This document shows, piece after piece, positions 1-64,000 of a stretch of 64,000 bases of DNA. How positions within the stretch are numbered: the first letter of the stretch is position 1; the number at the start of each line of letters is the position of its first letter. This DNA is from Bacteroides fragilis (GTDB lineage Bacteria; Bacteroidota; Bacteroidia; Bacteroidales; DTGW01). Both the position numbers and the translations under genes were made by a program. The notes beneath the pieces are model-generated. The model saw nothing but the letters and a program-made list of their open reading frames with translations. It was not told where the DNA came from and ran no database searches. The stretch covers positions 25,362 through 89,361 of the forward strand of contig CAMDBI010000015.1 in the NCBI GenBank assembly GCA_945889005.1, read 5' to 3'.

Positions 1-800
1 CGACCCAAGATAGTGGCATGTGAGTAAATTGTAACTTCGTCTTCGACAATTGGGTGGCGTGGTATACCTTTTATTGGGTTGCCCTGTGCATCGACCGGAA
101 AACTCTTGGCTCCCAGCGTTACACCCTGATACAACATAACATTATTGCCAATTATACACGTTTCACCTATTACAATTCCTGTGCCGTGGTCTATAGTAAA
201 GTAGTCGCCAATGCTTGCCCCCGGATGAATATCGATACCTGTTTCGGAATGTGCCATCTCAGAAATAATACGAGGTATTATCGGAACGCCCAATTTAAAA
301 AAAGAATTGGCTATTCGATAGTTTGTAATTGCTTTAATTCCCGGGTATGCAAATATTATTTCGCCATACGATTTCGCTGCCGGATCGTTCAAAAAAGTAG
401 CATGCACATCTTTTGATAATTTTTCGCGCAGAAAAGGCAATTGTTCAATATACTTCAATGCAATGCTGTCTCCATCTGCTTTACATTCGTTGCAGCTAGC
501 ATCAAATTGGTTGTCGCAATTGAAGCAAAACCCATTATTTATTTGCCGAACAAGTAGTTTGTAAAGATTATCGACATTGACACCCAGATAATATTTCATG
601 GAGTCTGGCTTTATTGCTTGATTACCAAAAAAACCCGGAAATAAAATCTCTCTTGTTAAATCGACAATTTCTTTAATTGCATTGACCGACAGTATTTCTT
701 GATTTTTTAATGGATGATGATAGCTGCTTTCATACGATTTGGGGTCAGATAATGTCTTTATTACTTTGCCCAGTTCATGGGAAATATGTTGTGCATTCAT
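1..800 (-). CDS. cysE: Serine O-acetyltransferase (partial, C-terminus outside window)
   Basis: Reverse-strand reading from ATG at 800: MNAQHISHELGKVIKTLSDPKSYESSYHHPLK...GASIGDYFTIDHGTGIVIGETCIIGNNVMLYQGVTLGAKSFPVDAQGNPIKGIPRHPIVEDEVTIYSHATILG; left-handed beta-helix hexapeptide pattern typical of serine acetyltransferase. Confidence 0.93.
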   Translation of the reverse strand, partial: MNAQHISHELGKVIKTLSDPKSYESSYHHPLKNQEILSVNAIKEIVDLTREILFPGFFGNQAIKPDSMKYYLGVNVDNLYKLLVRQINNGFCFNCDNQFDASCNECKADGDSIALKYIEQLPFLREKLSKDVHATFLNDPAAKSYGEIIFAYPGIKAITNYRIANSFFKLGVPIIPRIISEMAHSETGIDIHPGASIGDYFTIDHGTGIVIGETCIIGNNVMLYQGVTLGAKSFPVDAQGNPIKGIPRHPIVEDEVTIYSHATILG

Positions 801-990
801 AGAGAATGATTTTTTAATAATTAAGATATGGAAAATTGAAACAAAAAAAATCGAATGTTGTTTATTTACAACATCGACAACAACAAAATGAAAATGCTAT
901 GAAGGAAAGGTGAAGCATTTGAAAAGTAATTTTTTACAAAAATACAAAACTGATTGAAATAACAAATTATTTTGTAATTTATTATTTATA

Positions 991-1161
991 GGGCATCTCT
1001 AAAAACTGCTTTTTTGCTACGCTGAGCCCTTCGGGGTTCTTTGTTAGACTTCATTTTTAAAGTCCTCATTTCGGCTGTCGCTCAGTGAAACACATTTACT
1101 GTAGTAAACTCAGGGTTTAAAAATTCGTCCGCCTCAAAAAATCGAGTTTTTAGAGACGCCC
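991..1161. mobile_element. MITE-like non-coding element with terminal inverted repeats
   Basis: Ends gggcatctctaaaaact ... agtttttagagacgccc are inverted repeats (one mismatch in 17 nt); 171 bp, no ORF, located between cysE and cysH. Confidence 0.6.
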
Positions 1162-1287
1162 ACAAGTCGAAGTAATTGAAAAATCTAGATTCAAAAAGTT
1201 TTGCTGGACAACAATGTTAAATTTTGAATTAAATTTTGAACTTTTTTGCTAAAAAATTTGTTAGTTTTGAAGTTTAATAGATTTTGT

Positions 1288-2001
1288 ATGCAAACCGAAC
1301 AAATAAACCATTGGAATGACTATTTCAAATCGGCTACTCCAAAAGAAGTAATAAGCTATTTTGCCGATTTGTACAAAGGACGTATTGCTTTGGCATCGAG
1401 TCTTGGTGCAGAAGATCAAGTGCTTACCGAAATGATTTGCAGCATCGACAAAACAATCAACATATTCACACTTGATACAGGACGATTGTTTCCCGAATCG
1501 TACCAATTGATTGACGATACAAATAAAAAATACGTCATAAACATTGACATATACTTTCCCGATTCTGCGAAAGTAGAACAGATGGTAAAGACTAAAGGTG
1601 TCAATTTGTTTTACGACAGTGTTGAAAACCGCAAACAATGTTGTAATGTACGAAAAATTGAACTTTTGAAACGAGCCATGTGCAAGCTCGATATTTGGAT
1701 TTGTGGCTTGCGTAAAGATCAATCTATTACTCGGTTTTCGTCGAAGCTTGTCGAATGGGACGATGCCAATGGACTAATTAAAATTAATCCATTAATTAAC
1801 TGGACTGAAAAGCAAGTATGGGACTATATAAAACAAAAAAACATACCTTATAATACCTTACACGACAAAGGATTTCCGAGTATTGGTTGTCAACCATGCA
1901 CCCGTGCAATCGAAAAAGGAGAAGATGTACGTGCCGGTCGTTGGTGGTGGGAAATGCCCGAACATAAAGAATGCGGTTTACACAACAGACCCAATAAATA
2001 G
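1288..2001 (+). CDS. cysH: Phosphoadenylyl/adenylyl-sulfate reductase
   Basis: LASSLGAEDQVLTEM, RKQCCNVRK, CQPCTRAI and the KECGLH C-terminus; start taken at ATG 1288 (ORF call extends to 1246). A TAGTTTTG -7-like box at 1262-1269 supports the later start. Confidence 0.93.
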   Translation: MQTEQINHWNDYFKSATPKEVISYFADLYKGRIALASSLGAEDQVLTEMICSIDKTINIFTLDTGRLFPESYQLIDDTNKKYVINIDIYFPDSAKVEQMVKTKGVNLFYDSVENRKQCCNVRKIELLKRAMCKLDIWICGLRKDQSITRFSSKLVEWDDANGLIKINPLINWTEKQVWDYIKQKNIPYNTLHDKGFPSIGCQPCTRAIEKGEDVRAGRWWWEMPEHKECGLHNRPNK

Positions 2002-2025
2002 TTGATAATTGATAGTTGGTAATTG
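2002..2025. repeat. 7-bp-period degenerate tandem repeat (TTGATAA/TTGATAG/TTGGTAA)
   Basis: Direct reading: TTGATAA TTGATAG TTGGTAA TTG. Confidence 0.6.
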
Positions 2026-2070
2026 TTTTGAAATGAAAAATACAAACTTGGCTAATTAAAATAAAAAGCT

Positions 2071-2934
2071 TTATTCCAGTATTTTAATTAGTTTTTTCAA
2101 CCGCTCAATTTTATCGTTTTGATTTGTCGATTCGTACGAACTAATTAAATATCTGAGTGTTCTTTCAATTATTTGAACATTGCTGCATGGTATAAAATAT
2201 TTCTCATCTGAATCTATTTTTTGTTGTTTCAAAAAATAATCAATTTCTCTTTTCCCCAAAATAGCCCCTTTGTTGTAAGGATTGGCATAAAAAATAACAG
2301 AATTAGAAATATCGTTTACTTGCAAATCTTTATAAGCAACTATAAAGTTCTTGGGAAGATTGACTCCATATATAGGTATTTCAAGCTTCTGAGATACAAC
2401 TATGTATATAATTGCCAATGTTATTGGACTACCCTTACGTGTTTCTATTACATGATTGATATAATAATTATTGGGGGCATAATAATTACTATAATTTCCA
2501 GAATACTTATGAATGTTGAAAAAGATGTGATTAATTAGTCTAATTTTTTCTAAAGGTGTAAGACTAAAATTCATAACTGCTTCAATATCATTTTTTATTT
2601 TTTCAATATACAATAGAATAAATTCATATTTAAGAGAAGGAAACTGATATTTCGAAACAATAAAAGCTCCAAATAGTAAGTCTTTACAACCATTATTTAC
2701 CCAATTTTGAAGATCATTTTTCACTTCTTCAAATTGAAGATCCTGTATTATTGTTTCAATTTTTGTTTGTAACGACAAATTTATAGTTGTTTCCCAAGCT
2801 TTCTCTAAAGAAGGCACAATCTGAGTTCCTATTTCTACAAGTCTATTCAAAACAGCTGCTTGAACACCTTGGTCATTGTCATCGAGCAAATCTATTAGGG
2901 CTTTTATTTCAGCCTCACTTACTGTTGAATTCAT
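2071..2934 (-). CDS. SirB1/transglutaminase-like family protein
   Basis: NHIFFNIHKYSGNYSNYYAPNNYYINHVIETRKGSPITLAIIYIVVSQKLEIPIYGVNLPKNFIV matches the SirB1 N-terminal domain pattern; HEAT-like N-terminus. Confidence 0.75.
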   Translation of the reverse strand: MNSTVSEAEIKALIDLLDDNDQGVQAAVLNRLVEIGTQIVPSLEKAWETTINLSLQTKIETIIQDLQFEEVKNDLQNWVNNGCKDLLFGAFIVSKYQFPSLKYEFILLYIEKIKNDIEAVMNFSLTPLEKIRLINHIFFNIHKYSGNYSNYYAPNNYYINHVIETRKGSPITLAIIYIVVSQKLEIPIYGVNLPKNFIVAYKDLQVNDISNSVIFYANPYNKGAILGKREIDYFLKQQKIDSDEKYFIPCSNVQIIERTLRYLISSYESTNQNDKIERLKKLIKILE

Positions 2935-3129
2935 AATTCAAAGCTACTTTAAATAGTCATTTCAAATCTAAATAAATTTCATTAATTGAATTAATATATT
3001 CAAATTTTATTCGAACATCAAAAGAATATTTTTTTGTTCCGATTGAAATAAGAAAAAATAATTCTACTTTTATCTTTTAATTTCATCAACAAACCTAATT
3101 CATAGTAAAACTTTATTAACTCTTTAACA

Positions 3130-4827
3130 ATGAAAAGAAAACTTATTCTTTTTTTTATTGGAATAACTTTACACACATTTTCTTATTCTCAAAATGTTGC
3201 AGGAACAGCAGTAAACACCCGCGACGACAATCCTTACAAAAAATACCTGCGCCCTTCTTTAACTGTATTGTATATTTCGAAAGAAGACGAACGTGCCAAA
3301 CGAATGCAAAAGGTTTTTGAAACTGCTAAAATACCCGACAAATTTAACGATAACAATCTGCCAACGAGATCGTTACAAGCCAATACCATAACGTTTAATT
3401 TTACAAAGGATTTAGAAAATACACTTACACAAAATGTGTCGCGCGAATTGATTGCACGTTGGTTTTCACGTAACAATAAAGGCGAATTCTCTATGGATTT
3501 AATTGCCGAGCGTGGTCTTTACAATGCTACAGATGCCGATGTTATGAAAGCTCAGGCTTCGCAACGAAAACTTGATTTGTTGCGCGATGCCGGCGAAAAT
3601 CTTATAGATCGAAGTTATATAGTTGTTTACGATGTTTATAACATTAAAAAGCTATCGGAAACGGGTAATACCAGCGGTCTTTTGGGCGAAAGAGAAGGCT
3701 ATCAATGCGAATTTAAAACCTATCTTTACAAACTCGACTGGACCGACTCTGTAGCCGCTATTTTTTATAACACCATGTGGGTCGATGCCGGAAGTTTCGA
3801 TTTCAAAAAAACAGAAATGTTCAACATGGCAAGCTTCCCTATCAAATTTGTGGGTCAAGCACCAGTAACAATGAACAGAGTTACAAGTGCACAATACAAA
3901 GATCCCGCAATTAACCCCGTTAAGCTTAGTGACGATGAACTTTTTGCTGGTTTATACGACGAAATAATGCTATATTCGGGAGTAGGTTTAGCCAAATTAA
4001 ACGAAGATTTTAAAGTAAAAGCACCAATATTTACAACTGGTCCAATTACAGCTAAAATTGGTTTAAAAGAAGGACTGTCGGTCGACAAGCGTTTTTTTGC
4101 TTACGAAATGCAGTTAGATAAAAATGGGAACCGCAAAGCTGTTAGAAAGGGTGTTGTTCGTGCCGGAAATAAAATTAGCGACAACAGAGGTGTATCGACC
4201 GGGAAAAGCGAAGCATCGTCTTTTTATCAAGTATATGGCAAACGCCTTTACCCAGGAATGATTTTGCAGGAAAACCCCGATTGGGGTATGGGCTTTATGC
4301 TTGGTTGGGGCAACACGCTTGGTATTGGTCATGGTCTCAATGCTACCATTGAGTCAAATGTCTCGATGTGGGCTGGTAAGAATGGAAAAATTGCTCCAGG
4401 TATCAAAGTCTACTTAAATGGTAATTTAAGTGCTACTGACCTCACTGTTAAAATCCAAAATGTAGATTCGACATATTCTGTTGTCGGTGGAGCTGCGGTT
4501 GGAGTTAGTAAAGACCTCAATTTTATGCATTACTTTGTTCTAACTCCATTTGTGGGAGGAGGGCTTGAGTTTTTACAGAATAAAAATATTAACGATGATC
4601 CTCAATACGATGAAGCAAAGTATAACACTTATTTTGCACAAGTAGGGTCCCGATTTGGAATCAGCATTTTGCATAACGTCCAATTAGTTGGCAATTTCTC
4701 ATTAAATGCAACAATAATGGGAAGACCAACAGAAAAAGGTACAGGTACAGAATCTGTTGCCGAAGAAATTGCCAAAAAGCGTGGATCTAACTCTCAGCTT
4801 ATGATTGGTATTAGATTTCAATACTAA
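3130..4827 (+). CDS. Uncharacterised exported protein, probable C-terminal outer-membrane beta-barrel
   Basis: N-terminal signal peptide (MKRKLILFFIGITLHTFSYSQ); C-terminal half with alternating beta pattern ending in aromatic residue (MIGIRFQY). Confidence 0.6.
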   Translation: MKRKLILFFIGITLHTFSYSQNVAGTAVNTRDDNPYKKYLRPSLTVLYISKEDERAKRMQKVFETAKIPDKFNDNNLPTRSLQANTITFNFTKDLENTLTQNVSRELIARWFSRNNKGEFSMDLIAERGLYNATDADVMKAQASQRKLDLLRDAGENLIDRSYIVVYDVYNIKKLSETGNTSGLLGEREGYQCEFKTYLYKLDWTDSVAAIFYNTMWVDAGSFDFKKTEMFNMASFPIKFVGQAPVTMNRVTSAQYKDPAINPVKLSDDELFAGLYDEIMLYSGVGLAKLNEDFKVKAPIFTTGPITAKIGLKEGLSVDKRFFAYEMQLDKNGNRKAVRKGVVRAGNKISDNRGVSTGKSEASSFYQVYGKRLYPGMILQENPDWGMGFMLGWGNTLGIGHGLNATIESNVSMWAGKNGKIAPGIKVYLNGNLSATDLTVKIQNVDSTYSVVGGAAVGVSKDLNFMHYFVLTPFVGGGLEFLQNKNINDDPQYDEAKYNTYFAQVGSRFGISILHNVQLVGNFSLNATIMGRPTEKGTGTESVAEEIAKKRGSNSQLMIGIRFQY

Positions 4828-4891
4828 AAAATTTTTAACATAGAAATAACAATTAAATTGTAAATATTTATTAACCTAAATTTCATCTATT

Positions 4892-5419
4892 ATGAAAAGC
4901 AAATTTTTAATTTTCACGCTCAGCGTGTTTTTTATTTCAATGTGCGTATCGAGTTTTAGCCAACCTGTTGCTAAGTACAAAGCAAAAAGAGACATGGAAG
5001 CTTACCGTTACGAAATCGAATGTGTTGGTATTGGTGTTCAGGGCACTTATTTAATCAAAGTATGGACGTATTCTAAAAAACCTAAAGTTGCCATTATGCA
5101 ATCGAAGAAAAACGCTGTTCACGGAGTTATTTTCAAAGGATTTGCCGGTGGTGGTCAAGGATGTACTTCGCAAAAAGCGTTGGCAAACAATCCAGCCATT
5201 GAAGAAGAAAAAGCAGAATTTTTTGATGGTTTCTTCGACGATCGTGGCGGTTTCAACCGGTATGTTGCTGTTTCGAACGATGGTGCCTTAGATTCGGGCG
5301 ATGTATTGAAAGTTGGAAAGGAATATAAAATTGGAGTTGTAGTATCGGTTATGAAGGACGATCTGCGCAAAGAACTTGAAGCAGCCGGTATTGTTAGAGG
5401 ACTCGATTCTGGCTTTTAA
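4892..5419 (+). CDS. Uncharacterised secreted protein
   Basis: Signal peptide MKSKFLIFTLSVFFISMCVSSFSQ; collinear with flanking exported-protein genes. Confidence 0.6.
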   Translation: MKSKFLIFTLSVFFISMCVSSFSQPVAKYKAKRDMEAYRYEIECVGIGVQGTYLIKVWTYSKKPKVAIMQSKKNAVHGVIFKGFAGGGQGCTSQKALANNPAIEEEKAEFFDGFFDDRGGFNRYVAVSNDGALDSGDVLKVGKEYKIGVVVSVMKDDLRKELEAAGIVRGLDSGF

Positions 5420-5505
5420 TTCACTTTCATATTAATTGCAACCAAGTTTTCAGAACAAATACATTGTCTGAATAAATAAATTTTAAAATCAAAAAATCAA
5501 AAAAA

Positions 5506-6450
5506 ATGAGAAAACTTATATTTTCAATAGCGCTTATATTAATCTCAGTTAGCGCTTTTAGTCAAGCAAAGAAACCAACCCTTATGGTTGTACCCAGCGA
5601 CAATTGGTGTAAACAAAATGGCTATATGCTTACATTCGACAACCAGGGCACACAAGAAGAACTTCCCGATTATAAAAAAGCAGTTCAAGGAAGTAGCGAC
5701 TTACTCTTAGTTACAGCCAAAATAAGCCAGTTAATGGCCGACAGAGGTTTCCCATGTAAATTGCTCGAACAGGAATTGAAAAAACTTTCTGCTGAAAGTG
5801 CCGAAAATGCAATGCTTACAAGCAAACAAGGTGGCTCAGTTGCCGAAAGTCCGATCGATATGTTAAACAAAACAGCCAAAGCCGATATTGTTATTCAAGT
5901 TACTTGGACTGTTAATGTTACCGGACCAAAGAAATCGATTACATTTGTATTACAAGGAATTGACCCATATACTGGAAAGCAAATATCTTCTGCATCAGGA
6001 ACAGGAGCTCCTTCGTTTTCTGCAGAATTGGCAATACTTCTCGAAGAAGCAGTATTGGCTCATATCGACAATTACAATGTACAATTACAAGCCCATTTCG
6101 ACGATATGTTCAAAAATGGTCGCGAAATCATTGTCCGTATCAAGAAATTTGACTCATGGGCCGACGACCTCGAAACAGAAGTAGATGGTAAAGAAATTAG
6201 TGTGCACCTCGAAGAATGGATGCAAAAAAACACCGTTAGTGGACGTTTCAGCACTTCAGATGCATCTGCCAACATGATGTTGTTTGAACAAGTTCGCATT
6301 CCAATTTACGATGCAAACAACAAAGCGCTCGATGCTCGTGGTTTTTGCAGAGGCATTCAAACATTTTTGAAAAATCCACCTTTCAATGTTACCAGCAAAC
6401 TAATGATGAAAGGATTAGGACAAGCAACCATTGTAATCGGTGATAAATAA
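5506..6450 (+). CDS. Uncharacterised secreted protein (possibly DUF6175 family)
   Basis: Signal peptide MRKLIFSIALILISVSAFSQ; KKPTLMVVPSDNWCKQNGYM N-terminal strand; family assignment from memory. Confidence 0.55.
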   Translation: MRKLIFSIALILISVSAFSQAKKPTLMVVPSDNWCKQNGYMLTFDNQGTQEELPDYKKAVQGSSDLLLVTAKISQLMADRGFPCKLLEQELKKLSAESAENAMLTSKQGGSVAESPIDMLNKTAKADIVIQVTWTVNVTGPKKSITFVLQGIDPYTGKQISSASGTGAPSFSAELAILLEEAVLAHIDNYNVQLQAHFDDMFKNGREIIVRIKKFDSWADDLETEVDGKEISVHLEEWMQKNTVSGRFSTSDASANMMLFEQVRIPIYDANNKALDARGFCRGIQTFLKNPPFNVTSKLMMKGLGQATIVIGDK

Positions 6451-6460
6451 AAAATAAAAC

Positions 6461-7435
6461 ATGAGAAAATTATTAATTATAGCACTTGCAGCATTGGTTT
6501 TACCAATGTTGCATGCCCAGAACAACGAAACGAAGGCCGATGACTATTCGCGCATAGCATTGCACTCGTACGTTCCAGAAATTGGCGAAATGCCAGCTGC
6601 TGCAAAAAATATATTGAAGAACAAGCTCGATCAGGTTGCTACCCAGTCGGGTGCTGGTGGAGGTTCTGCCAATCCTCGATTTGTAATTACTGCAAATATT
6701 ACAGTTTTGACTAAAGATATAACAGCCACAGCTCCTCCTATGACTGCACTTACACTAGATATTATGTTTTTTGTTGGCGATGCCCAAACTATGACCAAAT
6801 ATGCAAGTGCATCGATTCAAGCAAAAGGTGTTGGAGCAAACGAAACAAAGGCATATATTGAAGCTCTTAAAACTGTAAAAGCAGCTGCTCCCGAACTGAA
6901 AGTGATGGTCGAAACCGGCAAGAAAAAAATTGTAGAATATTACAATTCGCAATGCGATTTTATTTTGAAAAAAGCCGAATCGCTTGCAGCACAAAACCAA
7001 TACGGCGCAGCAATTTTTGAACTCAGTTCGGTTCCCGATGTTTGTAAAGAATGTTACTCACAAGCAATGGACGCTGTAACACCTATTTACAAAAAATATA
7101 GAGATCAGGTATGTGCTCAGAAATTGAATGAAGCAAAAACAGCTTGGGCTGGGGCTCAAAATGCCGAAGGTGCAGCAAAAGCATCAACTATACTTAAAGA
7201 TATTGATCCGGAAGCAGCATGTGTTCCCGATGTTAATACTTTTGTAAGTGAAGTAAAAGCCAAAGTTCTCGAACTCGAAAAACGCGACTGGGACTTTGCT
7301 ATGAAGGTATTCGATACTTCTGTTGATATCGAAAAACAACGCATTGAAGCTGCTCGTGAAGTTGGTGTTGAATTTGGTAAAAACCAACCCGAAACAGTTT
7401 ATAAAATGGATGCTTGGTTTGGTGGTGCGAAATAA
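6461..7435 (+). CDS. Uncharacterised secreted protein
   Basis: Signal peptide MRKLLIIALAALVLPMLHAQ; 10-bp gap from preceding gene; beta-rich N-terminus followed by helical repeat-like region. Confidence 0.6.
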   Translation: MRKLLIIALAALVLPMLHAQNNETKADDYSRIALHSYVPEIGEMPAAAKNILKNKLDQVATQSGAGGGSANPRFVITANITVLTKDITATAPPMTALTLDIMFFVGDAQTMTKYASASIQAKGVGANETKAYIEALKTVKAAAPELKVMVETGKKKIVEYYNSQCDFILKKAESLAAQNQYGAAIFELSSVPDVCKECYSQAMDAVTPIYKKYRDQVCAQKLNEAKTAWAGAQNAEGAAKASTILKDIDPEAACVPDVNTFVSEVKAKVLELEKRDWDFAMKVFDTSVDIEKQRIEAAREVGVEFGKNQPETVYKMDAWFGGAK

Positions 7436-7454
7436 ACATTTAATTTAACCAAAT

Positions 7455-7500
7455 AAAAAAAACCGATGTCCCCAATCTAGATGGGCATCGGTTTTTTTTA
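7455..7500. terminator. Bidirectional intrinsic terminator
   Basis: aaaaaaaaccgatgtcccc...gggcatcggttttttt: GC-containing stem flanked by A-tract and T-tract. Confidence 0.8.
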
Positions 7501-7504
7501 TATT

Positions 7505-7826
7505 TTAACGCTTCTTACTCCCCGAATTTTCGAAATGCTCGAATGGGCATGAATAAACTCTTAAAACTTCAATTTGTTCATTAGTGATGCGATAGATAAT
7601 GAGGTGTGAATCAAGTTATATTTCTGTAAATGCGACTTTTTGTAGGAATATGACGACATTCGGGATATAAGAGGTAATTGTCGTTTAAATTGTATGTTAA
7701 AGTCAATATTCGTTTTTTGTGTTCTTCAGCTGCACGAAGTCCGAAAGTTTCAACACCGTATTCAAAAATACTCCGAATATCCAATTCAATATTAGAACTT
7801 AGCAGTACCCTTTTTCTTGTTTCCAT
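7505..7826 (-). pseudogene. RelE/ParE-type toxin with +1 frameshift
   Basis: METRKRVLLSSNIELDIRSIFEYGVETFGLRAAEEHKKRILTLTYNLNDNYLLYPECRHIPTKSRIYRNI then stop at 7611; removing one A from AATATAACTTGATTC restores NILDSHLIIYRITNEQIEVLRVYSCPFEHFENSGSKKR* ending at 7505. Confidence 0.75.
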
Positions 7827-8014
7827 TTATCAAAGCGACTTTCAAATTCATCAATTGTATAAAATGGTCCCTTTTCAGCTTCTTTAATTCCTGCAATAAA
7901 CTCTTCATGAGTAAGCTTAACACCAGGACGTGTCCAGTTTTTTTCTTTTGTTGTCGCAGTTTTCATTTCAGAACTTTTTTTCAAAATTAATTCTTTGTTA
8001 TCAAAAATTTTCAT
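7799..8014 (-). CDS. Putative antitoxin of ParE-type TA pair
   Basis: Small 71-aa ORF directly upstream of and overlapping (28 nt) the ParE-like gene; sequence ...THEEFIAGIKEAEKGPFYTIDEFESRFDKWKQ. Confidence 0.65.
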   Translation of the reverse strand: MKIFDNKELILKKSSEMKTATTKEKNWTRPGVKLTHEEFIAGIKEAEKGPFYTIDEFESRFDKWKQEKGYC

Positions 8015-8035
8015 TTTACGATCGGAATCATAAAC

Positions 8036-8082
8036 AAAAAAGCCACTATTCTCTCGGTAATAATGAGAATAGTGGCTTCATG
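8036..8082 (-). terminator. Intrinsic terminator for the minus-strand operon
   Basis: Perfect 12-bp stem gccactattctc / gagaatagtggc (8042-8053, 8065-8076); T-tract on the minus strand. Confidence 0.8.
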
Positions 8083-8097
8083 TTTTTTATTAAGAAA

Positions 8098-9375
8098 CTA
8101 CCAACTTGTTTTTAATGCCTGATTAAAAATTTTGTAAGTTAAACCTTCGCCAGTAATCGATTTATACTGTAATGTACCCGAAATGGTTCCTTTCTTGGTC
8201 GATGTGGTCTTGTCTTTGGGCAATGCTTGCGAGATATCGACCGATAGCAGTTGATTTCCTTTACCTTGAAATTGGAGACCAATATTGTCGACTACTACAG
8301 GAGGACAATTGTCGAAATTTAATGTAAGTTTTTCGATACTTACCGGACTATCGTATTTCGAAACGAGCGTTATATTGCATTTTGCACCACTAATACTGGT
8401 ACCATCGTCGGTACCACCGCTCAATACAATGGCTTCTTTAATAAACACCTCTGCTTTATTGGCATTGATATCGAAATTAAAATTTTTCTTAGCATTGGGG
8501 CTAAATGGGTAAGCAACAGTAATGGCATTGCTAGGATCGTCGTAACATGCTGAATAGTTGTATGTAATTACCCATTCGGTCTGGTTATTTTGAATGTCGG
8601 TAACAGTAGCACATTTAGAAGTCACCTTTGGATTGGTTGCAGTAACAATAGTTTTATCGCCAATTTTTAAAGAATATTTAAGCACTCCAATTTTATTGTC
8701 GACTTGAGCAAACACAATAGAATTGAGCATTTGCTGAAGGGCATTGATTCCCTGATTTGCTTTTTCTTTACGTTGATCGAGAAAGGCTTTTGAAAAACCT
8801 TGCATTGAAGCAATGTAACGGGTAATTTGCTCAACCGATGTAATACTGTTGATACTATCGAGTATGTCATTCATTTCTTCGGTAAGTTGCTTGTCGGCCA
8901 TATCGAAATCGATCACCATTTTTTTGAGCTCCATTTCGCTAAATGGGTACTTAATACTGTAATAATATTTAAGTGTTCCATCTTTTTCCTTAACTTTTTC
9001 CCAATAATACTCGGTAACGTTGCTCAACGATATTCCTTTAATAAAGCCAATCTCAGCCGATTTGGTTTTGGTCGATGTTTCGAAATTTTCGATAAAGTTC
9101 GATACTCCATTAACCGACTGTTCGTTGCGGTAATACTCGCTCGATGTTTGTACATTTTCGGCAATAGAGGTTATAATTCGCTCTTTAACACGCAACAAGG
9201 CATTTTGCTGAGCTCCTTCAACAGTTTCGCTCGAACCTGAAGCAATAATAAAGTCCTTTTCAATTCCATTGACCCAGTCGGGTTTTTTGCCACTTTTATC
9301 AAGCACTTTTTGAGCCAAAACCGTAACTTGCCCTATAATTAGAAGACTTATTAAAATATTGATAAACTTTTTCAT
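8098..9375 (-). CDS. LPP20-like exported protein
   Basis: Signal peptide MKKFINILISLLIIGQVTVLAQ; KKPDWVNGIEKDFIIASGSSETVEGAQQNALLRVKERIITSIAENVQ resembles LPP20-family N-terminal pattern (PxWV..GxG...A...AL). Confidence 0.6.
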   Translation of the reverse strand: MKKFINILISLLIIGQVTVLAQKVLDKSGKKPDWVNGIEKDFIIASGSSETVEGAQQNALLRVKERIITSIAENVQTSSEYYRNEQSVNGVSNFIENFETSTKTKSAEIGFIKGISLSNVTEYYWEKVKEKDGTLKYYYSIKYPFSEMELKKMVIDFDMADKQLTEEMNDILDSINSITSVEQITRYIASMQGFSKAFLDQRKEKANQGINALQQMLNSIVFAQVDNKIGVLKYSLKIGDKTIVTATNPKVTSKCATVTDIQNNQTEWVITYNYSACYDDPSNAITVAYPFSPNAKKNFNFDINANKAEVFIKEAIVLSGGTDDGTSISGAKCNITLVSKYDSPVSIEKLTLNFDNCPPVVVDNIGLQFQGKGNQLLSVDISQALPKDKTTSTKKGTISGTLQYKSITGEGLTYKIFNQALKTSW

Positions 9376-9417
9376 AGAAGTATTTTTTTAAATTTTCAGA
9401 TTTTTAATTTGTATATT

Positions 9418-9966
9418 TTATTCGAGTTTTTTCATTTCGGCATCAAATATTTCTTTGAATTTTGCCTGATCGTAATCGACTTTTAGCTTATTGTCTTGCA
9501 GAATGCTGTTGTTGAGTTGCTCAAACAACAACTCCTTTGGCATTTCAATGGCTGTAAAAGTTTCGAACATTCCATCCTTATTTTTGTTTGAAGTTTGACA
9601 TGTAATGGTAATGAAACGAAGTTGTTGGTTTACAAACTCGTTGGTGAGGTTGTCGAACGATTGCATAAACCCATCAACTTTAGATGTTTCGATGCTTTTC
9701 GAAAAATTGTTGGAAACCGATTTGATGGTTGAGCCAATGAGCGACGAAAGTAATTGTTTGGTAACTAACATCGATTTGTCTTTTGAACTAATTTGACTGC
9801 TGCTTTTGGCCGAGCTTGCTGCTCTGAAATATTGCGAATCGGAGCGCCCCTTGTCCATACAAGGTACTGTAATTTCTTTTTCTTTGGGTTTTGCAGCTGT
9901 TACTAATTGGCTTTCAGACATTACCAAAAATGCTAAACAAATATAAAGTTTAATATATTTCATCAT
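9418..9966 (-). CDS. Exported protein, possibly LPP20-like
   Basis: Signal peptide MMKYIKLYICLAFLVMSESQLVTA; GRSDSQYFRAASSAKSSSQISSKDKSMLVTKQLLSSLI; upstream of 8098 gene on same strand. Start could be 9987 or 9966. Confidence 0.5.
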   Translation of the reverse strand: MMKYIKLYICLAFLVMSESQLVTAAKPKEKEITVPCMDKGRSDSQYFRAASSAKSSSQISSKDKSMLVTKQLLSSLIGSTIKSVSNNFSKSIETSKVDGFMQSFDNLTNEFVNQQLRFITITCQTSNKNKDGMFETFTAIEMPKELLFEQLNNSILQDNKLKVDYDQAKFKEIFDAEMKKLE

Positions 9967-10071
9967 AGGAGTTGATATTTTAAACAAATATAAAAATTAT
10001 TTAGATGCAAGGGTTCAAAGTCCTCAATATTTTGTTTTCTTTGCCATTTAATTGATTTTATAAACAAAGTT

Positions 10072-10320
10072 ATGAGAATATCTGTAGAAATAAGCTATTA
10101 CCCTCTGCTCGAGAAATATATTCCACCAATTAGAGATTTTATTGATCGACTGAATACATACAAGAATATTGATGTAAAAACAAGTGGAATAAGCACTCAC
10201 ATATTTGGCGAATATTCCGATGTAATGGGAATCCTTACCAAAGAGATAGAAAAATCGTTTGAAGTACCACATTCAATTTTTGTATTGAAAATACTAAATT
10301 CCGATAGGAGCGACTTTTAA
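10072..10320 (+). CDS. MTH1187/YkoF-like thiamine-binding protein
   Basis: MRISVEISYYPLLEKYIPPIRDFIDRL...VKTSGISTHIFGEYSDVMGILTKEIEKSF; matches small thiamine-binding family pattern. Confidence 0.7.
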   Translation: MRISVEISYYPLLEKYIPPIRDFIDRLNTYKNIDVKTSGISTHIFGEYSDVMGILTKEIEKSFEVPHSIFVLKILNSDRSDF

Positions 10321-10917
10321 ATGCTAATTAAATCGATAGATATTCAGTTTATTAGCGAGGTAGTTGCAACAATAACGGGACTTTTAGGAGTTTGGCTCAC
10401 ATCAAGACAAATAATTTGGTGTTGGCCGGTAGCCTTAATCAATGTATTGCTTTCGCTATATGTATTTTATGTTGCAAAGCTTTATCAAGATGCATTATTA
10501 CAAGTATTTTACTTGGTAATGACCTTATATGGTTGGTACAGCTGGTTATATGGAGGCTCCAACCATTCGAAACTCAAGGTATCTAAGCTAAAACAAAAAT
10601 GGCTCATTACTTATTTAATATCTGGAACATTACTGATGCTAGGTTCAGGCTACTTGTTTAGCAAATATACCGATGCAGCTATTCCGTATTGGGATGCAAG
10701 CTCTCTTGTTTTTGGTATTATTGGTACCATTTGGATGACCCGAAAGTGGGTTGAGCACTGGTTACTTTGGATTGTACTAGATATTATTTGTACCGGAATT
10801 TTCTTTTACAAAGAATTGTACTTCTTTACAGCTCAATATTTTATATTTAGCATTCTTGCATTTTATGGTTGGATTGAATGGAACAAAGAACTCAAAGCAT
10901 CGAAAATCGAATATTGA
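10321..10917 (+). CDS. pnuC: PnuC/PnuT-type vitamin transporter
   Basis: Multi-TM protein with TGLLGVWLTSRQIIWCWPVALINVLLSLYVFY..LYQDALLQVFYLVMTLYGWYSW and C-terminal YFIFSILAFYGWIEW, typical of the Pnu family. Confidence 0.88.
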   Translation: MLIKSIDIQFISEVVATITGLLGVWLTSRQIIWCWPVALINVLLSLYVFYVAKLYQDALLQVFYLVMTLYGWYSWLYGGSNHSKLKVSKLKQKWLITYLISGTLLMLGSGYLFSKYTDAAIPYWDASSLVFGIIGTIWMTRKWVEHWLLWIVLDIICTGIFFYKELYFFTAQYFIFSILAFYGWIEWNKELKASKIEY

Positions 10918-11450
10918 AAGTCGCGATTACCGGTCCCGAATCGACCGGCAAGAGTATGCTGGCTTCTGCTTTGGCTGAGTACTACGATACCTGCTACAAC
11001 CCCGAGTATGCCCGCGAGTACCTACAAAGCATTAATAGACAATATACATACGACGATGTTGTTCATATTGGTTTGAAACAAATGAACAGTGAATTGCAGA
11101 TGCTCCAGAAGGCAAACAAAGTGCTTTTTTGCGATACCGATTTGCTTGTAATAAAAACCTGGATGGATTTTAAATACCAAAAACACCCTAGATGGGTTGC
11201 AGATTGGATTATAAGCGGCGGTTACGATTTATTTATTCTTTGCAACATTGATATTCCTTGGGAACCCGATCCCTTGCGCGAACACCCCGAGGCACGGCAA
11301 GAGCTTTTTAATATTTATTACAACGAACTTAATAACAATTCACTAAACTTTATAATTGCTTCTGGTTCGCACCACGAACGTATGAAACAATCAACTCAGA
11401 CAATAAGCAATTTATTTGGTATTTTTAAGCAATCTATCAAATGCATATAA
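10878..11450 (+). CDS. NadR-like P-loop kinase (AAA_28)
   Basis: VAITGPESTGKSMLASALAEYYDTCYNPEYAREYL; CDTDLLVIKTW; WEPDPLREHPEAR; overlaps pnuC by 40 nt. Confidence 0.85.
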   Translation: MEQRTQSIENRILKVAITGPESTGKSMLASALAEYYDTCYNPEYAREYLQSINRQYTYDDVVHIGLKQMNSELQMLQKANKVLFCDTDLLVIKTWMDFKYQKHPRWVADWIISGGYDLFILCNIDIPWEPDPLREHPEARQELFNIYYNELNNNSLNFIIASGSHHERMKQSTQTISNLFGIFKQSIKCI

Positions 11451-11582
11451 AACACTAAATACCATGTATGTAATTTTGGTATTTTTTTTTTGAAAAATAT
11501 TTAGCCTTTCTAGTATTTTATTTAAAAATATTTAGTCTATCAAATCAAATTTGATTAATTTAATGTAAAAATATTTTCAATC

Positions 11583-12533
11583 ATGTTTTTCAAGAAAACC
11601 CCCGAATCTACACGAAAAGAGCTTGTTGCTTGGGCAAAAAAAAATAGAATAGACATCACTTATGTTCCTGAAGAACTCGAAAGTGTCACCAAACTTGATT
11701 TAAGTTATAAGAAAATGTCTCGATTGCCCAAACAAATCGAGTGTTTGGTAAACCTTCAGGAGTTGAACCTTTCAAACAATATGTTTTCAGATATTCCTTT
11801 TGAAATTAAAAAACTACCTAAACTTCGATCTTTAAATCTGTCTTTCAATAAATTTGCAGAAATACCGGGAGTTGTTTGCCAAATATCCAATTTGGAAGTT
11901 TTGAAAATTGAAGCCAATCAATTAAAAAAAGTTAACACAAATCTAGCCAACCTTAGCAATTTAAAAGAATTGAGTTTATTTGCCAATCAAATAATTGAGC
12001 TTCCAACAGAATTTGGTTCGCTCCAACAACTCATGAGGTTAAATCTTGCTCTAAATCAACTTTCTGCATTGCCCGAAAGTTTTTCGAAACTCCAAAATAT
12101 TGTTGAACTTGAGCTTTGGCTCAATAAATTTGAACTGATACCTGATGTAATATCCCAATTACCAAACTTAAAAGATTTTTACGACTCTGTAGATCCAGAG
12201 AGACTTAACAAAACACTACTTTGGGCGATAGTGGCAGACAATACCCACTTGGCCGAGAAGCTTATTTTTTATGGTGCCGATGTAAACTATATGCAAGAAG
12301 ATGAGGACGGTATCAACATAACTACTCCTTTATTTGAAGCTTGTAGTATAGATATGATCGACCTTTTGATTAAGAAAGGTGCCGATCCCGAATTTAAAAG
12401 AGAAATTGTAAAAATTGTTTCTACTAAAAATGGTGAAGAAGTTAGACCTACCGGAAAATTTGAAACTTTTTTAACAGTTAAACACCAAAATGAAATTGTT
12501 AAGTATCTAAAATCTATGAACTTAATAAAATAA
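11583..12533 (+). CDS. Leucine-rich repeat protein with C-terminal ankyrin-like repeats
   Basis: Repeated LxxLxxLxLxxNxLxxLP units, then DNTHLAEKLIFYGADVNYMQEDEDGINITTPLFEACSIDMIDLLIKKGADPEFK. Confidence 0.8.
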   Translation: MFFKKTPESTRKELVAWAKKNRIDITYVPEELESVTKLDLSYKKMSRLPKQIECLVNLQELNLSNNMFSDIPFEIKKLPKLRSLNLSFNKFAEIPGVVCQISNLEVLKIEANQLKKVNTNLANLSNLKELSLFANQIIELPTEFGSLQQLMRLNLALNQLSALPESFSKLQNIVELELWLNKFELIPDVISQLPNLKDFYDSVDPERLNKTLLWAIVADNTHLAEKLIFYGADVNYMQEDEDGINITTPLFEACSIDMIDLLIKKGADPEFKREIVKIVSTKNGEEVRPTGKFETFLTVKHQNEIVKYLKSMNLIK

Positions 12534-12553
12534 TTTTTTATTAAGTTCATAGA
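12513..12553. terminator. Long perfect hairpin spanning the stop codon of the LRR gene
   Basis: tctatgaacttaataaaa-taatt-ttttattaagttcataga: 18-bp perfect stem, 5-nt loop; no clear T-tract, so terminator function is tentative. Confidence 0.5.
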
Positions 12554-12645
12554 TTTCGTAAATATCAACTTCTTATTTTTAACACACCGCGAGTTGCGTG
12601 TAGAAACACTCTACGTTAACAACAAAATATGTTCGCAATTTGCTT

Positions 12646-13338
12646 TTAAACAAAAAATCTTTTTAAAGTAATACTCCCTTTGCTGTCCTTAATTACTTGT
12701 AAAACAAAATCGAATCGTCCAAGATCTGTGCACATAAAAAAATCGCTACTAGGTGAGTGATTTTGGTTTTGTGGCTCAAACAAGCGCTTCCCACTCGTAT
12801 TTTTTATATGTTCAATAGCATCTTCCATATTAAAGAGTTTATTTTCCAAGGCACACTTTATATATTCTGCACAATATGTATCCTCTTCGGTTGGGTACAT
12901 GGTAGCATACCCCATGCAAACCAATGAAACATTTTGTGGTTTTTTCTCTTTTATGTATCGCACTATAGCTGGGGCATTTACAAAACCACCTGTAATAATC
13001 TCGGTAGCTTTTTGAGCATATACCAGGCCTTGAGTACCGCTACTTGTCCGGTGCACAACTGTTCGACCCGAGAAATCAATCCCCTTTATTAAAGTTGGAG
13101 AATTGCCATAATCGAAACCATCGGGAATAAGCTCATTTACTTCGCCCAATAAGATGTAATCGGGGTTTAGTTGTTTTAATTCGAGTGCTTCTGTAACACA
13201 ACTTACAGGTATAATGCGTTCTACTCCTTGGTTATATAAGTAACAGGCTGTTGAAAATGCCCTAAAAACATCTATTATAACGGTTAGCCCTTCCGCCTCC
13301 TTAGCTCCATTAAGTAATTGAAGTATTTTTATATCCAC
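12646..13338 (-). CDS. comB: 2-phosphosulfolactate phosphatase family protein
   Basis: VIIDVFRAFSTACYLYNQGVERIIPV...YILLGEVNELIPDGFDYGNSPT...RTVVHRTSSGTQGLVYA. Confidence 0.88.
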   Translation of the reverse strand: MDIKILQLLNGAKEAEGLTVIIDVFRAFSTACYLYNQGVERIIPVSCVTEALELKQLNPDYILLGEVNELIPDGFDYGNSPTLIKGIDFSGRTVVHRTSSGTQGLVYAQKATEIITGGFVNAPAIVRYIKEKKPQNVSLVCMGYATMYPTEEDTYCAEYIKCALENKLFNMEDAIEHIKNTSGKRLFEPQNQNHSPSSDFFMCTDLGRFDFVLQVIKDSKGSITLKRFFV

Positions 13339-13425
13339 ATGTATTAAGTATTTTTTGTTTAAAAACTTCTTTTCAATTTTAAAAACTCGAAATTAAGTCG
13401 CATTTTTGTATAAAAAAAATTGGCT

Positions 13426-14172
13426 ATGAAATTATACGGATTAGTTGGCTATCCTTTGGGGCATTCATTTTCGGCCGGTTATTTTGCAAAAAAGTTTGAA
13501 AATGAAAAAATTACAAATTGCGAATACCGAAACTTCCCGATAGATTCAATTCAAAAATTCCCTTCTCTTTTTATTGATAATACAGGTATTTCGGGGCTCA
13601 ATGTAACAATACCCTACAAAGAACAGGTCATTCCATTTTTAAATGAGATGGATTCTGAAGCTCAGGCTATTGGAGCTGTAAATACGGTGAAAATTATTCA
13701 TACTAACGCAGGAATAAAGCTAAAGGGGTTCAACAGCGATGTATATGGATTTGAAAAATCGCTACAACCCATGTTAAAAGACTATCATAAAAAAGCGTTG
13801 ATTTTGGGTACCGGAGGAGCATCGAAAGCCATCAAATATATTTTACGAAAAAACAATATCGAATATATTTCTGCATCGATCGAAGATCTCAAAGAAAAAG
13901 AAATAAAATATTCTGACATTAATCAAACCACCATTGAAGATCACCTTCTTATTATCAATGCAACACCACTAGGCACCTATCCCAATGTCGACAATTGCCC
14001 TTCAATTCCTTATGAATTCATTAGTTCGAAGCATATATTATTTGATTTGGTTTACAATCCGGAGCAAACCTTATTTCTAAAAAAAGGAAAAGAAAAAGGA
14101 GCTGCAACCAAAAATGGTTTAGAAATGTTGCATTTGCAGGCCGAAAGAGCTTGGGCTATCTGGAATGAATAA
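13426..14172 (+). CDS. aroE: Shikimate dehydrogenase
   Basis: KLYGLVGYPLGHSFSAGYFAKKF; GLNVTIPYKEQVIPFL; ALILGTGGASKAIKY; NGLEMLHLQAERAWAIW. Confidence 0.93.
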   Translation: MKLYGLVGYPLGHSFSAGYFAKKFENEKITNCEYRNFPIDSIQKFPSLFIDNTGISGLNVTIPYKEQVIPFLNEMDSEAQAIGAVNTVKIIHTNAGIKLKGFNSDVYGFEKSLQPMLKDYHKKALILGTGGASKAIKYILRKNNIEYISASIEDLKEKEIKYSDINQTTIEDHLLIINATPLGTYPNVDNCPSIPYEFISSKHILFDLVYNPEQTLFLKKGKEKGAATKNGLEMLHLQAERAWAIWNE

Positions 14173-14180
14173 ACTCGAAA

Positions 14181-16082
14181 TTAGACTTTCGGTTTCTTAG
14201 CTTCTTTGGATTTGGGTTTTTCAGGTTTTTCCATTTTTTTTTCGTCGACCGAAGCTTCTTGCTCAATTTGAATTATTTTATGGTTCTCGCGCTTAACTTC
14301 AACAACTAACTGCGAAAGCATTTCTTTCATTTCAGACAAGAAAATCTTTGGGTCGTAAGTGCCTTTTTCGATTTGGCGAAGTTTTTTTTCCCACATGCCT
14401 GTCAACTCGGCCGATTTGAGCAATTCGTTCTGAATGGTATTGATCAATTGAATACCTGTTTGCGTGGGAACCAGATTTTTCTTGTCGCGGGTTACAAATC
14501 GGCGTTTGAACAAGGTTTCTATAATGTTGGCACGAGTAGAAGGTCGTCCAATTCCGTTTTCCTTCATTAGTTCACGCAACTCTTCGTCTTCGACCTGCTT
14601 ACCTGCGGTTTCCATGGCTCTAAGCAATGTCGCTTCGGTAAGCATTTTGGGAGGTTGTGTTTGCCTTTCGAGCAAATCGGGCGTATGTTCGCCGCTTTCG
14701 CCTTTCTCGAAATGAGGCATTATTTGATCTTCCGAAGCATCGGTATCTTTTTCATCATCTTTCTTGGGATACAACACTCGCCAACCATCTTCGAGTATCA
14801 CTTTACCGGTTGCTTTGAACTCGTGTGTGCATACTTTTCCAATAACAGTGGTATTCGAAACAATACAATCGGAATAAAACACCGATATAAAGCGGCGGGC
14901 TATGAGGTCGTATACCCGTTTTTCTTCCAATATCAAGCCAGAAGGCTTGATACCAGTTGGAACAATGGCATGGTGATCGGTAATCTTTGTGTCGTCAAAT
15001 ACTTTTTTGCTTTTCTTGATGGGCTTCCCGAGCAAAGGAGCCGTAAAATTGGCGTATGGCTCCATGTTTTTGAGAATACCTTCTATTTTGGAGTACATAT
15101 CGGTAGGCAGAAAAGTAGTATCGACACGAGGGTAAGTAACCATTTTTTTCTCGTACAGACTTTGTATATATTTCAATGTTTCGTCGGCTGTGAAACTAAA
15201 TTTTTTGTTACACTCAACTTGCAATGCAGTTAAATCGAACAATTTTGGAGGCGCTTCGTTGCCTTTCTTCTGTTCGAACGATACTATCTCGAACAAATTA
15301 GTTTTTATTTCCTCAACAATACGCGATGCATCTTCGACAGTATCGAAGCGTCCGTTGGTCGAATTGAAAATTACACCCCGATAATTTGTTTTAATTTCCC
15401 AAAATGTTTTCGATACAAAATTCTGAATCTCTTCAAACCTGCGAACAATCAATGCCAAGGTGGGTGTTTGTACCCTACCAATAGACAAAACTCCTTTTCC
15501 ATCGGCATACTTCAAAGTATACAAACGGCTTGCATTCATGCCCAACAACCAATCGCCAATAGCACGAGCATTTCCGGCAGCATACAAGCAATCGAAATCC
15601 TTACCATCTTTTAGTTTTTTGAAACCTTCTTCAATGGCTTCATCGGTCATCGACGATATCCACAATCGTTTCAAGGGTTTGGAACATTCAGCCTTTGTAA
15701 GAACCCAACGTTGAATAAGCTCTCCTTCAATACCAGCATCGCCGCAGTTTATAACCTCATCGCAAGCGTCAAAAAGTTTTTTTATAATATCGAACTGCTT
15801 CTTAACCCCATCGTTATCTATAAGTTTAATTCCAAATCGGGGCGGAATCATAGGCAACGACTGCATTCGCCATGCTTTCCAATCGGAGGTGTAATCGTCG
15901 GGATTTTTGAGTGTGCACAAATGACCAAAAGTCCACGTTACCTGATACCCATTTCCTTCGAAATAGCCATCTTTACGGATTCCGGCTTTCAATATGCGGG
16001 CAATTTCCTTGGCAACACTTGGTTTTTCGGCAATACAGACTTTCACGTTTTTCGATTCATTATAAAAGTTCAAAAGTAGCAA
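14181..16082 (-). CDS. topB: DNA topoisomerase III (type IA)
   Basis: KVCIAEKPSVAKEIARIL; GDAGIEGELI; GRVQTPTLALIV; TYPRVDTTFLP; GRPSTRANIIETLFKR. A GTG start at 16046 is an alternative to ATG 16082. Confidence 0.92.
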   Translation of the reverse strand: MLLLNFYNESKNVKVCIAEKPSVAKEIARILKAGIRKDGYFEGNGYQVTWTFGHLCTLKNPDDYTSDWKAWRMQSLPMIPPRFGIKLIDNDGVKKQFDIIKKLFDACDEVINCGDAGIEGELIQRWVLTKAECSKPLKRLWISSMTDEAIEEGFKKLKDGKDFDCLYAAGNARAIGDWLLGMNASRLYTLKYADGKGVLSIGRVQTPTLALIVRRFEEIQNFVSKTFWEIKTNYRGVIFNSTNGRFDTVEDASRIVEEIKTNLFEIVSFEQKKGNEAPPKLFDLTALQVECNKKFSFTADETLKYIQSLYEKKMVTYPRVDTTFLPTDMYSKIEGILKNMEPYANFTAPLLGKPIKKSKKVFDDTKITDHHAIVPTGIKPSGLILEEKRVYDLIARRFISVFYSDCIVSNTTVIGKVCTHEFKATGKVILEDGWRVLYPKKDDEKDTDASEDQIMPHFEKGESGEHTPDLLERQTQPPKMLTEATLLRAMETAGKQVEDEELRELMKENGIGRPSTRANIIETLFKRRFVTRDKKNLVPTQTGIQLINTIQNELLKSAELTGMWEKKLRQIEKGTYDPKIFLSEMKEMLSQLVVEVKRENHKIIQIEQEASVDEKKMEKPEKPKSKEAKKPKV

Positions 16083-16254
16083 TATCGTAGACTATTCGAC
16101 TGAAAAGCAAAAACAGATATCAAAGAGTTTTTAACAATTACCTCCATTAATTACCGGTAATTCACAACATGTCGTTTTTTTGTTAATATTTCCTTCAACG
16201 ATCTTTCATGAGTTTCGAAATTTTCCATTAGGTTTGCAACAATTTAAAATTTGT

Positions 16255-17963
16255 ATGGAAAATTTTATAGTATCGGCTCGTAAATATCGCCCTGCAACGT
16301 TCGACACAGTTGTAGGACAAGGATCAATTACGACCACGCTAAAAAATGCTATACGCAACAACCATTTGGCACAAGCATACTTGTTCTGTGGTCCTCGTGG
16401 AGTAGGAAAAACAACCTGTGCTCGTATTTTTGCCCGAACCATCAACTGTTTTAATCTTACCCCCGAACTTGAAGCCTGTGGACAATGCGAATCGTGCCTT
16501 TCATTTAGCCAATCGCGTTCGTACAATATACACGAGCTCGATGCTGCTTCGAACAACTCTGTAGAAGACATACGAACCCTTATAGATCAGGTTCGAATAC
16601 CGCCACAAGTAGGAAAATACAGTATATATATTATCGACGAGGTTCACATGTTGTCGAATCAGGCATTCAACGCCTTTCTCAAAACATTGGAAGAGCCTCC
16701 TCGCCATGCAGTGTTCATTTTAGCGACTACCGAAAAACACAAAATAATACCCACGATACTTTCGCGTTGTCAGATATTTGATTTTAACCGTATACAGATA
16801 GAAGATACCGTAAAACATCTAGAAGGTATTGCAAAAAAAGAAGGTGTAGCATTCGAAAACGATGCATTGACCATTATTGCCCAAAAATCGGATGGTGGTA
16901 TGCGCGATGCATTATCAATTTTCGACCAAATAGTAAGTTACTCGGGAAACAATATTACATACAAAGGCGTAATCGAAAACCTCAACATACTCGATTACGA
17001 TTACTTTTTCAAACTAACCGATGCTTTTTTGAAAGGAAATATTTCGGAATCGTTTCTTTTGTTTAATGAGATACTTACCGATGGTTTCGATGCGCATAAT
17101 TTCATCAATGGTCTCAGCAAACACTTACGCGATATACTAGTTTGTAAAGAACAAGTTACACTGCAATTGCTCGAAGTGGGTCAGAATATTAAAGAACGCT
17201 ACAAACAGCAATCGGCTAGTTGTCCGGCCGATTTTTTATTCGATGCCCTTGTTATTTGCAACCAATGCGATATTAATTTCAGACAAAGCAAGAGCCAACG
17301 CCTACATGTAGAACTCGCACTTGTTCAGCTTTGTAATATTCAGGCATTAAAAAAAAAAATGAGCTAGCAGCCAAATCTGTTGCAGAAAAAGGCATACCCT
17401 ACCCCGAAAATTCAACCACTCCATCAAGCTCAGTATCGGGTCGTCCAATAACATCGACCACTACAGAAATAAAAAAGGTGGTAATGCCATCGTATTCTGT
17501 TAAAACTGCATTGGGATTGGCAACTTCAACACAAGAAAAAAAAGAAGATAAACCCTTACAAATCTCAAGTCAGGAAATTGAGAAACCCTCTGTAAATAAT
17601 GCATTCACAATTGATCACTTAAAAAGGGCATATTTACAGTTTGTTGAAACCATAAAAGATGATAAACCTAGAATGTACAACACACTTGTACAGATAACAC
17701 CTTCAATAAGTAATAACGATCAGATTTCACTTCTTTTTATCAACGAAAACCAACGCGACGACTTCGAAAGAACTGTTAAGAGCGATTTTGTATTGTTTCT
17801 CAGAAAAGAACTGAAAAATGGAAATGTAAATTTCGAGGCTCAGGTGACCGAACACGAAGTAAATAATTCGCCCTATACGGCCGAGGAAAAATACAAATAT
17901 TTTGTTCAGAAAAATCCGAATGTTGCAAAGTTTAGACAACAATTCAATCTAGATTTTGATTAA
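16255..17963 (+). CDS. dnaX: DNA polymerase III subunit gamma/tau, split into two ORFs by an A11 run (zero frame ends 17367; -1 frame continues to 17963)
   Basis: MENFIVSARKYRPATFDTVVGQGSITTTLKNAI...GPRGVGKTTCARIFARTINC; zero frame ends ...QALKKKMS* at 17367; -1 frame from the A-run reads NELAAKSVAEKGIPYPENSTTPSSSVSG... into ORF 17478-17963. Confidence 0.9.
17349..17359 (+). promoter_or_regulatory. Candidate slippage/frameshift site (A11) in dnaX
   Basis: TTA AAA AAA AAA ATG AGC TAG: eleven consecutive A, with zero-frame stop two codons after the run and open -1 frame. Confidence 0.65.
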
Positions 17964-18006
17964 AAACTCTAAGTTTCTGGCAAATAAAAGCCCCAAAACC
18001 GAAACG

Positions 18007-18035
18007 TTGAAAATTGAACTTTTTTGTTATCTTTA
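18007..18035 (+). promoter_or_regulatory. Candidate Bacteroidetes-type promoter for icd
   Basis: TTG - 18 nt - TATCTTTA upstream of ATG 18072; resembles TTTG/TAnnTTTG. Confidence 0.35.
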
Positions 18036-18071
18036 CTGTTAAGACGTTTTTTAAACCATAAAATCACAGCT

Positions 18072-19298
18072 ATGTCAGGACAAGCAATAACCATTTCAAA
18101 CGGCGTACTTAATGTACCAACAAACCCTATTATACCATTTATAGAAGGAGACGGAACAGGTCCAGATATTTGGGCTTCGTCGGTTCGAGTATTTGATGCT
18201 GCCGTAGAAAAAGCCTATCAAGGCAAACGAAAAATTGAATGGAAAGAAGTGTTAGCAGGTGAAAAATCGTTCAAAATCAATGGAGAATGGCTTCCACAAG
18301 AAACCATAGATATTATTAATAAATACTTAGTAGCCATCAAAGGTCCACTCACAACACCGGTTGGAGGAGGCATACGATCGCTCAATGTTGCCTTACGTCA
18401 AATACTCGATTTGTATGTTTGCTTACGACCGGTTCAGTACTACAATGGCGTTCCCTCGCCAGTAAAAGAGCCACACAAAACTGATATGGTTATCTTTCGC
18501 GAAAATACCGAGGACATCTATGCCGGAATCGAATGGATGGCTGGTACCGATGAAAACAAAAAAATTATCAACTTCCTGATAAAAGAAATGGGCGTTAATA
18601 AAATTCGTTTCCCCGAATCGTCATCCATCGGAATAAAACCAGTGTCGAAAGAAGGTACCGAAAGGCTTGTTAGAGCTGCTATAAAATACGCAATAGACCA
18701 CAACAAGCCCTCTGTAACTATTGTTCACAAAGGGAATATAATGAAATATACCGAAGGAGGCTTTCGCGACTGGGCTTATGCGCTTGCCAAAAGCGAATTT
18801 GGTGCAGTTGAAATCGACAATGGTCCTTGGTGCAAATTCCCAAACCCCCAAACCGGAAAAGAAATTATTATAAAAGATTCGATTGCCGACGCATTTCTTC
18901 AACAAATACTTCTTCGTCCTGCCGAATACTCTGTTGTTGCAACCTTGAACCTCAATGGCGACTATATTTCAGATGCTTTGGCAGCTATTGTCGGAGGAAT
19001 TGGAATAGCCCCCGGAGCAAATATCAACTATATTACCGGACACGCTATTTTTGAGGCAACGCATGGAACAGCTCCCAAATATGCTGGCAAAGACCAAGTA
19101 AACCCAGGTTCGGTTATCCTTTCGGGAGTAATGATGCTCGAATACATGGGCTGGCACGAAGCTGCCAAACTTATTGTAAAAGGTATAGAAGGTTCAATAT
19201 CAAAAAAACGAGTTACTTACGATTTCGAAAGACTTATGGAAGGTGCTACATTGCTCAAATGCTCCGAATTTGGAACAGAAATAATTAGTAATATGTAG
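18072..19298 (+). CDS. icd: NADP-dependent isocitrate dehydrogenase
   Basis: [88 protein letters not shown]. Confidence 0.95.
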
Positions 19299-19306
19299 TT
19301 GTAATT

Positions 19307-19981
19307 ATGTACGAGCAAGAGATTTGCAACTATTTTGAAAATTTTCTGACCAACAATAGAATAGAAACTTTAAATCGAGTGCTTCAAAACCGTACTCGTT
19401 ATATTACTGTTGTATTGGAAGATATTTACCAATCGCAAAATGCAAGTGCCGTTATAAGAACCTGCGATTGTATGGGTATTCAAAATATTCATATCGTTGA
19501 AAAAATCAATCGATTTTGTATCAATGCCGATGTGCTCAGAGGTGCCAACAACTGGGTCGATATCGAAAAATACAAACAAACCGAAACAACAATAAAAAAA
19601 CTGAAGAATGAAGGTTACCGTATTGTAGCAACTTCGCCACATGGAGGAAGCAAAACACCCGAAAATATCGATCTGAATTCAGGAAAAATTGCATTGTTTT
19701 TTGGAACCGAACTAACAGGAATTTCAGATGCTGTAAAATCTGAAGCCGACGAATTTATTAGCATTCCCATGGTTGGATTTACCGAAAGCTTAAACATTTC
19801 GGTTAGTGCAGCCATTTTTTTATATACATTAACCACGAGACTGAGGCAAACGAATATCGACTGGCAATTGTCAGAAAAAGAATTCATTGAAGTGAAAACA
19901 AAATGGCTTCGAAATACTATTAAAAAAAGCGAACTGATTGAAGAACGATATAAATTAGAAAATAATTTATTGACATATTGA
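19307..19981 (+). CDS. trmH: SpoU/TrmH-family RNA 2'-O-methyltransferase
   Basis: VVLEDIYQSQNASAVIRTCDCMGIQNIHIVE; ALFFGTELTGISDAV; IPMVGFTESLNISVSAAIFLY. Confidence 0.88.
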   Translation: MYEQEICNYFENFLTNNRIETLNRVLQNRTRYITVVLEDIYQSQNASAVIRTCDCMGIQNIHIVEKINRFCINADVLRGANNWVDIEKYKQTETTIKKLKNEGYRIVATSPHGGSKTPENIDLNSGKIALFFGTELTGISDAVKSEADEFISIPMVGFTESLNISVSAAIFLYTLTTRLRQTNIDWQLSEKEFIEVKTKWLRNTIKKSELIEERYKLENNLLTY

Positions 19982-20110
19982 ATGTAAGCTATTTGTTTTT
20001 ATAAAAAAAACCATTAGGTTTGTCTTAAGAAACTTTTAAATAAATATAAAAAAACTAAAAATTTTATTTATATTTGATAAAGAGGCAAAAAAACCTATAA
20101 CATTTACTCA

Positions 20111-20809
20111 ATGAATTGCATTATAATCGATGATGACAAACTTTCATTAAAGCTTATTGAGGAGTTTGTAAATAAAACAGAAAGTCTTAATCTTATTGGC
20201 ACCTTCGACAAGGCTTTAAGTGCGATTAATGCTATTAAACAAAACGACAATATAGATCTTATCTTTCTCGATATCGAAATGCCCGAAATGACCGGTATCG
20301 ATTTCATGGAAGCATTGCAAAATCCACCACAAATTATCGTTTGCTCTTCGAAAGATAAATATGCACTCAATGCATTCGATTACGATGTAACCGACTTCCT
20401 TCTGAAACCACCTACATATACTCGTTTCTTCAAAGCAATTGAAAAAGCTCAAAAGAAATTTCAAAAGGGAGCCCTAGGAAAAGACGAAATTTTTATAAAG
20501 AAAAACTCATCGCTGGTTCGTTTAAGATACGAAGAAATATTATTTGTCGAAGCGCTCGAAAACTATGTCATATTCAATACATTCAATGAGAAGTTTACCA
20601 TTCATTTTACCATGAAATCGGTCGAACAAAAACTTCCTACACAACGATTCTCGAGAGTACACCGTTCGTTTATCGTTAACACCAGCGCCATTAAAGAGAT
20701 TGAAGACAATGCTATACTTATAAAAACTACAGAAGGTATAAAGTCGATTCCTATTGGCAAATCGTACCGCGACAAACTCATGGACGATATAAATCTTATT
20801 GTAAAATAA
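20111..20809 (+). CDS. LytTR-family response regulator
   Basis: MNCIIIDDDKLSLKLIEEF; LIFLDIEMPEMTGIDFME; LytTR C-terminus EEILFVEALENYVIF...RVHRSFIVNTSAIKEI. Confidence 0.92.
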   Translation: MNCIIIDDDKLSLKLIEEFVNKTESLNLIGTFDKALSAINAIKQNDNIDLIFLDIEMPEMTGIDFMEALQNPPQIIVCSSKDKYALNAFDYDVTDFLLKPPTYTRFFKAIEKAQKKFQKGALGKDEIFIKKNSSLVRLRYEEILFVEALENYVIFNTFNEKFTIHFTMKSVEQKLPTQRFSRVHRSFIVNTSAIKEIEDNAILIKTTEGIKSIPIGKSYRDKLMDDINLIVK

Positions 20810-20856
20810 ACAGCTTCATTTTTTCTTTATATTTTTGCTTTCATTTTAATAAAAAC

Positions 20857-21741
20857 ATGAAACGAATCTTTATTTCCATTTTTATTCTTAGTTCACTTAT
20901 TAATTGTTCATTTTCTCAAACCCAAAACCTTTCAATAGAAAATGAATTAAATGCCTTATCGGATAGTATTTATAAACTCAAAATGGGTCCCGATTCTTTA
21001 AAAAAACAAATTTCCGATACCATTTATACCAAATTCTCTGAATTTTTGACAGATAGCAGTTCTTTCTATTTAAAATTTGCCAATTTTAAGCATATTGGCA
21101 TTACAAGCGCCCCCGATAATGCATTTCGACTAATACAATGGAATTATATTGAAAAAGATGGCACCGGGAAACATTTTGGAATTATTCAATTCAGACCTGG
21201 CAACAATGGGAAATGCTTGGTGGTTAAACTTTCTGAAACCCAACATGAGATTAACCGCGACGAACTTATATTGAAAAGAATGTCGCCACAACAATGGTAT
21301 GGAGCATTGTATTACAAAATAATACCTATAAAAAACAATAAAACAACCATATACACATTACTTGGCACTCGCTACAACAGTATATTTACCACATCAAAAG
21401 TAATTGAAACACTACAAATTAGAGACGATGGGAAAATTATTTTTGGTTACCCAATTTTAAATGTTGCAACCAAAAAAAATGTTAGAATGATTTTCGAATA
21501 CTCTAATAAAGCATCGATGGGTTTAAAATATTACGACAGCCAAAAAGCAATAGTATTTGATCATTTGGCACCCGACCAACCTTTACATACCAATATTTAC
21601 AAGTATTACGGTCCCGATTTTACTTACGATGCATTTAAAATGGAGAATAACAGTTGGGTTTTCTATTCGAACTACGATTTCAGACAACCCATAGAAGAAA
21701 TCAGAAAAGGCCCAAAACCGAAAATAATCCGAAGCAAGTGA
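20857..21741 (+). CDS. Uncharacterised exported protein
   Basis: Signal peptide MKRIFISIFILSSLINCSFSQ; no family recognised. Confidence 0.6.
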   Translation: MKRIFISIFILSSLINCSFSQTQNLSIENELNALSDSIYKLKMGPDSLKKQISDTIYTKFSEFLTDSSSFYLKFANFKHIGITSAPDNAFRLIQWNYIEKDGTGKHFGIIQFRPGNNGKCLVVKLSETQHEINRDELILKRMSPQQWYGALYYKIIPIKNNKTTIYTLLGTRYNSIFTTSKVIETLQIRDDGKIIFGYPILNVATKKNVRMIFEYSNKASMGLKYYDSQKAIVFDHLAPDQPLHTNIYKYYGPDFTYDAFKMENNSWVFYSNYDFRQPIEEIRKGPKPKIIRSK

Positions 21742-21744
21742 GTT

Positions 21745-23781
21745 TTACTCAACTTGTTTGAGCTTAATTACAAAGCCTCCACCAGAAGCCATTTTCATAT
21801 TAAGCACTGTAATTTTATCGGCATTACGAGATTCTTTAACGAGTTTTCGAGCATCGATATTACAATCGGGTGCATCTTTCCAAATCTCGGCCTCATACAA
21901 TCTGTTGTATTCGAGAAAATTTAACTTAATATCGATTGTGCGCTCGGTCCAATTGGTCATGCCAGCCAAATACCAATCGGAGCCCGAACGGCGGGCAACT
22001 ACAATGTATTGACCTATTTCGCCATCGACAAACCGAGTATCGTCCCAGGTAGTAGGTACCATTTTCAGAAAATCGGTGCCAGGTTGGTTTCGGTAATTAA
22101 ACGGAGCATCGCACATAACCTGTAAAGCACTCTCGTAAATTACCATCATAGCCAGTTGAAAGCAACGTGTTCCCATTACCTGTGGAGCAGGTGCATCGAA
22201 ACCAACCACTTTGAAACTATCTTTCGTAGAATTAAGAAATCCTCCAGGGGTAAAATCCATTTCACCTCCCAACATTCGGGTATAAGGCAAAGTAACACAA
22301 TGCTCTGGGGTAACAAATTTGCTCCATTTATTAAATTCGTTACCCAAAACACCTTCGCGAGTAATCATGTTGGGGTATACGCGACTATAACCGGTTGGCA
22401 TCATTGCCCCATGGAAGTCGACTAATAGTCGGTGCTTCGCAGCCCTGTCGGCTACTTTATGATAAAAATTGACCATTGCCTGATCGTTACGGTTCATGTA
22501 ATCGATCTTTACACCTGCGACACCCCATTTCTCATATAACGAGAATGCTTCTTCCATTTGTTTTTCGGCATGTTTCCAATGCATCCAAAGAATAATTCCA
22601 ACATCCTTTGACTTCGCATAGCGAACAAGTTCGGGAATATCTATTTCGGGGTTCGATTTGGTTATATCGCTATTGGGATTTGGTGCTTTTTGTACTTTTG
22701 ATGTTGTATCGAACGGATTGCCATACCACATACAATCGACAATTTGATATTGCCAGTTCATTTCCGCAGCCAGATCGATATAATGCTTCATGGTTTCGGT
22801 ATTTGATCCTACCTTAAAATTTACTTCTGGTGCATATTTCCCACTCCACCACCAATCCCATGCAGCTTTCCCGGGCTTTATCCACGTGGGGTCTACAATC
22901 ATAGAACTGCTACATAAATTTTGTAAAATATCGGATTCGATAAACTTTCCAGGATTTTCGGCCAACATAAGTACCCGCCAGGGCGAATAACGTGGAGCAT
23001 TTGTAATTACGGCAAGGCTTGAATCGGAATAAAGTGGTGACAACTTCGAGTAAAAATTATAAGCCTTTGAAGTGTCTCGTTTAATGCACATTGCAGCCCA
23101 ATTCGATAACGAGGCCTCCATCATTGCTCCCCACCGGTTTTCGCCAAAGTTTATTAAAAGTGGTGTACCCAAAAGATCGTTATTCTTAATATCGCTAATT
23201 TTATATTGCAAAAATGGGCTTTCCTGTGCTTGTTCAAATGTATGCCACTTTGTAGCCCAAATTTCGTGATTGGCATTGAAATTCCAAACCGTATTTTCAT
23301 TCACTATATTGATTTTCAGCAACGATTCCTGATAAGGAAGATAATATTGCATCGCTATACCATCGTTGTACAACCTAAAAACCAGGTTTATATTCCTTCT
23401 CAATCGTGTTTTTTCTTTGTATCGAGCTGTAATTTCTGTAAAATTATCTTTTACTGTTTTTCTTTTGCCCCAAACACGTTCCCAGCTTTCGTTTTCTTCA
23501 AAAGAGTTCCAGTATATAAATTCTAAACTATCGAAAATACTTGGCGAATCTTTAAAATCGAGCGAAAAACTAGCACTATCGACAATGTTTTTTTTCTTGA
23601 AATCTATCGAATAATAAATTTTCCCTGCTATACTGTCAGTTTTATGAACTCTTAAACAAATCCTTTTGTCGGGCGAATAAACTACAGCTTCTTCGATAGA
23701 AAACAATTGCGGAGAAATCAAAAACAAAAATAATATCCAAATATTACGCATAATCCAATAGTTTTTAAAACCAAATGCCAA
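21745..23781 (-). CDS. Glycoside hydrolase family 97
   Basis: KPGKAAWDWWWSGKYAPEVNFKVGSNTETMKHYIDLAAEMNWQYQIVDCMWYG; GVAGVKIDYMNRNDQAMVNFYH; EGVLGNEFNKW; signal peptide. Confidence 0.92.
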   Translation of the reverse strand: MAFGFKNYWIMRNIWILFLFLISPQLFSIEEAVVYSPDKRICLRVHKTDSIAGKIYYSIDFKKKNIVDSASFSLDFKDSPSIFDSLEFIYWNSFEENESWERVWGKRKTVKDNFTEITARYKEKTRLRRNINLVFRLYNDGIAMQYYLPYQESLLKINIVNENTVWNFNANHEIWATKWHTFEQAQESPFLQYKISDIKNNDLLGTPLLINFGENRWGAMMEASLSNWAAMCIKRDTSKAYNFYSKLSPLYSDSSLAVITNAPRYSPWRVLMLAENPGKFIESDILQNLCSSSMIVDPTWIKPGKAAWDWWWSGKYAPEVNFKVGSNTETMKHYIDLAAEMNWQYQIVDCMWYGNPFDTTSKVQKAPNPNSDITKSNPEIDIPELVRYAKSKDVGIILWMHWKHAEKQMEEAFSLYEKWGVAGVKIDYMNRNDQAMVNFYHKVADRAAKHRLLVDFHGAMMPTGYSRVYPNMITREGVLGNEFNKWSKFVTPEHCVTLPYTRMLGGEMDFTPGGFLNSTKDSFKVVGFDAPAPQVMGTRCFQLAMMVIYESALQVMCDAPFNYRNQPGTDFLKMVPTTWDDTRFVDGEIGQYIVVARRSGSDWYLAGMTNWTERTIDIKLNFLEYNRLYEAEIWKDAPDCNIDARKLVKESRNADKITVLNMKMASGGGFVIKLKQVE

Positions 23782-23859
23782 ATGTATAAAAAGATTGAGA
23801 TATAATTTGAAAGGTCAATATCTGTTTTTTTCTAAATTTGTATTTTAATACTATTTCTT

Positions 23860-24726
23860 ATGTCAAAACATTTTTACATAGTAACTGTAATCATTACTAT
23901 TTTAAACACCACTGCTTATAGTCAGAAAATTGCGCCGAGCCTTACCAATCTTATAGTCTTAAATAATAAAATAACGAATGAAATTGAAGAAACTTCCGGA
24001 TTAATTCTATTCGACAATATGCTATGGACATTCAACGATAGTGGCGGTGAGGCATGTTTATTTGCACTTAATAGATACAGTCATGCTATTGAAAGGAAAG
24101 TGTATATCGACAATGCCCAAAATATAGACTGGGAGGATATTACACAAGACGATAATTTCATATATATTGGAGATGTTGGCGACAACAAAGGAGCTCGTCA
24201 GGAACTACACATTTACAAAGTCAATAAAGAATATTTGCTCGACAAATCAAATAAAAAAGTTTCTTCCGAACTAATCACTTTCTCGTACAACGACAAACGT
24301 AAACCTCTGAAATTGAGCAATTCTGCTTACGATTGCGAAGCCATAATTGCATCGAACGATAGTATATTTTTATTTACCAAGAACTGGGTACATTCCAAAA
24401 GCGACATTTATGGTTTTCCTACAAAACAAGGAAAATATTCAATTGAAAGAATAAAACGTATCGATAGCGAAGGTTTAATTACAGGAGCCTGTATATCGCC
24501 CGACAAACAATATGTTTTTTTAATTGCCTATGCCGATTACACGCCTTATATGCTTTGTTTAGATTACTCGAACTTTAAAATCATTGGTCGGTATGAATAT
24601 CCTCAATATGCAGGATACCAAACCGAGGCTGTTTGCTTTGCCGGAAAAGATACTATATTGATAAGTTCCGAAAAAACTGCCGTAAAACCTATTTCAATTT
24701 TAAGAACTATAATTGAAAATAAATAA
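23860..24726 (+). CDS. Uncharacterised exported protein, beta-propeller-like
   Basis: Signal peptide MSKHFYIVTVIITILNTTAYSQ; EETSGLILFDNMLWTFNDSGG and DWEDITQDDNFIYIGDVGDN repeats; TAAATTTG -7-like box at 23833-23840. Confidence 0.55.
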   Translation: MSKHFYIVTVIITILNTTAYSQKIAPSLTNLIVLNNKITNEIEETSGLILFDNMLWTFNDSGGEACLFALNRYSHAIERKVYIDNAQNIDWEDITQDDNFIYIGDVGDNKGARQELHIYKVNKEYLLDKSNKKVSSELITFSYNDKRKPLKLSNSAYDCEAIIASNDSIFLFTKNWVHSKSDIYGFPTKQGKYSIERIKRIDSEGLITGACISPDKQYVFLIAYADYTPYMLCLDYSNFKIIGRYEYPQYAGYQTEAVCFAGKDTILISSEKTAVKPISILRTIIENK

Positions 24727-24730
24727 TATG

Positions 24731-25852
24731 CTATGTTGTTTTACGGTATTGGGTTACAGCCAATGTCATTACTACAATACCAAAAACAAACATAGAAATT
24801 ATCTCAGTTTTTATATCCATAAACGACGACCCTTTGAGCAGTATCATTCGTACACATTTCATAAAATAAAATACGGGGTTTAACAAATCGACGTATTGCC
24901 CCCATTTGGGCATGGTTTCGACCGAAGTAAAAATGCCACTCATCATTACACATACCATCATTACAAAAAATGTAATAAACATGGCTTGTTGCTGGGTGTT
25001 GGTTACAGTTGAGATTAACAATCCCAAGCCCAAAACTATTACAAGATATATGCCTGCTGCCAAATACAGCAAAGGTAAACTTCCTACTATAGGAATATCG
25101 TAAACCAATTTTCCAAAGCCTAAGCCTAAACTAAATTCGATCAATGCCAAAATCCAGAAAGGGACTAATTTGCCAATAATAAATTCATATTTTCTAATTG
25201 GCGTAACATTTATTTGTTCAATGGTCCCCATCTCCTTCTCTCGTACAAGATTCAATGCAGCCAAAAACATTCCTATCATGGTTACCAAAATAACCAATAT
25301 TGCCGGCACCATATACGACGTATAATTTAGCTCGGTATTGTACCAAAATGCCGGTATAACAGATATTCTCTGTTGCTGAATACTTGTAATGCTTTTACCC
25401 AAATGCTCTACTACAATATCCTTGTTGAAATCCAAGATAATATTGGCTAAGTAGGCTGCCGAAATAGCAGCGGTTGTACCATTTATTGCATTGACCGATA
25501 GTTGAACCTTGGCACTATTGTCGCGTACAAGCTGACGTTCGAAATTGTTGGGAATATTGACAATCAAGTCTATTTCCCCATTGTCGAGCAATCGAAGGGC
25601 TTCGTTGTAGCTACTAACCTGATATTCTACTTTATAAAAATTGGTTCCTTCGAATTTCTCAATCATTTTTCGTGATGTAGCCGACAAGTCTAAATCCACA
25701 ACAGCCATCTTTAAGTGTTTGATTTCCAATGTTGCAGCATTTACAATTATGATGAGTTGAACAATTGGTACAACAAATAAAATTGGAATTGAAATTTTAT
25801 TTCTAAAAATTTGCAAAAATTCTTTTCTAATAATTGTAAGTATTGTTCTCAT
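24731..25852 (-). CDS. ABC-2 type transporter permease
   Basis: MRTILTIIRKEFLQIFRNKISIPILFVVPIVQLIII...LVREKEMGTIEQINVTPIRKYEFIIGKLVPFW; start at 25852 because upstream extension is made of repeat DNA. Confidence 0.88.
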   Translation of the reverse strand: MRTILTIIRKEFLQIFRNKISIPILFVVPIVQLIIIVNAATLEIKHLKMAVVDLDLSATSRKMIEKFEGTNFYKVEYQVSSYNEALRLLDNGEIDLIVNIPNNFERQLVRDNSAKVQLSVNAINGTTAAISAAYLANIILDFNKDIVVEHLGKSITSIQQQRISVIPAFWYNTELNYTSYMVPAILVILVTMIGMFLAALNLVREKEMGTIEQINVTPIRKYEFIIGKLVPFWILALIEFSLGLGFGKLVYDIPIVGSLPLLYLAAGIYLVIVLGLGLLISTVTNTQQQAMFITFFVMMVCVMMSGIFTSVETMPKWGQYVDLLNPVFYFMKCVRMILLKGSSFMDIKTEIISMFVFGIVVMTLAVTQYRKTT

Positions 25853-25866
25853 TTGTAAATTAATTG

Positions 25867-25894
25867 ACAGTGAACAGTGAACAGTGAACAGTGG
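25867..25894. repeat. 7-bp tandem repeat ACAGTGA x4
   Basis: ACAGTGA ACAGTGA ACAGTGA ACAGTGG; followed by a (T)TTCCACA/TTTTCACA/TTTGCACA block to about 25926. Confidence 0.85.
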
Positions 25895-25928
25895 AAATTT
25901 TTCCACATTTTCACATTTGCACATTAAT

Positions 25929-27035
25929 TTATTCAAGTCTGGTTTTAAACTTTTTGGAACTTGCTACCAACAGAAACAAAGTTACAAAAGCCAATACCAA
26001 TGTTTGCTTCCATACATAAGCGAAACCTAAGCCCTTTTCCATTATGGTTTTCAATATATCGATAAAATAGGTCGACGGATTGATGCGGCACACCACCTGA
26101 AGCCAAATAGGCATATTGTCGATGGGAAAAATAAAACCCGAAAGCAACAGGGTTGGCAACATAAGCGCCAACATCGAAATCATCATGGCATTTTGCTGTG
26201 TATCGTTGTTGGTCGATATAAAAATACCCAGCGACAATGCCAAAAGGATAAACAACAAAGCTTCGCCTAGCAATAGCAACAAACTTCCTTTTATGGGCAA
26301 TTCAAAAACAAAATTGGCCAAAACAATAATGATAACAGCATCTAAAAACGCCAATAAAATATACGGAATAACTTTACCTACAATTATTTGCAAAGGTTTA
26401 AGTGGCGAAACAAGCAGAACCTCCATGGTTCCCATTTCTTTTTCGCGAACAATAGAAACCGATGTCATTAGAGCCGAAATTAGAACTAGCACCAATGCCA
26501 TAATGCCGGGAACAAACATAAAAACTCCTTTCATATCGGGGTTGTACATCATTCTAACTTCCGGTACAATCCGCATGACCTGACCTACCGATGAATTCAT
26601 TGAAGCACTATAATTGTTGATAATATTGGAAGTATAGCCGGTCACAATGTTGGCAAAATTAGCATCCGAAGCATCGGCAATAATATGAACACTTGCTTTG
26701 CCTTCTTTTAAAAGTTTTTGAGCGAAATCGGGTTCAAACACCACTACCTCCTTTACACTGCCATTTTTAAAATAGGCTTGGATCTCCTTCTCTGAGTTTA
26801 AATACGCTTTTATTTTGAAATAGCCCGATGACGAGAGTTTCGATGTTATTTGCTTTGTCACATCGTCTTTCGACATATCAAGAATGGCAATATTGGCATC
26901 TTTAATTTCGTTGGTTATTACATATCCAAAAATAAGCATCATTGCCAAAGGCATACCAAACAGCACAAACAAAGTTCGCTTGTCGCGAAATATGTGATAA
27001 CACTCCTTTATTACAAAACCTTTAAAAGCATTCAT
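25929..27035 (-). CDS. ABC-2 type transporter permease
   Basis: MNAFKGFVIKECYHIFRDKRTLFVLFGMPLAMMLIFGYV; SIVREKEMGTMEVLLVSPLKPLQIIVGKVIPY. Confidence 0.88.
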   Translation of the reverse strand: MNAFKGFVIKECYHIFRDKRTLFVLFGMPLAMMLIFGYVITNEIKDANIAILDMSKDDVTKQITSKLSSSGYFKIKAYLNSEKEIQAYFKNGSVKEVVVFEPDFAQKLLKEGKASVHIIADASDANFANIVTGYTSNIINNYSASMNSSVGQVMRIVPEVRMMYNPDMKGVFMFVPGIMALVLVLISALMTSVSIVREKEMGTMEVLLVSPLKPLQIIVGKVIPYILLAFLDAVIIIVLANFVFELPIKGSLLLLLGEALLFILLALSLGIFISTNNDTQQNAMMISMLALMLPTLLLSGFIFPIDNMPIWLQVVCRINPSTYFIDILKTIMEKGLGFAYVWKQTLVLAFVTLFLLVASSKKFKTRLE

Positions 27036-27140
27036 ATCTTATTAATTTGAAAATTTCGAATGAGCAAATTTGAAAATGAAAACCCACACATCACTTCATT
27101 AGAACCTTTAATAATATTGCAATCCAAAATTTTAATAAAT

Positions 27141-27181
27141 TTGCACATTTCCACATTTGACATTTTCACATTTCCACATTA
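27141..27181. repeat. 7/8-bp-period degenerate repeat (TTGCACA/TTTCCACA/TTTGACA/TTTTCACA)
   Basis: ttgcacatttccacatttgacattttcacatttccacatta read directly. Confidence 0.6.
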
Positions 27182-27910
27182 TTTCCCACGAGCCAAAATA
27201 TAAAACACCTCATCCATATTTGCAGCGTTAAACTGCTGTTTTAGCCCATCTGGCGTATCGAGAGCCGCAATGCGCCCATCGACCATAATCGACACTCGGT
27301 TACAATACTCGGCCTCGTCCATATAATGCGTAGTTACAAACACTGTAATACCATCGTTTGCTGCATCGTATATTAGATTCCAAAATTGCCGACGGGTAAT
27401 GGGGTCGACCCCTCCGGTTGGTTCGTCGAGAAAAACAATTTTGGGTCGGTGAAAAACTGCAATCGAAAAAGCCAACTTTTGTTTCCAGCCAAGCGGAATA
27501 TCCTGAATAAGCATATTACGTTCGTTTCCCAAACCGAGTTTATCGAACAATTGAATGGCTCTTTGTTTAATTTCTGCTCTTCTCATTCCATAAATACCTG
27601 CATAAAACTGAATATTTTCATAAACAGTCAAATCGCCATAGAGCGAAAACTTTTGGCTCATATAACCAATGTTTCTCTTAATACTCTCGGTTTGAGTATG
27701 AGCATCGAAACCGGCAACCTTTACCAAACCAGAGCTTGGAGAAGACAAACCACAAAGAATCTTTATCGCGGTTGTTTTCCCCGCACCATTGGCCCCTAAA
27801 AACCCAAAAATTTCTCCTTGAAAAACATCGAATGTCAAATGATCGTTGGCTGTGAAATCGCCAAATCGCTTGACTAAATCTTTTACTTCTATAATTTTCT
27901 CACTGTTCAT
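27179..27910 (-). CDS. ABC transporter ATP-binding protein
   Basis: MNSEKIIEVKDLVKRFGDFTANDHL; GFLGANGAGKTTAIKIL; RPKIVFLDEPTGGVDP; ATGA overlap with upstream ATPase gene. Confidence 0.92.
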   Translation of the reverse strand: MNSEKIIEVKDLVKRFGDFTANDHLTFDVFQGEIFGFLGANGAGKTTAIKILCGLSSPSSGLVKVAGFDAHTQTESIKRNIGYMSQKFSLYGDLTVYENIQFYAGIYGMRRAEIKQRAIQLFDKLGLGNERNMLIQDIPLGWKQKLAFSIAVFHRPKIVFLDEPTGGVDPITRRQFWNLIYDAANDGITVFVTTHYMDEAEYCNRVSIMVDGRIAALDTPDGLKQQFNAANMDEVFYILARGK

Positions 27911-28824
27911 GATAGCTTCATTAATTTCATGAAACAATCTTCGATGCACGGAGTCTCCAGATGCATCTCGACATCGGTATGTCCAGCTTTTTCGACTTCT
28001 TTCAAAACAATATCGGACGAAATACCTGGCAAAAGGGTTATATGAACAAATTGCCCAAATAAAAACACGCTGTTGCAAAGTCCACTCGAATTCAGATCGT
28101 TCATAAGCTTATACATGTTTTTTGAACGAATAGCCCATAAATCTTCTCCAAAGTGATCGACCACTTCCTTAGGAGTTTCAATTGTCATTATTGAACCATT
28201 TTGCATCAATGCCACTCGATCGCAGAGACTTGCCTCATCCATGTAAGGTGTAGAAACAACAATTGTAATCCCTTGCTCTTTAATGGAACTTAACATCTGC
28301 CAAAATTCCTTTCGCGATACAGCATCGACACCTGTTGTAGGCTCGTCGAGTACCAATATTTTCGGACGATGAATAAGAGCGCACGAAAGCGCCAGCTTCT
28401 GCTTCATACCTCCCGATAAAGCTCCGGCTTTACGTGTTTTAAATGGCTCAATGTGTTGGTATATGTCTTTTATAAGGTCGTAATTCTTTTCAATGGTAGT
28501 TCCAAAAATGGTTGCAAAAAAGTTCAGGTTCTCTTCGACGCTCAAATCCTGATAAAGCGAAAAACGTCCGGGCATATATCCCAACATATTCCGAAGTTTT
28601 TTAAAGTCCTTGACTGTATCCAATCCATCGACAGTCAATGTACCCTTTGTTGGCACCAACAATGTAATAATCAACCTAAACAATGTTGTTTTTCCGGCTC
28701 CATCGGGACCTATAAAGCCAAACAACTCATTTTCATTAATATTACACGTAATATTTTTCAAAGCATTCGTCTTTTCGAAGCTTTTCGAAACATTGTCTAT
28801 CAATATTTTAGTATTTGCTGACAT
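27907..28824 (-). CDS. ABC transporter ATP-binding protein
   Basis: GFIGPDGAGKTTLFRLI; ALSGGMKQKLALSCALIHRPKILVLDEPTTGVD. Confidence 0.92.
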   Translation of the reverse strand: MSANTKILIDNVSKSFEKTNALKNITCNINENELFGFIGPDGAGKTTLFRLIITLLVPTKGTLTVDGLDTVKDFKKLRNMLGYMPGRFSLYQDLSVEENLNFFATIFGTTIEKNYDLIKDIYQHIEPFKTRKAGALSGGMKQKLALSCALIHRPKILVLDEPTTGVDAVSRKEFWQMLSSIKEQGITIVVSTPYMDEASLCDRVALMQNGSIMTIETPKEVVDHFGEDLWAIRSKNMYKLMNDLNSSGLCNSVFLFGQFVHITLLPGISSDIVLKEVEKAGHTDVEMHLETPCIEDCFMKLMKLS

Positions 28825-28839
28825 TCTTTACGTACTCTA

Positions 28840-29727
28840 TTAAAATTTCACTTCTCCAGGCATCCCTATTTTCATAGTACCATCGTTGACAACATCTACT
28901 TTCATTGCATACACAAGGTTTACACGTTCTTCGCGTGTTTGAATTATTTTTGGAGTAAATTCCGATTGCTCCGAAATCCAACTGATAGTCCCTTCATATT
29001 CTTTGATTTCATCGTTACCGGCATCGACTCTCACTTTAACCTTTTGACCCAATTTTACTTGACCCAACTGGCTACCCGAAATATAAACCTTGAGCTTGAT
29101 TACACTCAAATCTGCAAGTTTATAGATGGCTTTGCCCGGACTGGCAATTTCGCCTGCCTCAATATATTTTTCAAGAACTGTACCGGCTGATGGATTGCTT
29201 ATTACAGATTTCTTTATTTGATCGTTTATTTGATAAACCTGAAATGTAAGAGCCTTAAGCTCGTTCGACAAACTGAAATTTTGTGTTTTTGTAGATGCAA
29301 TTTGTTTTTCGATTACCGACAATTGACCATTGATATCGTCGAGTTGCTTTACAGGTGCAGCATTTTGTTGTACCAGCTTTTCGAATCGTTCCTTTTCTTT
29401 CAAAAGAGTTTGTTTCTGCTCTTGTTGAACAGCTATTTGCGCATCTATTTGACTATAACGAGCTGTTGCAGCATCTTTTTGAGCCAATAATTGTTCTTTT
29501 TTTAAATATAAACCCAATGTATCTATAAACCCAACTACTTCGCCAGCTTTCAATACCTGTCCCTCACTAATTGTAAGATTCAGCACTTTGCCTTGCGCTT
29601 CAGCACCAATAAGTAAGTCTAAAGCTTCGAAATTGCCAAAAGCATCGGAGTCACTTTTATTTCCGCCACAAGAAATTAACAAAAATGCTGTAATTATTAG
29701 TAAAAAATGTGTTTTCATATTGTTCAA
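28840..29727 (-). CDS. HlyD-family periplasmic adaptor (membrane fusion protein)
   Basis: Lipoprotein-like signal LLISCGG; LTISEGQVLKAGEVVGFIDTLGLYLKKEQLLAQ; coiled coil; barrel-sandwich NPSAGTVLEKYIEAGEIASPGKAIYKLADL. Confidence 0.9.
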   Translation of the reverse strand: MNNMKTHFLLIITAFLLISCGGNKSDSDAFGNFEALDLLIGAEAQGKVLNLTISEGQVLKAGEVVGFIDTLGLYLKKEQLLAQKDAATARYSQIDAQIAVQQEQKQTLLKEKERFEKLVQQNAAPVKQLDDINGQLSVIEKQIASTKTQNFSLSNELKALTFQVYQINDQIKKSVISNPSAGTVLEKYIEAGEIASPGKAIYKLADLSVIKLKVYISGSQLGQVKLGQKVKVRVDAGNDEIKEYEGTISWISEQSEFTPKIIQTREERVNLVYAMKVDVVNDGTMKIGMPGEVKF

Positions 29728-29746
29728 TATTAAATTTCAATAATGT

Positions 29747-31021
29747 TTAGTTCCCTTTTAAAATCTTCAAATCGCACCTAGCTTGCAGAAGCTGTATTTT
29801 ATGCACTTCGCCTTGAATTTTTGCAATTGTTTCGGCACTTACAGAGTTGAGATATTCGGTAGTGGTAATTAAACCTTGATCTAGACGAAGCGAGTTCTTC
29901 GAAACAATTTCTTTATGCAATTCAATTATTTGACCATCAGACACTACAGCACTTTCGAGTTGTTCAATTTTTGAACGGTAGTTTTCTTCGGCAATTTTAA
30001 TATTTCGTACGAATTGCGTTTCTTTCGAAGATATTTGTTCTTTTTGAAGTCCCAACACTTGTTTGTCTCTGTTGGTTTTATTCCAATCCCAAATATTCCA
30101 TTTGAGCGAAACACCTACAATATAAAATGTATTGAATTCGTTGCCCAACATATTGAGTCCGGGTTTCCCGTATCCAAGCTGACCAAAAGTATACAACTTA
30201 GGTACTCGTTGGGTTTGCAAAAGTTGCTTCGACAGATCGGTTGTTTTTCGTTGACTTTCGAACAACAAGAGCTCTGAACGCGACAATGAATCATTTACGT
30301 CATTAATTGAATCGGGCAATACCAATTGAACCGAGGTATCGAGTTTGAGTCCTGTGATTTCAGCCAACACATTAACATTGGCTGTATAAGCAATCTGAAG
30401 CTCTTTAATTTGTTGCTTTATTTTCATAAGCTCAACATCGATAAGTCTTAAATCGTTCTCATTGAGCAAACCATTTGCTACGCCCGATTCGATCGACTTG
30501 CGCTTTTCCAATAGATTATTGACTGTAGTTTGCAACAAGTGCTCGTTTTGTTTCAATATAAGCATATAGAAATATACCTGATTGACCTGCTCTTTTCCTT
30601 TATGGATATCGACTTCAGTTTGTAGAACGTCTGTTTGAGTCGACAATTCGGCTATTTGTTTTTGCACCTTCACTGTTCCCCCGTCGAACAATAGTTGGCT
30701 AACATCGACAGTTGCTTTGTACTGGTCTTTATCGGTTTGAATACGTTTGAAAGTCGGTGCTTGATTGGGCAAACTAATCGGAATACTCAGATCAATTGCA
30801 TCGGACTGATAGTTGGCTTGTCCGTTAAGGAAAAGCTGAGGAAGCCATTGTATTCCGGCATTTTCAACTTTTAATTTGTTTATTTGTTGAATTCGCAATT
30901 GGTCACTATATGAAGGATGTCTTTCTCTTGCACCTATATAGCAATCGGCCAAAGTAACTTTTTGATTTTGTGCTTGCAGACTGAGCTGCAACATTAACAA
31001 TGCATAAATAATTCGTCTCAT
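29747..31021 (-). CDS. TolC-family outer membrane efflux protein
   Basis: Signal peptide, two repeated helical hairpins (ERHPSYSDQLRIQQINKLKVENAGIQWLPQLFLNGQANYQS), VDVSQLLFDGG. Confidence 0.88.
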   Translation of the reverse strand: MRRIIYALLMLQLSLQAQNQKVTLADCYIGARERHPSYSDQLRIQQINKLKVENAGIQWLPQLFLNGQANYQSDAIDLSIPISLPNQAPTFKRIQTDKDQYKATVDVSQLLFDGGTVKVQKQIAELSTQTDVLQTEVDIHKGKEQVNQVYFYMLILKQNEHLLQTTVNNLLEKRKSIESGVANGLLNENDLRLIDVELMKIKQQIKELQIAYTANVNVLAEITGLKLDTSVQLVLPDSINDVNDSLSRSELLLFESQRKTTDLSKQLLQTQRVPKLYTFGQLGYGKPGLNMLGNEFNTFYIVGVSLKWNIWDWNKTNRDKQVLGLQKEQISSKETQFVRNIKIAEENYRSKIEQLESAVVSDGQIIELHKEIVSKNSLRLDQGLITTTEYLNSVSAETIAKIQGEVHKIQLLQARCDLKILKGN

Positions 31022-31662
31022 CGTTTTTCAATTGAATGGATGATAAATTTATAAACCTCCTTTTTGCGCGATTCGATAAAATCGTTGTATCGCGCCTTGT
31101 CGCCTTCGAATATAATGGTTTGTATAATTGGCCTTGCAATAAATGGAAACAGGCACATTGCTATCATATTTACAATTAATTGCTCAGGTTCTATAGGATT
31201 AATAACGCCTTTCTCAACTTCATCGTTGATTAATTTTGAAAACTTCTTAAAGGGATTGTCTTTCTTATCAAAAATCTTTTTAAAAATATTTGCAATATTA
31301 TCGGGGTTTCGGTTTATTTCAGTTAAAACAAAAAATGGGATGTATGGATTCTTTTGAATAAGGCTAATGTAATTTTCAACAAAATATTCGATTTTCTGAA
31401 ACAACGACATTTCAGATTCCATAAATTTAACCATAGAAGGAATGGCTTGTTTCATAACCAACTCAAAAATAGATGCAAATAACTTCTCCTTTGTCCGATA
31501 GTAATAATGCAAAAGTGCCTTATTGATACCCGCACGATCCGAGATGTCCTGCATCCGAGCTCCTTCAAAACCTTTTTCAATAAATACCTCGCGAGCAGCA
31601 TCAAATATGAGCTCCTCGGTATTTTTTTCGTTATCCGTTACTTTAACCATACAGTTAAACAA
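31018..31662 (-). CDS. TetR/AcrR family transcriptional regulator
   Basis: TEELIFDAAREVFIEKGFEGARMQDISDRAGINKALLHYYYRTKEKLFASIFE. Confidence 0.93.
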   Translation of the reverse strand: MFNCMVKVTDNEKNTEELIFDAAREVFIEKGFEGARMQDISDRAGINKALLHYYYRTKEKLFASIFELVMKQAIPSMVKFMESEMSLFQKIEYFVENYISLIQKNPYIPFFVLTEINRNPDNIANIFKKIFDKKDNPFKKFSKLINDEVEKGVINPIEPEQLIVNMIAMCLFPFIARPIIQTIIFEGDKARYNDFIESRKKEVYKFIIHSIEKR

Positions 31663-31683
31663 ATTGATTTAATCTGAAAGCAA

Positions 31684-31701
31684 AAATAAGTTAACTTATT
31701 T
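31684..31701. promoter_or_regulatory. 18-bp palindrome, candidate TetR operator
   Basis: AAATAAGTTAACTTATTT, perfect palindrome 22 nt upstream of the tetR start. Confidence 0.55.
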
Positions 31702-31719
31702 ATTTATCCAAATTTTTTA

Positions 31720-31755
31720 ACTACATAATTTAACTAATTAGTTAAATTATGTAGT
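31720..31755. promoter_or_regulatory. 36-bp perfect palindrome, candidate TetR operator
   Basis: ACTACATAATTTAACTAATTAGTTAAATTATGTAGT, perfect inverted repeat upstream of tetR. Confidence 0.65.
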
Positions 31756-31911
31756 ATTGATTATATTAATATTATATAAATAGTTATGAAATATTTTACA
31801 TTATTCGTTATAAAGATTGGCTATAAAAAAATTGAAAATACTAGAATTGAAAAATAAAAATAAAAGCTATATTTGCTTAATATATAATTAAACTCTCATA
31901 CTTCCAATAAA

Positions 31912-32694
31912 ATGCAGATGATAAAACGAAGAATACTATTTTTAACAATTTCGTTCATTATTGCTTTAATTACTGTTCTTTTTCTCAGAATAAACAACAA
32001 TAATTATCCGGTTGCAAAGGATATCTATATAGGAAATGAAAAATATAAATTACATTTCCCTGTTGAACATATTGGAAACAGTCATTGCCTTATCGAATTT
32101 CCCATAAATGACACATTGGTCAATGGTAAAATGCATTATCGCGACATAAGAAAAGACAAACAGTGGCAAACCATTAAAATGGTTCACATGAATCATCAAT
32201 TAAACTCACTACTTCCTGCAAAAACTCCAAACTCTAGAATAGTATATTACATAAGTTTAAACAAAGACGATGTTACTTACATATTATTTAAAGAAAAACC
32301 GATTTTTCTCAATTATAAAATTGAAGTTCCAGACGTATTGTATTATTCTTTTTATATATTGGTTTTTATATGTATTTTTTTCTCCTGCTTCACCGGGTTT
32401 TATGCAGCATTTAACTTCTATGCATTGAAAAAATATACACTTATTACATTTTGGCTTTTTCTAATAACAGGTCTCGTTTTAGGACCATTAAACCAGCTCA
32501 TTGCTATACATTTCGATTTAAAAGCAATGCTTTATTCTTTTGACCTATTTATTATAAAAATATTTGCAGCCTTCTTGCTGTGGTGGATAGCTTATAGCTT
32601 ATTCAAACGTTTTAATTTCAGGTGGGGAATTGTAGCAGCATCAATACTTACATTTATTATGTTATTAATACCTTATTCAGTTTTTGTGAAATAA
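31912..32694 (+). CDS. Uncharacterised membrane protein
   Basis: Several hydrophobic segments (ISFIIALITVLFL; YSFYILVFICIFFSCFTGFYAAF; WGIVAASILTFIMLLI); no family recognised. Confidence 0.55.
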   Translation: MQMIKRRILFLTISFIIALITVLFLRINNNNYPVAKDIYIGNEKYKLHFPVEHIGNSHCLIEFPINDTLVNGKMHYRDIRKDKQWQTIKMVHMNHQLNSLLPAKTPNSRIVYYISLNKDDVTYILFKEKPIFLNYKIEVPDVLYYSFYILVFICIFFSCFTGFYAAFNFYALKKYTLITFWLFLITGLVLGPLNQLIAIHFDLKAMLYSFDLFIIKIFAAFLLWWIAYSLFKRFNFRWGIVAASILTFIMLLIPYSVFVK

Positions 32695-33603
32695 ACTATT
32701 GGCAAATTTTTGTGAAATATAATTGTCGTAGCTAAGGCAAACATCGGTCGCAAATTCAATTCCAGATTCAATAAGCATTTTTATAGTTTGCTCTGAAAGT
32801 AATGCAAGCTCCGATTGTTTTATTTTTTCATTGTACAAAGCATAAATTATTCCGGCACTAAAATTATCACCTGCTCCTATCGTACTCACCGGTGATATTT
32901 TATGAGTTGGAACATATATCTTTTTTTCTTTAGAAATGAAATAAACCCCTTTATCGGCCATGGTATAAAACAAAAACGGACAGTATTTCGACACTTCTCT
33001 GAAAGCCTCATCAACTGTTGTAGCACCAAATATGAGCTTAAAATCTTCGTCGGAACCTTTAACGATACTTGCAAGACTAAAATTTTCTAAAATAATTGGA
33101 CGAAGCTTTTCCAGCTCGTGCAAATGAGCATTTCTATAGTTTGGATCGTAAATTATAAGTGCATTTAAATGTTTTGCAGCATCGACAAACGTAAAAACTT
33201 TTTCTCTGATTTCGTGTGCCAAGGAATAATATGATCCAAATAATAGAATATCGCCATCGTTTAAACTGGGAAATGCTTTGTTGAGCCTTGTTTGAGGAGT
33301 ATCGCGGTAAAAATTATAACGAGCATTGTTTTTTTGATCCATCACAGCTATAGCTACAGTTGTTTTACCATCGGGAAAGCGGTAAACATCGTGCGTATTG
33401 ACCGAGTTATCTTTCAAAACATGATCGATCATATTACCAATTTCATCGCAACCATATTCACTTATGAAATGAATAGGTAATCTAGCACGCCCCATCGAAA
33501 CAGCACTGTTGAGCATCGACCCGCCGGGACGACCAGTTTGCACTTGATTTTCTTTGAATATAATATCGTAAACCGTTTCGCCAATAGCATAAACCTGTCT
33601 CAT
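32677..33603 (-). CDS. PfkB-family carbohydrate kinase (fructokinase-like)
   Basis: GRPGGSMLNSAVSMGRARLPIHFISEYGCDEIG; STIGAGDNFSAGIIYAL. Confidence 0.9.
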   Translation of the reverse strand: MRQVYAIGETVYDIIFKENQVQTGRPGGSMLNSAVSMGRARLPIHFISEYGCDEIGNMIDHVLKDNSVNTHDVYRFPDGKTTVAIAVMDQKNNARYNFYRDTPQTRLNKAFPSLNDGDILLFGSYYSLAHEIREKVFTFVDAAKHLNALIIYDPNYRNAHLHELEKLRPIILENFSLASIVKGSDEDFKLIFGATTVDEAFREVSKYCPFLFYTMADKGVYFISKEKKIYVPTHKISPVSTIGAGDNFSAGIIYALYNEKIKQSELALLSEQTIKMLIESGIEFATDVCLSYDNYISQKFANSLFHKN

Positions 33604-33604
33604 A

Positions 33605-34147
33605 CTATTTCACCAATTTCGAGATTGCTTTAAAAGTATCGGTTCCAGCTCGACGGGTAAGCTCAAAAAGAATAGATTCAGATGTTGTCAAAATTGCTCC
33701 TTCATGAATCATCCGTCTTAAGGCTATTTCCTTATCAGAAACCTTACGCGACGAAATACAATCTGTTACTACAACAGGAACATAACCGGCTTCTTTTAAA
33801 TCTAATACTGTCTGCAACACACATACATGCGATTCGATTCCACAAACAATTACATTTTTTCTACTCAACAAGTTTAATTTATCGACTACAACTGGCTCAT
33901 CGCAGCAACTAAAAGCTATTTTTTCGATCGATTCGAAAGTCGAAAAAAGTTCTTTAATTTCGTTCACTGTTTCGCCCAAACCCTTACGATACTGCTCTGT
34001 AACGACCATTGGAACGTCCAATGCTTTTAAACCATTGATTAATTTTATGGTATTGATTAAAAATTCTTCTTTGTTAGACATTGCAGGCAACAAACGTTCC
34101 TGAATATCAATAATTAAACCGACTGTGTTAATTTGTTCTATGCGCAT
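33605..34147 (-). CDS. Isochorismatase-family cysteine hydrolase
   Basis: GLIIDIQERLLPAM; MVVTEQYRKGLGETV; NVIVCGIESHVCVLQTVLDLKEAGY. Confidence 0.9.
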   Translation of the reverse strand: MRIEQINTVGLIIDIQERLLPAMSNKEEFLINTIKLINGLKALDVPMVVTEQYRKGLGETVNEIKELFSTFESIEKIAFSCCDEPVVVDKLNLLSRKNVIVCGIESHVCVLQTVLDLKEAGYVPVVVTDCISSRKVSDKEIALRRMIHEGAILTTSESILFELTRRAGTDTFKAISKLVK

Positions 34148-34148
34148 A

Positions 34149-34219
34149 TATTAGAAATTAGATAATAGACATTAGATGTTAGAAATTAGACAATAGACTT
34201 ATAGATATTAGACAATAGA
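34149..34219. repeat. 7-bp-period degenerate repeat (ATTAGAC family, about 10 units)
   Basis: ATTAGAA ATTAGAT AATAGAC ATTAGAT GTTAGAA ATTAGAC AATAGAC TTATAGAT ATTAGAC AATAGAC. Confidence 0.85.
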
Positions 34220-34268
34220 CAAAATAACTTATGATTTGCTTGAACATTTGCATATTTGCACTTTTTCT

Positions 34269-34303
34269 CATTAGTAATTAGTAATTTGTCATTAGTAATT
34301 TAT
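34269..34303. repeat. 7-bp-period degenerate repeat (CATTAGT/AATTAGT)
   Basis: CATTAGT AATTAGT AATTTGT CATTAGT AATTTAT, reaching the stop codon of the SIS gene. Confidence 0.8.
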
Positions 34304-34905
34304 TTCATAGCTCTCGAACGTTCGCCCAAATATCCACCATGGTGTCGTTTGGCATAGTCTTCGGCTGTAAAACCAATCTTTTCCATAAGTAATACTACCA
34401 ATATATCGCCAATTACGGTCATTGTGGTTGTCGATGTAGTTGGGGTCAATCCAAGTGCACAAACTTCTTTAGGATTACCTGTCGAAATTACCACATTGGC
34501 AAATTCTTTAAGTTCACCTTCCAGATTACTGGTAACAAGTATCATTGGAATATTATTTACCAACCTATCGGCCAAATGTACAAGATCGACAATTTCTTTT
34601 GTTTTACCCGAGTTTGAAATAAGAAACAACACATCGTTTTCCTGAAGTACGCCCAAATCGCCATGTTGGGCTTCACTCGGGTGCATAAATATGGCAGGAG
34701 TGCCTGTCGAACTAAATGTTGTAGCTATATTAACAGCTATTTGACCTGCTTTGCCCATTCCACTGGCAACCAGTTTACCTTTTTTTTGATGAACCTGACT
34801 GTAAATAAGCTCCACCGCATTATCGAAAGTATCGTTTACAGGGATATTCAAGACAGCCTCCGCTTCGTGTTGCAACAATTGTTGAATTCTATTTATCGAC
34901 ATCAT
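34300..34905 (-). CDS. SIS-domain sugar-phosphate isomerase (KdsD-like, no CBS domains)
   Basis: GKLVASGMGKAGQIAVNIATTFSSTGTPAIFMHPSEAQHGDLGVL; VLFLISNSGKTKEIVDLV; GGYLGER; start taken at ATG 34905. Confidence 0.85.
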   Translation of the reverse strand: MMSINRIQQLLQHEAEAVLNIPVNDTFDNAVELIYSQVHQKKGKLVASGMGKAGQIAVNIATTFSSTGTPAIFMHPSEAQHGDLGVLQENDVLFLISNSGKTKEIVDLVHLADRLVNNIPMILVTSNLEGELKEFANVVISTGNPKEVCALGLTPTTSTTTMTVIGDILVVLLMEKIGFTAEDYAKRHHGGYLGERSRAMK

Positions 34906-34913
34906 AAGTTTAA

Positions 34914-36092
34914 TTATTCTGTAATCACTCCTGAGCCAATAAGCTCGTCGCCATTGTACCATGCAGCAAATTGACCTGCAGTAATGCTTCGCTGTGGCTG
35001 TTCAAAGTTAATAAAAAGCCCATTGGTCGTTTTCAGAAGAGTCGCCTCTTGTAAAGGCTGCCTATAACGGATCCTGACCATATATTCTTTGCTTTCCCCA
35101 ATATTTAATTGTAAGTCAGAACGAATCCAATGAATATCGTTTTCTTCAATTTTTAATGCCTTTCGAAATAAACCCTGATGATCGTCGCCTTGACCGACAT
35201 ACAATACATTGTTCGTAGTATCTGTACCTATTACATACAGGGGTTTTTCTTTGCCACCAATATTAATTCCCTTGCGCTGACCAATGGTATAATAGTGAGC
35301 ACCTTTGTGCAAACCTACAAATTTACCTTTTTGTGTAATATATTCAAACGGTTTTGCCAATTCGTTTAAATCCGAAACATCGGCTTTTTGTTTATAACAA
35401 TCGGCATCTGCCATTATTTCGATTATTTTTCCTTGCAAAGGTTGCAATTTTTGTTGCAAAAAAGTAGGTAAATCGACCTTACCTACAAAACAAATACCTT
35501 GCGAGTCCTTTCGCTGAGCTGTAGGCAAGCCGAGTTGGTCGGCTATCTTCCGAACTTCAGGCTTTTCGAGGTGTCCGATAGGGAAAAGTGCTTTCGAAAG
35601 CTGCTGCTGCGATAGTTGACACAAAAAATAACTTTGATCTTTATTACCATCGACACCGGCAAGCAATCTGTATTTTCTTTTTCCATCTACAACAACTTCT
35701 TCGCAACGAGCATAATGCCCAGTTGCAATAAAATCGGCCCCAAGCTCGAAAGCTGCCTTGGCAAACACGTCGAATTTCACTTCTCTGTTACACAACACGT
35801 CGGGGTTGGGTGTTCGCCCTTTTTCATATTCGGCAAACATATAATCGACTACACGTTTGCGATAATGTTCACTAAGGTCGACAATTTGAAAAGGTATATC
35901 GAGTTTTCGGGCAACCAGCTCGGCAAAAACCCGATCGTCCTCCCAAGGGCAATCGCCCGAAAGGGTACCGGTAGTGTCGTGCCAATTAATCATGAATAAT
36001 CCGGTAACGTCGTAGCCTTGCTGTTTGAGTAAATATGCTGCAACGCTAGAGTCGACACCTCCCGAAAGTCCGATTACTACTTTTTTGTTCAT
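34914..36092 (-). CDS. mnmA: tRNA-specific 2-thiouridylase
   Basis: [75 protein letters not shown]. Confidence 0.95.
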
Positions 36093-36148
36093 GCGACAAA
36101 TATAAAAACAATTATACGCTTATTTCAAAAAAGTATTTTTTGTGGTTT

Positions 36149-37591
36149 TTATTTTGGAAACTCTATCGTAAAAGTAGTTCCTACATTTACTTCACTTTCG
36201 ACAGTAATTTGGCTGTCGTTCAATTTCAAAAACTCATTACAGATCATCAAACCCATGCCCGACCCAACCTCGTTATTAGTCCCACGTGTCGACTGAATTT
36301 TGACTGTTTTAAAAAGCATATTTATTGTTTCATTAGACATCCCAACGCCATCGTCTTTTATACTAAATACAATTTTTGAATCTTTTTCTATAGATTTCAA
36401 CCAAATAGAACCTCCAGCCGAAGTATATTTCAGAGCATTGTTAATCAAATTGCGAATTACTGTAATTATTAGATCTCTATCAACAAATATTTTGTGATTT
36501 ATGTCAACTTCATTAACAATATAAATCTTTTTTTCAATAAAATTTGGAGTATACAAGTTAACTATCTCATCAACAATGTCGAATATTTTAACCTCTTTTT
36601 TTGAAACTTGTATTGAATTCATTTGAGTTTTAGACCATACCAAAAGGTTGTTGACAAACTTATTGAGGTTATCTGCTGAATTATAAAATGCATAAATAAA
36701 TTTTTTAACTTTATCGGGACTCATTTCCAAATATTTACTTTTCAAATACTCGGCCGAAACATATAGAGAACCAATAGGCCCTTTAAGGTCATGCGAAACA
36801 ATCGAAAAAAATTTCAGTTTAGTATTATTAGCCTCAATCAAACGTTCTTTTAAAACAGACGCAACCGACAAATTGTTGTTCAGTTCGTTGTTCAATTGCA
36901 TCAATTGTTCTTTTTGTTGTTCAATTTCCTCATTCGACGATTCCAATTGATCAATATATTCATTAATCCGTATCTCATATTTGTTATTAATCGATTGCAG
37001 ATAATACAATACGGCATGAACAAAAACAAAAACAGTAAGAAATGCCATTTTATATTGCAACTGAAATTCCCGAAGAACTAGCAAATCTCCATAGGGTAAT
37101 TTGGAAAATGAAATAATTAGATTGTCGAGCACCAACACCAACACAATATAAAATATAACTATAAATACATAGATGTAATTTTTAATATCTGCTCTAAACA
37201 CAATTGCTCCAGTAATCGAATACAATAGCAACATAATGGGCGAAAACCTGATTTCAGAATAAGTATAGGTTCCTAAAAATATAGGTAATACAACTGTAAT
37301 CAAAGCAGGAACAATAACCAGACTTATTCTTGTAATTAAATGCCAACTTTTATAAGAAAACCAAAAATTGAAACACCACATAAACATCATTACTATTAGC
37401 AACTGGTCGGTTAAAGTAAATTCAATACCATGAAAGAATTTAACAATGCCTGTAATAAACATGTTAAACCCAATCATTAATACCGAAATTAAATTAATTC
37501 TGTTGGCTAAAACAATTTGACGGTTATCAGCTTTTAGATTAGTATTATCTATACCTAAATAAGATACTTTTATCCAAAGTTTCTTCAACAT
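36149..37591 (-). CDS. Membrane sensor histidine kinase
   Basis: N-terminal TM segments, coiled coil, FFSIVSHDLKGPIGSLYVSAEYL, NLINNALKYT, DDGVGM, GSGMGLMICNEFL. Confidence 0.92.
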   Translation of the reverse strand: MLKKLWIKVSYLGIDNTNLKADNRQIVLANRINLISVLMIGFNMFITGIVKFFHGIEFTLTDQLLIVMMFMWCFNFWFSYKSWHLITRISLVIVPALITVVLPIFLGTYTYSEIRFSPIMLLLYSITGAIVFRADIKNYIYVFIVIFYIVLVLVLDNLIISFSKLPYGDLLVLREFQLQYKMAFLTVFVFVHAVLYYLQSINNKYEIRINEYIDQLESSNEEIEQQKEQLMQLNNELNNNLSVASVLKERLIEANNTKLKFFSIVSHDLKGPIGSLYVSAEYLKSKYLEMSPDKVKKFIYAFYNSADNLNKFVNNLLVWSKTQMNSIQVSKKEVKIFDIVDEIVNLYTPNFIEKKIYIVNEVDINHKIFVDRDLIITVIRNLINNALKYTSAGGSIWLKSIEKDSKIVFSIKDDGVGMSNETINMLFKTVKIQSTRGTNNEVGSGMGLMICNEFLKLNDSQITVESEVNVGTTFTIEFPK

Positions 37592-37618
37592 ATACTTTAT
37601 TAAACTATTAATATATAT

Positions 37619-37993
37619 TTATTGGATATTCTCAGATAAAATCATAGTAAGTTTTTCAATAGAAAAAGGCTTGGTAAACACCATATCAAAGCCTGTTTCT
37701 TTGAAATCTTCAAAGAGCAATTTAGGATTGTAAGCCGTTAGAGCAATTACTTTTACTGTTTTTTTTGAAGTAGGTAAAGTATCGCGAATGGCTTTTATCG
37801 TCTCAAAACCGTTCATAACCGGCATTTCAATATCCATAAAAACACAATCAAAATCATTGGCTTGTATCAGTTCTAAGGCTTGTTTTCCATTTTCGGCTTC
37901 CATCGATAGATGACCTAACTTTCTGATCATTTCTTTTAAAATAAATCTATTGACAATAATATCATCAACTATTAATATATTAAGTATATTCAT
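37619..37993 (-). CDS. Response regulator receiver protein
   Basis: LIVDDIIVNRFILKEMI; DCVFMDIEMPVMNGFETI; VIALTAYN; TKPFS. Confidence 0.92.
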   Translation of the reverse strand: MNILNILIVDDIIVNRFILKEMIRKLGHLSMEAENGKQALELIQANDFDCVFMDIEMPVMNGFETIKAIRDTLPTSKKTVKVIALTAYNPKLLFEDFKETGFDMVFTKPFSIEKLTMILSENIQ

Positions 37994-38015
37994 ATTACAT
38001 TTTAATTTACAAATT

Positions 38016-38699
38016 CTAACCCAATTCGCTAAGAGTTTTCACGATCTTCATACTCTTAATTTCTATTTCATTTTCGTAAACTTCAATAATTTTATCGTTT
38101 TTAAATTCTGTTAAAGTTCTAATAAAACTTTCTTTTGTAGTACCAGCAAGCTCTGCAAGTTCCTTACGAGTCAACGGAAGCTCAAACCGTACTTTTTTAT
38201 ATATAACTTCTGAGAAATACAACAAAACATCTGCAATACGACCAGGCAATTGCTTGTGAGTTTGTGCAATTAATCTATTAAATATATACAAACCCTTTGT
38301 ACTAATATTACTTACCAATTTCTCGGCAAATTCTCCATTAGTCTTAATTAGATTTTTAAACGTATTTAGATCAACATATATAATTTCTGTAGGAACAACA
38401 GCAGCCCCCGAATATTCGTGAATTTCGGAACCAAAAGTTGACATGAGTCCAATAAAAGTATTTTCGGTTGCAAGTTTCAATATAACAGTCTTTCCCATTC
38501 TACCTTCTTTATATATCTTCACCATCCCACTTTTTACAAACATTAAATGCGATGTTCGAGTATTTTGAAGAAAAATTGTGTCGCGCCGATTATAACGAAC
38601 TGTATTGCTATTTCTTTGAACAATAGCCAACTCTTCTTCACTTAAAAACGAGAAGAAATCAAAACCTTTTTCATTCAAATCAGTATGAAGACTATTCAT
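38016..38699 (-). CDS. Crp/Fnr-family transcriptional regulator
   Basis: Cyclic-nucleotide-binding-like N-terminus and HTH LPLTRKELAELAGTTKESFIRTLTEFKNDKIIEV. Confidence 0.9.
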   Translation of the reverse strand: MNSLHTDLNEKGFDFFSFLSEEELAIVQRNSNTVRYNRRDTIFLQNTRTSHLMFVKSGMVKIYKEGRMGKTVILKLATENTFIGLMSTFGSEIHEYSGAAVVPTEIIYVDLNTFKNLIKTNGEFAEKLVSNISTKGLYIFNRLIAQTHKQLPGRIADVLLYFSEVIYKKVRFELPLTRKELAELAGTTKESFIRTLTEFKNDKIIEVYENEIEIKSMKIVKTLSELG

Positions 38700-38877
38700 A
38701 TTTGCATTATAAAATTGTCTATTATATAAATTTAAATATTTTTTTCTAGAACAATGTTAAAGATAGGAAAAAAAATCACACAAATGATTTAAATCACCAT
38801 TTTTTGGTATTTAATGTCACTTAGTATAATATTTGTAAAGTTTTCTTTTTTTTCTACATTTAATTTATAATATTGTA

Positions 38878-39270
38878 ATGCAATTAATGCAAACAATGGA
38901 AACAAAAAATAAGACAATTTTAGTCATAGACGATTCAACTACAAATGTAGTTTTACTTGAGGCAATATTTATTGAGAAGGGCTATTCAATAGACAAAGCA
39001 TTGAATGCAAAAGATGCATTTATGTTGATTGAAAAAAACACACCAGATTTAATACTTTTAGATTTATTAATGCCCCGATACAATGGATTTGATTTTCTGA
39101 AAGAAATTAAATCCAATAACAAAACTAACCAAATACCTGTAATTGTGATTTCAGCAGTAACAGATAATGATAATATAAAGAAAACAATGGAATTAGGTGC
39201 AAGTTATTTTTTAAAAAAACCTATCGACATACCCCATTTAGTAGAAATGGCTGAAAAAATTTTAAATTAA
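38878..39270 (+). CDS. Response regulator receiver protein
   Basis: ILVIDDSTTNVVLLEAIF; PDLILLDLLMPRYNGFDFL; PVIVISAV; FLKKPIDI. Confidence 0.92.
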   Translation: MQLMQTMETKNKTILVIDDSTTNVVLLEAIFIEKGYSIDKALNAKDAFMLIEKNTPDLILLDLLMPRYNGFDFLKEIKSNNKTNQIPVIVISAVTDNDNIKKTMELGASYFLKKPIDIPHLVEMAEKILN

Positions 39271-39282
39271 CCTTTTTATTTA

Positions 39283-41049
39283 TTGAGAATGACCCAAGCA
39301 GAAAAGGAAAAAAACTACATAGACACTCTACTCAACGCCATCTCCACCAACGATGCCATTGAGGTATTCAATTTAATAGATCATAAAATCATTAAATTAC
39401 TTGAATGCTCTACCGAAGATTTCATGTTGTTAAATGCTGAATTTAAAAATTATTTTAAAGATTATAAACACATTAATACCACAGCAAAAAACCTATCTGA
39501 AACATTCTCTAAACTTCTCAATGAAGAAACAATTGGTAAAGTAGACGCTAATTTTGACAATATTGAAGATCAGATTAAATCTCATATAGAGGGCTTACAA
39601 TTTAACCTCTCAATAATTAATACACTTACCCAAAAACACACAAATAACTTTCTTTTAATAAATAATATTAAACAAAATTTTTCGAGTCTCAAATTATTGA
39701 TTGCAAGCTTAAAACTAGGCGACACATCAAACCCAACCACTTCATCTACAATCGATACATCTATAAACGAAATAAAACTGACAATATCTTTACTCGAAAA
39801 CCAAAATGAAAAATTAAAAATTCAATTATCAGAAATAGTATCGAGTCTTAAATCGTTTCAATTAAAAGACCAGCAATCGGCAATAGAATTGGCGCACAAT
39901 AGCTTTTTACAAATAAAAGAAATATCTGTAAAAGCACCATCAATTACAGAATTAATTAAAGAATTTTCAAGTTCTTGTTCAACACGAATCGAGAAAATAA
40001 TTACCAATCTACAATACAATGATATTATTCGACAAAAAATTGAGCATATTCAACGATCGCACAAAGACATACTATGCGAACTAAACAATCTGATTGAAAA
40101 CGAAGGAAAACTTAGTATAATCCATAACAAAGTAAAAGTATTTTTTAAAATACGTGATATTGCAGGTTTACAAGCTGCCCAATTACTACATGCCAATTTA
40201 CAATATCAATCTGCCATTTCAGAAATAAACAGCGACTTAGATCTTATTGGTTCTGAAATGATTTCAATATCAAAACAAAGTAACTTACTTTTTAGTAATA
40301 ATAGCGACAATTTGCCCATAAATGATTTTCAAAAATCGCTCAATTCAATTTTACAACTAGTAAATACCGATTTAAAAATCGATTCATCAAGTATCTCAAA
40401 GCTCCATCTATCAATAGACGAATTTAATGAACAAATAAACAATGCAGTAAAAGCTATCAACGATTTAGCGATTATTATTCTTAATTATGTAGATAATGTT
40501 AAGAAAAAAGAAATAAGCCAAACCGACAAGAACAATTTAGATCTAATTTCCAATCTTATTAAAGAAATAAACCTTGCGGTCGTTCAAGTACCCATCTCAG
40601 ATGAACAAAAAATAATTGAATTAAAAGAATTTTCTTCAGGAATAAAAAAGAACCTAGACGAAACCATTCAATTTGTCAATAACCTAATAAAAGATACCCA
40701 ACCTTTATATATTGAAGAAAAAAACTTAATAGTTGGTGTTAGTCTCGAATTGAAGAGCTCAATAAAAAGAGTTAAATATTATGAACTATTTGAAGAGGTC
40801 TGCGACGATATTATAGATAAATTAAACCAATTGAATTTAAAATTAAATTATGGTCGCGAAATCGAAAGTCCTATAACTCGAGAAGAAAATTTGGCAAAGC
40901 TCAAATCGAGATATACCATGGAGAGCGAACATTTAATCCACGACCATTTGGCAAACAATATTGTTGATGTTACACAGTCTGAAGCAACACTTTTAGGATT
41001 AATTGAACAAAAAACAGACGAAGATGATGACAATTTAGAATTATTTTAA
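39283..41049 (+). CDS. Uncharacterised coiled-coil protein of chemotaxis cluster
   Basis: Long alpha-helical/coiled-coil composition; contains NLQYNDIIRQKIEHIQRSHKDI (40003-40068), resembling the LQFQDIIRQRIEHI-type helix of atypical chemotaxis proteins. Confidence 0.6.
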   Translation: MRMTQAEKEKNYIDTLLNAISTNDAIEVFNLIDHKIIKLLECSTEDFMLLNAEFKNYFKDYKHINTTAKNLSETFSKLLNEETIGKVDANFDNIEDQIKSHIEGLQFNLSIINTLTQKHTNNFLLINNIKQNFSSLKLLIASLKLGDTSNPTTSSTIDTSINEIKLTISLLENQNEKLKIQLSEIVSSLKSFQLKDQQSAIELAHNSFLQIKEISVKAPSITELIKEFSSSCSTRIEKIITNLQYNDIIRQKIEHIQRSHKDILCELNNLIENEGKLSIIHNKVKVFFKIRDIAGLQAAQLLHANLQYQSAISEINSDLDLIGSEMISISKQSNLLFSNNSDNLPINDFQKSLNSILQLVNTDLKIDSSSISKLHLSIDEFNEQINNAVKAINDLAIIILNYVDNVKKKEISQTDKNNLDLISNLIKEINLAVVQVPISDEQKIIELKEFSSGIKKNLDETIQFVNNLIKDTQPLYIEEKNLIVGVSLELKSSIKRVKYYELFEEVCDDIIDKLNQLNLKLNYGREIESPITREENLAKLKSRYTMESEHLIHDHLANNIVDVTQSEATLLGLIEQKTDEDDDNLELF

Positions 41050-41079
41050 TAACTTTAAATTGAAAATAAAAGAATACTA

Positions 41080-41382
41080 ATGGATAAAAAATTAACAAAA
41101 ATATCGATCAATTCTGATAATGAAGAAGTTCATGTTGTCATAGAAAGAGATTTCTCTATCAACAACATAGAACAAGTAAAAGTAGAATTGACAGAAATAC
41201 TAAATAAACACGATAAAATTACATTAGAATTAAAAGAAATTGAAAATTTCGATTTAACATCGATACAATTGTTATATTCTTTAAAAAAGCTTGAAAAGAA
41301 AGAAATAAAGATCAAATCGAAAATAAAAGACGATTTGAATAATATATTAGTCAATTCAGGATTTAAAGAGCTTATAAATTAA
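41080..41382 (+). CDS. STAS-domain protein
   Basis: INNIEQVKVELTEILNKHDKITLELKEIENFDLTSIQLLYSLKKL; anti-sigma-antagonist-like fold pattern with degenerate D-S motif. Confidence 0.7.
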   Translation: MDKKLTKISINSDNEEVHVVIERDFSINNIEQVKVELTEILNKHDKITLELKEIENFDLTSIQLLYSLKKLEKKEIKIKSKIKDDLNNILVNSGFKELIN

Positions 41383-41400
41383 CAGTATAATAAAACAACC

Positions 41401-41766
41401 ATGGCAAAAACAATTTTAATTGTAGACGACTCAGAAAGTATCAGAGAAGTAGTTAGTTTTACTTTAGAAAACGAAGGTTACAAGGTGCTTGTAGGAGTTG
41501 ATGGTAAAGATGCCCTTAAGTTTTTAACAGGCGATGAGATAGATTTAGTCATTACAGACCTTCATATGCCTGTAATGGATGGTATCGAGCTTATTAAAGA
41601 AATTAGAGCATTAGATAAATATTCGCGAGTGCCCATATTATTTTTAACAACCGAATCGCAGGCAGCTAAAAAAATAGAAGCCAAAGAAGCTGGAGCAACA
41701 GGATGGATTATCAAACCATTTGTTCCTGCAAAACTTATTGCAGCAATCAATAAAGTAATCCGTTAA
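41401..41766 (+). CDS. cheY: CheY-like response regulator
   Basis: TILIVDDSESIREVVSFTLENEGYKVLVG; DLVITDLHMPVMDGIELI; FLTTES; GWIIKPFVPAKL. Confidence 0.93.
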   Translation: MAKTILIVDDSESIREVVSFTLENEGYKVLVGVDGKDALKFLTGDEIDLVITDLHMPVMDGIELIKEIRALDKYSRVPILFLTTESQAAKKIEAKEAGATGWIIKPFVPAKLIAAINKVIR

Positions 41767-43847
41767 TGGAAAATTTTAAGCTTAAATTCATCGAAGAGGC
41801 TACCGAGCACATCAATGAACTTGAAAAAACATTGTTAGATCTTGAGAAATTTCCCAACGACAAACAACTCATTGAGAAGGTTTTTAGGGCAATGCATTCA
41901 CTTAAGGGAGGTGGAGCTATGTTTGGTTTCGATCAAATTAGCGAATATACTCACAACCTCGAATCATTGTACGATTATGTTCGTAATGGTCAAATGGAAC
42001 TAACCAAAAATCTTTTTGACGTTACATTGGCTTCTGTAGACCATTTAACAAATCTTTTAGACGAAAGTAAATCAGAAACTTCCGCTACTAAAAAAAGACA
42101 TAGTGAACTAACCTCTCAAATAGATGAAATAATTAAGCGAAAAAAAAGTGGATTACAAGAAGAAAAAAACAATTTAAAAACAGCCGTTACTGATATAGTT
42201 GAAATATCCGGTAAAGAAAAACAATCAACATATTATATACACTTTATACCTAATATTGATATTTTTGACAACGGAACAAACCCTTTGTTTTTGCTCGACG
42301 AACTTACCGCTCTTGGCAAAACCATTGTCATACCTAATATGTCTAAGGTTGAAGGATTTCATAGTTTAAATCCCTGTAACTGCTATACCAGTTGGGAAAT
42401 ATTTCTTTCCACAACTCACGATATTAATTCAATTACCGATATTTTTATTTTTGTTGAAGACGATTGCACCATAGATATCCACAAGCTTAGCGACACCAAT
42501 CTTTTAGATATTCCTTTATTTATTGAAAAAATAAATAGCCTACGAAGTGAAACAAAAGATATTGGAATAAATGAAATTGAACTTTTTATTGGGCAATTAA
42601 AAATTGTTACCCCAACTGTAGTAAAAGAAAAAAAACAAGAAGAAAAAAATCAAGGAGCCGCACCTAAAGAAAATATGATATCGAGTATCAGGGTTTCATC
42701 AGAAAAACTCGACAATCTTATGAATTTAGTAAGTGAACTTGTTACAACTCAGGCCCGCCTCACCATGTACGCCGAAAACGATAGCGCGCCCGAGCTAATA
42801 GCTATTGGAGAGAATGTTCAAAAACTATCGCGACAATTGCGCGACATTGCATTCAGCATAGTACTCATACCCATCGAAAACCTTTTAACACGTTTTCAAC
42901 GTTTGGTAAGAGATCTATCGCAAGAACTGAAAAAAGATGTCGTCTTCATTACCGAAGGTACAGATACCGAACTCGACAAAACTATCATTGAGAATCTTAC
43001 AGATCCTCTTATGCATATACTCCGAAATAGCCTCGACCATGGAATTGAATCGCCAGAAATACGAGAAAAACTTGGAAAGCCCAAACAAGGTACTATTACT
43101 TTAAAAGCATTTTACTCAGGAGCAAATGTACATATCCAAATTAGCGACGACGGTTCAGGAATTGACTCCGAAAAGGTTCGCCAGAAAGCAATTAGCAAAG
43201 GGCTAATATCGGCAGATACCATTTTAACTCAAAAAGAAATACTTGATATTATATTCCTGCCCGGATTTTCAACAGCTACCAATATAACCGATGTATCGGG
43301 TCGAGGTGTTGGAATGGATGTAGTTCGTCGAAAAATTGCAGATATTAGAGGCGAGGTCGAAATTGAATCGAAAGTTAAACATGGAACAACACTTACAATC
43401 AAACTACCTCTAACACTTTCTATTATTGATGGTTTGCAAGTTAAAGTGAATGATGTTTATTATATAATACCATTAACTTCGGTCGACAAAATATATGCTG
43501 CCGATCACAACAAAGTATATGGAACATTCAACAATCTTATAATACTCGATGGTCAACAATTGCCTTTTTTCTATTTACGCGACGAATTTGAAATAAACGA
43601 GAATACTATTGAAAATGAACAAATAGTTGTTGTCCGATACGAAGACAAACGTATTGGATTGGTTGTTGATAGTGTAGTTGGCGAATATCAGGCAGTTTTA
43701 AAGCCATTGGGAAAATATTATAAAAATCAAGAAATTATTTCAGGTGCAACCATTCTTGGCGATGGTACCATTGCTCTTGTTATAGATACCAATAAAGCAA
43801 TTAAATTCTTTTCACAAAAATACCTATCTTCGGAGGAAAAAAAATGA
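41766..43847 (+). CDS. cheA: Chemotaxis histidine kinase CheA
   Basis: HPt MHSLKGGGAMFGFDQI; SSIRVSSEKLDNLMNLVSELVTTQARL; HILRNSLDHGIESPEIREKLGKP; GRGVGMDVVRRKI; CheW-like C-terminus. Start overlaps cheY stop (TAATG). Confidence 0.95.
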   Translation: MENFKLKFIEEATEHINELEKTLLDLEKFPNDKQLIEKVFRAMHSLKGGGAMFGFDQISEYTHNLESLYDYVRNGQMELTKNLFDVTLASVDHLTNLLDESKSETSATKKRHSELTSQIDEIIKRKKSGLQEEKNNLKTAVTDIVEISGKEKQSTYYIHFIPNIDIFDNGTNPLFLLDELTALGKTIVIPNMSKVEGFHSLNPCNCYTSWEIFLSTTHDINSITDIFIFVEDDCTIDIHKLSDTNLLDIPLFIEKINSLRSETKDIGINEIELFIGQLKIVTPTVVKEKKQEEKNQGAAPKENMISSIRVSSEKLDNLMNLVSELVTTQARLTMYAENDSAPELIAIGENVQKLSRQLRDIAFSIVLIPIENLLTRFQRLVRDLSQELKKDVVFITEGTDTELDKTIIENLTDPLMHILRNSLDHGIESPEIREKLGKPKQGTITLKAFYSGANVHIQISDDGSGIDSEKVRQKAISKGLISADTILTQKEILDIIFLPGFSTATNITDVSGRGVGMDVVRRKIADIRGEVEIESKVKHGTTLTIKLPLTLSIIDGLQVKVNDVYYIIPLTSVDKIYAADHNKVYGTFNNLIILDGQQLPFFYLRDEFEINENTIENEQIVVVRYEDKRIGLVVDSVVGEYQAVLKPLGKYYKNQEIISGATILGDGTIALVIDTNKAIKFFSQKYLSSEEKK

Positions 43848-44353
43848 CAGTGGAAAAAAAACATAAAATAAACTCATACTTAACATTTATGTTGGGCGAA
43901 GAGTTTTTTGCTGCAAATGTCAGCAAAGTGCTTAATATTTTGGAAATGACCAAAGTAACAAAAGTACCTAAAGCTCCTCATTATATGAAAGGGGTTATTA
44001 ATCTTAGAGGTGCTGTTTTGCCTTTGATCGACACACGAATTAAATTTGAAATGGACGAAACAGTATTTACAGCAAATACCTGCATATTAGTATTAGACAT
44101 CAATGTTAATGGAGATAGTGTACATGTTGGAGCATTGGTCGATTCGGTTCAGGAAGTTCTCGAAATTGACGACGCAAACATTATGCCCCCACCCAATATT
44201 GGAACTAAATATAAATCGGAATTCATCGAAGGAGTTGCCAAAGTTGGGGAGGAATTTATAATGATACTCGATATGGATTTAATTTTTTCGACCGATGAAC
44301 TCAGTTTATTAAAAGATAATTTTAAAGAAGAAACCGAAGAAGTGAAAAAATAA
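43844..44353 (+). CDS. cheW: Chemotaxis coupling protein CheW
   Basis: YLTFMLGEEFFAANVSKVLNILEMTKVTKVPKAPHYMKGVINLRGAVLPLIDTRIKF. Confidence 0.93.
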   Translation: MTVEKKHKINSYLTFMLGEEFFAANVSKVLNILEMTKVTKVPKAPHYMKGVINLRGAVLPLIDTRIKFEMDETVFTANTCILVLDINVNGDSVHVGALVDSVQEVLEIDDANIMPPPNIGTKYKSEFIEGVAKVGEEFIMILDMDLIFSTDELSLLKDNFKEETEEVKK

Positions 44354-44374
44354 AATTAAATAATCAATAATATT

Positions 44375-44405
44375 AAGCCCGGAAAAGTTTCGGGCTTTTT
44401 TTATT
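44375..44405 (+). terminator. Intrinsic terminator downstream of cheW
   Basis: aagcccggaaaagtttcgggcttttttttat hairpin plus T-tract. Confidence 0.85.
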
Positions 44406-44513
44406 TAAAACACTTTAATAAAAAAAACTATTATTATAATTATAATCTATAATATTTTTTTAACTTTATAAGGTATTCTTTTTGAGTTTATTCCCTTAAT
44501 ATAACGTATTACA

Positions 44514-46727
44514 ATGAAAATTATTTCAAAATTAAACGCATCGGTAATAACAGTTTCAATTTTATTATTAGTTTCTACCGGCATTATCTCATACTTTGTA
44601 TATTCTTCGTACAACACCCAACAAAATGAAAAAAAATGCAATTTACCGGTCTTGACATTAAATAATAATATATCATACTATGTCAATCAAATAAAAAATG
44701 AACAAGTAAATAACATTATCGATGAAGGACAAAAGTATATTGATAGCCTTAAAATATATATTATTGAAGCCAAGGAACTTATATCAAATGTAAAAATTAA
44801 TAACTATAGTCCAATAGTCGAAAAAAGCGAACTGCTTTACACCAAAGTTGAGGAATATAATACTGAGAATAAAAAAGTAATTTCAAATTTTACTTCAAAC
44901 CAAACATCAATAAAAAACATTCAAAAAGAATTTGAAGATAAATGTCAGGCATATATCGATTTGCAACGACGTCTCATTAACAACGACTTAAACAGCAATT
45001 CGAATGACAGGGTACGCTTACGCTTAAATCGCATTAGTATTATGACAAACATTTTGTCGAATGGCATTCAGGCGTTTAATAGTTTTGACTCCCAAATGAG
45101 CATATCTATAAACCTCAATAATATAATTTCACTTATTACAACAGTCGAAACACAGATTGAATCACTCAAAAGCCAAAGTAAGCAAACAAATGAGCAACAA
45201 TTGTTAGCATCTGCCTCAGAAAATATTAATCAATATAAAACAACACTTGACGAGAATATACTAGCACATGCAAAAAAAATTGAATTAAAAAATCAAATTA
45301 ATAATCTTTCGAACGAGTTGAATGAGAATATATTTTCTTTTAATCAAAGTCAAATACAGCAAATACATAACAACACAGAAATTGAAGAGAAAAATCTTAT
45401 TGGAACAGGTATTACAACAATTTTAATATCAATTCTGATGTTAATTGTATTTATTAGTATTTCAATATATTTTAAGAAAAAAATAATAAACACCATCAAA
45501 AAGAGTATTGAATTTGCTAAAGAAATAGCATCGGGCAACCTCAATGCAAAACTTATAATACATGGTAATGACGAGTCGACCCAATTATTAAAAGCATTAG
45601 ATGAAATGGCCAATAATTTAAGAAACGTAATAAACGATATCATAACCAATGCCGAACATATTGAAGAAGAAGGCAATGATATAGCAAAGCAAACAAGTAT
45701 ACTTGCACGAAATACCTCAGACCAAGCAGCTTCGATACAAGAAGTTTCATCGTCTGTTGAAGAAATTTCATCGATTATTCATCAAACAACCATCAATTCG
45801 AAAGAAACTCAGAATTTAACAGAAAAAGCGACCATAAGCATAAAAACAGGAGCAGAAACATCATTGAGTGCAATAGATTCAATGAAAAAAATTGCAGAAA
45901 AAATATCAATAATAAACGATATTGCCTTTCAAACCAATATACTTGCACTAAATGCAGCTGTAGAAGCAGCTAGGGCAGGCGAACATGGAAGAGGCTTTGC
46001 TGTGGTAGCAGCCGAAGTTAGAAAACTTGCCGAAAGAAGTAAAAATGCCGCAGAAGATATTGACAAGCTTTCAAAATCGGGCGTAAAAGTATCGGAAAGT
46101 GCAGGTTTGCAACTCAATATGGTTGTTCCAGAAATACAAAAAACAGCCGATCTTATTCGTGAAATTTCGACAGCTAGTATGGAACAAAATCGAGGGTCAG
46201 AGCATATTAAAACAGCAATACAACAAATAAACGCTGTAATTCAGAAAAATGCAGCTGCCTCTGAAAAATTGGCAGACAACTCTGCTGATTTACAAACAAA
46301 GCTTCAAAAATTAAACGAATCAACTTCGTTTTTTAAATCAAAAAAATCAAAAGAATTTAAAACAAAACCAATTGATTCAAATTCGAACTATATACCCAAA
46401 AAAGAAATAAAAACCATTACACAATCACCAATAAAAACGTCAAAACCAATTGTAACTAGTACTATATTATCAAAAGCAACTATTCCAGTCAAAACAAATG
46501 GAATTCAAACAAAAACAGCATTTGTTAAACCAAGCACAACACCTGTTTTAAATGGCATAACCAAAAACAGTCTTATAAAACCCGAGATAAAGACTACATA
46601 CCAACACAATGGCACCAATGGGTTTCACAAAAATGGCACAAATGGTCATAAACAAGAACATAAAAAAGGAGTTACAATAAATTTACAGGAAACAAGTACA
46701 ATTGATAGTGAATATGAAAGATTTTAA
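44514..46727 (+). CDS. Methyl-accepting chemotaxis protein
   Basis: Two TM segments, HAMP-like region, signalling hairpin [42 protein letters not shown], long C-terminal linker ending EYERF. Confidence 0.95.
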
Positions 46728-46754
46728 TTAACTTTAAGATAAAACAACAAAAAT

Positions 46755-47609
46755 ATGTCTCTCGATAGATTAAATGAAATCTTTAAGGCAAAACTTTCAA
46801 ACGAAGACTTTGACCGTTTGAGTAATTTTATTTACAGCGAATATGGGATAAAAATGCCTCCTATAAAAAAGGTGATGTTGCAAAGTCGGTTACAGAAAAG
46901 ATTAAGAGATCTCAATATAGTTTCATTTAAAGATTATGTCGATTTTGTATTTAGCAAAGAAGGTCAGGACAATGAAGTTATTCACATGATAGATGTGGTA
47001 AGTACCAATAAAACCGACTTTTTTAGAGAGCCCATACATTTCGATTTTTTAACCAACGAAGGTTTGCCCGAAATGTTGCAAAATCAAAACCACACCTTAA
47101 CCAAAATATGGAGTGCCGGATGTTCAAGTGGTGAAGAACCATATACAATATCAATAGTTATGCAAGAATTTAAGGAAAAAAATCCAGGCTTCGATTTTTC
47201 AATTTTTGCAACTGATATTTCTAGTCGAATATTACGATCGGCCGTTGAAGCAATTTATAAAGAAAATAGAGTTGAAAATTTACCCCTTAGCATAAAACGC
47301 AAATATTTTTTAAAAAGTAAGGATCGAGACAACCCAACTGTAAGAGTAATTCCTGAATTGAGAAAAAAAATATCATTCCAGCGACTCAATTTTATGGACA
47401 ATTCATATAATGTACCCGATCAATATGATATTGTTTTTTGCCGAAATGTACTTATTTATTTCGACCGAGAAACCCAAGAAAAAGTAATTTCAAAATTATG
47501 TTCAAAATTAAAAGTCGGAGGTTTCTTTTTCCTAGGTCACTCAGAATCAATTACAAATATGCAGTTACCATTAAAACAAATAAAACCAACAATATTTAGA
47601 AGAATATAA
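46755..47609 (+). CDS. cheR: Chemotaxis protein methyltransferase CheR
   Basis: IWSAGCSSGEEPYTISIVMQEF; FATDISSRILRSAVEAIY; YDIVFCRNVLIYFDRETQEKVI; FLGHSESI. Confidence 0.95.
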   Translation: MSLDRLNEIFKAKLSNEDFDRLSNFIYSEYGIKMPPIKKVMLQSRLQKRLRDLNIVSFKDYVDFVFSKEGQDNEVIHMIDVVSTNKTDFFREPIHFDFLTNEGLPEMLQNQNHTLTKIWSAGCSSGEEPYTISIVMQEFKEKNPGFDFSIFATDISSRILRSAVEAIYKENRVENLPLSIKRKYFLKSKDRDNPTVRVIPELRKKISFQRLNFMDNSYNVPDQYDIVFCRNVLIYFDRETQEKVISKLCSKLKVGGFFFLGHSESITNMQLPLKQIKPTIFRRI

Positions 47610-47663
47610 ATATGTAGTTTTTTTTATATATTTACAATTGAGCAATACGTTAAGAATAAAAAT

Positions 47664-48563
47664 ATGAGCAAACTAAGCGACCTTGACTTAATAGAAGAGC
47701 TGCAAAAACGGTTCGATGAAAACAGTAAAACGATTCAGGAATTAAAGGAGTTAACAGACGAATTAAAACATGTTAATAAAAAACTTGAGGAATCGGAAGC
47801 ACTAAAAAGTCACTTTATTTCGAATATTACCAACGAAATTATCAATCCATTTACCTCAATTTTAGGATTGTCGAGAAGTATATTAGCCGTTAAAAAAGAA
47901 GATTGGAAACGTGTAATTTCAATGGTTGCACTTATTCACTCAGAAGCATTTAATCTCGATTTTCAGTTGCGGAATATATTTGTAGCAGCAAAAATTGAAG
48001 CAGGAGAAATTTATCCTGAAATAATAAATGTTGACCTCGAAAATTTGGTTCGAAGTGTTATAGAAGCATTTAAGATAGAAGCCAAAAAGAAAAATATTGA
48101 ACTTGAATTTTACTTCGATTTAATACCTGAAAAAAACAGTATATACTATTTCAAAACCGATCCCGAAAAATTAAAGATCGCCTTAGCAAATTTATTGAGC
48201 AATTCAATAAAATATAGTTTGGAAGATCAGAAAGTAATTGTAAGATTGTGGAAGTCAACTGACGATAATATTAACTTTTCGGTACAAGACTTTGGACAAG
48301 GAATTTCGGATGCCAACCAGAAAATAATTTTTGATCGATTTAAACGTCTCGACTCTGGAATAAACTCGCTGAACCGCGGACATGGATTGGGCTTGTCGAT
48401 CAATAAAGCTGTAATAGATTTATTACAAGGTACTATTGATGTAAAAAGCGAACTAGGAAAAGGAGCAACCTTTACACTGTCAATACCAGAAGCAAAAAAC
48501 AATATTGCCGGCTTCTCAGCAGACGGAAATGAGTTTATTTTTGATGAGGATGAAGTATTTTAA
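47664..48563 (+). CDS. Histidine kinase-like protein lacking the canonical H-box histidine
   Basis: Coiled coil, degenerate H-box SHFISNITNEIINPFTSILGLS (N replaces H), intact HATPase motifs NLLSNSIKYS, DFGQGI, GHGLGLSINKAV. Confidence 0.85.
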   Translation: MSKLSDLDLIEELQKRFDENSKTIQELKELTDELKHVNKKLEESEALKSHFISNITNEIINPFTSILGLSRSILAVKKEDWKRVISMVALIHSEAFNLDFQLRNIFVAAKIEAGEIYPEIINVDLENLVRSVIEAFKIEAKKKNIELEFYFDLIPEKNSIYYFKTDPEKLKIALANLLSNSIKYSLEDQKVIVRLWKSTDDNINFSVQDFGQGISDANQKIIFDRFKRLDSGINSLNRGHGLGLSINKAVIDLLQGTIDVKSELGKGATFTLSIPEAKNNIAGFSADGNEFIFDEDEVF

Positions 48564-48577
48564 TACTTGCCGGTAAT

Positions 48578-49057
48578 ATGGAAGAAAATAAAAACGTACA
48601 TTTTTTATATCCTGCAGCATTGTTTACCAGCTCATCTCCATATATGGTCACCACCATACTTGGTTCATGTGTTGCTGTATGCTTGCACGATCCGGTTCTA
48701 AAAATCGGCGGAATCAATCACTATATGTTGCCTTTATGGAATGGTCAAGGACTTGCCTCTCCCAAATATGGAAATATAGCCATTGAAAAATTGCTTGAGA
48801 AAATGATTTCGATGGGAGCAAAAAAAGAAAATTTAATTGCAAAAGTATTTGGCGGAGGAGAAGTAATCGAAACCAATATTACAAATTTTAATATTGGAGC
48901 AAGAAATATAAAAATTGCTCACGAATCGTTAGAAGAGCGTCATATAAAAATTATAGGCTCAAGTGTAGGAGGAAAACTCGGCAGAAAAATCCTTTACAAT
49001 ACTGAAACAGGAGAGGTTAAACAAAAATTTATACAAAAAACTAATTTAGGAGATTAA
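48578..49057 (+). CDS. cheD: Chemoreceptor glutamine deamidase CheD
   Basis: TTILGSCVAVCLHDPVLKIGGINHYMLP; GAKKENLIAKVFGGGEVI; NIGARNIKIAHESLEERHIKIIGSSVGGKLGRKI. Confidence 0.93.
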   Translation: MEENKNVHFLYPAALFTSSSPYMVTTILGSCVAVCLHDPVLKIGGINHYMLPLWNGQGLASPKYGNIAIEKLLEKMISMGAKKENLIAKVFGGGEVIETNITNFNIGARNIKIAHESLEERHIKIIGSSVGGKLGRKILYNTETGEVKQKFIQKTNLGD

Positions 49058-49130
49058 TTTCAGGATTTTTTTGTAACTTAGACATAGTAGAGGACGAATT
49101 CAGCCAGAATATAAAGAAGCAAGAACTGAA

Positions 49131-50219
49131 ATGAAAAAAATAAAAGTACTCATAGTAGACGATTCTGCTGTTGTAAGACAGACATTGACAAGTATTCTTG
49201 AAACCGATTCACAACTAGAGGTTATGGGTTCGGCATCTGATCCTTTTTTTGCAGCAAAGAAAATTCAAACCGAGGTTCCAGATGTAATTACCTTAGATAT
49301 CGAAATGCCTCGAATGGATGGATTAACATTTCTAAGAAAAATAATGTCGCAACACCCTATACCTGTTGTAGTTATTTCGAGCTTAACTGCCGAAGGAACA
49401 GAAACTGGTATGAAAGCACTTGAATATGGAGCGGTTGAAATAATTACCAAACCACAAATGAACACTAAACAGTTCATTGAAGAGTCGCGAATACGAATAT
49501 GCGATGCCGTAAAAGCAGCAGCACAATCAAAAATAAAAAGAAAAAACTACACAACCTCTGAAATAGTTGTGCCACCTAAGCTTTCAGCAGATGCGGTTAT
49601 TCCAAATGTAAAGACAGATTATAGCATGATAAAAACCACCGAGTCGGTGGTTGCAGTTGGAGCATCGACCGGAGGAACAGATGCCCTCCAGGTATTTTTA
49701 CAAGCCATGCCTCCCGATTGCCCAGGAATAATAATTGTTCAACACATGCCCGAATTTTTTACAAAATCGTTTGCCAATCGATTGAACGAACTTTGCAGCA
49801 TATCGGTAAAAGAAGCCGAGAATGGCGATACAGTAATTCGCGGGCAAGCATTAATAGCCCCTGGCAATCATCATATGTTGCTCAAACGAAGTGGAGCACG
49901 TTATTATGTTGAAGTAAAAGACGGCCCCCTTGTCAATAGGCACCGGCCATCTGTCGATGTTCTTTTTAGGTCAACAGCCCGTTATGCCGGGAAAAATGCC
50001 TTAGGAGTCATAATGACCGGAATGGGCGACGATGGAGCAAAAGGATTGCTCGAAATGAAAGAGGCAGGAGCTCATACAGTTGCGCAGGACGAAAAATCGT
50101 GTGTTGTTTTTGGAATGCCAAATGAAGCCATCAAATTGGGTGCAGCAGACAAAATACTCCCACTAGATGCAATTGCTAATCATGTAGTTAGAATGGTTTC
50201 TCAAAAGGTTCTTCAATAA
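49131..50219 (+). CDS. cheB: Chemotaxis methylesterase CheB
   Basis: Receiver domain [18 protein letters not shown]...[20 protein letters not shown] plus [48 protein letters not shown]. Confidence 0.95.
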
Positions 50220-50310
50220 TTAAACATGAACACCTATTATTTATTATATTATTTGTATTTATAAAAATATTCATTACTTTTAATTCGCTATTTTCTAAGC
50301 TCAGCAAATA

Positions 50311-52596
50311 ATGATTAGTTTAAATTCAGATAATGTAAAGCTCTCATTTACCATTAGAGGAATATTAGTTGGAATTTCACTATATGTGATAATATGGCTC
50401 ATAGAGTCGTTACAACATAATATATTATTTTCCTTTTCCAGCCTGTTGTACCTTCACAAAAACATTTCAAGTTTTTGGATTATTGATCTTTTGCCGTTAA
50501 TTCTAGGATTATTTGGGTATTTAATTACAAATTACTTTTTAAGCAAGACTGAAAATATAAAATTTGCCCTCGAAAACGAACAAAAAAACACAAATAAAGT
50601 CTTTGAATTTGTAAATGAACTCATTAAAGACAATACAGATGCAAACTTCGATATAAAAGACATCAATGACAAATTGGGACAATCTTTAGTAACACTTAAA
50701 GACAATCTAAATAATCAGAAAAAAGATGCTACTTGGCGTAAAAAAGAAGACGATCAACGCAACTGGACATCAGAAGGTTTAGCAAAATTTGGTGAAATAC
50801 TTAGAAATGACAATGATGATATTGGGCAATTTTCGCACAACATACTCATATATTTAATTAAGTATATAGGAGCCAACCAGGCCGGATTTTTCATAGTCAA
50901 TTCTGACGATTACGACAATAAATATTTCGAACAAACAGCGTCGTTTGCCTACGATCGGAAGAAATTTTTTGACAAACGAATAGAATGGGGCGAAGGACTC
51001 ATTGGAACATGTGCTCTGGAACGAAAAACCATAGCATTGAAAAATGTACCTGAAAACTACGTTTCTGTAACTTCGGGATTAGGAAAGGCAACACCGAAGT
51101 TCTTATTGATTGTTCCAATGATATTTAACGACGATATACATGGAGTAATTGAGTTTGCTTCATTTAACACCTTTGAAAAATATCAAATAGATTTTATCGA
51201 AAAAATAGCAGAAAGTACAGCCTCAACTTTAGCTGGTATAAAAATAAATATTACAACCTCTCGCTTGCTTAAAGAATCGCGCGAACAAGCCGAAATTCTT
51301 GCTCAACAAGAAGAGCAAATGAGGCAAAACATGGAGGAACTCAAACTTACTCAAGAAGATGCAGCTCGTCAATCGGAAAAATTTATCAGTTTTACAAATT
51401 CTGTAAATCATACACTAATAAGAGCAGAATACCTGACCGATGGAACATTGATATATGCCAATACCAAATTTTTGGCTAAACTAGGTTATACTAGCAATAT
51501 GGAAGTTGAAGGAAAACATATATCCATGTTTATCAACAAAAAAGACCGCGAGTGGTTCGAGCCAATTTGGGAAGACCTTGCAAATGGAGGAAAACACTTT
51601 GAAGGGTATATGAAACATGTTACTAAACAAGGTCTTGATCTTTGGACCATGTCGACATATACATGTATAAGAAAAGAAGAAGGATCTGTTGAGAAAATAT
51701 TGTTTCTAGCAATAGATACCACAGAACAAAAAATGCAAAGTCTCGACTACGAAGGTCAGATAGCTGCATTAGAAAAATCGACCATAAAAGTCGAGATTCA
51801 ACCTGAAGCAAAGATTCTATCGGCGAATGATCTTTTTTATAATACGATAAAATATACCGATCGAGAATTGGTTGGTAAAAAATGGTTAGACATTCTTACA
51901 CGCGACGAAGTCGATACCTTTAAACAACAATGGAAAGAAATAATTAATGGCAAACCATATATGTGCCAAATTCAAGTGGTTGACAAAACCAATGAAATAA
52001 TTTGGCTAAGAGGAACTTTTTCGGCTGTTAGCGATATGTATGGCGATGTTGCAAAAGTGATTTTTATCGCTACCGATGTTACCAAAGAACGCTTGATGGA
52101 AATGGAAGCCTCGCGCCAAAACGATCAATTAAAAATACAGGAAGAAAAATTACGTCAGGCAGGCGAAGAGCTTACAAAAAAACTTGAAGTAACTCGCGAA
52201 GAAATGAAAATTCAATTTAAAGAAATTGAGAAAATTAAAATTCGAAACGAGCGTACCTTAGAAGGCGCCTTAGATGCCATTATTACAACAAACGAAGCCG
52301 GCACTATAGAATTTTTCAATAAGGCAGCCGAAGAACTTTGGGGTATAGACAGAAAAGACGCTATTGGTAACAATATAAGTTCATTATTTTCGGACGACAC
52401 TATTAAAAACGATGAATTTGTTGCAAGATATGTTGCTCCAGGGCCTAACAAAGATGTAGGAATGCGAAAGGAAATAAATATTAAAGATAATAACGGGGAA
52501 GAAAAACCAGTCTTAATCCTACTTTCTGTTGCAGAGGTAAATGATGAATATAATTTTACTGCTTTTATTCAAAATATTGAGGTCGAGTTGTTTTAA
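50311..52596 (+). CDS. Membrane GAF/PAS multi-sensor protein without kinase domain
   Basis: Two TM segments, GAF-like WGEGLIGTCALERKTIALKNVPENYVSVTSGLGKATPKFLLIVPM, three PAS-like domains; ends after the last PAS. Confidence 0.8.
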   Translation: MISLNSDNVKLSFTIRGILVGISLYVIIWLIESLQHNILFSFSSLLYLHKNISSFWIIDLLPLILGLFGYLITNYFLSKTENIKFALENEQKNTNKVFEFVNELIKDNTDANFDIKDINDKLGQSLVTLKDNLNNQKKDATWRKKEDDQRNWTSEGLAKFGEILRNDNDDIGQFSHNILIYLIKYIGANQAGFFIVNSDDYDNKYFEQTASFAYDRKKFFDKRIEWGEGLIGTCALERKTIALKNVPENYVSVTSGLGKATPKFLLIVPMIFNDDIHGVIEFASFNTFEKYQIDFIEKIAESTASTLAGIKINITTSRLLKESREQAEILAQQEEQMRQNMEELKLTQEDAARQSEKFISFTNSVNHTLIRAEYLTDGTLIYANTKFLAKLGYTSNMEVEGKHISMFINKKDREWFEPIWEDLANGGKHFEGYMKHVTKQGLDLWTMSTYTCIRKEEGSVEKILFLAIDTTEQKMQSLDYEGQIAALEKSTIKVEIQPEAKILSANDLFYNTIKYTDRELVGKKWLDILTRDEVDTFKQQWKEIINGKPYMCQIQVVDKTNEIIWLRGTFSAVSDMYGDVAKVIFIATDVTKERLMEMEASRQNDQLKIQEEKLRQAGEELTKKLEVTREEMKIQFKEIEKIKIRNERTLEGALDAIITTNEAGTIEFFNKAAEELWGIDRKDAIGNNISSLFSDDTIKNDEFVARYVAPGPNKDVGMRKEINIKDNNGEEKPVLILLSVAEVNDEYNFTAFIQNIEVELF

Positions 52597-52663
52597 TTAA
52601 TTTTTTTTTGTATTTTTCGAGTTAATTTTAAGTTTTTTACTTGTAACAAAAATACATCGCCCT

Positions 52664-54226
52664 ATGCCCTCGAGACAACCCCTCACTTCCATTGAAGAAT
52701 TAATGGGAAATAAAATTGCTCAACAATTAATCGATTTCGGAATTTGGAAAATAAAATCTGATTCCACACAAGTCTATTTTTCCGACAAAGCACTTAAAAT
52801 TCTAGATTCAGATTTATTGGAAGGCATCTATAATGCAGAATCGCTCCGATCGATAAGTGGAAACGACGATTTGGTAAAAATATTTAACCCGTCATTCATT
52901 GAATCAGATATGCATACCGATTCAATCATTGAGGTTAAAATCTGTTATGAAAAAAATTCCATAAAAAATTACAAGTATTTTCTATTAAATTTTAGAAAAA
53001 TTGAAGAAAATCAAAAAATAGAATTTATTGGTTCAATAAGAGATATTAGTCTTCAAAAGAAAAATGAAAACGAGCTTATTAAAGCAAAAGAAAAGATCGA
53101 AGAATCTGACAAATTGAAAACAGCATTCTTATCTAATATCTCACATGAAATTCGCACTCCAATGAATTCAATTCTTGGCTTTATAGAATTGATGAATATT
53201 GGGGGGCTCAATGAAGAAAATAGAATTGAATACCTGAAAATAATAAAAAACAAAAGTAGACAATTACTCTCATATATCGACGATATTATAGAACTTAACA
53301 AATTAGAATATGGCGAAGCTACCATAAATAAGTCGATGACCAATGTGGTTAAACTGCTAGCTGAAATGTATAATGAGATAAATAATGAAAAAATCGCCCA
53401 AAATAAAAGTGCCATTGATATATTCTTAAATATTCCAACCAATAGTTACGATTTTAGTCATGTATATGTAGATTCTGGAAGATTACATCAAGTAATTAAA
53501 ATTCTACTTACAAACGCACTTTCCAATACAGATAAGGGATACATTCAAATTGGTATAGAGCTGAAAGATTCAAAGCATATTTTGTTTTATATAAAAGATA
53601 CTGGAAATGGATATTCGAAAGAAGAACAGAAAAATATTTTCAACCAATTGAAAATACTTGATACGAATGTAAAATCGAAAATTAGTTGCAACCTTAGCCT
53701 ATTGATTGCCAAAAGAATAATTGAAAATATTGATGGAAGATTGCATATTGAATCTGTTCAAAATGAAGGCTCAACATTTTCAATTACCATTCCCTTTATA
53801 AAACAAGAAAAACCAATAGCAGAAAAAAACGCAGAAACAGCAGGACAAAAAAAATATAACTGGAAAGACAAACTTGTGCTAATTGCCGAAGACGAAGATG
53901 ATAATTTTAAATTTTTGGAAGCAATACTTGACGACACTAAGGTTAAACTTATCCATGTATATAATGGCCATCAAGCAGTGGAAATATTTAAGTCGATACA
54001 TCATATCGATCTAATTTTGATGGATATAAGAATGCCTGAAATGAATGGTTACGATGCTGTAAGAGAAATAAAACGAATAGATGCATCGATACCAATAATT
54101 GCCCAAACAGCATTTGCATTGAAAGAGGAACAGATTAAATGTTTGGAAGCCGGATGCAACGATTATTTATCGAAACCAATAGAAATTGAACTTTTGCTCA
54201 ATAAAATGGCACAATATCTATGTTAG
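52664..54226 (+). CDS. Hybrid sensor histidine kinase/response regulator
   Basis: FLSNISHEIRTPMNSILGFIEL H-box, HATPase-like region, receiver LVLIAEDEDDNFKFLEAIL...LILMDIRMPEMNGYDAV. Confidence 0.92.
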   Translation: MPSRQPLTSIEELMGNKIAQQLIDFGIWKIKSDSTQVYFSDKALKILDSDLLEGIYNAESLRSISGNDDLVKIFNPSFIESDMHTDSIIEVKICYEKNSIKNYKYFLLNFRKIEENQKIEFIGSIRDISLQKKNENELIKAKEKIEESDKLKTAFLSNISHEIRTPMNSILGFIELMNIGGLNEENRIEYLKIIKNKSRQLLSYIDDIIELNKLEYGEATINKSMTNVVKLLAEMYNEINNEKIAQNKSAIDIFLNIPTNSYDFSHVYVDSGRLHQVIKILLTNALSNTDKGYIQIGIELKDSKHILFYIKDTGNGYSKEEQKNIFNQLKILDTNVKSKISCNLSLLIAKRIIENIDGRLHIESVQNEGSTFSITIPFIKQEKPIAEKNAETAGQKKYNWKDKLVLIAEDEDDNFKFLEAILDDTKVKLIHVYNGHQAVEIFKSIHHIDLILMDIRMPEMNGYDAVREIKRIDASIPIIAQTAFALKEEQIKCLEAGCNDYLSKPIEIELLLNKMAQYLC

Positions 54227-54253
54227 GTATTGAGAATAAATACAATTTTTCAG

Positions 54254-54766
54254 TTAACTCTTCAACCAATTTGTAACAACAGTATCCATTGGGGGGATCT
54301 TTGGTTCGAGTTCACGAACCAATTGCCCAGTTTCGCTAATAAGGTATTTCTGAAAATTCCATTTTACCTTTGAATCGGTGACTCCATTGTGTGCTTTTTC
54401 GGTTAGCCATTGATATACTGGATGAATTTTCTTGCCCTTGACTTCAATTTTCGACATCATCGGAAAGGTGACGTTGTAATTGACCGAACAGAACTCTTTT
54501 ATTTCTTTATTGGAAGCAGGTTCTTGACCCATAAAATCGTTCGAAGGAAAACCAATTATTGTAAATTTGAATCCGCCATATAATTGATAGAGTCTTTCGA
54601 GGTCTTTATATTGATTGGTAAAACCACATTTGGAAGCTGTATTTACAATCATTACTTTTTTACCTTTTAAGGTAGAAAAATCAAATTTTTGTCCATCGAT
54701 GGTTTCTGCTTTAAGATGGTAAAATGACTCTTGTGCCGACATGGTAACTGCATTTAAGATGATCAA
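54254..54766 (-). CDS. Glutathione peroxidase family protein
   Basis: MIVNTASKCGFTNQYKDLERLYQLY; IGFPSNDFMGQEP; VKWNFQKYLI. Confidence 0.93.
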   Translation of the reverse strand: MIILNAVTMSAQESFYHLKAETIDGQKFDFSTLKGKKVMIVNTASKCGFTNQYKDLERLYQLYGGFKFTIIGFPSNDFMGQEPASNKEIKEFCSVNYNVTFPMMSKIEVKGKKIHPVYQWLTEKAHNGVTDSKVKWNFQKYLISETGQLVRELEPKIPPMDTVVTNWLKS

Positions 54767-54842
54767 TAAAAAAGTACAATATTTTTTCTTTTGCTTATGT
54801 ATTTATAAATTTAACAAATATTGATGACATTTGGTTAAAATA

Positions 54843-55115
54843 ATGAATATAAAAAGATACAAAATATCAATTAGAGGAAGAGTTCAAGGTGTAGGCTATA
54901 GATACTGGACAAGAGATATTGCCCAAAAACTTGATATTACCGGATTTGTCAAAAACATGCCTAATGGTGATGTATATATCGAAGCTGAAGCTATAAAAGA
55001 AAAGCTCGAATTATTTGTGTTTGAATGTAAACAAGGACCCATAAGAGCTAGGGTTGAAACCTTAACAACGATGGAAACAAGTATCGAAAACAGCCAAGAA
55101 TTTATTATTAAATAA
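54843..55115 (+). CDS. acyP: Acylphosphatase
   Basis: YKISIRGRVQGVGYRYWTRDIAQKLDITGFVKNMPNGDVYIEAEA. Confidence 0.94.
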   Translation: MNIKRYKISIRGRVQGVGYRYWTRDIAQKLDITGFVKNMPNGDVYIEAEAIKEKLELFVFECKQGPIRARVETLTTMETSIENSQEFIIK

Positions 55116-55866
55116 ACTCAATATCAGATAACTTAAGCCATCCTTTATTACCATCTGCCAATTTAATATTGCGCCACTCTCCTACTTGGTCAATAACCTC
55201 GACCTTCAAACCGTCGTGAATAACAAATAGATCGGTACCTGCTTCGTCGGGCGAACTTTTGACAGTAACAGACGATGTCATAACTATTGCATAGCGTTCG
55301 AGTACTATTTGCTGTTTCTGTTTATATGACAAATAAAAAGTACTTACAGATAAAACTAGAGTTATAAGAGCTACCCAAAAACTTATTTTTTTCAAAATCA
55401 TAATTCGTGCAAAGAAAAAAAGCAGTAACAAAAGCAAGGTTGAAATAAAAGTTACAATACTAAACAAAGCCCAATCGTCTGAACTATATATATTAACAAT
55501 ATTTTTGAACCATTTTTTAAGGAAAAACTCAGGTAAAACCGTTATTTTGTCGACCAAAAGAGAGTTTGCCAATTCGAGATTAAAACTTATAGCCTCGTCG
55601 TTGGGGTTAAGTTTCATTGCTTTTTCGTAATTTAAAATAGCTTTTGCATTTTGCTTACTTTTAAAGTACGAATTGCCAAGATTGAAATATAATTCGGACG
55701 ACTCGATGTCTGTCTTAAGAATTCGTTCGTAACCAAGAACAGCACTATCGTATTGTCCATTTTTATAAAGCTCGTTTGCTTTATAAAACTCAATATTAGC
55801 TTGTGTAAAAGCTAAACCAGCAAAACACAATAAAAGCGTAAATGCCCAAAATTTTTTATTCATCAT
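55108..55866 (-). CDS. batE: BatE-like TPR/SH3 protein
   Basis: Signal peptide, TPR repeats (YKNGQYDSAVLGYERILKTD; YFNLGNSYFKSKQNAKAILNYEKAMKLNP), TMs, SH3-like end; gene order of Bat operon. Confidence 0.82.
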   Translation of the reverse strand: MMNKKFWAFTLLLCFAGLAFTQANIEFYKANELYKNGQYDSAVLGYERILKTDIESSELYFNLGNSYFKSKQNAKAILNYEKAMKLNPNDEAISFNLELANSLLVDKITVLPEFFLKKWFKNIVNIYSSDDWALFSIVTFISTLLLLLLFFFARIMILKKISFWVALITLVLSVSTFYLSYKQKQQIVLERYAIVMTSSVTVKSSPDEAGTDLFVIHDGLKVEVIDQVGEWRNIKLADGNKGWLKLSDIEFI

Positions 55867-55869
55867 ATT

Positions 55870-57696
55870 TTATTTAACTTTTTGTTCAATATCGCTCATA
55901 AGTGAGTCTACCATATTGTATACATCGTCGATTTGACTTGAATATGCCGAAGGAGCATAACGTGCATATTCGCAAATATCGGCTATTTCGTTTATACGAT
56001 CGAGCAACTGAATGTCGATCGAACGTTTTTCAAATGTTTCTTTAATAGTATCTCTCGAAAGATTTGACATTGGAATATTCAATTTATCGCTCAAATAGCC
56101 CCAAAGAGCACTAAGAATGTTTTCGTAAAATTTCTCAACATTATTGGTTTTTAGGTTCTGCTCTGCTTCTTTGAGCCTTTTGCGCACCTTTTGCGCAGCC
56201 TTTCGCTTACGAACCAACGCTACATTCGAATTGTCTTTTATTTGTTTGCGGCGAATCAAAACAATAACAGAAAATACAAAAATTGAAATAATATAGTAAA
56301 GCCAAAATTCTAAAGAGTCAAATAGAAAGCTGTTTTTCGTCTTCCATAAACTCACATTAGATTTAATATATTGAATGTCTTTGCCTAAAAGTTTTATCTC
56401 GTTTTTGTCGACCATAGTAGTTACCGTCTGACCAGCCTCATCTGCCCCCTTTTCTACATTTATAATATACTCCTCTGAGGCAAGGGTTTTAAATTTCTTG
56501 TTTTGTACATCGAAATAAGTAAACTCCACCGGAGCTATTTTGAAATTGCCCGAATGACGTGGTATGATAAGATACTCGAAGGTTTTAGAACCCGACGAGC
56601 CGGATGTTGTATTCTGCACATTAACAGAAGTTTTGGGATCGTATGTTTCAAAATCGGCAGGGAAATTAATCTTGAAAGGTTCAATTATCTTGAGGTTACC
56701 ATTACCTGAAATCGTTATTTTAAGCGTAATTGCATCGTTAGTTTTAACATTGGTTTTATCTATATTGGCTTTGAATGTATAAGCACCTACAGCACCGGTA
56801 TAAGAATCTGGCGTATTTCCAGGTAATGATTTAACACTTATTTTAATAGCTTTGCTCGACAGTTCTTTACGAACCTCTTGCACTTGCGGTCCCCAAAAAT
56901 CGTCAAATACCGATCGTTGACGACGGTTGTTTTTCACTACCTGCTGCACAATACATTTTAAATGCATGGGAGAAATGGTAAGCTCCCCTGATTTCTGAGG
57001 AAAAAGTATCATTCGTTGTAAAACGCCCGAATAATAAATTTGTCCGTTAACATTTTCCTTCTCGAGGTTTTTCAATGCCGGAGTTTCTATATCCTGCCTA
57101 AAAAACCCATTAAACTCTGGAAATTTAATGTCTTCCAATGCCGATATATTGAGCTTTGAATATATTTTAACAGTTGCAATAATATGTTCACCTTGGAAGA
57201 CAGAGTTTCTATTTACATTGATTCGAACAAAAACATCGTCGTTGGCGATGTTGTCTATTTGCTCCTGAGGTTGACCGGCTTGCTGAGGTTGACCGGCTTG
57301 CTTTGCTGCTGCACCGCCTACTACTTCAATTGTTAATTGATTGGAAGAAAATTGTTTGTTATCGACTACAGCTATTGCTCCATCGAATGTATACTTTCCT
57401 GGGGTATTGGCAACAAAATAATATGAATAGCTAACCGTTGTTTGCTGAGTCATGCGGCCATTTACAACCGAAACACTTGTACTTGATGATGTTGAAGGCC
57501 CTCCAAGAAAAGATAAACCTTTAAACTCGGGAGGCGAGAATTTTTGGGGTTTTGAAGAAAGTGAATATGCAATTTCGAACTGCTCTCCTACTTCAACCAC
57601 TCCTGGTCCTTCGGCTCTAAACTCGACATTTTGCGCATGCAACTGCTGGGCAATTATTAATAAAAATGCTGCACAATATCTGATATAATTCTTCAT
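55870..57696 (-). CDS. batD: BatD family protein
   Basis: EFRAEGPGVVEVGEQFEIAYSLSSKPQKFSPPEFKGLSFLGGPSTSSSTSVSVVNGRMTQQTTVSYSYYF; TM and C-terminal helical domain. Confidence 0.88.
   Translation of the reverse strand: MKNYIRYCAAFLLIIAQQLHAQNVEFRAEGPGVVEVGEQFEIAYSLSSKPQKFSPPEFKGLSFLGGPSTSSSTSVSVVNGRMTQQTTVSYSYYFVANTPGKYTFDGAIAVVDNKQFSSNQLTIEVVGGAAAKQAGQPQQAGQPQEQIDNIANDDVFVRINVNRNSVFQGEHIIATVKIYSKLNISALEDIKFPEFNGFFRQDIETPALKNLEKENVNGQIYYSGVLQRMILFPQKSGELTISPMHLKCIVQQVVKNNRRQRSVFDDFWGPQVQEVRKELSSKAIKISVKSLPGNTPDSYTGAVGAYTFKANIDKTNVKTNDAITLKITISGNGNLKIIEPFKINFPADFETYDPKTSVNVQNTTSGSSGSKTFEYLIIPRHSGNFKIAPVEFTYFDVQNKKFKTLASEEYIINVEKGADEAGQTVTTMVDKNEIKLLGKDIQYIKSNVSLWKTKNSFLFDSLEFWLYYIISIFVFSVIVLIRRKQIKDNSNVALVRKRKAAQKVRKRLKEAEQNLKTNNVEKFYENILSALWGYLSDKLNIPMSNLSRDTIKETFEKRSIDIQLLDRINEIADICEYARYAPSAYSSQIDDVYNMVDSLMSDIEQKVK
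57265..57300. repeat. Two perfect 18-bp direct repeats inside batD
   Basis: ctgaggttgaccggcttg x2, encoding QAGQPQQAGQPQ. Confidence 0.85.
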
Positions 57697-57746
57697 TGTT
57701 TTAGATTTTTGTAGAAAGAATAAAGACCTTTAATTTATCTAAAAGC

Positions 57747-57774
57747 TTTATCTTTTATCTTTTATCTTTTATCT
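57747..57774. repeat. 7-bp tandem repeat TTTATCT x4
   Basis: TTTATCT TTTATCT TTTATCT TTTATCT between batD and batC. Confidence 0.9.
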
Positions 57775-57779
57775 TATTA

Positions 57780-58487
57780 TTACCAATCTATATTTGTCCT
57801 TACTCTTTGAGAGTTTTTAACTTCTTCCTTTTTTAACTTATCTTGTGTATTGTTCTCGTCGTTCTGAATAGCTTGAAGGATACGCTGAGCATCGTTTTTT
57901 GAAATCTGCTGTTTTGCTTGCTGCTGCTGTTGTTGATCTTGTTGTTGTTTTTGATCTTGCTTTTGCTCCTGATTTTTTTGTTGATTTTGATTCTCTTTAT
58001 TTTTATTGTCTTTGTTATCCTTATTGTCTTTGTTTTGCTGCTGTTGTTGCTGTTGTTGAGGATTTATTTTCATTTGACGTTGGGTATACGCCAAATTGTA
58101 TTTGGTTTCTTTATCCTTAGGATTCAATTTCAAAGCTTCTTTATAGGCATTGATTGCTTCTTGATATTTTTTAGCACTTAAAAAAGAGTTTCCAATATTG
58201 TGCAAAGCATGAGCTTTTTGCTTTTTACTCGAAGCGCCTTCGATATATGAATTATATTGTTGCGATGCTTCTTCGTATTTTCCTTGTTTGTAGAGAGCAT
58301 TGCCCAAATTGTATTTGGCAATTCCCGAATTTGGGTTTACCTGTATCGCCTTCAGATACGAAACCTCTGCATCGTTAAATTTTTTATCTTCATACAATTT
58401 ATTTCCTTGTTTAACTTGCTTTCGCTCGTTCTGAGCAAATGCAAGGTTTGTAATAGTGAGCAATAATAATACAATATAAGCCTTCAT
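57780..58487 (-). CDS. batC: BatC-like TPR protein with Q/N/K-rich low-complexity tail
   Basis: Signal peptide, three TPRs, then QQQQQQQQNKDNKDNKDNKNKENQNQQKNQEQKQDQKQQQDQQQQQQ. Confidence 0.85.
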   Translation of the reverse strand: MKAYIVLLLLTITNLAFAQNERKQVKQGNKLYEDKKFNDAEVSYLKAIQVNPNSGIAKYNLGNALYKQGKYEEASQQYNSYIEGASSKKQKAHALHNIGNSFLSAKKYQEAINAYKEALKLNPKDKETKYNLAYTQRQMKINPQQQQQQQQNKDNKDNKDNKNKENQNQQKNQEQKQDQKQQQDQQQQQQAKQQISKNDAQRILQAIQNDENNTQDKLKKEEVKNSQRVRTNIDW

Positions 58488-58491
58488 TTTT

Positions 58492-59526
58492 TTAATTGTT
58501 AAATGTAAACAACTTGAATTTACGCAATTTCTTACTTTTTTTTGAATCTAAAGCCAAGCCAATAATCATAAATAATACTGAAATAAATAGAAAAACCTGA
58601 TATTGCTCTTCGTAATCGGAATAGGTTACAGCGTCATATTCCTTTTTATTCATTTTGTCTATTTGGTCGAAAAGTTTATTAAGCCCAACCTGAGTATTGT
58701 TGGCTCGCACATACATACCTCCACCAGCAACGGCTATTTGTTGAAGTGTAGTTTCGTCGAGCTTACTGATAACAACACTTCCCTGCCTGTCTTTTCTGAA
58801 ATTTGTAGGATTGTCGGGCGAAACAGGTATTGGAGTTCCTTGAGGCAAACCCATACCAAGAGTATGAACTACGATACCTTTCTCACGAGCCAATTGAGCC
58901 GCTTCTATGGGATTGTCCTCGTGGTTTTCTCCATCGGTAATTACAACTATTGCCTTTTGCAACTGACTCTCTTCTGGAAATGACGTAACAGCTTTGTCGA
59001 TTGCCAATCCAATAGCAGTACCCTGAATAGGAACAATGTCGGTCGAAACATAATTTAAAAACATTTTGGCCGAAACATAGTCGGTAGTAATAGGTATTTG
59101 AGTATATGCAGCTCCAGCAAATACAATTAACCCAATTTTGTCGTTGTGCAACTTGTCTACCAGCTTCGATATTGCCTGTTTTGCTCTTTCGATACGACTT
59201 GGTTGAATATCTTGAGCATTCATACTGTTCGACACATCAAGGGCTATCATTATTTCGACCCCTTCGCGTTTCACTTCCTGAAGCTTCGAACCAAACTGCG
59301 GGCGCGAAACCGCCAATACTAAAAAAGTAAAACCTATTAAAATCAATACAATTTTCAATACCGGTCTAGAACTCGACACATCGGGCATTAATTGATTAAT
59401 AACAGATAAATCGCCAATACTTTCGATGTTTCTCTTCTTTCGATACGATGCATATATTGCCAGTACAATAAAAACTGGAATTATCGATAAGAAATATAAA
59501 TAATATGGTTCTGCGAATCTAAACAT
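58492..59526 (-). CDS. batB: BatB VWA-domain membrane protein
   Basis: VEIMIALDVSNSMNAQDIQPSRIERAKQAISKLVDKLHNDKIGLIVFAGAAYTQIPIT; flanking TMs. Confidence 0.88.
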   Translation of the reverse strand: MFRFAEPYYLYFLSIIPVFIVLAIYASYRKKRNIESIGDLSVINQLMPDVSSSRPVLKIVLILIGFTFLVLAVSRPQFGSKLQEVKREGVEIMIALDVSNSMNAQDIQPSRIERAKQAISKLVDKLHNDKIGLIVFAGAAYTQIPITTDYVSAKMFLNYVSTDIVPIQGTAIGLAIDKAVTSFPEESQLQKAIVVITDGENHEDNPIEAAQLAREKGIVVHTLGMGLPQGTPIPVSPDNPTNFRKDRQGSVVISKLDETTLQQIAVAGGGMYVRANNTQVGLNKLFDQIDKMNKKEYDAVTYSDYEEQYQVFLFISVLFMIIGLALDSKKSKKLRKFKLFTFNN

Positions 59527-59531
59527 AAGTT

Positions 59532-59566
59532 TAATTACTAATTACGAATGACTAATTACTAATAAA
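59532..59566. repeat. 7-bp-period degenerate repeat (TAATTAC)
   Basis: TAATTAC TAATTAC GAATGAC TAATTAC TAATAAA. Confidence 0.8.
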
Positions 59567-59610
59567 TTGAATTCCACTACTATTAAAGCATTTTCCATCT
59601 ACCCAAAAAT

Positions 59611-59638
59611 TTCAACTTTCAACTTTTAACTTTCAACC
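59611..59638. repeat. 7-bp-period repeat TTCAACT
   Basis: TTCAACT TTCAACT TTTAACT TTCAACC. Confidence 0.85.
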
Positions 59639-59640
59639 AA

Positions 59641-60633
59641 TTATGGAATTGTTCTCAATATAGTTAAATTAAAAAACAAACCCAAAATGAGCAATATAAG
59701 CGCAGGAATGGCAAACCAGAGGAATTCTTCCTGATACTTTTTATATTCCATAATATCTATTCTCGATTTTTCGAGCTTATCTATTTCACCATAAATAGCT
59801 TTTAACTTCTGATTGTTGGTAGCTCTAAAATATTTACCCCCTGTGAGTTTAGCCATTTCGGTAAGCATGGCTTCGTCGATTTCGACAGGCATATCCTGAT
59901 ATTGAACGCCAAAAGGAGTTTGCACTGGGTAAGGCGCCATTCCTTTAGTCCCTACACCAATCGTATAAACCCTTATGCCATAAACCTTGGCAATTTCGGC
60001 AGCAGTTAGAGGAGCTACAGCACCTTGATTGTTGACACCATCGGTAAGTAAAATTACGACCTTGCTTATGGCCTTACTGTCTTTGATGCGACTCACAGCA
60101 TTGGCAAGTCCAAGTCCAATGGCTGTTCCATCAACGATCATTCCACTTTTCAGACCCTTGAAAAGATTGATCAGAATTGCATGGTCAGTCGTAAGAGGGC
60201 ATTGGGTAAAGCTTTCGCCACTAAAAACGATTAAGCCAATACGATCGTTGTTGCGGCTTCTGATAAAATCGGCAGCTACATCTTTAGCAGCTTCCAAGCG
60301 GTTGGGTTTGAAATCTTCGGCCAACATACTTCCCGAAATATCGAGCGCCATTACAATATCGATGCCTTCGCTAGTTACATTCTTCCATTTATTGGTCGAT
60401 TGCGGACGTGCAAGAGCCAAAATAAGCAATACCATAGCTAGCATATTGAGCCCAAAAACAACGTGACGTGCCACAAGTTTCCATGGAATATGTGTTGAAG
60501 CAAACGATTGTATTGCCGAATACTGAAAACTGGCTCCTTGACTTTTATTTTTCCAAACATACCAAAGTATAAGCGGAATCAAGAAAACTAAAAAGAACAG
60601 ATAACCGGGATCTGCAAAAATGAAATTTCTCAT
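59641..60633 (-). CDS. batA: BatA VWA-domain membrane protein
   Basis: GIDIVMALDISGSMLAEDFKPNRLEAAKDVAADFIRSRNNDRIGLIVFSGESFTQCPLTTD. Confidence 0.9.
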   Translation of the reverse strand: MRNFIFADPGYLFFLVFLIPLILWYVWKNKSQGASFQYSAIQSFASTHIPWKLVARHVVFGLNMLAMVLLILALARPQSTNKWKNVTSEGIDIVMALDISGSMLAEDFKPNRLEAAKDVAADFIRSRNNDRIGLIVFSGESFTQCPLTTDHAILINLFKGLKSGMIVDGTAIGLGLANAVSRIKDSKAISKVVILLTDGVNNQGAVAPLTAAEIAKVYGIRVYTIGVGTKGMAPYPVQTPFGVQYQDMPVEIDEAMLTEMAKLTGGKYFRATNNQKLKAIYGEIDKLEKSRIDIMEYKKYQEEFLWFAIPALILLILGLFFNLTILRTIP

Positions 60634-61688
60634 AACCCCCCTCCTTCGCTCTTGTTTTGGTTAACGATATTATCTGTATCTGAATCGCGATCGAACTTAG
60701 TAATGTCGATAAAATTATAAGCAAAATCCCATGCTTGGTCATTCTCATCGGGCATTGGCAACATTTTTGCAAACTTTACAAGGTCTGAACCTTGCAACAT
60801 CGTTATTAAACTCTTTAATAGTTCCTGATCTAATAAATTCAATCGAAATAAAGCATCGGCGATTTCGTCGGTAGTAGATTCCAATGCAGGCACAAAATAT
60901 CGGTCTTCGATGTACAACCTAATAATATCGGTTAAACGAGAATAATACTCTTTTACATTTCCTTGCTGCCAAAGCTTTTGAGCCTTTAAAGCATCCAGAT
61001 CGCGAAAAGCTACAACATGCGGAGAATCCTTTGGTTTCTCGAATTTGAAAATAGGCTTGTTTTTCTTTTTCATTAAAAAAAAGTAAACAATTGCGGCAAT
61101 AACAATAGCAATAAGCAATCCTATGCCTGTCCATTGAGCAATTTCTCGAAAAGAAATTGGGACGCTTAATGGTTCCTTAATGTCGTATGGAACTTGAGTG
61201 GTATCGTTCAATTGGTTCGAAACATTGAGTTCGACCGGATACGACTGCAAGGTATCTTTTCGACCATCGGGAAACGTTACAATAAAAGGCAATGCAGGAA
61301 CAAAAAACTGACCGCTATCGAACGAAGTAATTACATAGGTTCTGATATAACGAAAATTATCTCCAGCCTTGACACTATCGGTCGACAATAATGAAACGAT
61401 CTCGATATTCGATGAAAAAGTATCTTTTACAGCAGGCATTAAAACCGTGACCCCCTGAGGAAAATCGGCTTGTAAACGAAGCCTCACTTGATCGCCAATA
61501 AGAATTGAATTGGTATCGAGCTCTGCTTTAACATAAACATTCTGAGCCGAAACAGGCAAAGTAGCACAAATGAAACAAATCAAAAACAAAACAATAGCTT
61601 GAAATCTAACAATGAGAGCTTTCGTTTTTTGAATCTGGATCTGTTTAATAAAGCCTTGTAGATATATTTTTTTTGAAAAGGTTTTCAT
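60630..61688 (-). CDS. Uncharacterised membrane protein of the Bat operon
   Basis: Signal peptide, beta-rich domain, TM IGLLIAIVIAAIVYFFLM, cytoplasmic helical tail; 4-bp overlap with batA. Confidence 0.65.
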   Translation of the reverse strand: MKTFSKKIYLQGFIKQIQIQKTKALIVRFQAIVLFLICFICATLPVSAQNVYVKAELDTNSILIGDQVRLRLQADFPQGVTVLMPAVKDTFSSNIEIVSLLSTDSVKAGDNFRYIRTYVITSFDSGQFFVPALPFIVTFPDGRKDTLQSYPVELNVSNQLNDTTQVPYDIKEPLSVPISFREIAQWTGIGLLIAIVIAAIVYFFLMKKKNKPIFKFEKPKDSPHVVAFRDLDALKAQKLWQQGNVKEYYSRLTDIIRLYIEDRYFVPALESTTDEIADALFRLNLLDQELLKSLITMLQGSDLVKFAKMLPMPDENDQAWDFAYNFIDITKFDRDSDTDNIVNQNKSEGGGL

Positions 61689-61699
61689 TGTTGCATTGA

Positions 61700-62584
61700 T
61701 TAACGCTTTTTAAATAATTTGGTAAGCGGTTTGACAAAATCTTCGCCTGTATATATTAGCGCATTATCAACCATACTTTTTTTGAACGAATCGGAAAGTC
61801 GGTTTTCGAAACCATTCCACCAATACAGAAAGTTCTGTCGGGTTTTAGGATCCGATGTATCGACCCATTGTTCGGTAGCCAATTCGGCATCGTACATTTT
61901 TACCAGGCCAAGCGATGGCATATTTTTTTCGCGAATATCTAAAATTCTTAGAGCAACCACATCGTGTTTTCGGTTTGCAATGCGCAGAGCTTCTTCGAAA
62001 TTGACACAAGCCTTGCTATGGTTGTAATCGATAAAGTCCGACAAAAGAAAGGCTGTACTTTTCTTTTTAATGGCATTGGTCAAATAACGCAAAGCTTCAG
62101 ATATATTGGTTTGGGTGCTCGAAGGCTCAAACTCGATTAGTTCGCGAATGATACGCAATATATGTTGGCGGCCTTTTTTGGGAGGAATAAACTTTTCGAC
62201 TTTGTCCGAAAAAAGTATCACACCAATTTTGTCGTTGTTTTGAATTGCCGAGAACGAGATTACAGCAGCAATTTCGGTCATCAGATCTTTCTTAAGTTGC
62301 TTCTGAGTTCCAAAGAACCCTGAACCACTCACATCGACCAAAAGCATAACAGTAAGTTCGCGCTCTTCTTCAAAAACCTTAATAAATGGATGGTTGAAAC
62401 GAGCCGTAACATTCCAGTCGATGCTGCGAATATCGTCGCCAAATTGGTATTCGCGAACTTCAGAAAAGGCCATACCCTTGCCCTTGAAGGCACTATGATA
62501 TTGACCCGCAAAAATATTTTTTGATAAAGCACGAGTCTTTATCTCAATTTTCCTGACCTTTTTTAATAACTCAGAAGTTTCCAA
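61700..62584 (-). CDS. DUF58 domain protein
   Basis: FAGQYHSAFKGKGMAFSEVREYQFGDDIRSIDWNVTARFNHPFIKVFEEERELTVMLLVDVSGS. Confidence 0.92.
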   Translation of the reverse strand: METSELLKKVRKIEIKTRALSKNIFAGQYHSAFKGKGMAFSEVREYQFGDDIRSIDWNVTARFNHPFIKVFEEERELTVMLLVDVSGSGFFGTQKQLKKDLMTEIAAVISFSAIQNNDKIGVILFSDKVEKFIPPKKGRQHILRIIRELIEFEPSSTQTNISEALRYLTNAIKKKSTAFLLSDFIDYNHSKACVNFEEALRIANRKHDVVALRILDIREKNMPSLGLVKMYDAELATEQWVDTSDPKTRQNFLYWWNGFENRLSDSFKKSMVDNALIYTGEDFVKPLTKLFKKR

Positions 62585-62585
62585 G

Positions 62586-62996
62586 CTACTTAATTTTTAC
62601 AGTTGAAACAATAAAATAATATTCATCTCTCTTGATATCTACCTTATAAGTCCCAGTATTGTCGATATAAACCCAATTGTCTTTCATTGCTTTTTTAAAT
62701 TTTTTATCGAATTCGCTCACACGAGTATTGAGGTTCGAGTAATCGCTCATCAATTTGTGGCGTGTACAAACATCGTTGCTATCGAGCATAAAAATCCATG
62801 TTTCTTCGTTGTATGAATCGACAAATTTCAAATAATTATATGCGCTATTTTTAGTATTATCGTCGAGGTTAAAGCTCGAATTGTTTTTTTTAACTTCTAC
62901 CTTCAACTGCTCTTTTGACATTCCAATATAGTTTTTCGACCATAAGGGAACAATCATAAAACAACATATTGCTATTGAAATCGGGATTTTTTTCAT
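62586..62996 (-). CDS. Small uncharacterised exported protein
   Basis: Signal peptide MKKIPISIAICCFMIVPLWS; packed between moxR and DUF58 genes. Confidence 0.6.
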   Translation of the reverse strand: MKKIPISIAICCFMIVPLWSKNYIGMSKEQLKVEVKKNNSSFNLDDNTKNSAYNYLKFVDSYNEETWIFMLDSNDVCTRHKLMSDYSNLNTRVSEFDKKFKKAMKDNWVYIDNTGTYKVDIKRDEYYFIVSTVKIK

Positions 62997-62997
62997 A

Positions 62998-63993
62998 CTA
63001 TGGCACTTCTACTGTGTTTAGAATTTCAGTAATGATATCTTCACTTGTAATATTTTCGGCTTCGGCTTCGTAAGTAAGTCCAATACGGTGACGAAGAACA
63101 TCGTGGCATACAGCACGTACATCTTCGGGTATTACATAACCACGACGCTTGATAAATGCATAGGCTTTCGATGCCTGCGCCAAACTAATACTTGCACGAG
63201 GCGAACCTCCATACGAGATTAAACTTGCAAATTTCTCTAGTTTATATTCAGCCGGGTAACGAGTAGCAAAGACGATATCGAGAATATATCGCTCAATTTT
63301 TTCGTCCATATACACATCTTTAACCACCGCACGAGCTTTTACGATATCTTCGGGTTTTAAGATACAATTTGCTTTTGGAAAACTTTTTTGAAGATTCTGA
63401 CGAATAATGATGCGTTCCTCTTCCTTTTTGGGATAAGAAATTACTACCTTGAGCATAAAACGGTCGACCTGCGCTTCGGGAAGCGGATAAGTACCTTCCT
63501 GCTCTATTGGGTTCTGGGTAGCTAATACAATAAAAGGTTTAGGCAACATAAAGGTTTCGCCACCAATAGTTACCTGTTTTTCCTGCATAGCTTCGAGCAA
63601 AGCACTTTGTACCTTTGCAGGAGAACGGTTGATTTCGTCGGCCAATATAAAATTGGCAAAAATGGGACCTTGTTTTACACTAAATGTTTCGTTCTTAGGG
63701 CTATAAATCATAGTGCCTACAAGATCGGCAGGCAACAGGTCGGGAGTAAACTGAATACGACTAAATTTGGCATCGACAGTAGTTGCCAGCGTATTTATAG
63801 CCAGTGTTTTTGCCAAACCGGGTACTCCTTCTAGCAAAATATGACCATCGGACAACAAACCAATTAATAGACTCTCGACTAAATGTTTTTGACCAACTAT
63901 AACTTTATTGATTTCCATCGAAAGTAGGTCGACAAATGCGCTTTCCTGCTGAATTCTTTCGTTAATTTCTTTAATATTAACTTGATCGCTCAT
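62998..63993 (-). CDS. MoxR-family AAA ATPase
   Basis: LLEGVPGLAKTLAINTLA; RIQFTPDLLPADLVGT; NFILADEINRSPAKVQSALLEAMQEKQVTIGG; ATQNPIEQEGTYPLPEAQVDRFMLKV. Confidence 0.94.
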   Translation of the reverse strand: MSDQVNIKEINERIQQESAFVDLLSMEINKVIVGQKHLVESLLIGLLSDGHILLEGVPGLAKTLAINTLATTVDAKFSRIQFTPDLLPADLVGTMIYSPKNETFSVKQGPIFANFILADEINRSPAKVQSALLEAMQEKQVTIGGETFMLPKPFIVLATQNPIEQEGTYPLPEAQVDRFMLKVVISYPKKEEERIIIRQNLQKSFPKANCILKPEDIVKARAVVKDVYMDEKIERYILDIVFATRYPAEYKLEKFASLISYGGSPRASISLAQASKAYAFIKRRGYVIPEDVRAVCHDVLRHRIGLTYEAEAENITSEDIITEILNTVEVP

Positions 63994-64000
63994 ATTATTA

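Follow-up and report, generated by a model that had tools for sequence, protein, structure and literature searches.

Histidine kinases of the HisKA type are bifunctional, and the separation of their kinase and phosphatase roles is an old question. In the chemotaxis system of Bacillus subtilis, the CheC-CheD pair couples phosphatase activity to receptor adaptation. Phosphatase activity of HisKA proteins is carried by the residue four positions past the phospho-accepting His (H+4), CrdS being a case in point, and the corresponding box of NtrB and CrdS reads HEIKNP (PMC3510030). The H+4 Asn of CrdS is needed exclusively for the phosphatase reaction: N375A abolishes it, and N375T, Thr being inferior to Asn, is partially functional with 50% of CrdA~P left, while E372 is required for the kinase and not for the phosphatase reaction (PMC3510030). 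CrdA~P has a half-life of 53.5 min without CrdS, 0.7 min with the wild type and 2.6 min with CrdS H371A, which retains the greater part of the activity; PleC loses its phosphatase activity on loss of the His (PMC3510030). ADP stimulates the phosphatase activity of HK853 and EnvZ, probably through ordering of the CA domain (PMC7005713), and WalK relies on its acidic tail to bind the receiver and to act efficiently as a phosphatase (PMC9087282).

Natural loss of the phospho-accepting His, conserved through a lineage, is known from DivL of Caulobacter. DivL has the dimeric histidine kinase fold with Tyr in place of the His, carries PAS sensors, binds ATP weakly, can dispense with its CA domain and acts in cell-cycle control; it binds DivK~P with neither kinase nor phosphatase activity and even protects it (PMC4211667). 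The pseudokinase ChrS is reported to heterodimerise with HrrS (PMC9491836). In Rhodobacter sphaeroides, CheY6 is dephosphorylated by CheA3, a histidine kinase derivative which belongs to a split CheA with a His domain plus a special phosphatase domain (PMC6829392). The protein described below is a natural pseudo-histidine kinase whose place in chemotaxis is undescribed as far as the searched papers go, and no described family with all of its features was found in them.

The che cluster and the pHK gene

The window, a stretch of 64,000 nucleotides from a member of the Bacteroidales, contains a chemotaxis (che) cluster with a His-less HisKA/HATPase gene, here termed pHK (Table 1). The working kinase of the cluster is CheA, because it has Hpt and all kinase domains, and pHK is an extra. 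A first-pass annotation had described pHK as a kinase-like protein between CheR and CheD with Asn for the phospho-accepting His. The reading frame, its coordinates and the Asn codon at residue 57 (AAC, 47832-47834) are exactly as claimed there; cheR and cheD flank the gene, cheD following after a gap of 14 bp. Residue 57 lies in the box F-I-S-N-I-T-N-E-I-I-N-P-F, in the context SHFISNITNEIINPFTSI.

Table 1. Features of the che cluster and of pHK (positions are those of the window).
Feature	Position	Strand	Basis
Receiver gene	38878-39270	+	
588-aa coiled-coil protein, QYxDIIxQ conserved (CheZ-like DxxxQ); possible second CheY-P phosphatase	39283..41049	+	
STAS-like protein	starts 41080	+	
cheY, best candidate substrate, 56-84% identical across mapped clusters	41401..41766	+	
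cheA, domains Hpt, dimerisation, HATPase and CheW; working kinase of the cluster	41766..43847	+	Pfam
CheW	starts 43844	+	
MCP	starts 44514, C-terminus at 46727	+	
cheR, directly upstream of pHK in 61 loci	46755..47609	+	Pfam
pHK, His-less HisKA/HATPase protein, 299 aa	47664..48563	+	translation, Pfam, 74 orthologues, tree
pHK N-terminal long helix/coiled coil into DHp helix 1, residues about 4-47	47673..47804	+	AF2 helix 6-75
pHK N57-E-I-I-N61-P62 motif: Asn for phospho-acceptor His, Asn at the H+4 phosphatase position	47832..47849	+	orthologue alignment
pHK remodelled DHp helix 2, residues 94-114 (family-specific E94, A95, D99, Q101, N104, F106, A108)	47943..48005	+	orthologue and canonical-kinase comparison
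pHK HATPase_c (CA) domain, residues 166-277; N, G1, F and G2 boxes intact	48159..48494	+	Pfam; orthologue conservation
pHK acidic C-terminal tail GFSxDGNEFxFD..E[IV]F, conserved, predicted disordered	48510..48560	+	alignment; pLDDT<50 at 282-299
cheD, nearly always the pHK-adjacent partner	48578..49057	+	Pfam CheD 2.5e-27
cheB	49131..50219	+	translation; conserved order CheR-pHK-CheD-CheB
GAF/PAS protein, 761 aa, conserved in clusters, no recognised output domain, ends VELF	50311-52596	+	
PAS-HisKA-HATPase-REC kinase with normal SHEIRTP	52664-54226	+	

The Pfam scan finds HATPase_c (E 4.5e-24), and the N, G1 and G2 boxes are intact, as had been noted, with an F box in addition. HisKA stays below the cut-off in the pHK of the window (E 0.01, 16.3 vs 26.9 bits) and is recovered at E<=1 in 25 of 26 aligned family members. 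The same scan recognises no further domain in pHK, i.e. no sensor domain, no PAS and none of CheC (PF04509), CheX (PF13690) and CheZ (PF04344).

The AF2 model (mean pLDDT 80) consists of a single long helix, the DHp hairpin, the CA domain and a disordered tail. It possesses the HisKA superfamily fold of DHp hairpin plus CA (Foldseek E 4.5e-21 to 6rh0), and the profile match of pHK to HK853 has an E of 8e-41. Closest to the model are the HK853-RR468 complexes (TM 0.69/0.86, rmsd 2.5-2.9 A), compared with an rmsd of 6.4 A to free HK853 (2c2a); DivL is the third-best fold match. The closer fit to receiver-bound HK853 lends mild support to a phosphatase role, and it is only mild because such complexes are likely in the AF2 training data.

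Conservation at the phospho-acceptor site

Orthologues were sought in the own genome, in 60 relatives, in 295 genomes of the order and in a genome collection; 74 distinct ones were found, ranging down to about 40% identity. The first-pass annotation had named orthologues with His at residue 57 as evidence against its claim; the alignment contains Asn in 74/74 and His in 0/74. N61 and P62 are equally invariant (74/74) and E58 is present in 73/74. Canonical kinase segments aligned from the own and related genomes have the His in 46 of 46 cases, and at H+4 Thr is found in 41 of the 42 canonical kinases compared, vs invariant Asn in pHK. In a quick tree of 45 pHK proteins and 42 canonical kinases, a branch with SH-aLRT 99 sets the former apart from the latter. 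The T-to-N exchange at H+4 and the remodelled DHp helix 2 had escaped the first-pass annotation.

Loss of a catalytic residue is a frequent first step of decay. Sequencing error, annotation artefact, decay and chance are ruled out for pHK by the intact frame, by Asn in every orthologue across deep divergence and by the single clade, and conserved neighbours, ATP site and C-terminal tail likewise speak against a non-functional or artefactual gene; the orthologue data refute this reading, to which we give practically no credence.

pHK could also be an active kinase with another acceptor (H50, or one in helix 2) or one that phosphorylates CheD or another protein. Conservation of E58 and of the entire CA domain would fit this, and H50, the only conserved His near the site, two helical turns ahead of N57, is His in 65/74 orthologues. 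Yet it is Asn in the other 9/74, comparison with canonical kinases reveals no other invariant His in the DHp region, and the H+4 change indicates phosphatase chemistry, all of which makes such a kinase very improbable. Since H50 is replaced in nine orthologues, it was dropped as alternative acceptor, and His phosphorylation elsewhere in pHK appears unlikely.

The ATP site is kept throughout the family, with N176, N180 and G211 in 74/74 orthologues and G239, G241 and G243 in 73/73 ungapped ones. Residues near-invariant in pHK and rare in canonical kinases (E45, S53, N57, N61, I73, E94, A95, D99, F100, Q101, N104, F106 and A108) are all located within the DHp region, with none in the CA domain. 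Because the family-specific residues are confined in this way, loss of the phospho-acceptor appears to be accompanied by a concerted remodelling of the predicted receiver-docking helices, with nucleotide binding putatively retained. The comparison supports pHK as a protein with an ATP-binding site and without phospho-acceptor, predicted to be kinase-dead. To that extent it bears out the ATP-binding regulatory pseudokinase, unable to autophosphorylate at residue 57, of the first-pass annotation, which stopped short of the phosphatase motif and of the partnership with CheD.

Phosphatase and receiver-binding readings

Judged by its residues, pHK lacks the one required for the kinase reaction, has Asn, the superior of the two phosphatase residues, as a fixed state and retains the nucleotide site. 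The kinase/phosphatases HK853, CrdS and NtrB share with pHK the fold, the DHp-CA order, the ATP-site boxes and the E-x-x-N-P of the phosphatase motif, but pHK differs from them by the absence of the phospho-His in all orthologues, by its own helix 2 residues, by the absence of a sensor domain and by the sub-threshold HisKA of the window protein. The reading we favour, to which we assign a little less than an even chance, is that pHK acts as a phosphatase on a chemotaxis receiver and is coupled to CheD. In this reading pHK would be a nucleotide-gated phosphatase, or at least a phospho-receiver binder, whose work with CheD is much like that of CheC. It would probably turn the chemotaxis signal off rather than on.

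We infer receiver binding, phosphatase activity, nucleotide gating and a physical interaction with CheD in the following manner. The kinase half-reaction would be lost, which would leave phosphorylated response regulators of the chemosensory pathway as the sole targets of pHK, CheY-P being the most likely one and CheB-P a possible one. Its DHp hairpin would dock the receiver domain, and N61, the T/N of the HisKA H-E/D-x-x-T/N motif, aided by N57 in place of the His, would position the attacking water on the phospho-aspartate. ATP or ADP bound to the intact CA domain would serve to lock a docking-competent state and not for phosphorylation; stimulation by ADP would account for the strict conservation of the ATP site in a protein that has no phospho-acceptor. 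The acidic tail and the near-invariable pairing with cheD may link this activity to the receptor-adaptation module. The tail resembles that of WalK (disordered, acidic, with an aromatic residue, behind the CA domain; PMC9087282), but its motif is FxFD..E[IV]F where WalK has W-acidic, and its role is putative.

Several observations stand against the phosphatase reading. The His of HK853 contributes to phosphatase activity, which is diminished in H260A, and PleC depends on its His for this activity. DivL, of the natural pseudo-histidine kinases the one studied best, is no phosphatase and protects DivK~P. E58, the counterpart of the kinase-only residue of CrdS, is moreover kept in all orthologues except one, which a pure phosphatase leaves unexplained. 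Therefore some CA-to-DHp chemistry or a two-residue ExxN site may matter. An ExxN signature is also quoted for CheX (PMC3510030) and resembles the E-x-x-N of pHK. CheC, CheX and CheZ, together with the CheC-CheD pair, are comparable to pHK in the expected role, the chemotaxis operon and the cheD partner, but have an unrelated fold. CheA3 matches the favoured reading as a kinase-derived protein that dephosphorylates a CheY; unlike CheA3, pHK is of the HisKA type and has no phospho-His.

The main rival is a DivL-like sensor, in which pHK binds phospho-CheY or another phospho-receiver without hydrolysis and passes this state allosterically to CheD/CheB/CheR or to CheA, so that phosphorylation feeds back on adaptation. 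DivL has the same architecture, the invariant remodelled helix 2 (E94, D99, F100, Q101, N104) resembles a new interface, and the pairing with CheD and the rank of DivL among the fold matches fit as well. DivL, however, differs in its Tyr, in its weak ATP binding and dispensable CA domain where pHK retains every ATP-site residue, and in the PAS domains that tune its binding and that pHK lacks; furthermore, the T-to-N exchange at the phosphatase position is not obviously needed by a pure binder. We regard such a sensor as possible, though doubtful.

Distribution and companions of pHK

cheD is located immediately downstream of pHK in 70 of 72 testable loci (of 74 orthologues), including a locus labelled Nitrospirae. 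The usual order is CheR-pHK-CheD-CheB, with cheR immediately upstream in 61 loci. In eight other loci, cheR and pHK are separated by an inserted gene or genes for a receiver and/or a hybrid kinase: a hybrid kinase in L033, L074, L086, L133 and L143, and a receiver in L038, L128 and one more. The five former loci contain a receiver plus the hybrid kinase, and the His is normal where read.

Such insertions fit a hetero-oligomer, in which pHK pairs with a canonical kinase, e.g. the PAS-HK-REC protein of the window or a neighbouring hybrid kinase, and inhibits, activates or trans-phosphorylates it. The intact CA domain and the ChrS/HrrS pairing agree with this, and RetS/GacS and RocA/CovS are similar cases. 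Most loci, however, contain no kinase gene beside pHK, the Nitrospirae-labelled unit has cheD only, and no kinase was found whose association with pHK is as strict as that of CheD, so that we consider this pairing unlikely.

CheA (PF02895) is present in 18 of 60 related genomes, the own one included. pHK occurs in 17 of these 18 and in 0 of the 42 genomes without CheA (P 4.6e-14 by simple counting, which ignores shared ancestry). The sole CheA-bearing relative without pHK possesses a cheY-cheA pair (G045, locus L088); the 20 kb read there contain neither cheR nor cheB nor cheD. Pfam detects CheC in 0/60, CheZ in 0/60 and CheX in 1/60 related genomes, with control genomes positive, and none of the three in the own genome. 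As FliM is absent from 60/60 genomes and no genome reaches the PilT cut-off, the chemosensory system is one without flagella or evident type IV pilus; by inference, its output is likely gliding. With four genes for CheA and about 14 for MCPs, the own genome is richly equipped for chemosensing, but has neither FliM nor PilT.

A phylum-wide search of 297 genomes, few of this order among those listed, returned one match, the own genome, whereas the order-wide search yielded clear members in about 68 of 295 genomes (counted at E<1e-60). Plasmids gave no match and viral contigs no pHK, only a distant kinase at 32% identity. One match lies outside the order, on a MAG contig labelled Nitrospirae (L037) with the order dnaA-dnaN-pHK-cheD-gyrB-gyrA, the pair within 3537-12247 (NCBIfam models). 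This pHK retains SNFLSNIRNEINNP and the C-terminal tail DGFSSDGNEFIFDDDEGEKF, the G+C content of the pair equals that of dnaN (0.46 each), and no other che genes are recognised in the 12.9-kb stretch. The isolated pair without other che genes, on this one MAG contig, suggests that pHK and CheD form a unit.

More tentatively, pHK may represent an undescribed family, a phosphatase-only, nucleotide-gated CheY-P enzyme that takes the place of CheC beside CheD in Bacteroidales without flagella and spreads to other phyla together with cheD as one unit; we hold this full version to be possible, well short of an even chance. If true, it would provide an off-switch for Bacteroidales chemosensory systems without CheC or Pfam-recognised CheZ, and a new CheD partner through which the phosphorylation of response regulators is tied to receptor adaptation in non-flagellated cells. 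A natural lineage fixed in H-to-N and in T-to-N at the phosphatase site would be a ready-made evolutionary experiment.

That pHK fills an empty CheZ/CheC/CheX niche is weakened as a stand-alone argument by the 588-aa protein of the cluster. Its QYxDII[RK]Q core, invariant in 10/10 orthologues, resembles the CheZ active site AxxF(Y)Q-DxxxQ (PMC7750401), the segment compared in E. coli CheZ being QDFQDLTGQ. The protein has no Pfam match, and neither PDB sequence searches nor profile methods link it to CheZ. From its motif, the 588-aa protein is a possible remote CheZ analogue of Bacteroidales, and with a CheZ-like DxxxQ present, a CheY-P phosphatase vacancy is therefore not certain. Were the 588-aa protein such an analogue, pHK would be an adaptation-linked second phosphatase, for which CheC beside FliY in B. 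subtilis is a precedent, or would act on another receiver.

Four unrelated families of the cluster tend to end in [E/D]-x-F-COOH, namely the 588-aa protein (..ELF), the MCP (..YERF), pHK (..E[IV]F) and the GAF/PAS protein (..VELF), with C-termini in the window at 41049, 46727, 48563 and 52596. The ending occurs in 43 of 56 members of these families vs 1 of 332 other ORFs (ORFs >=100 aa in the loci), which suggests a common docking partner. The C-terminus of E. coli CheZ, ..LLDSLGF, binds CheY. Receptor pentapeptides of a similar kind (NWETF, acidic with terminal F) serve as tethers for CheR/CheB, and Bacteroidetes have them in abundance (PMC7390727). By analogy, docking of the pentapeptide or CheZ-tail kind would bring pHK to the machinery of signalling or of adaptation. 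About five of 14 MCPs of the own genome end alike, in F or Y.
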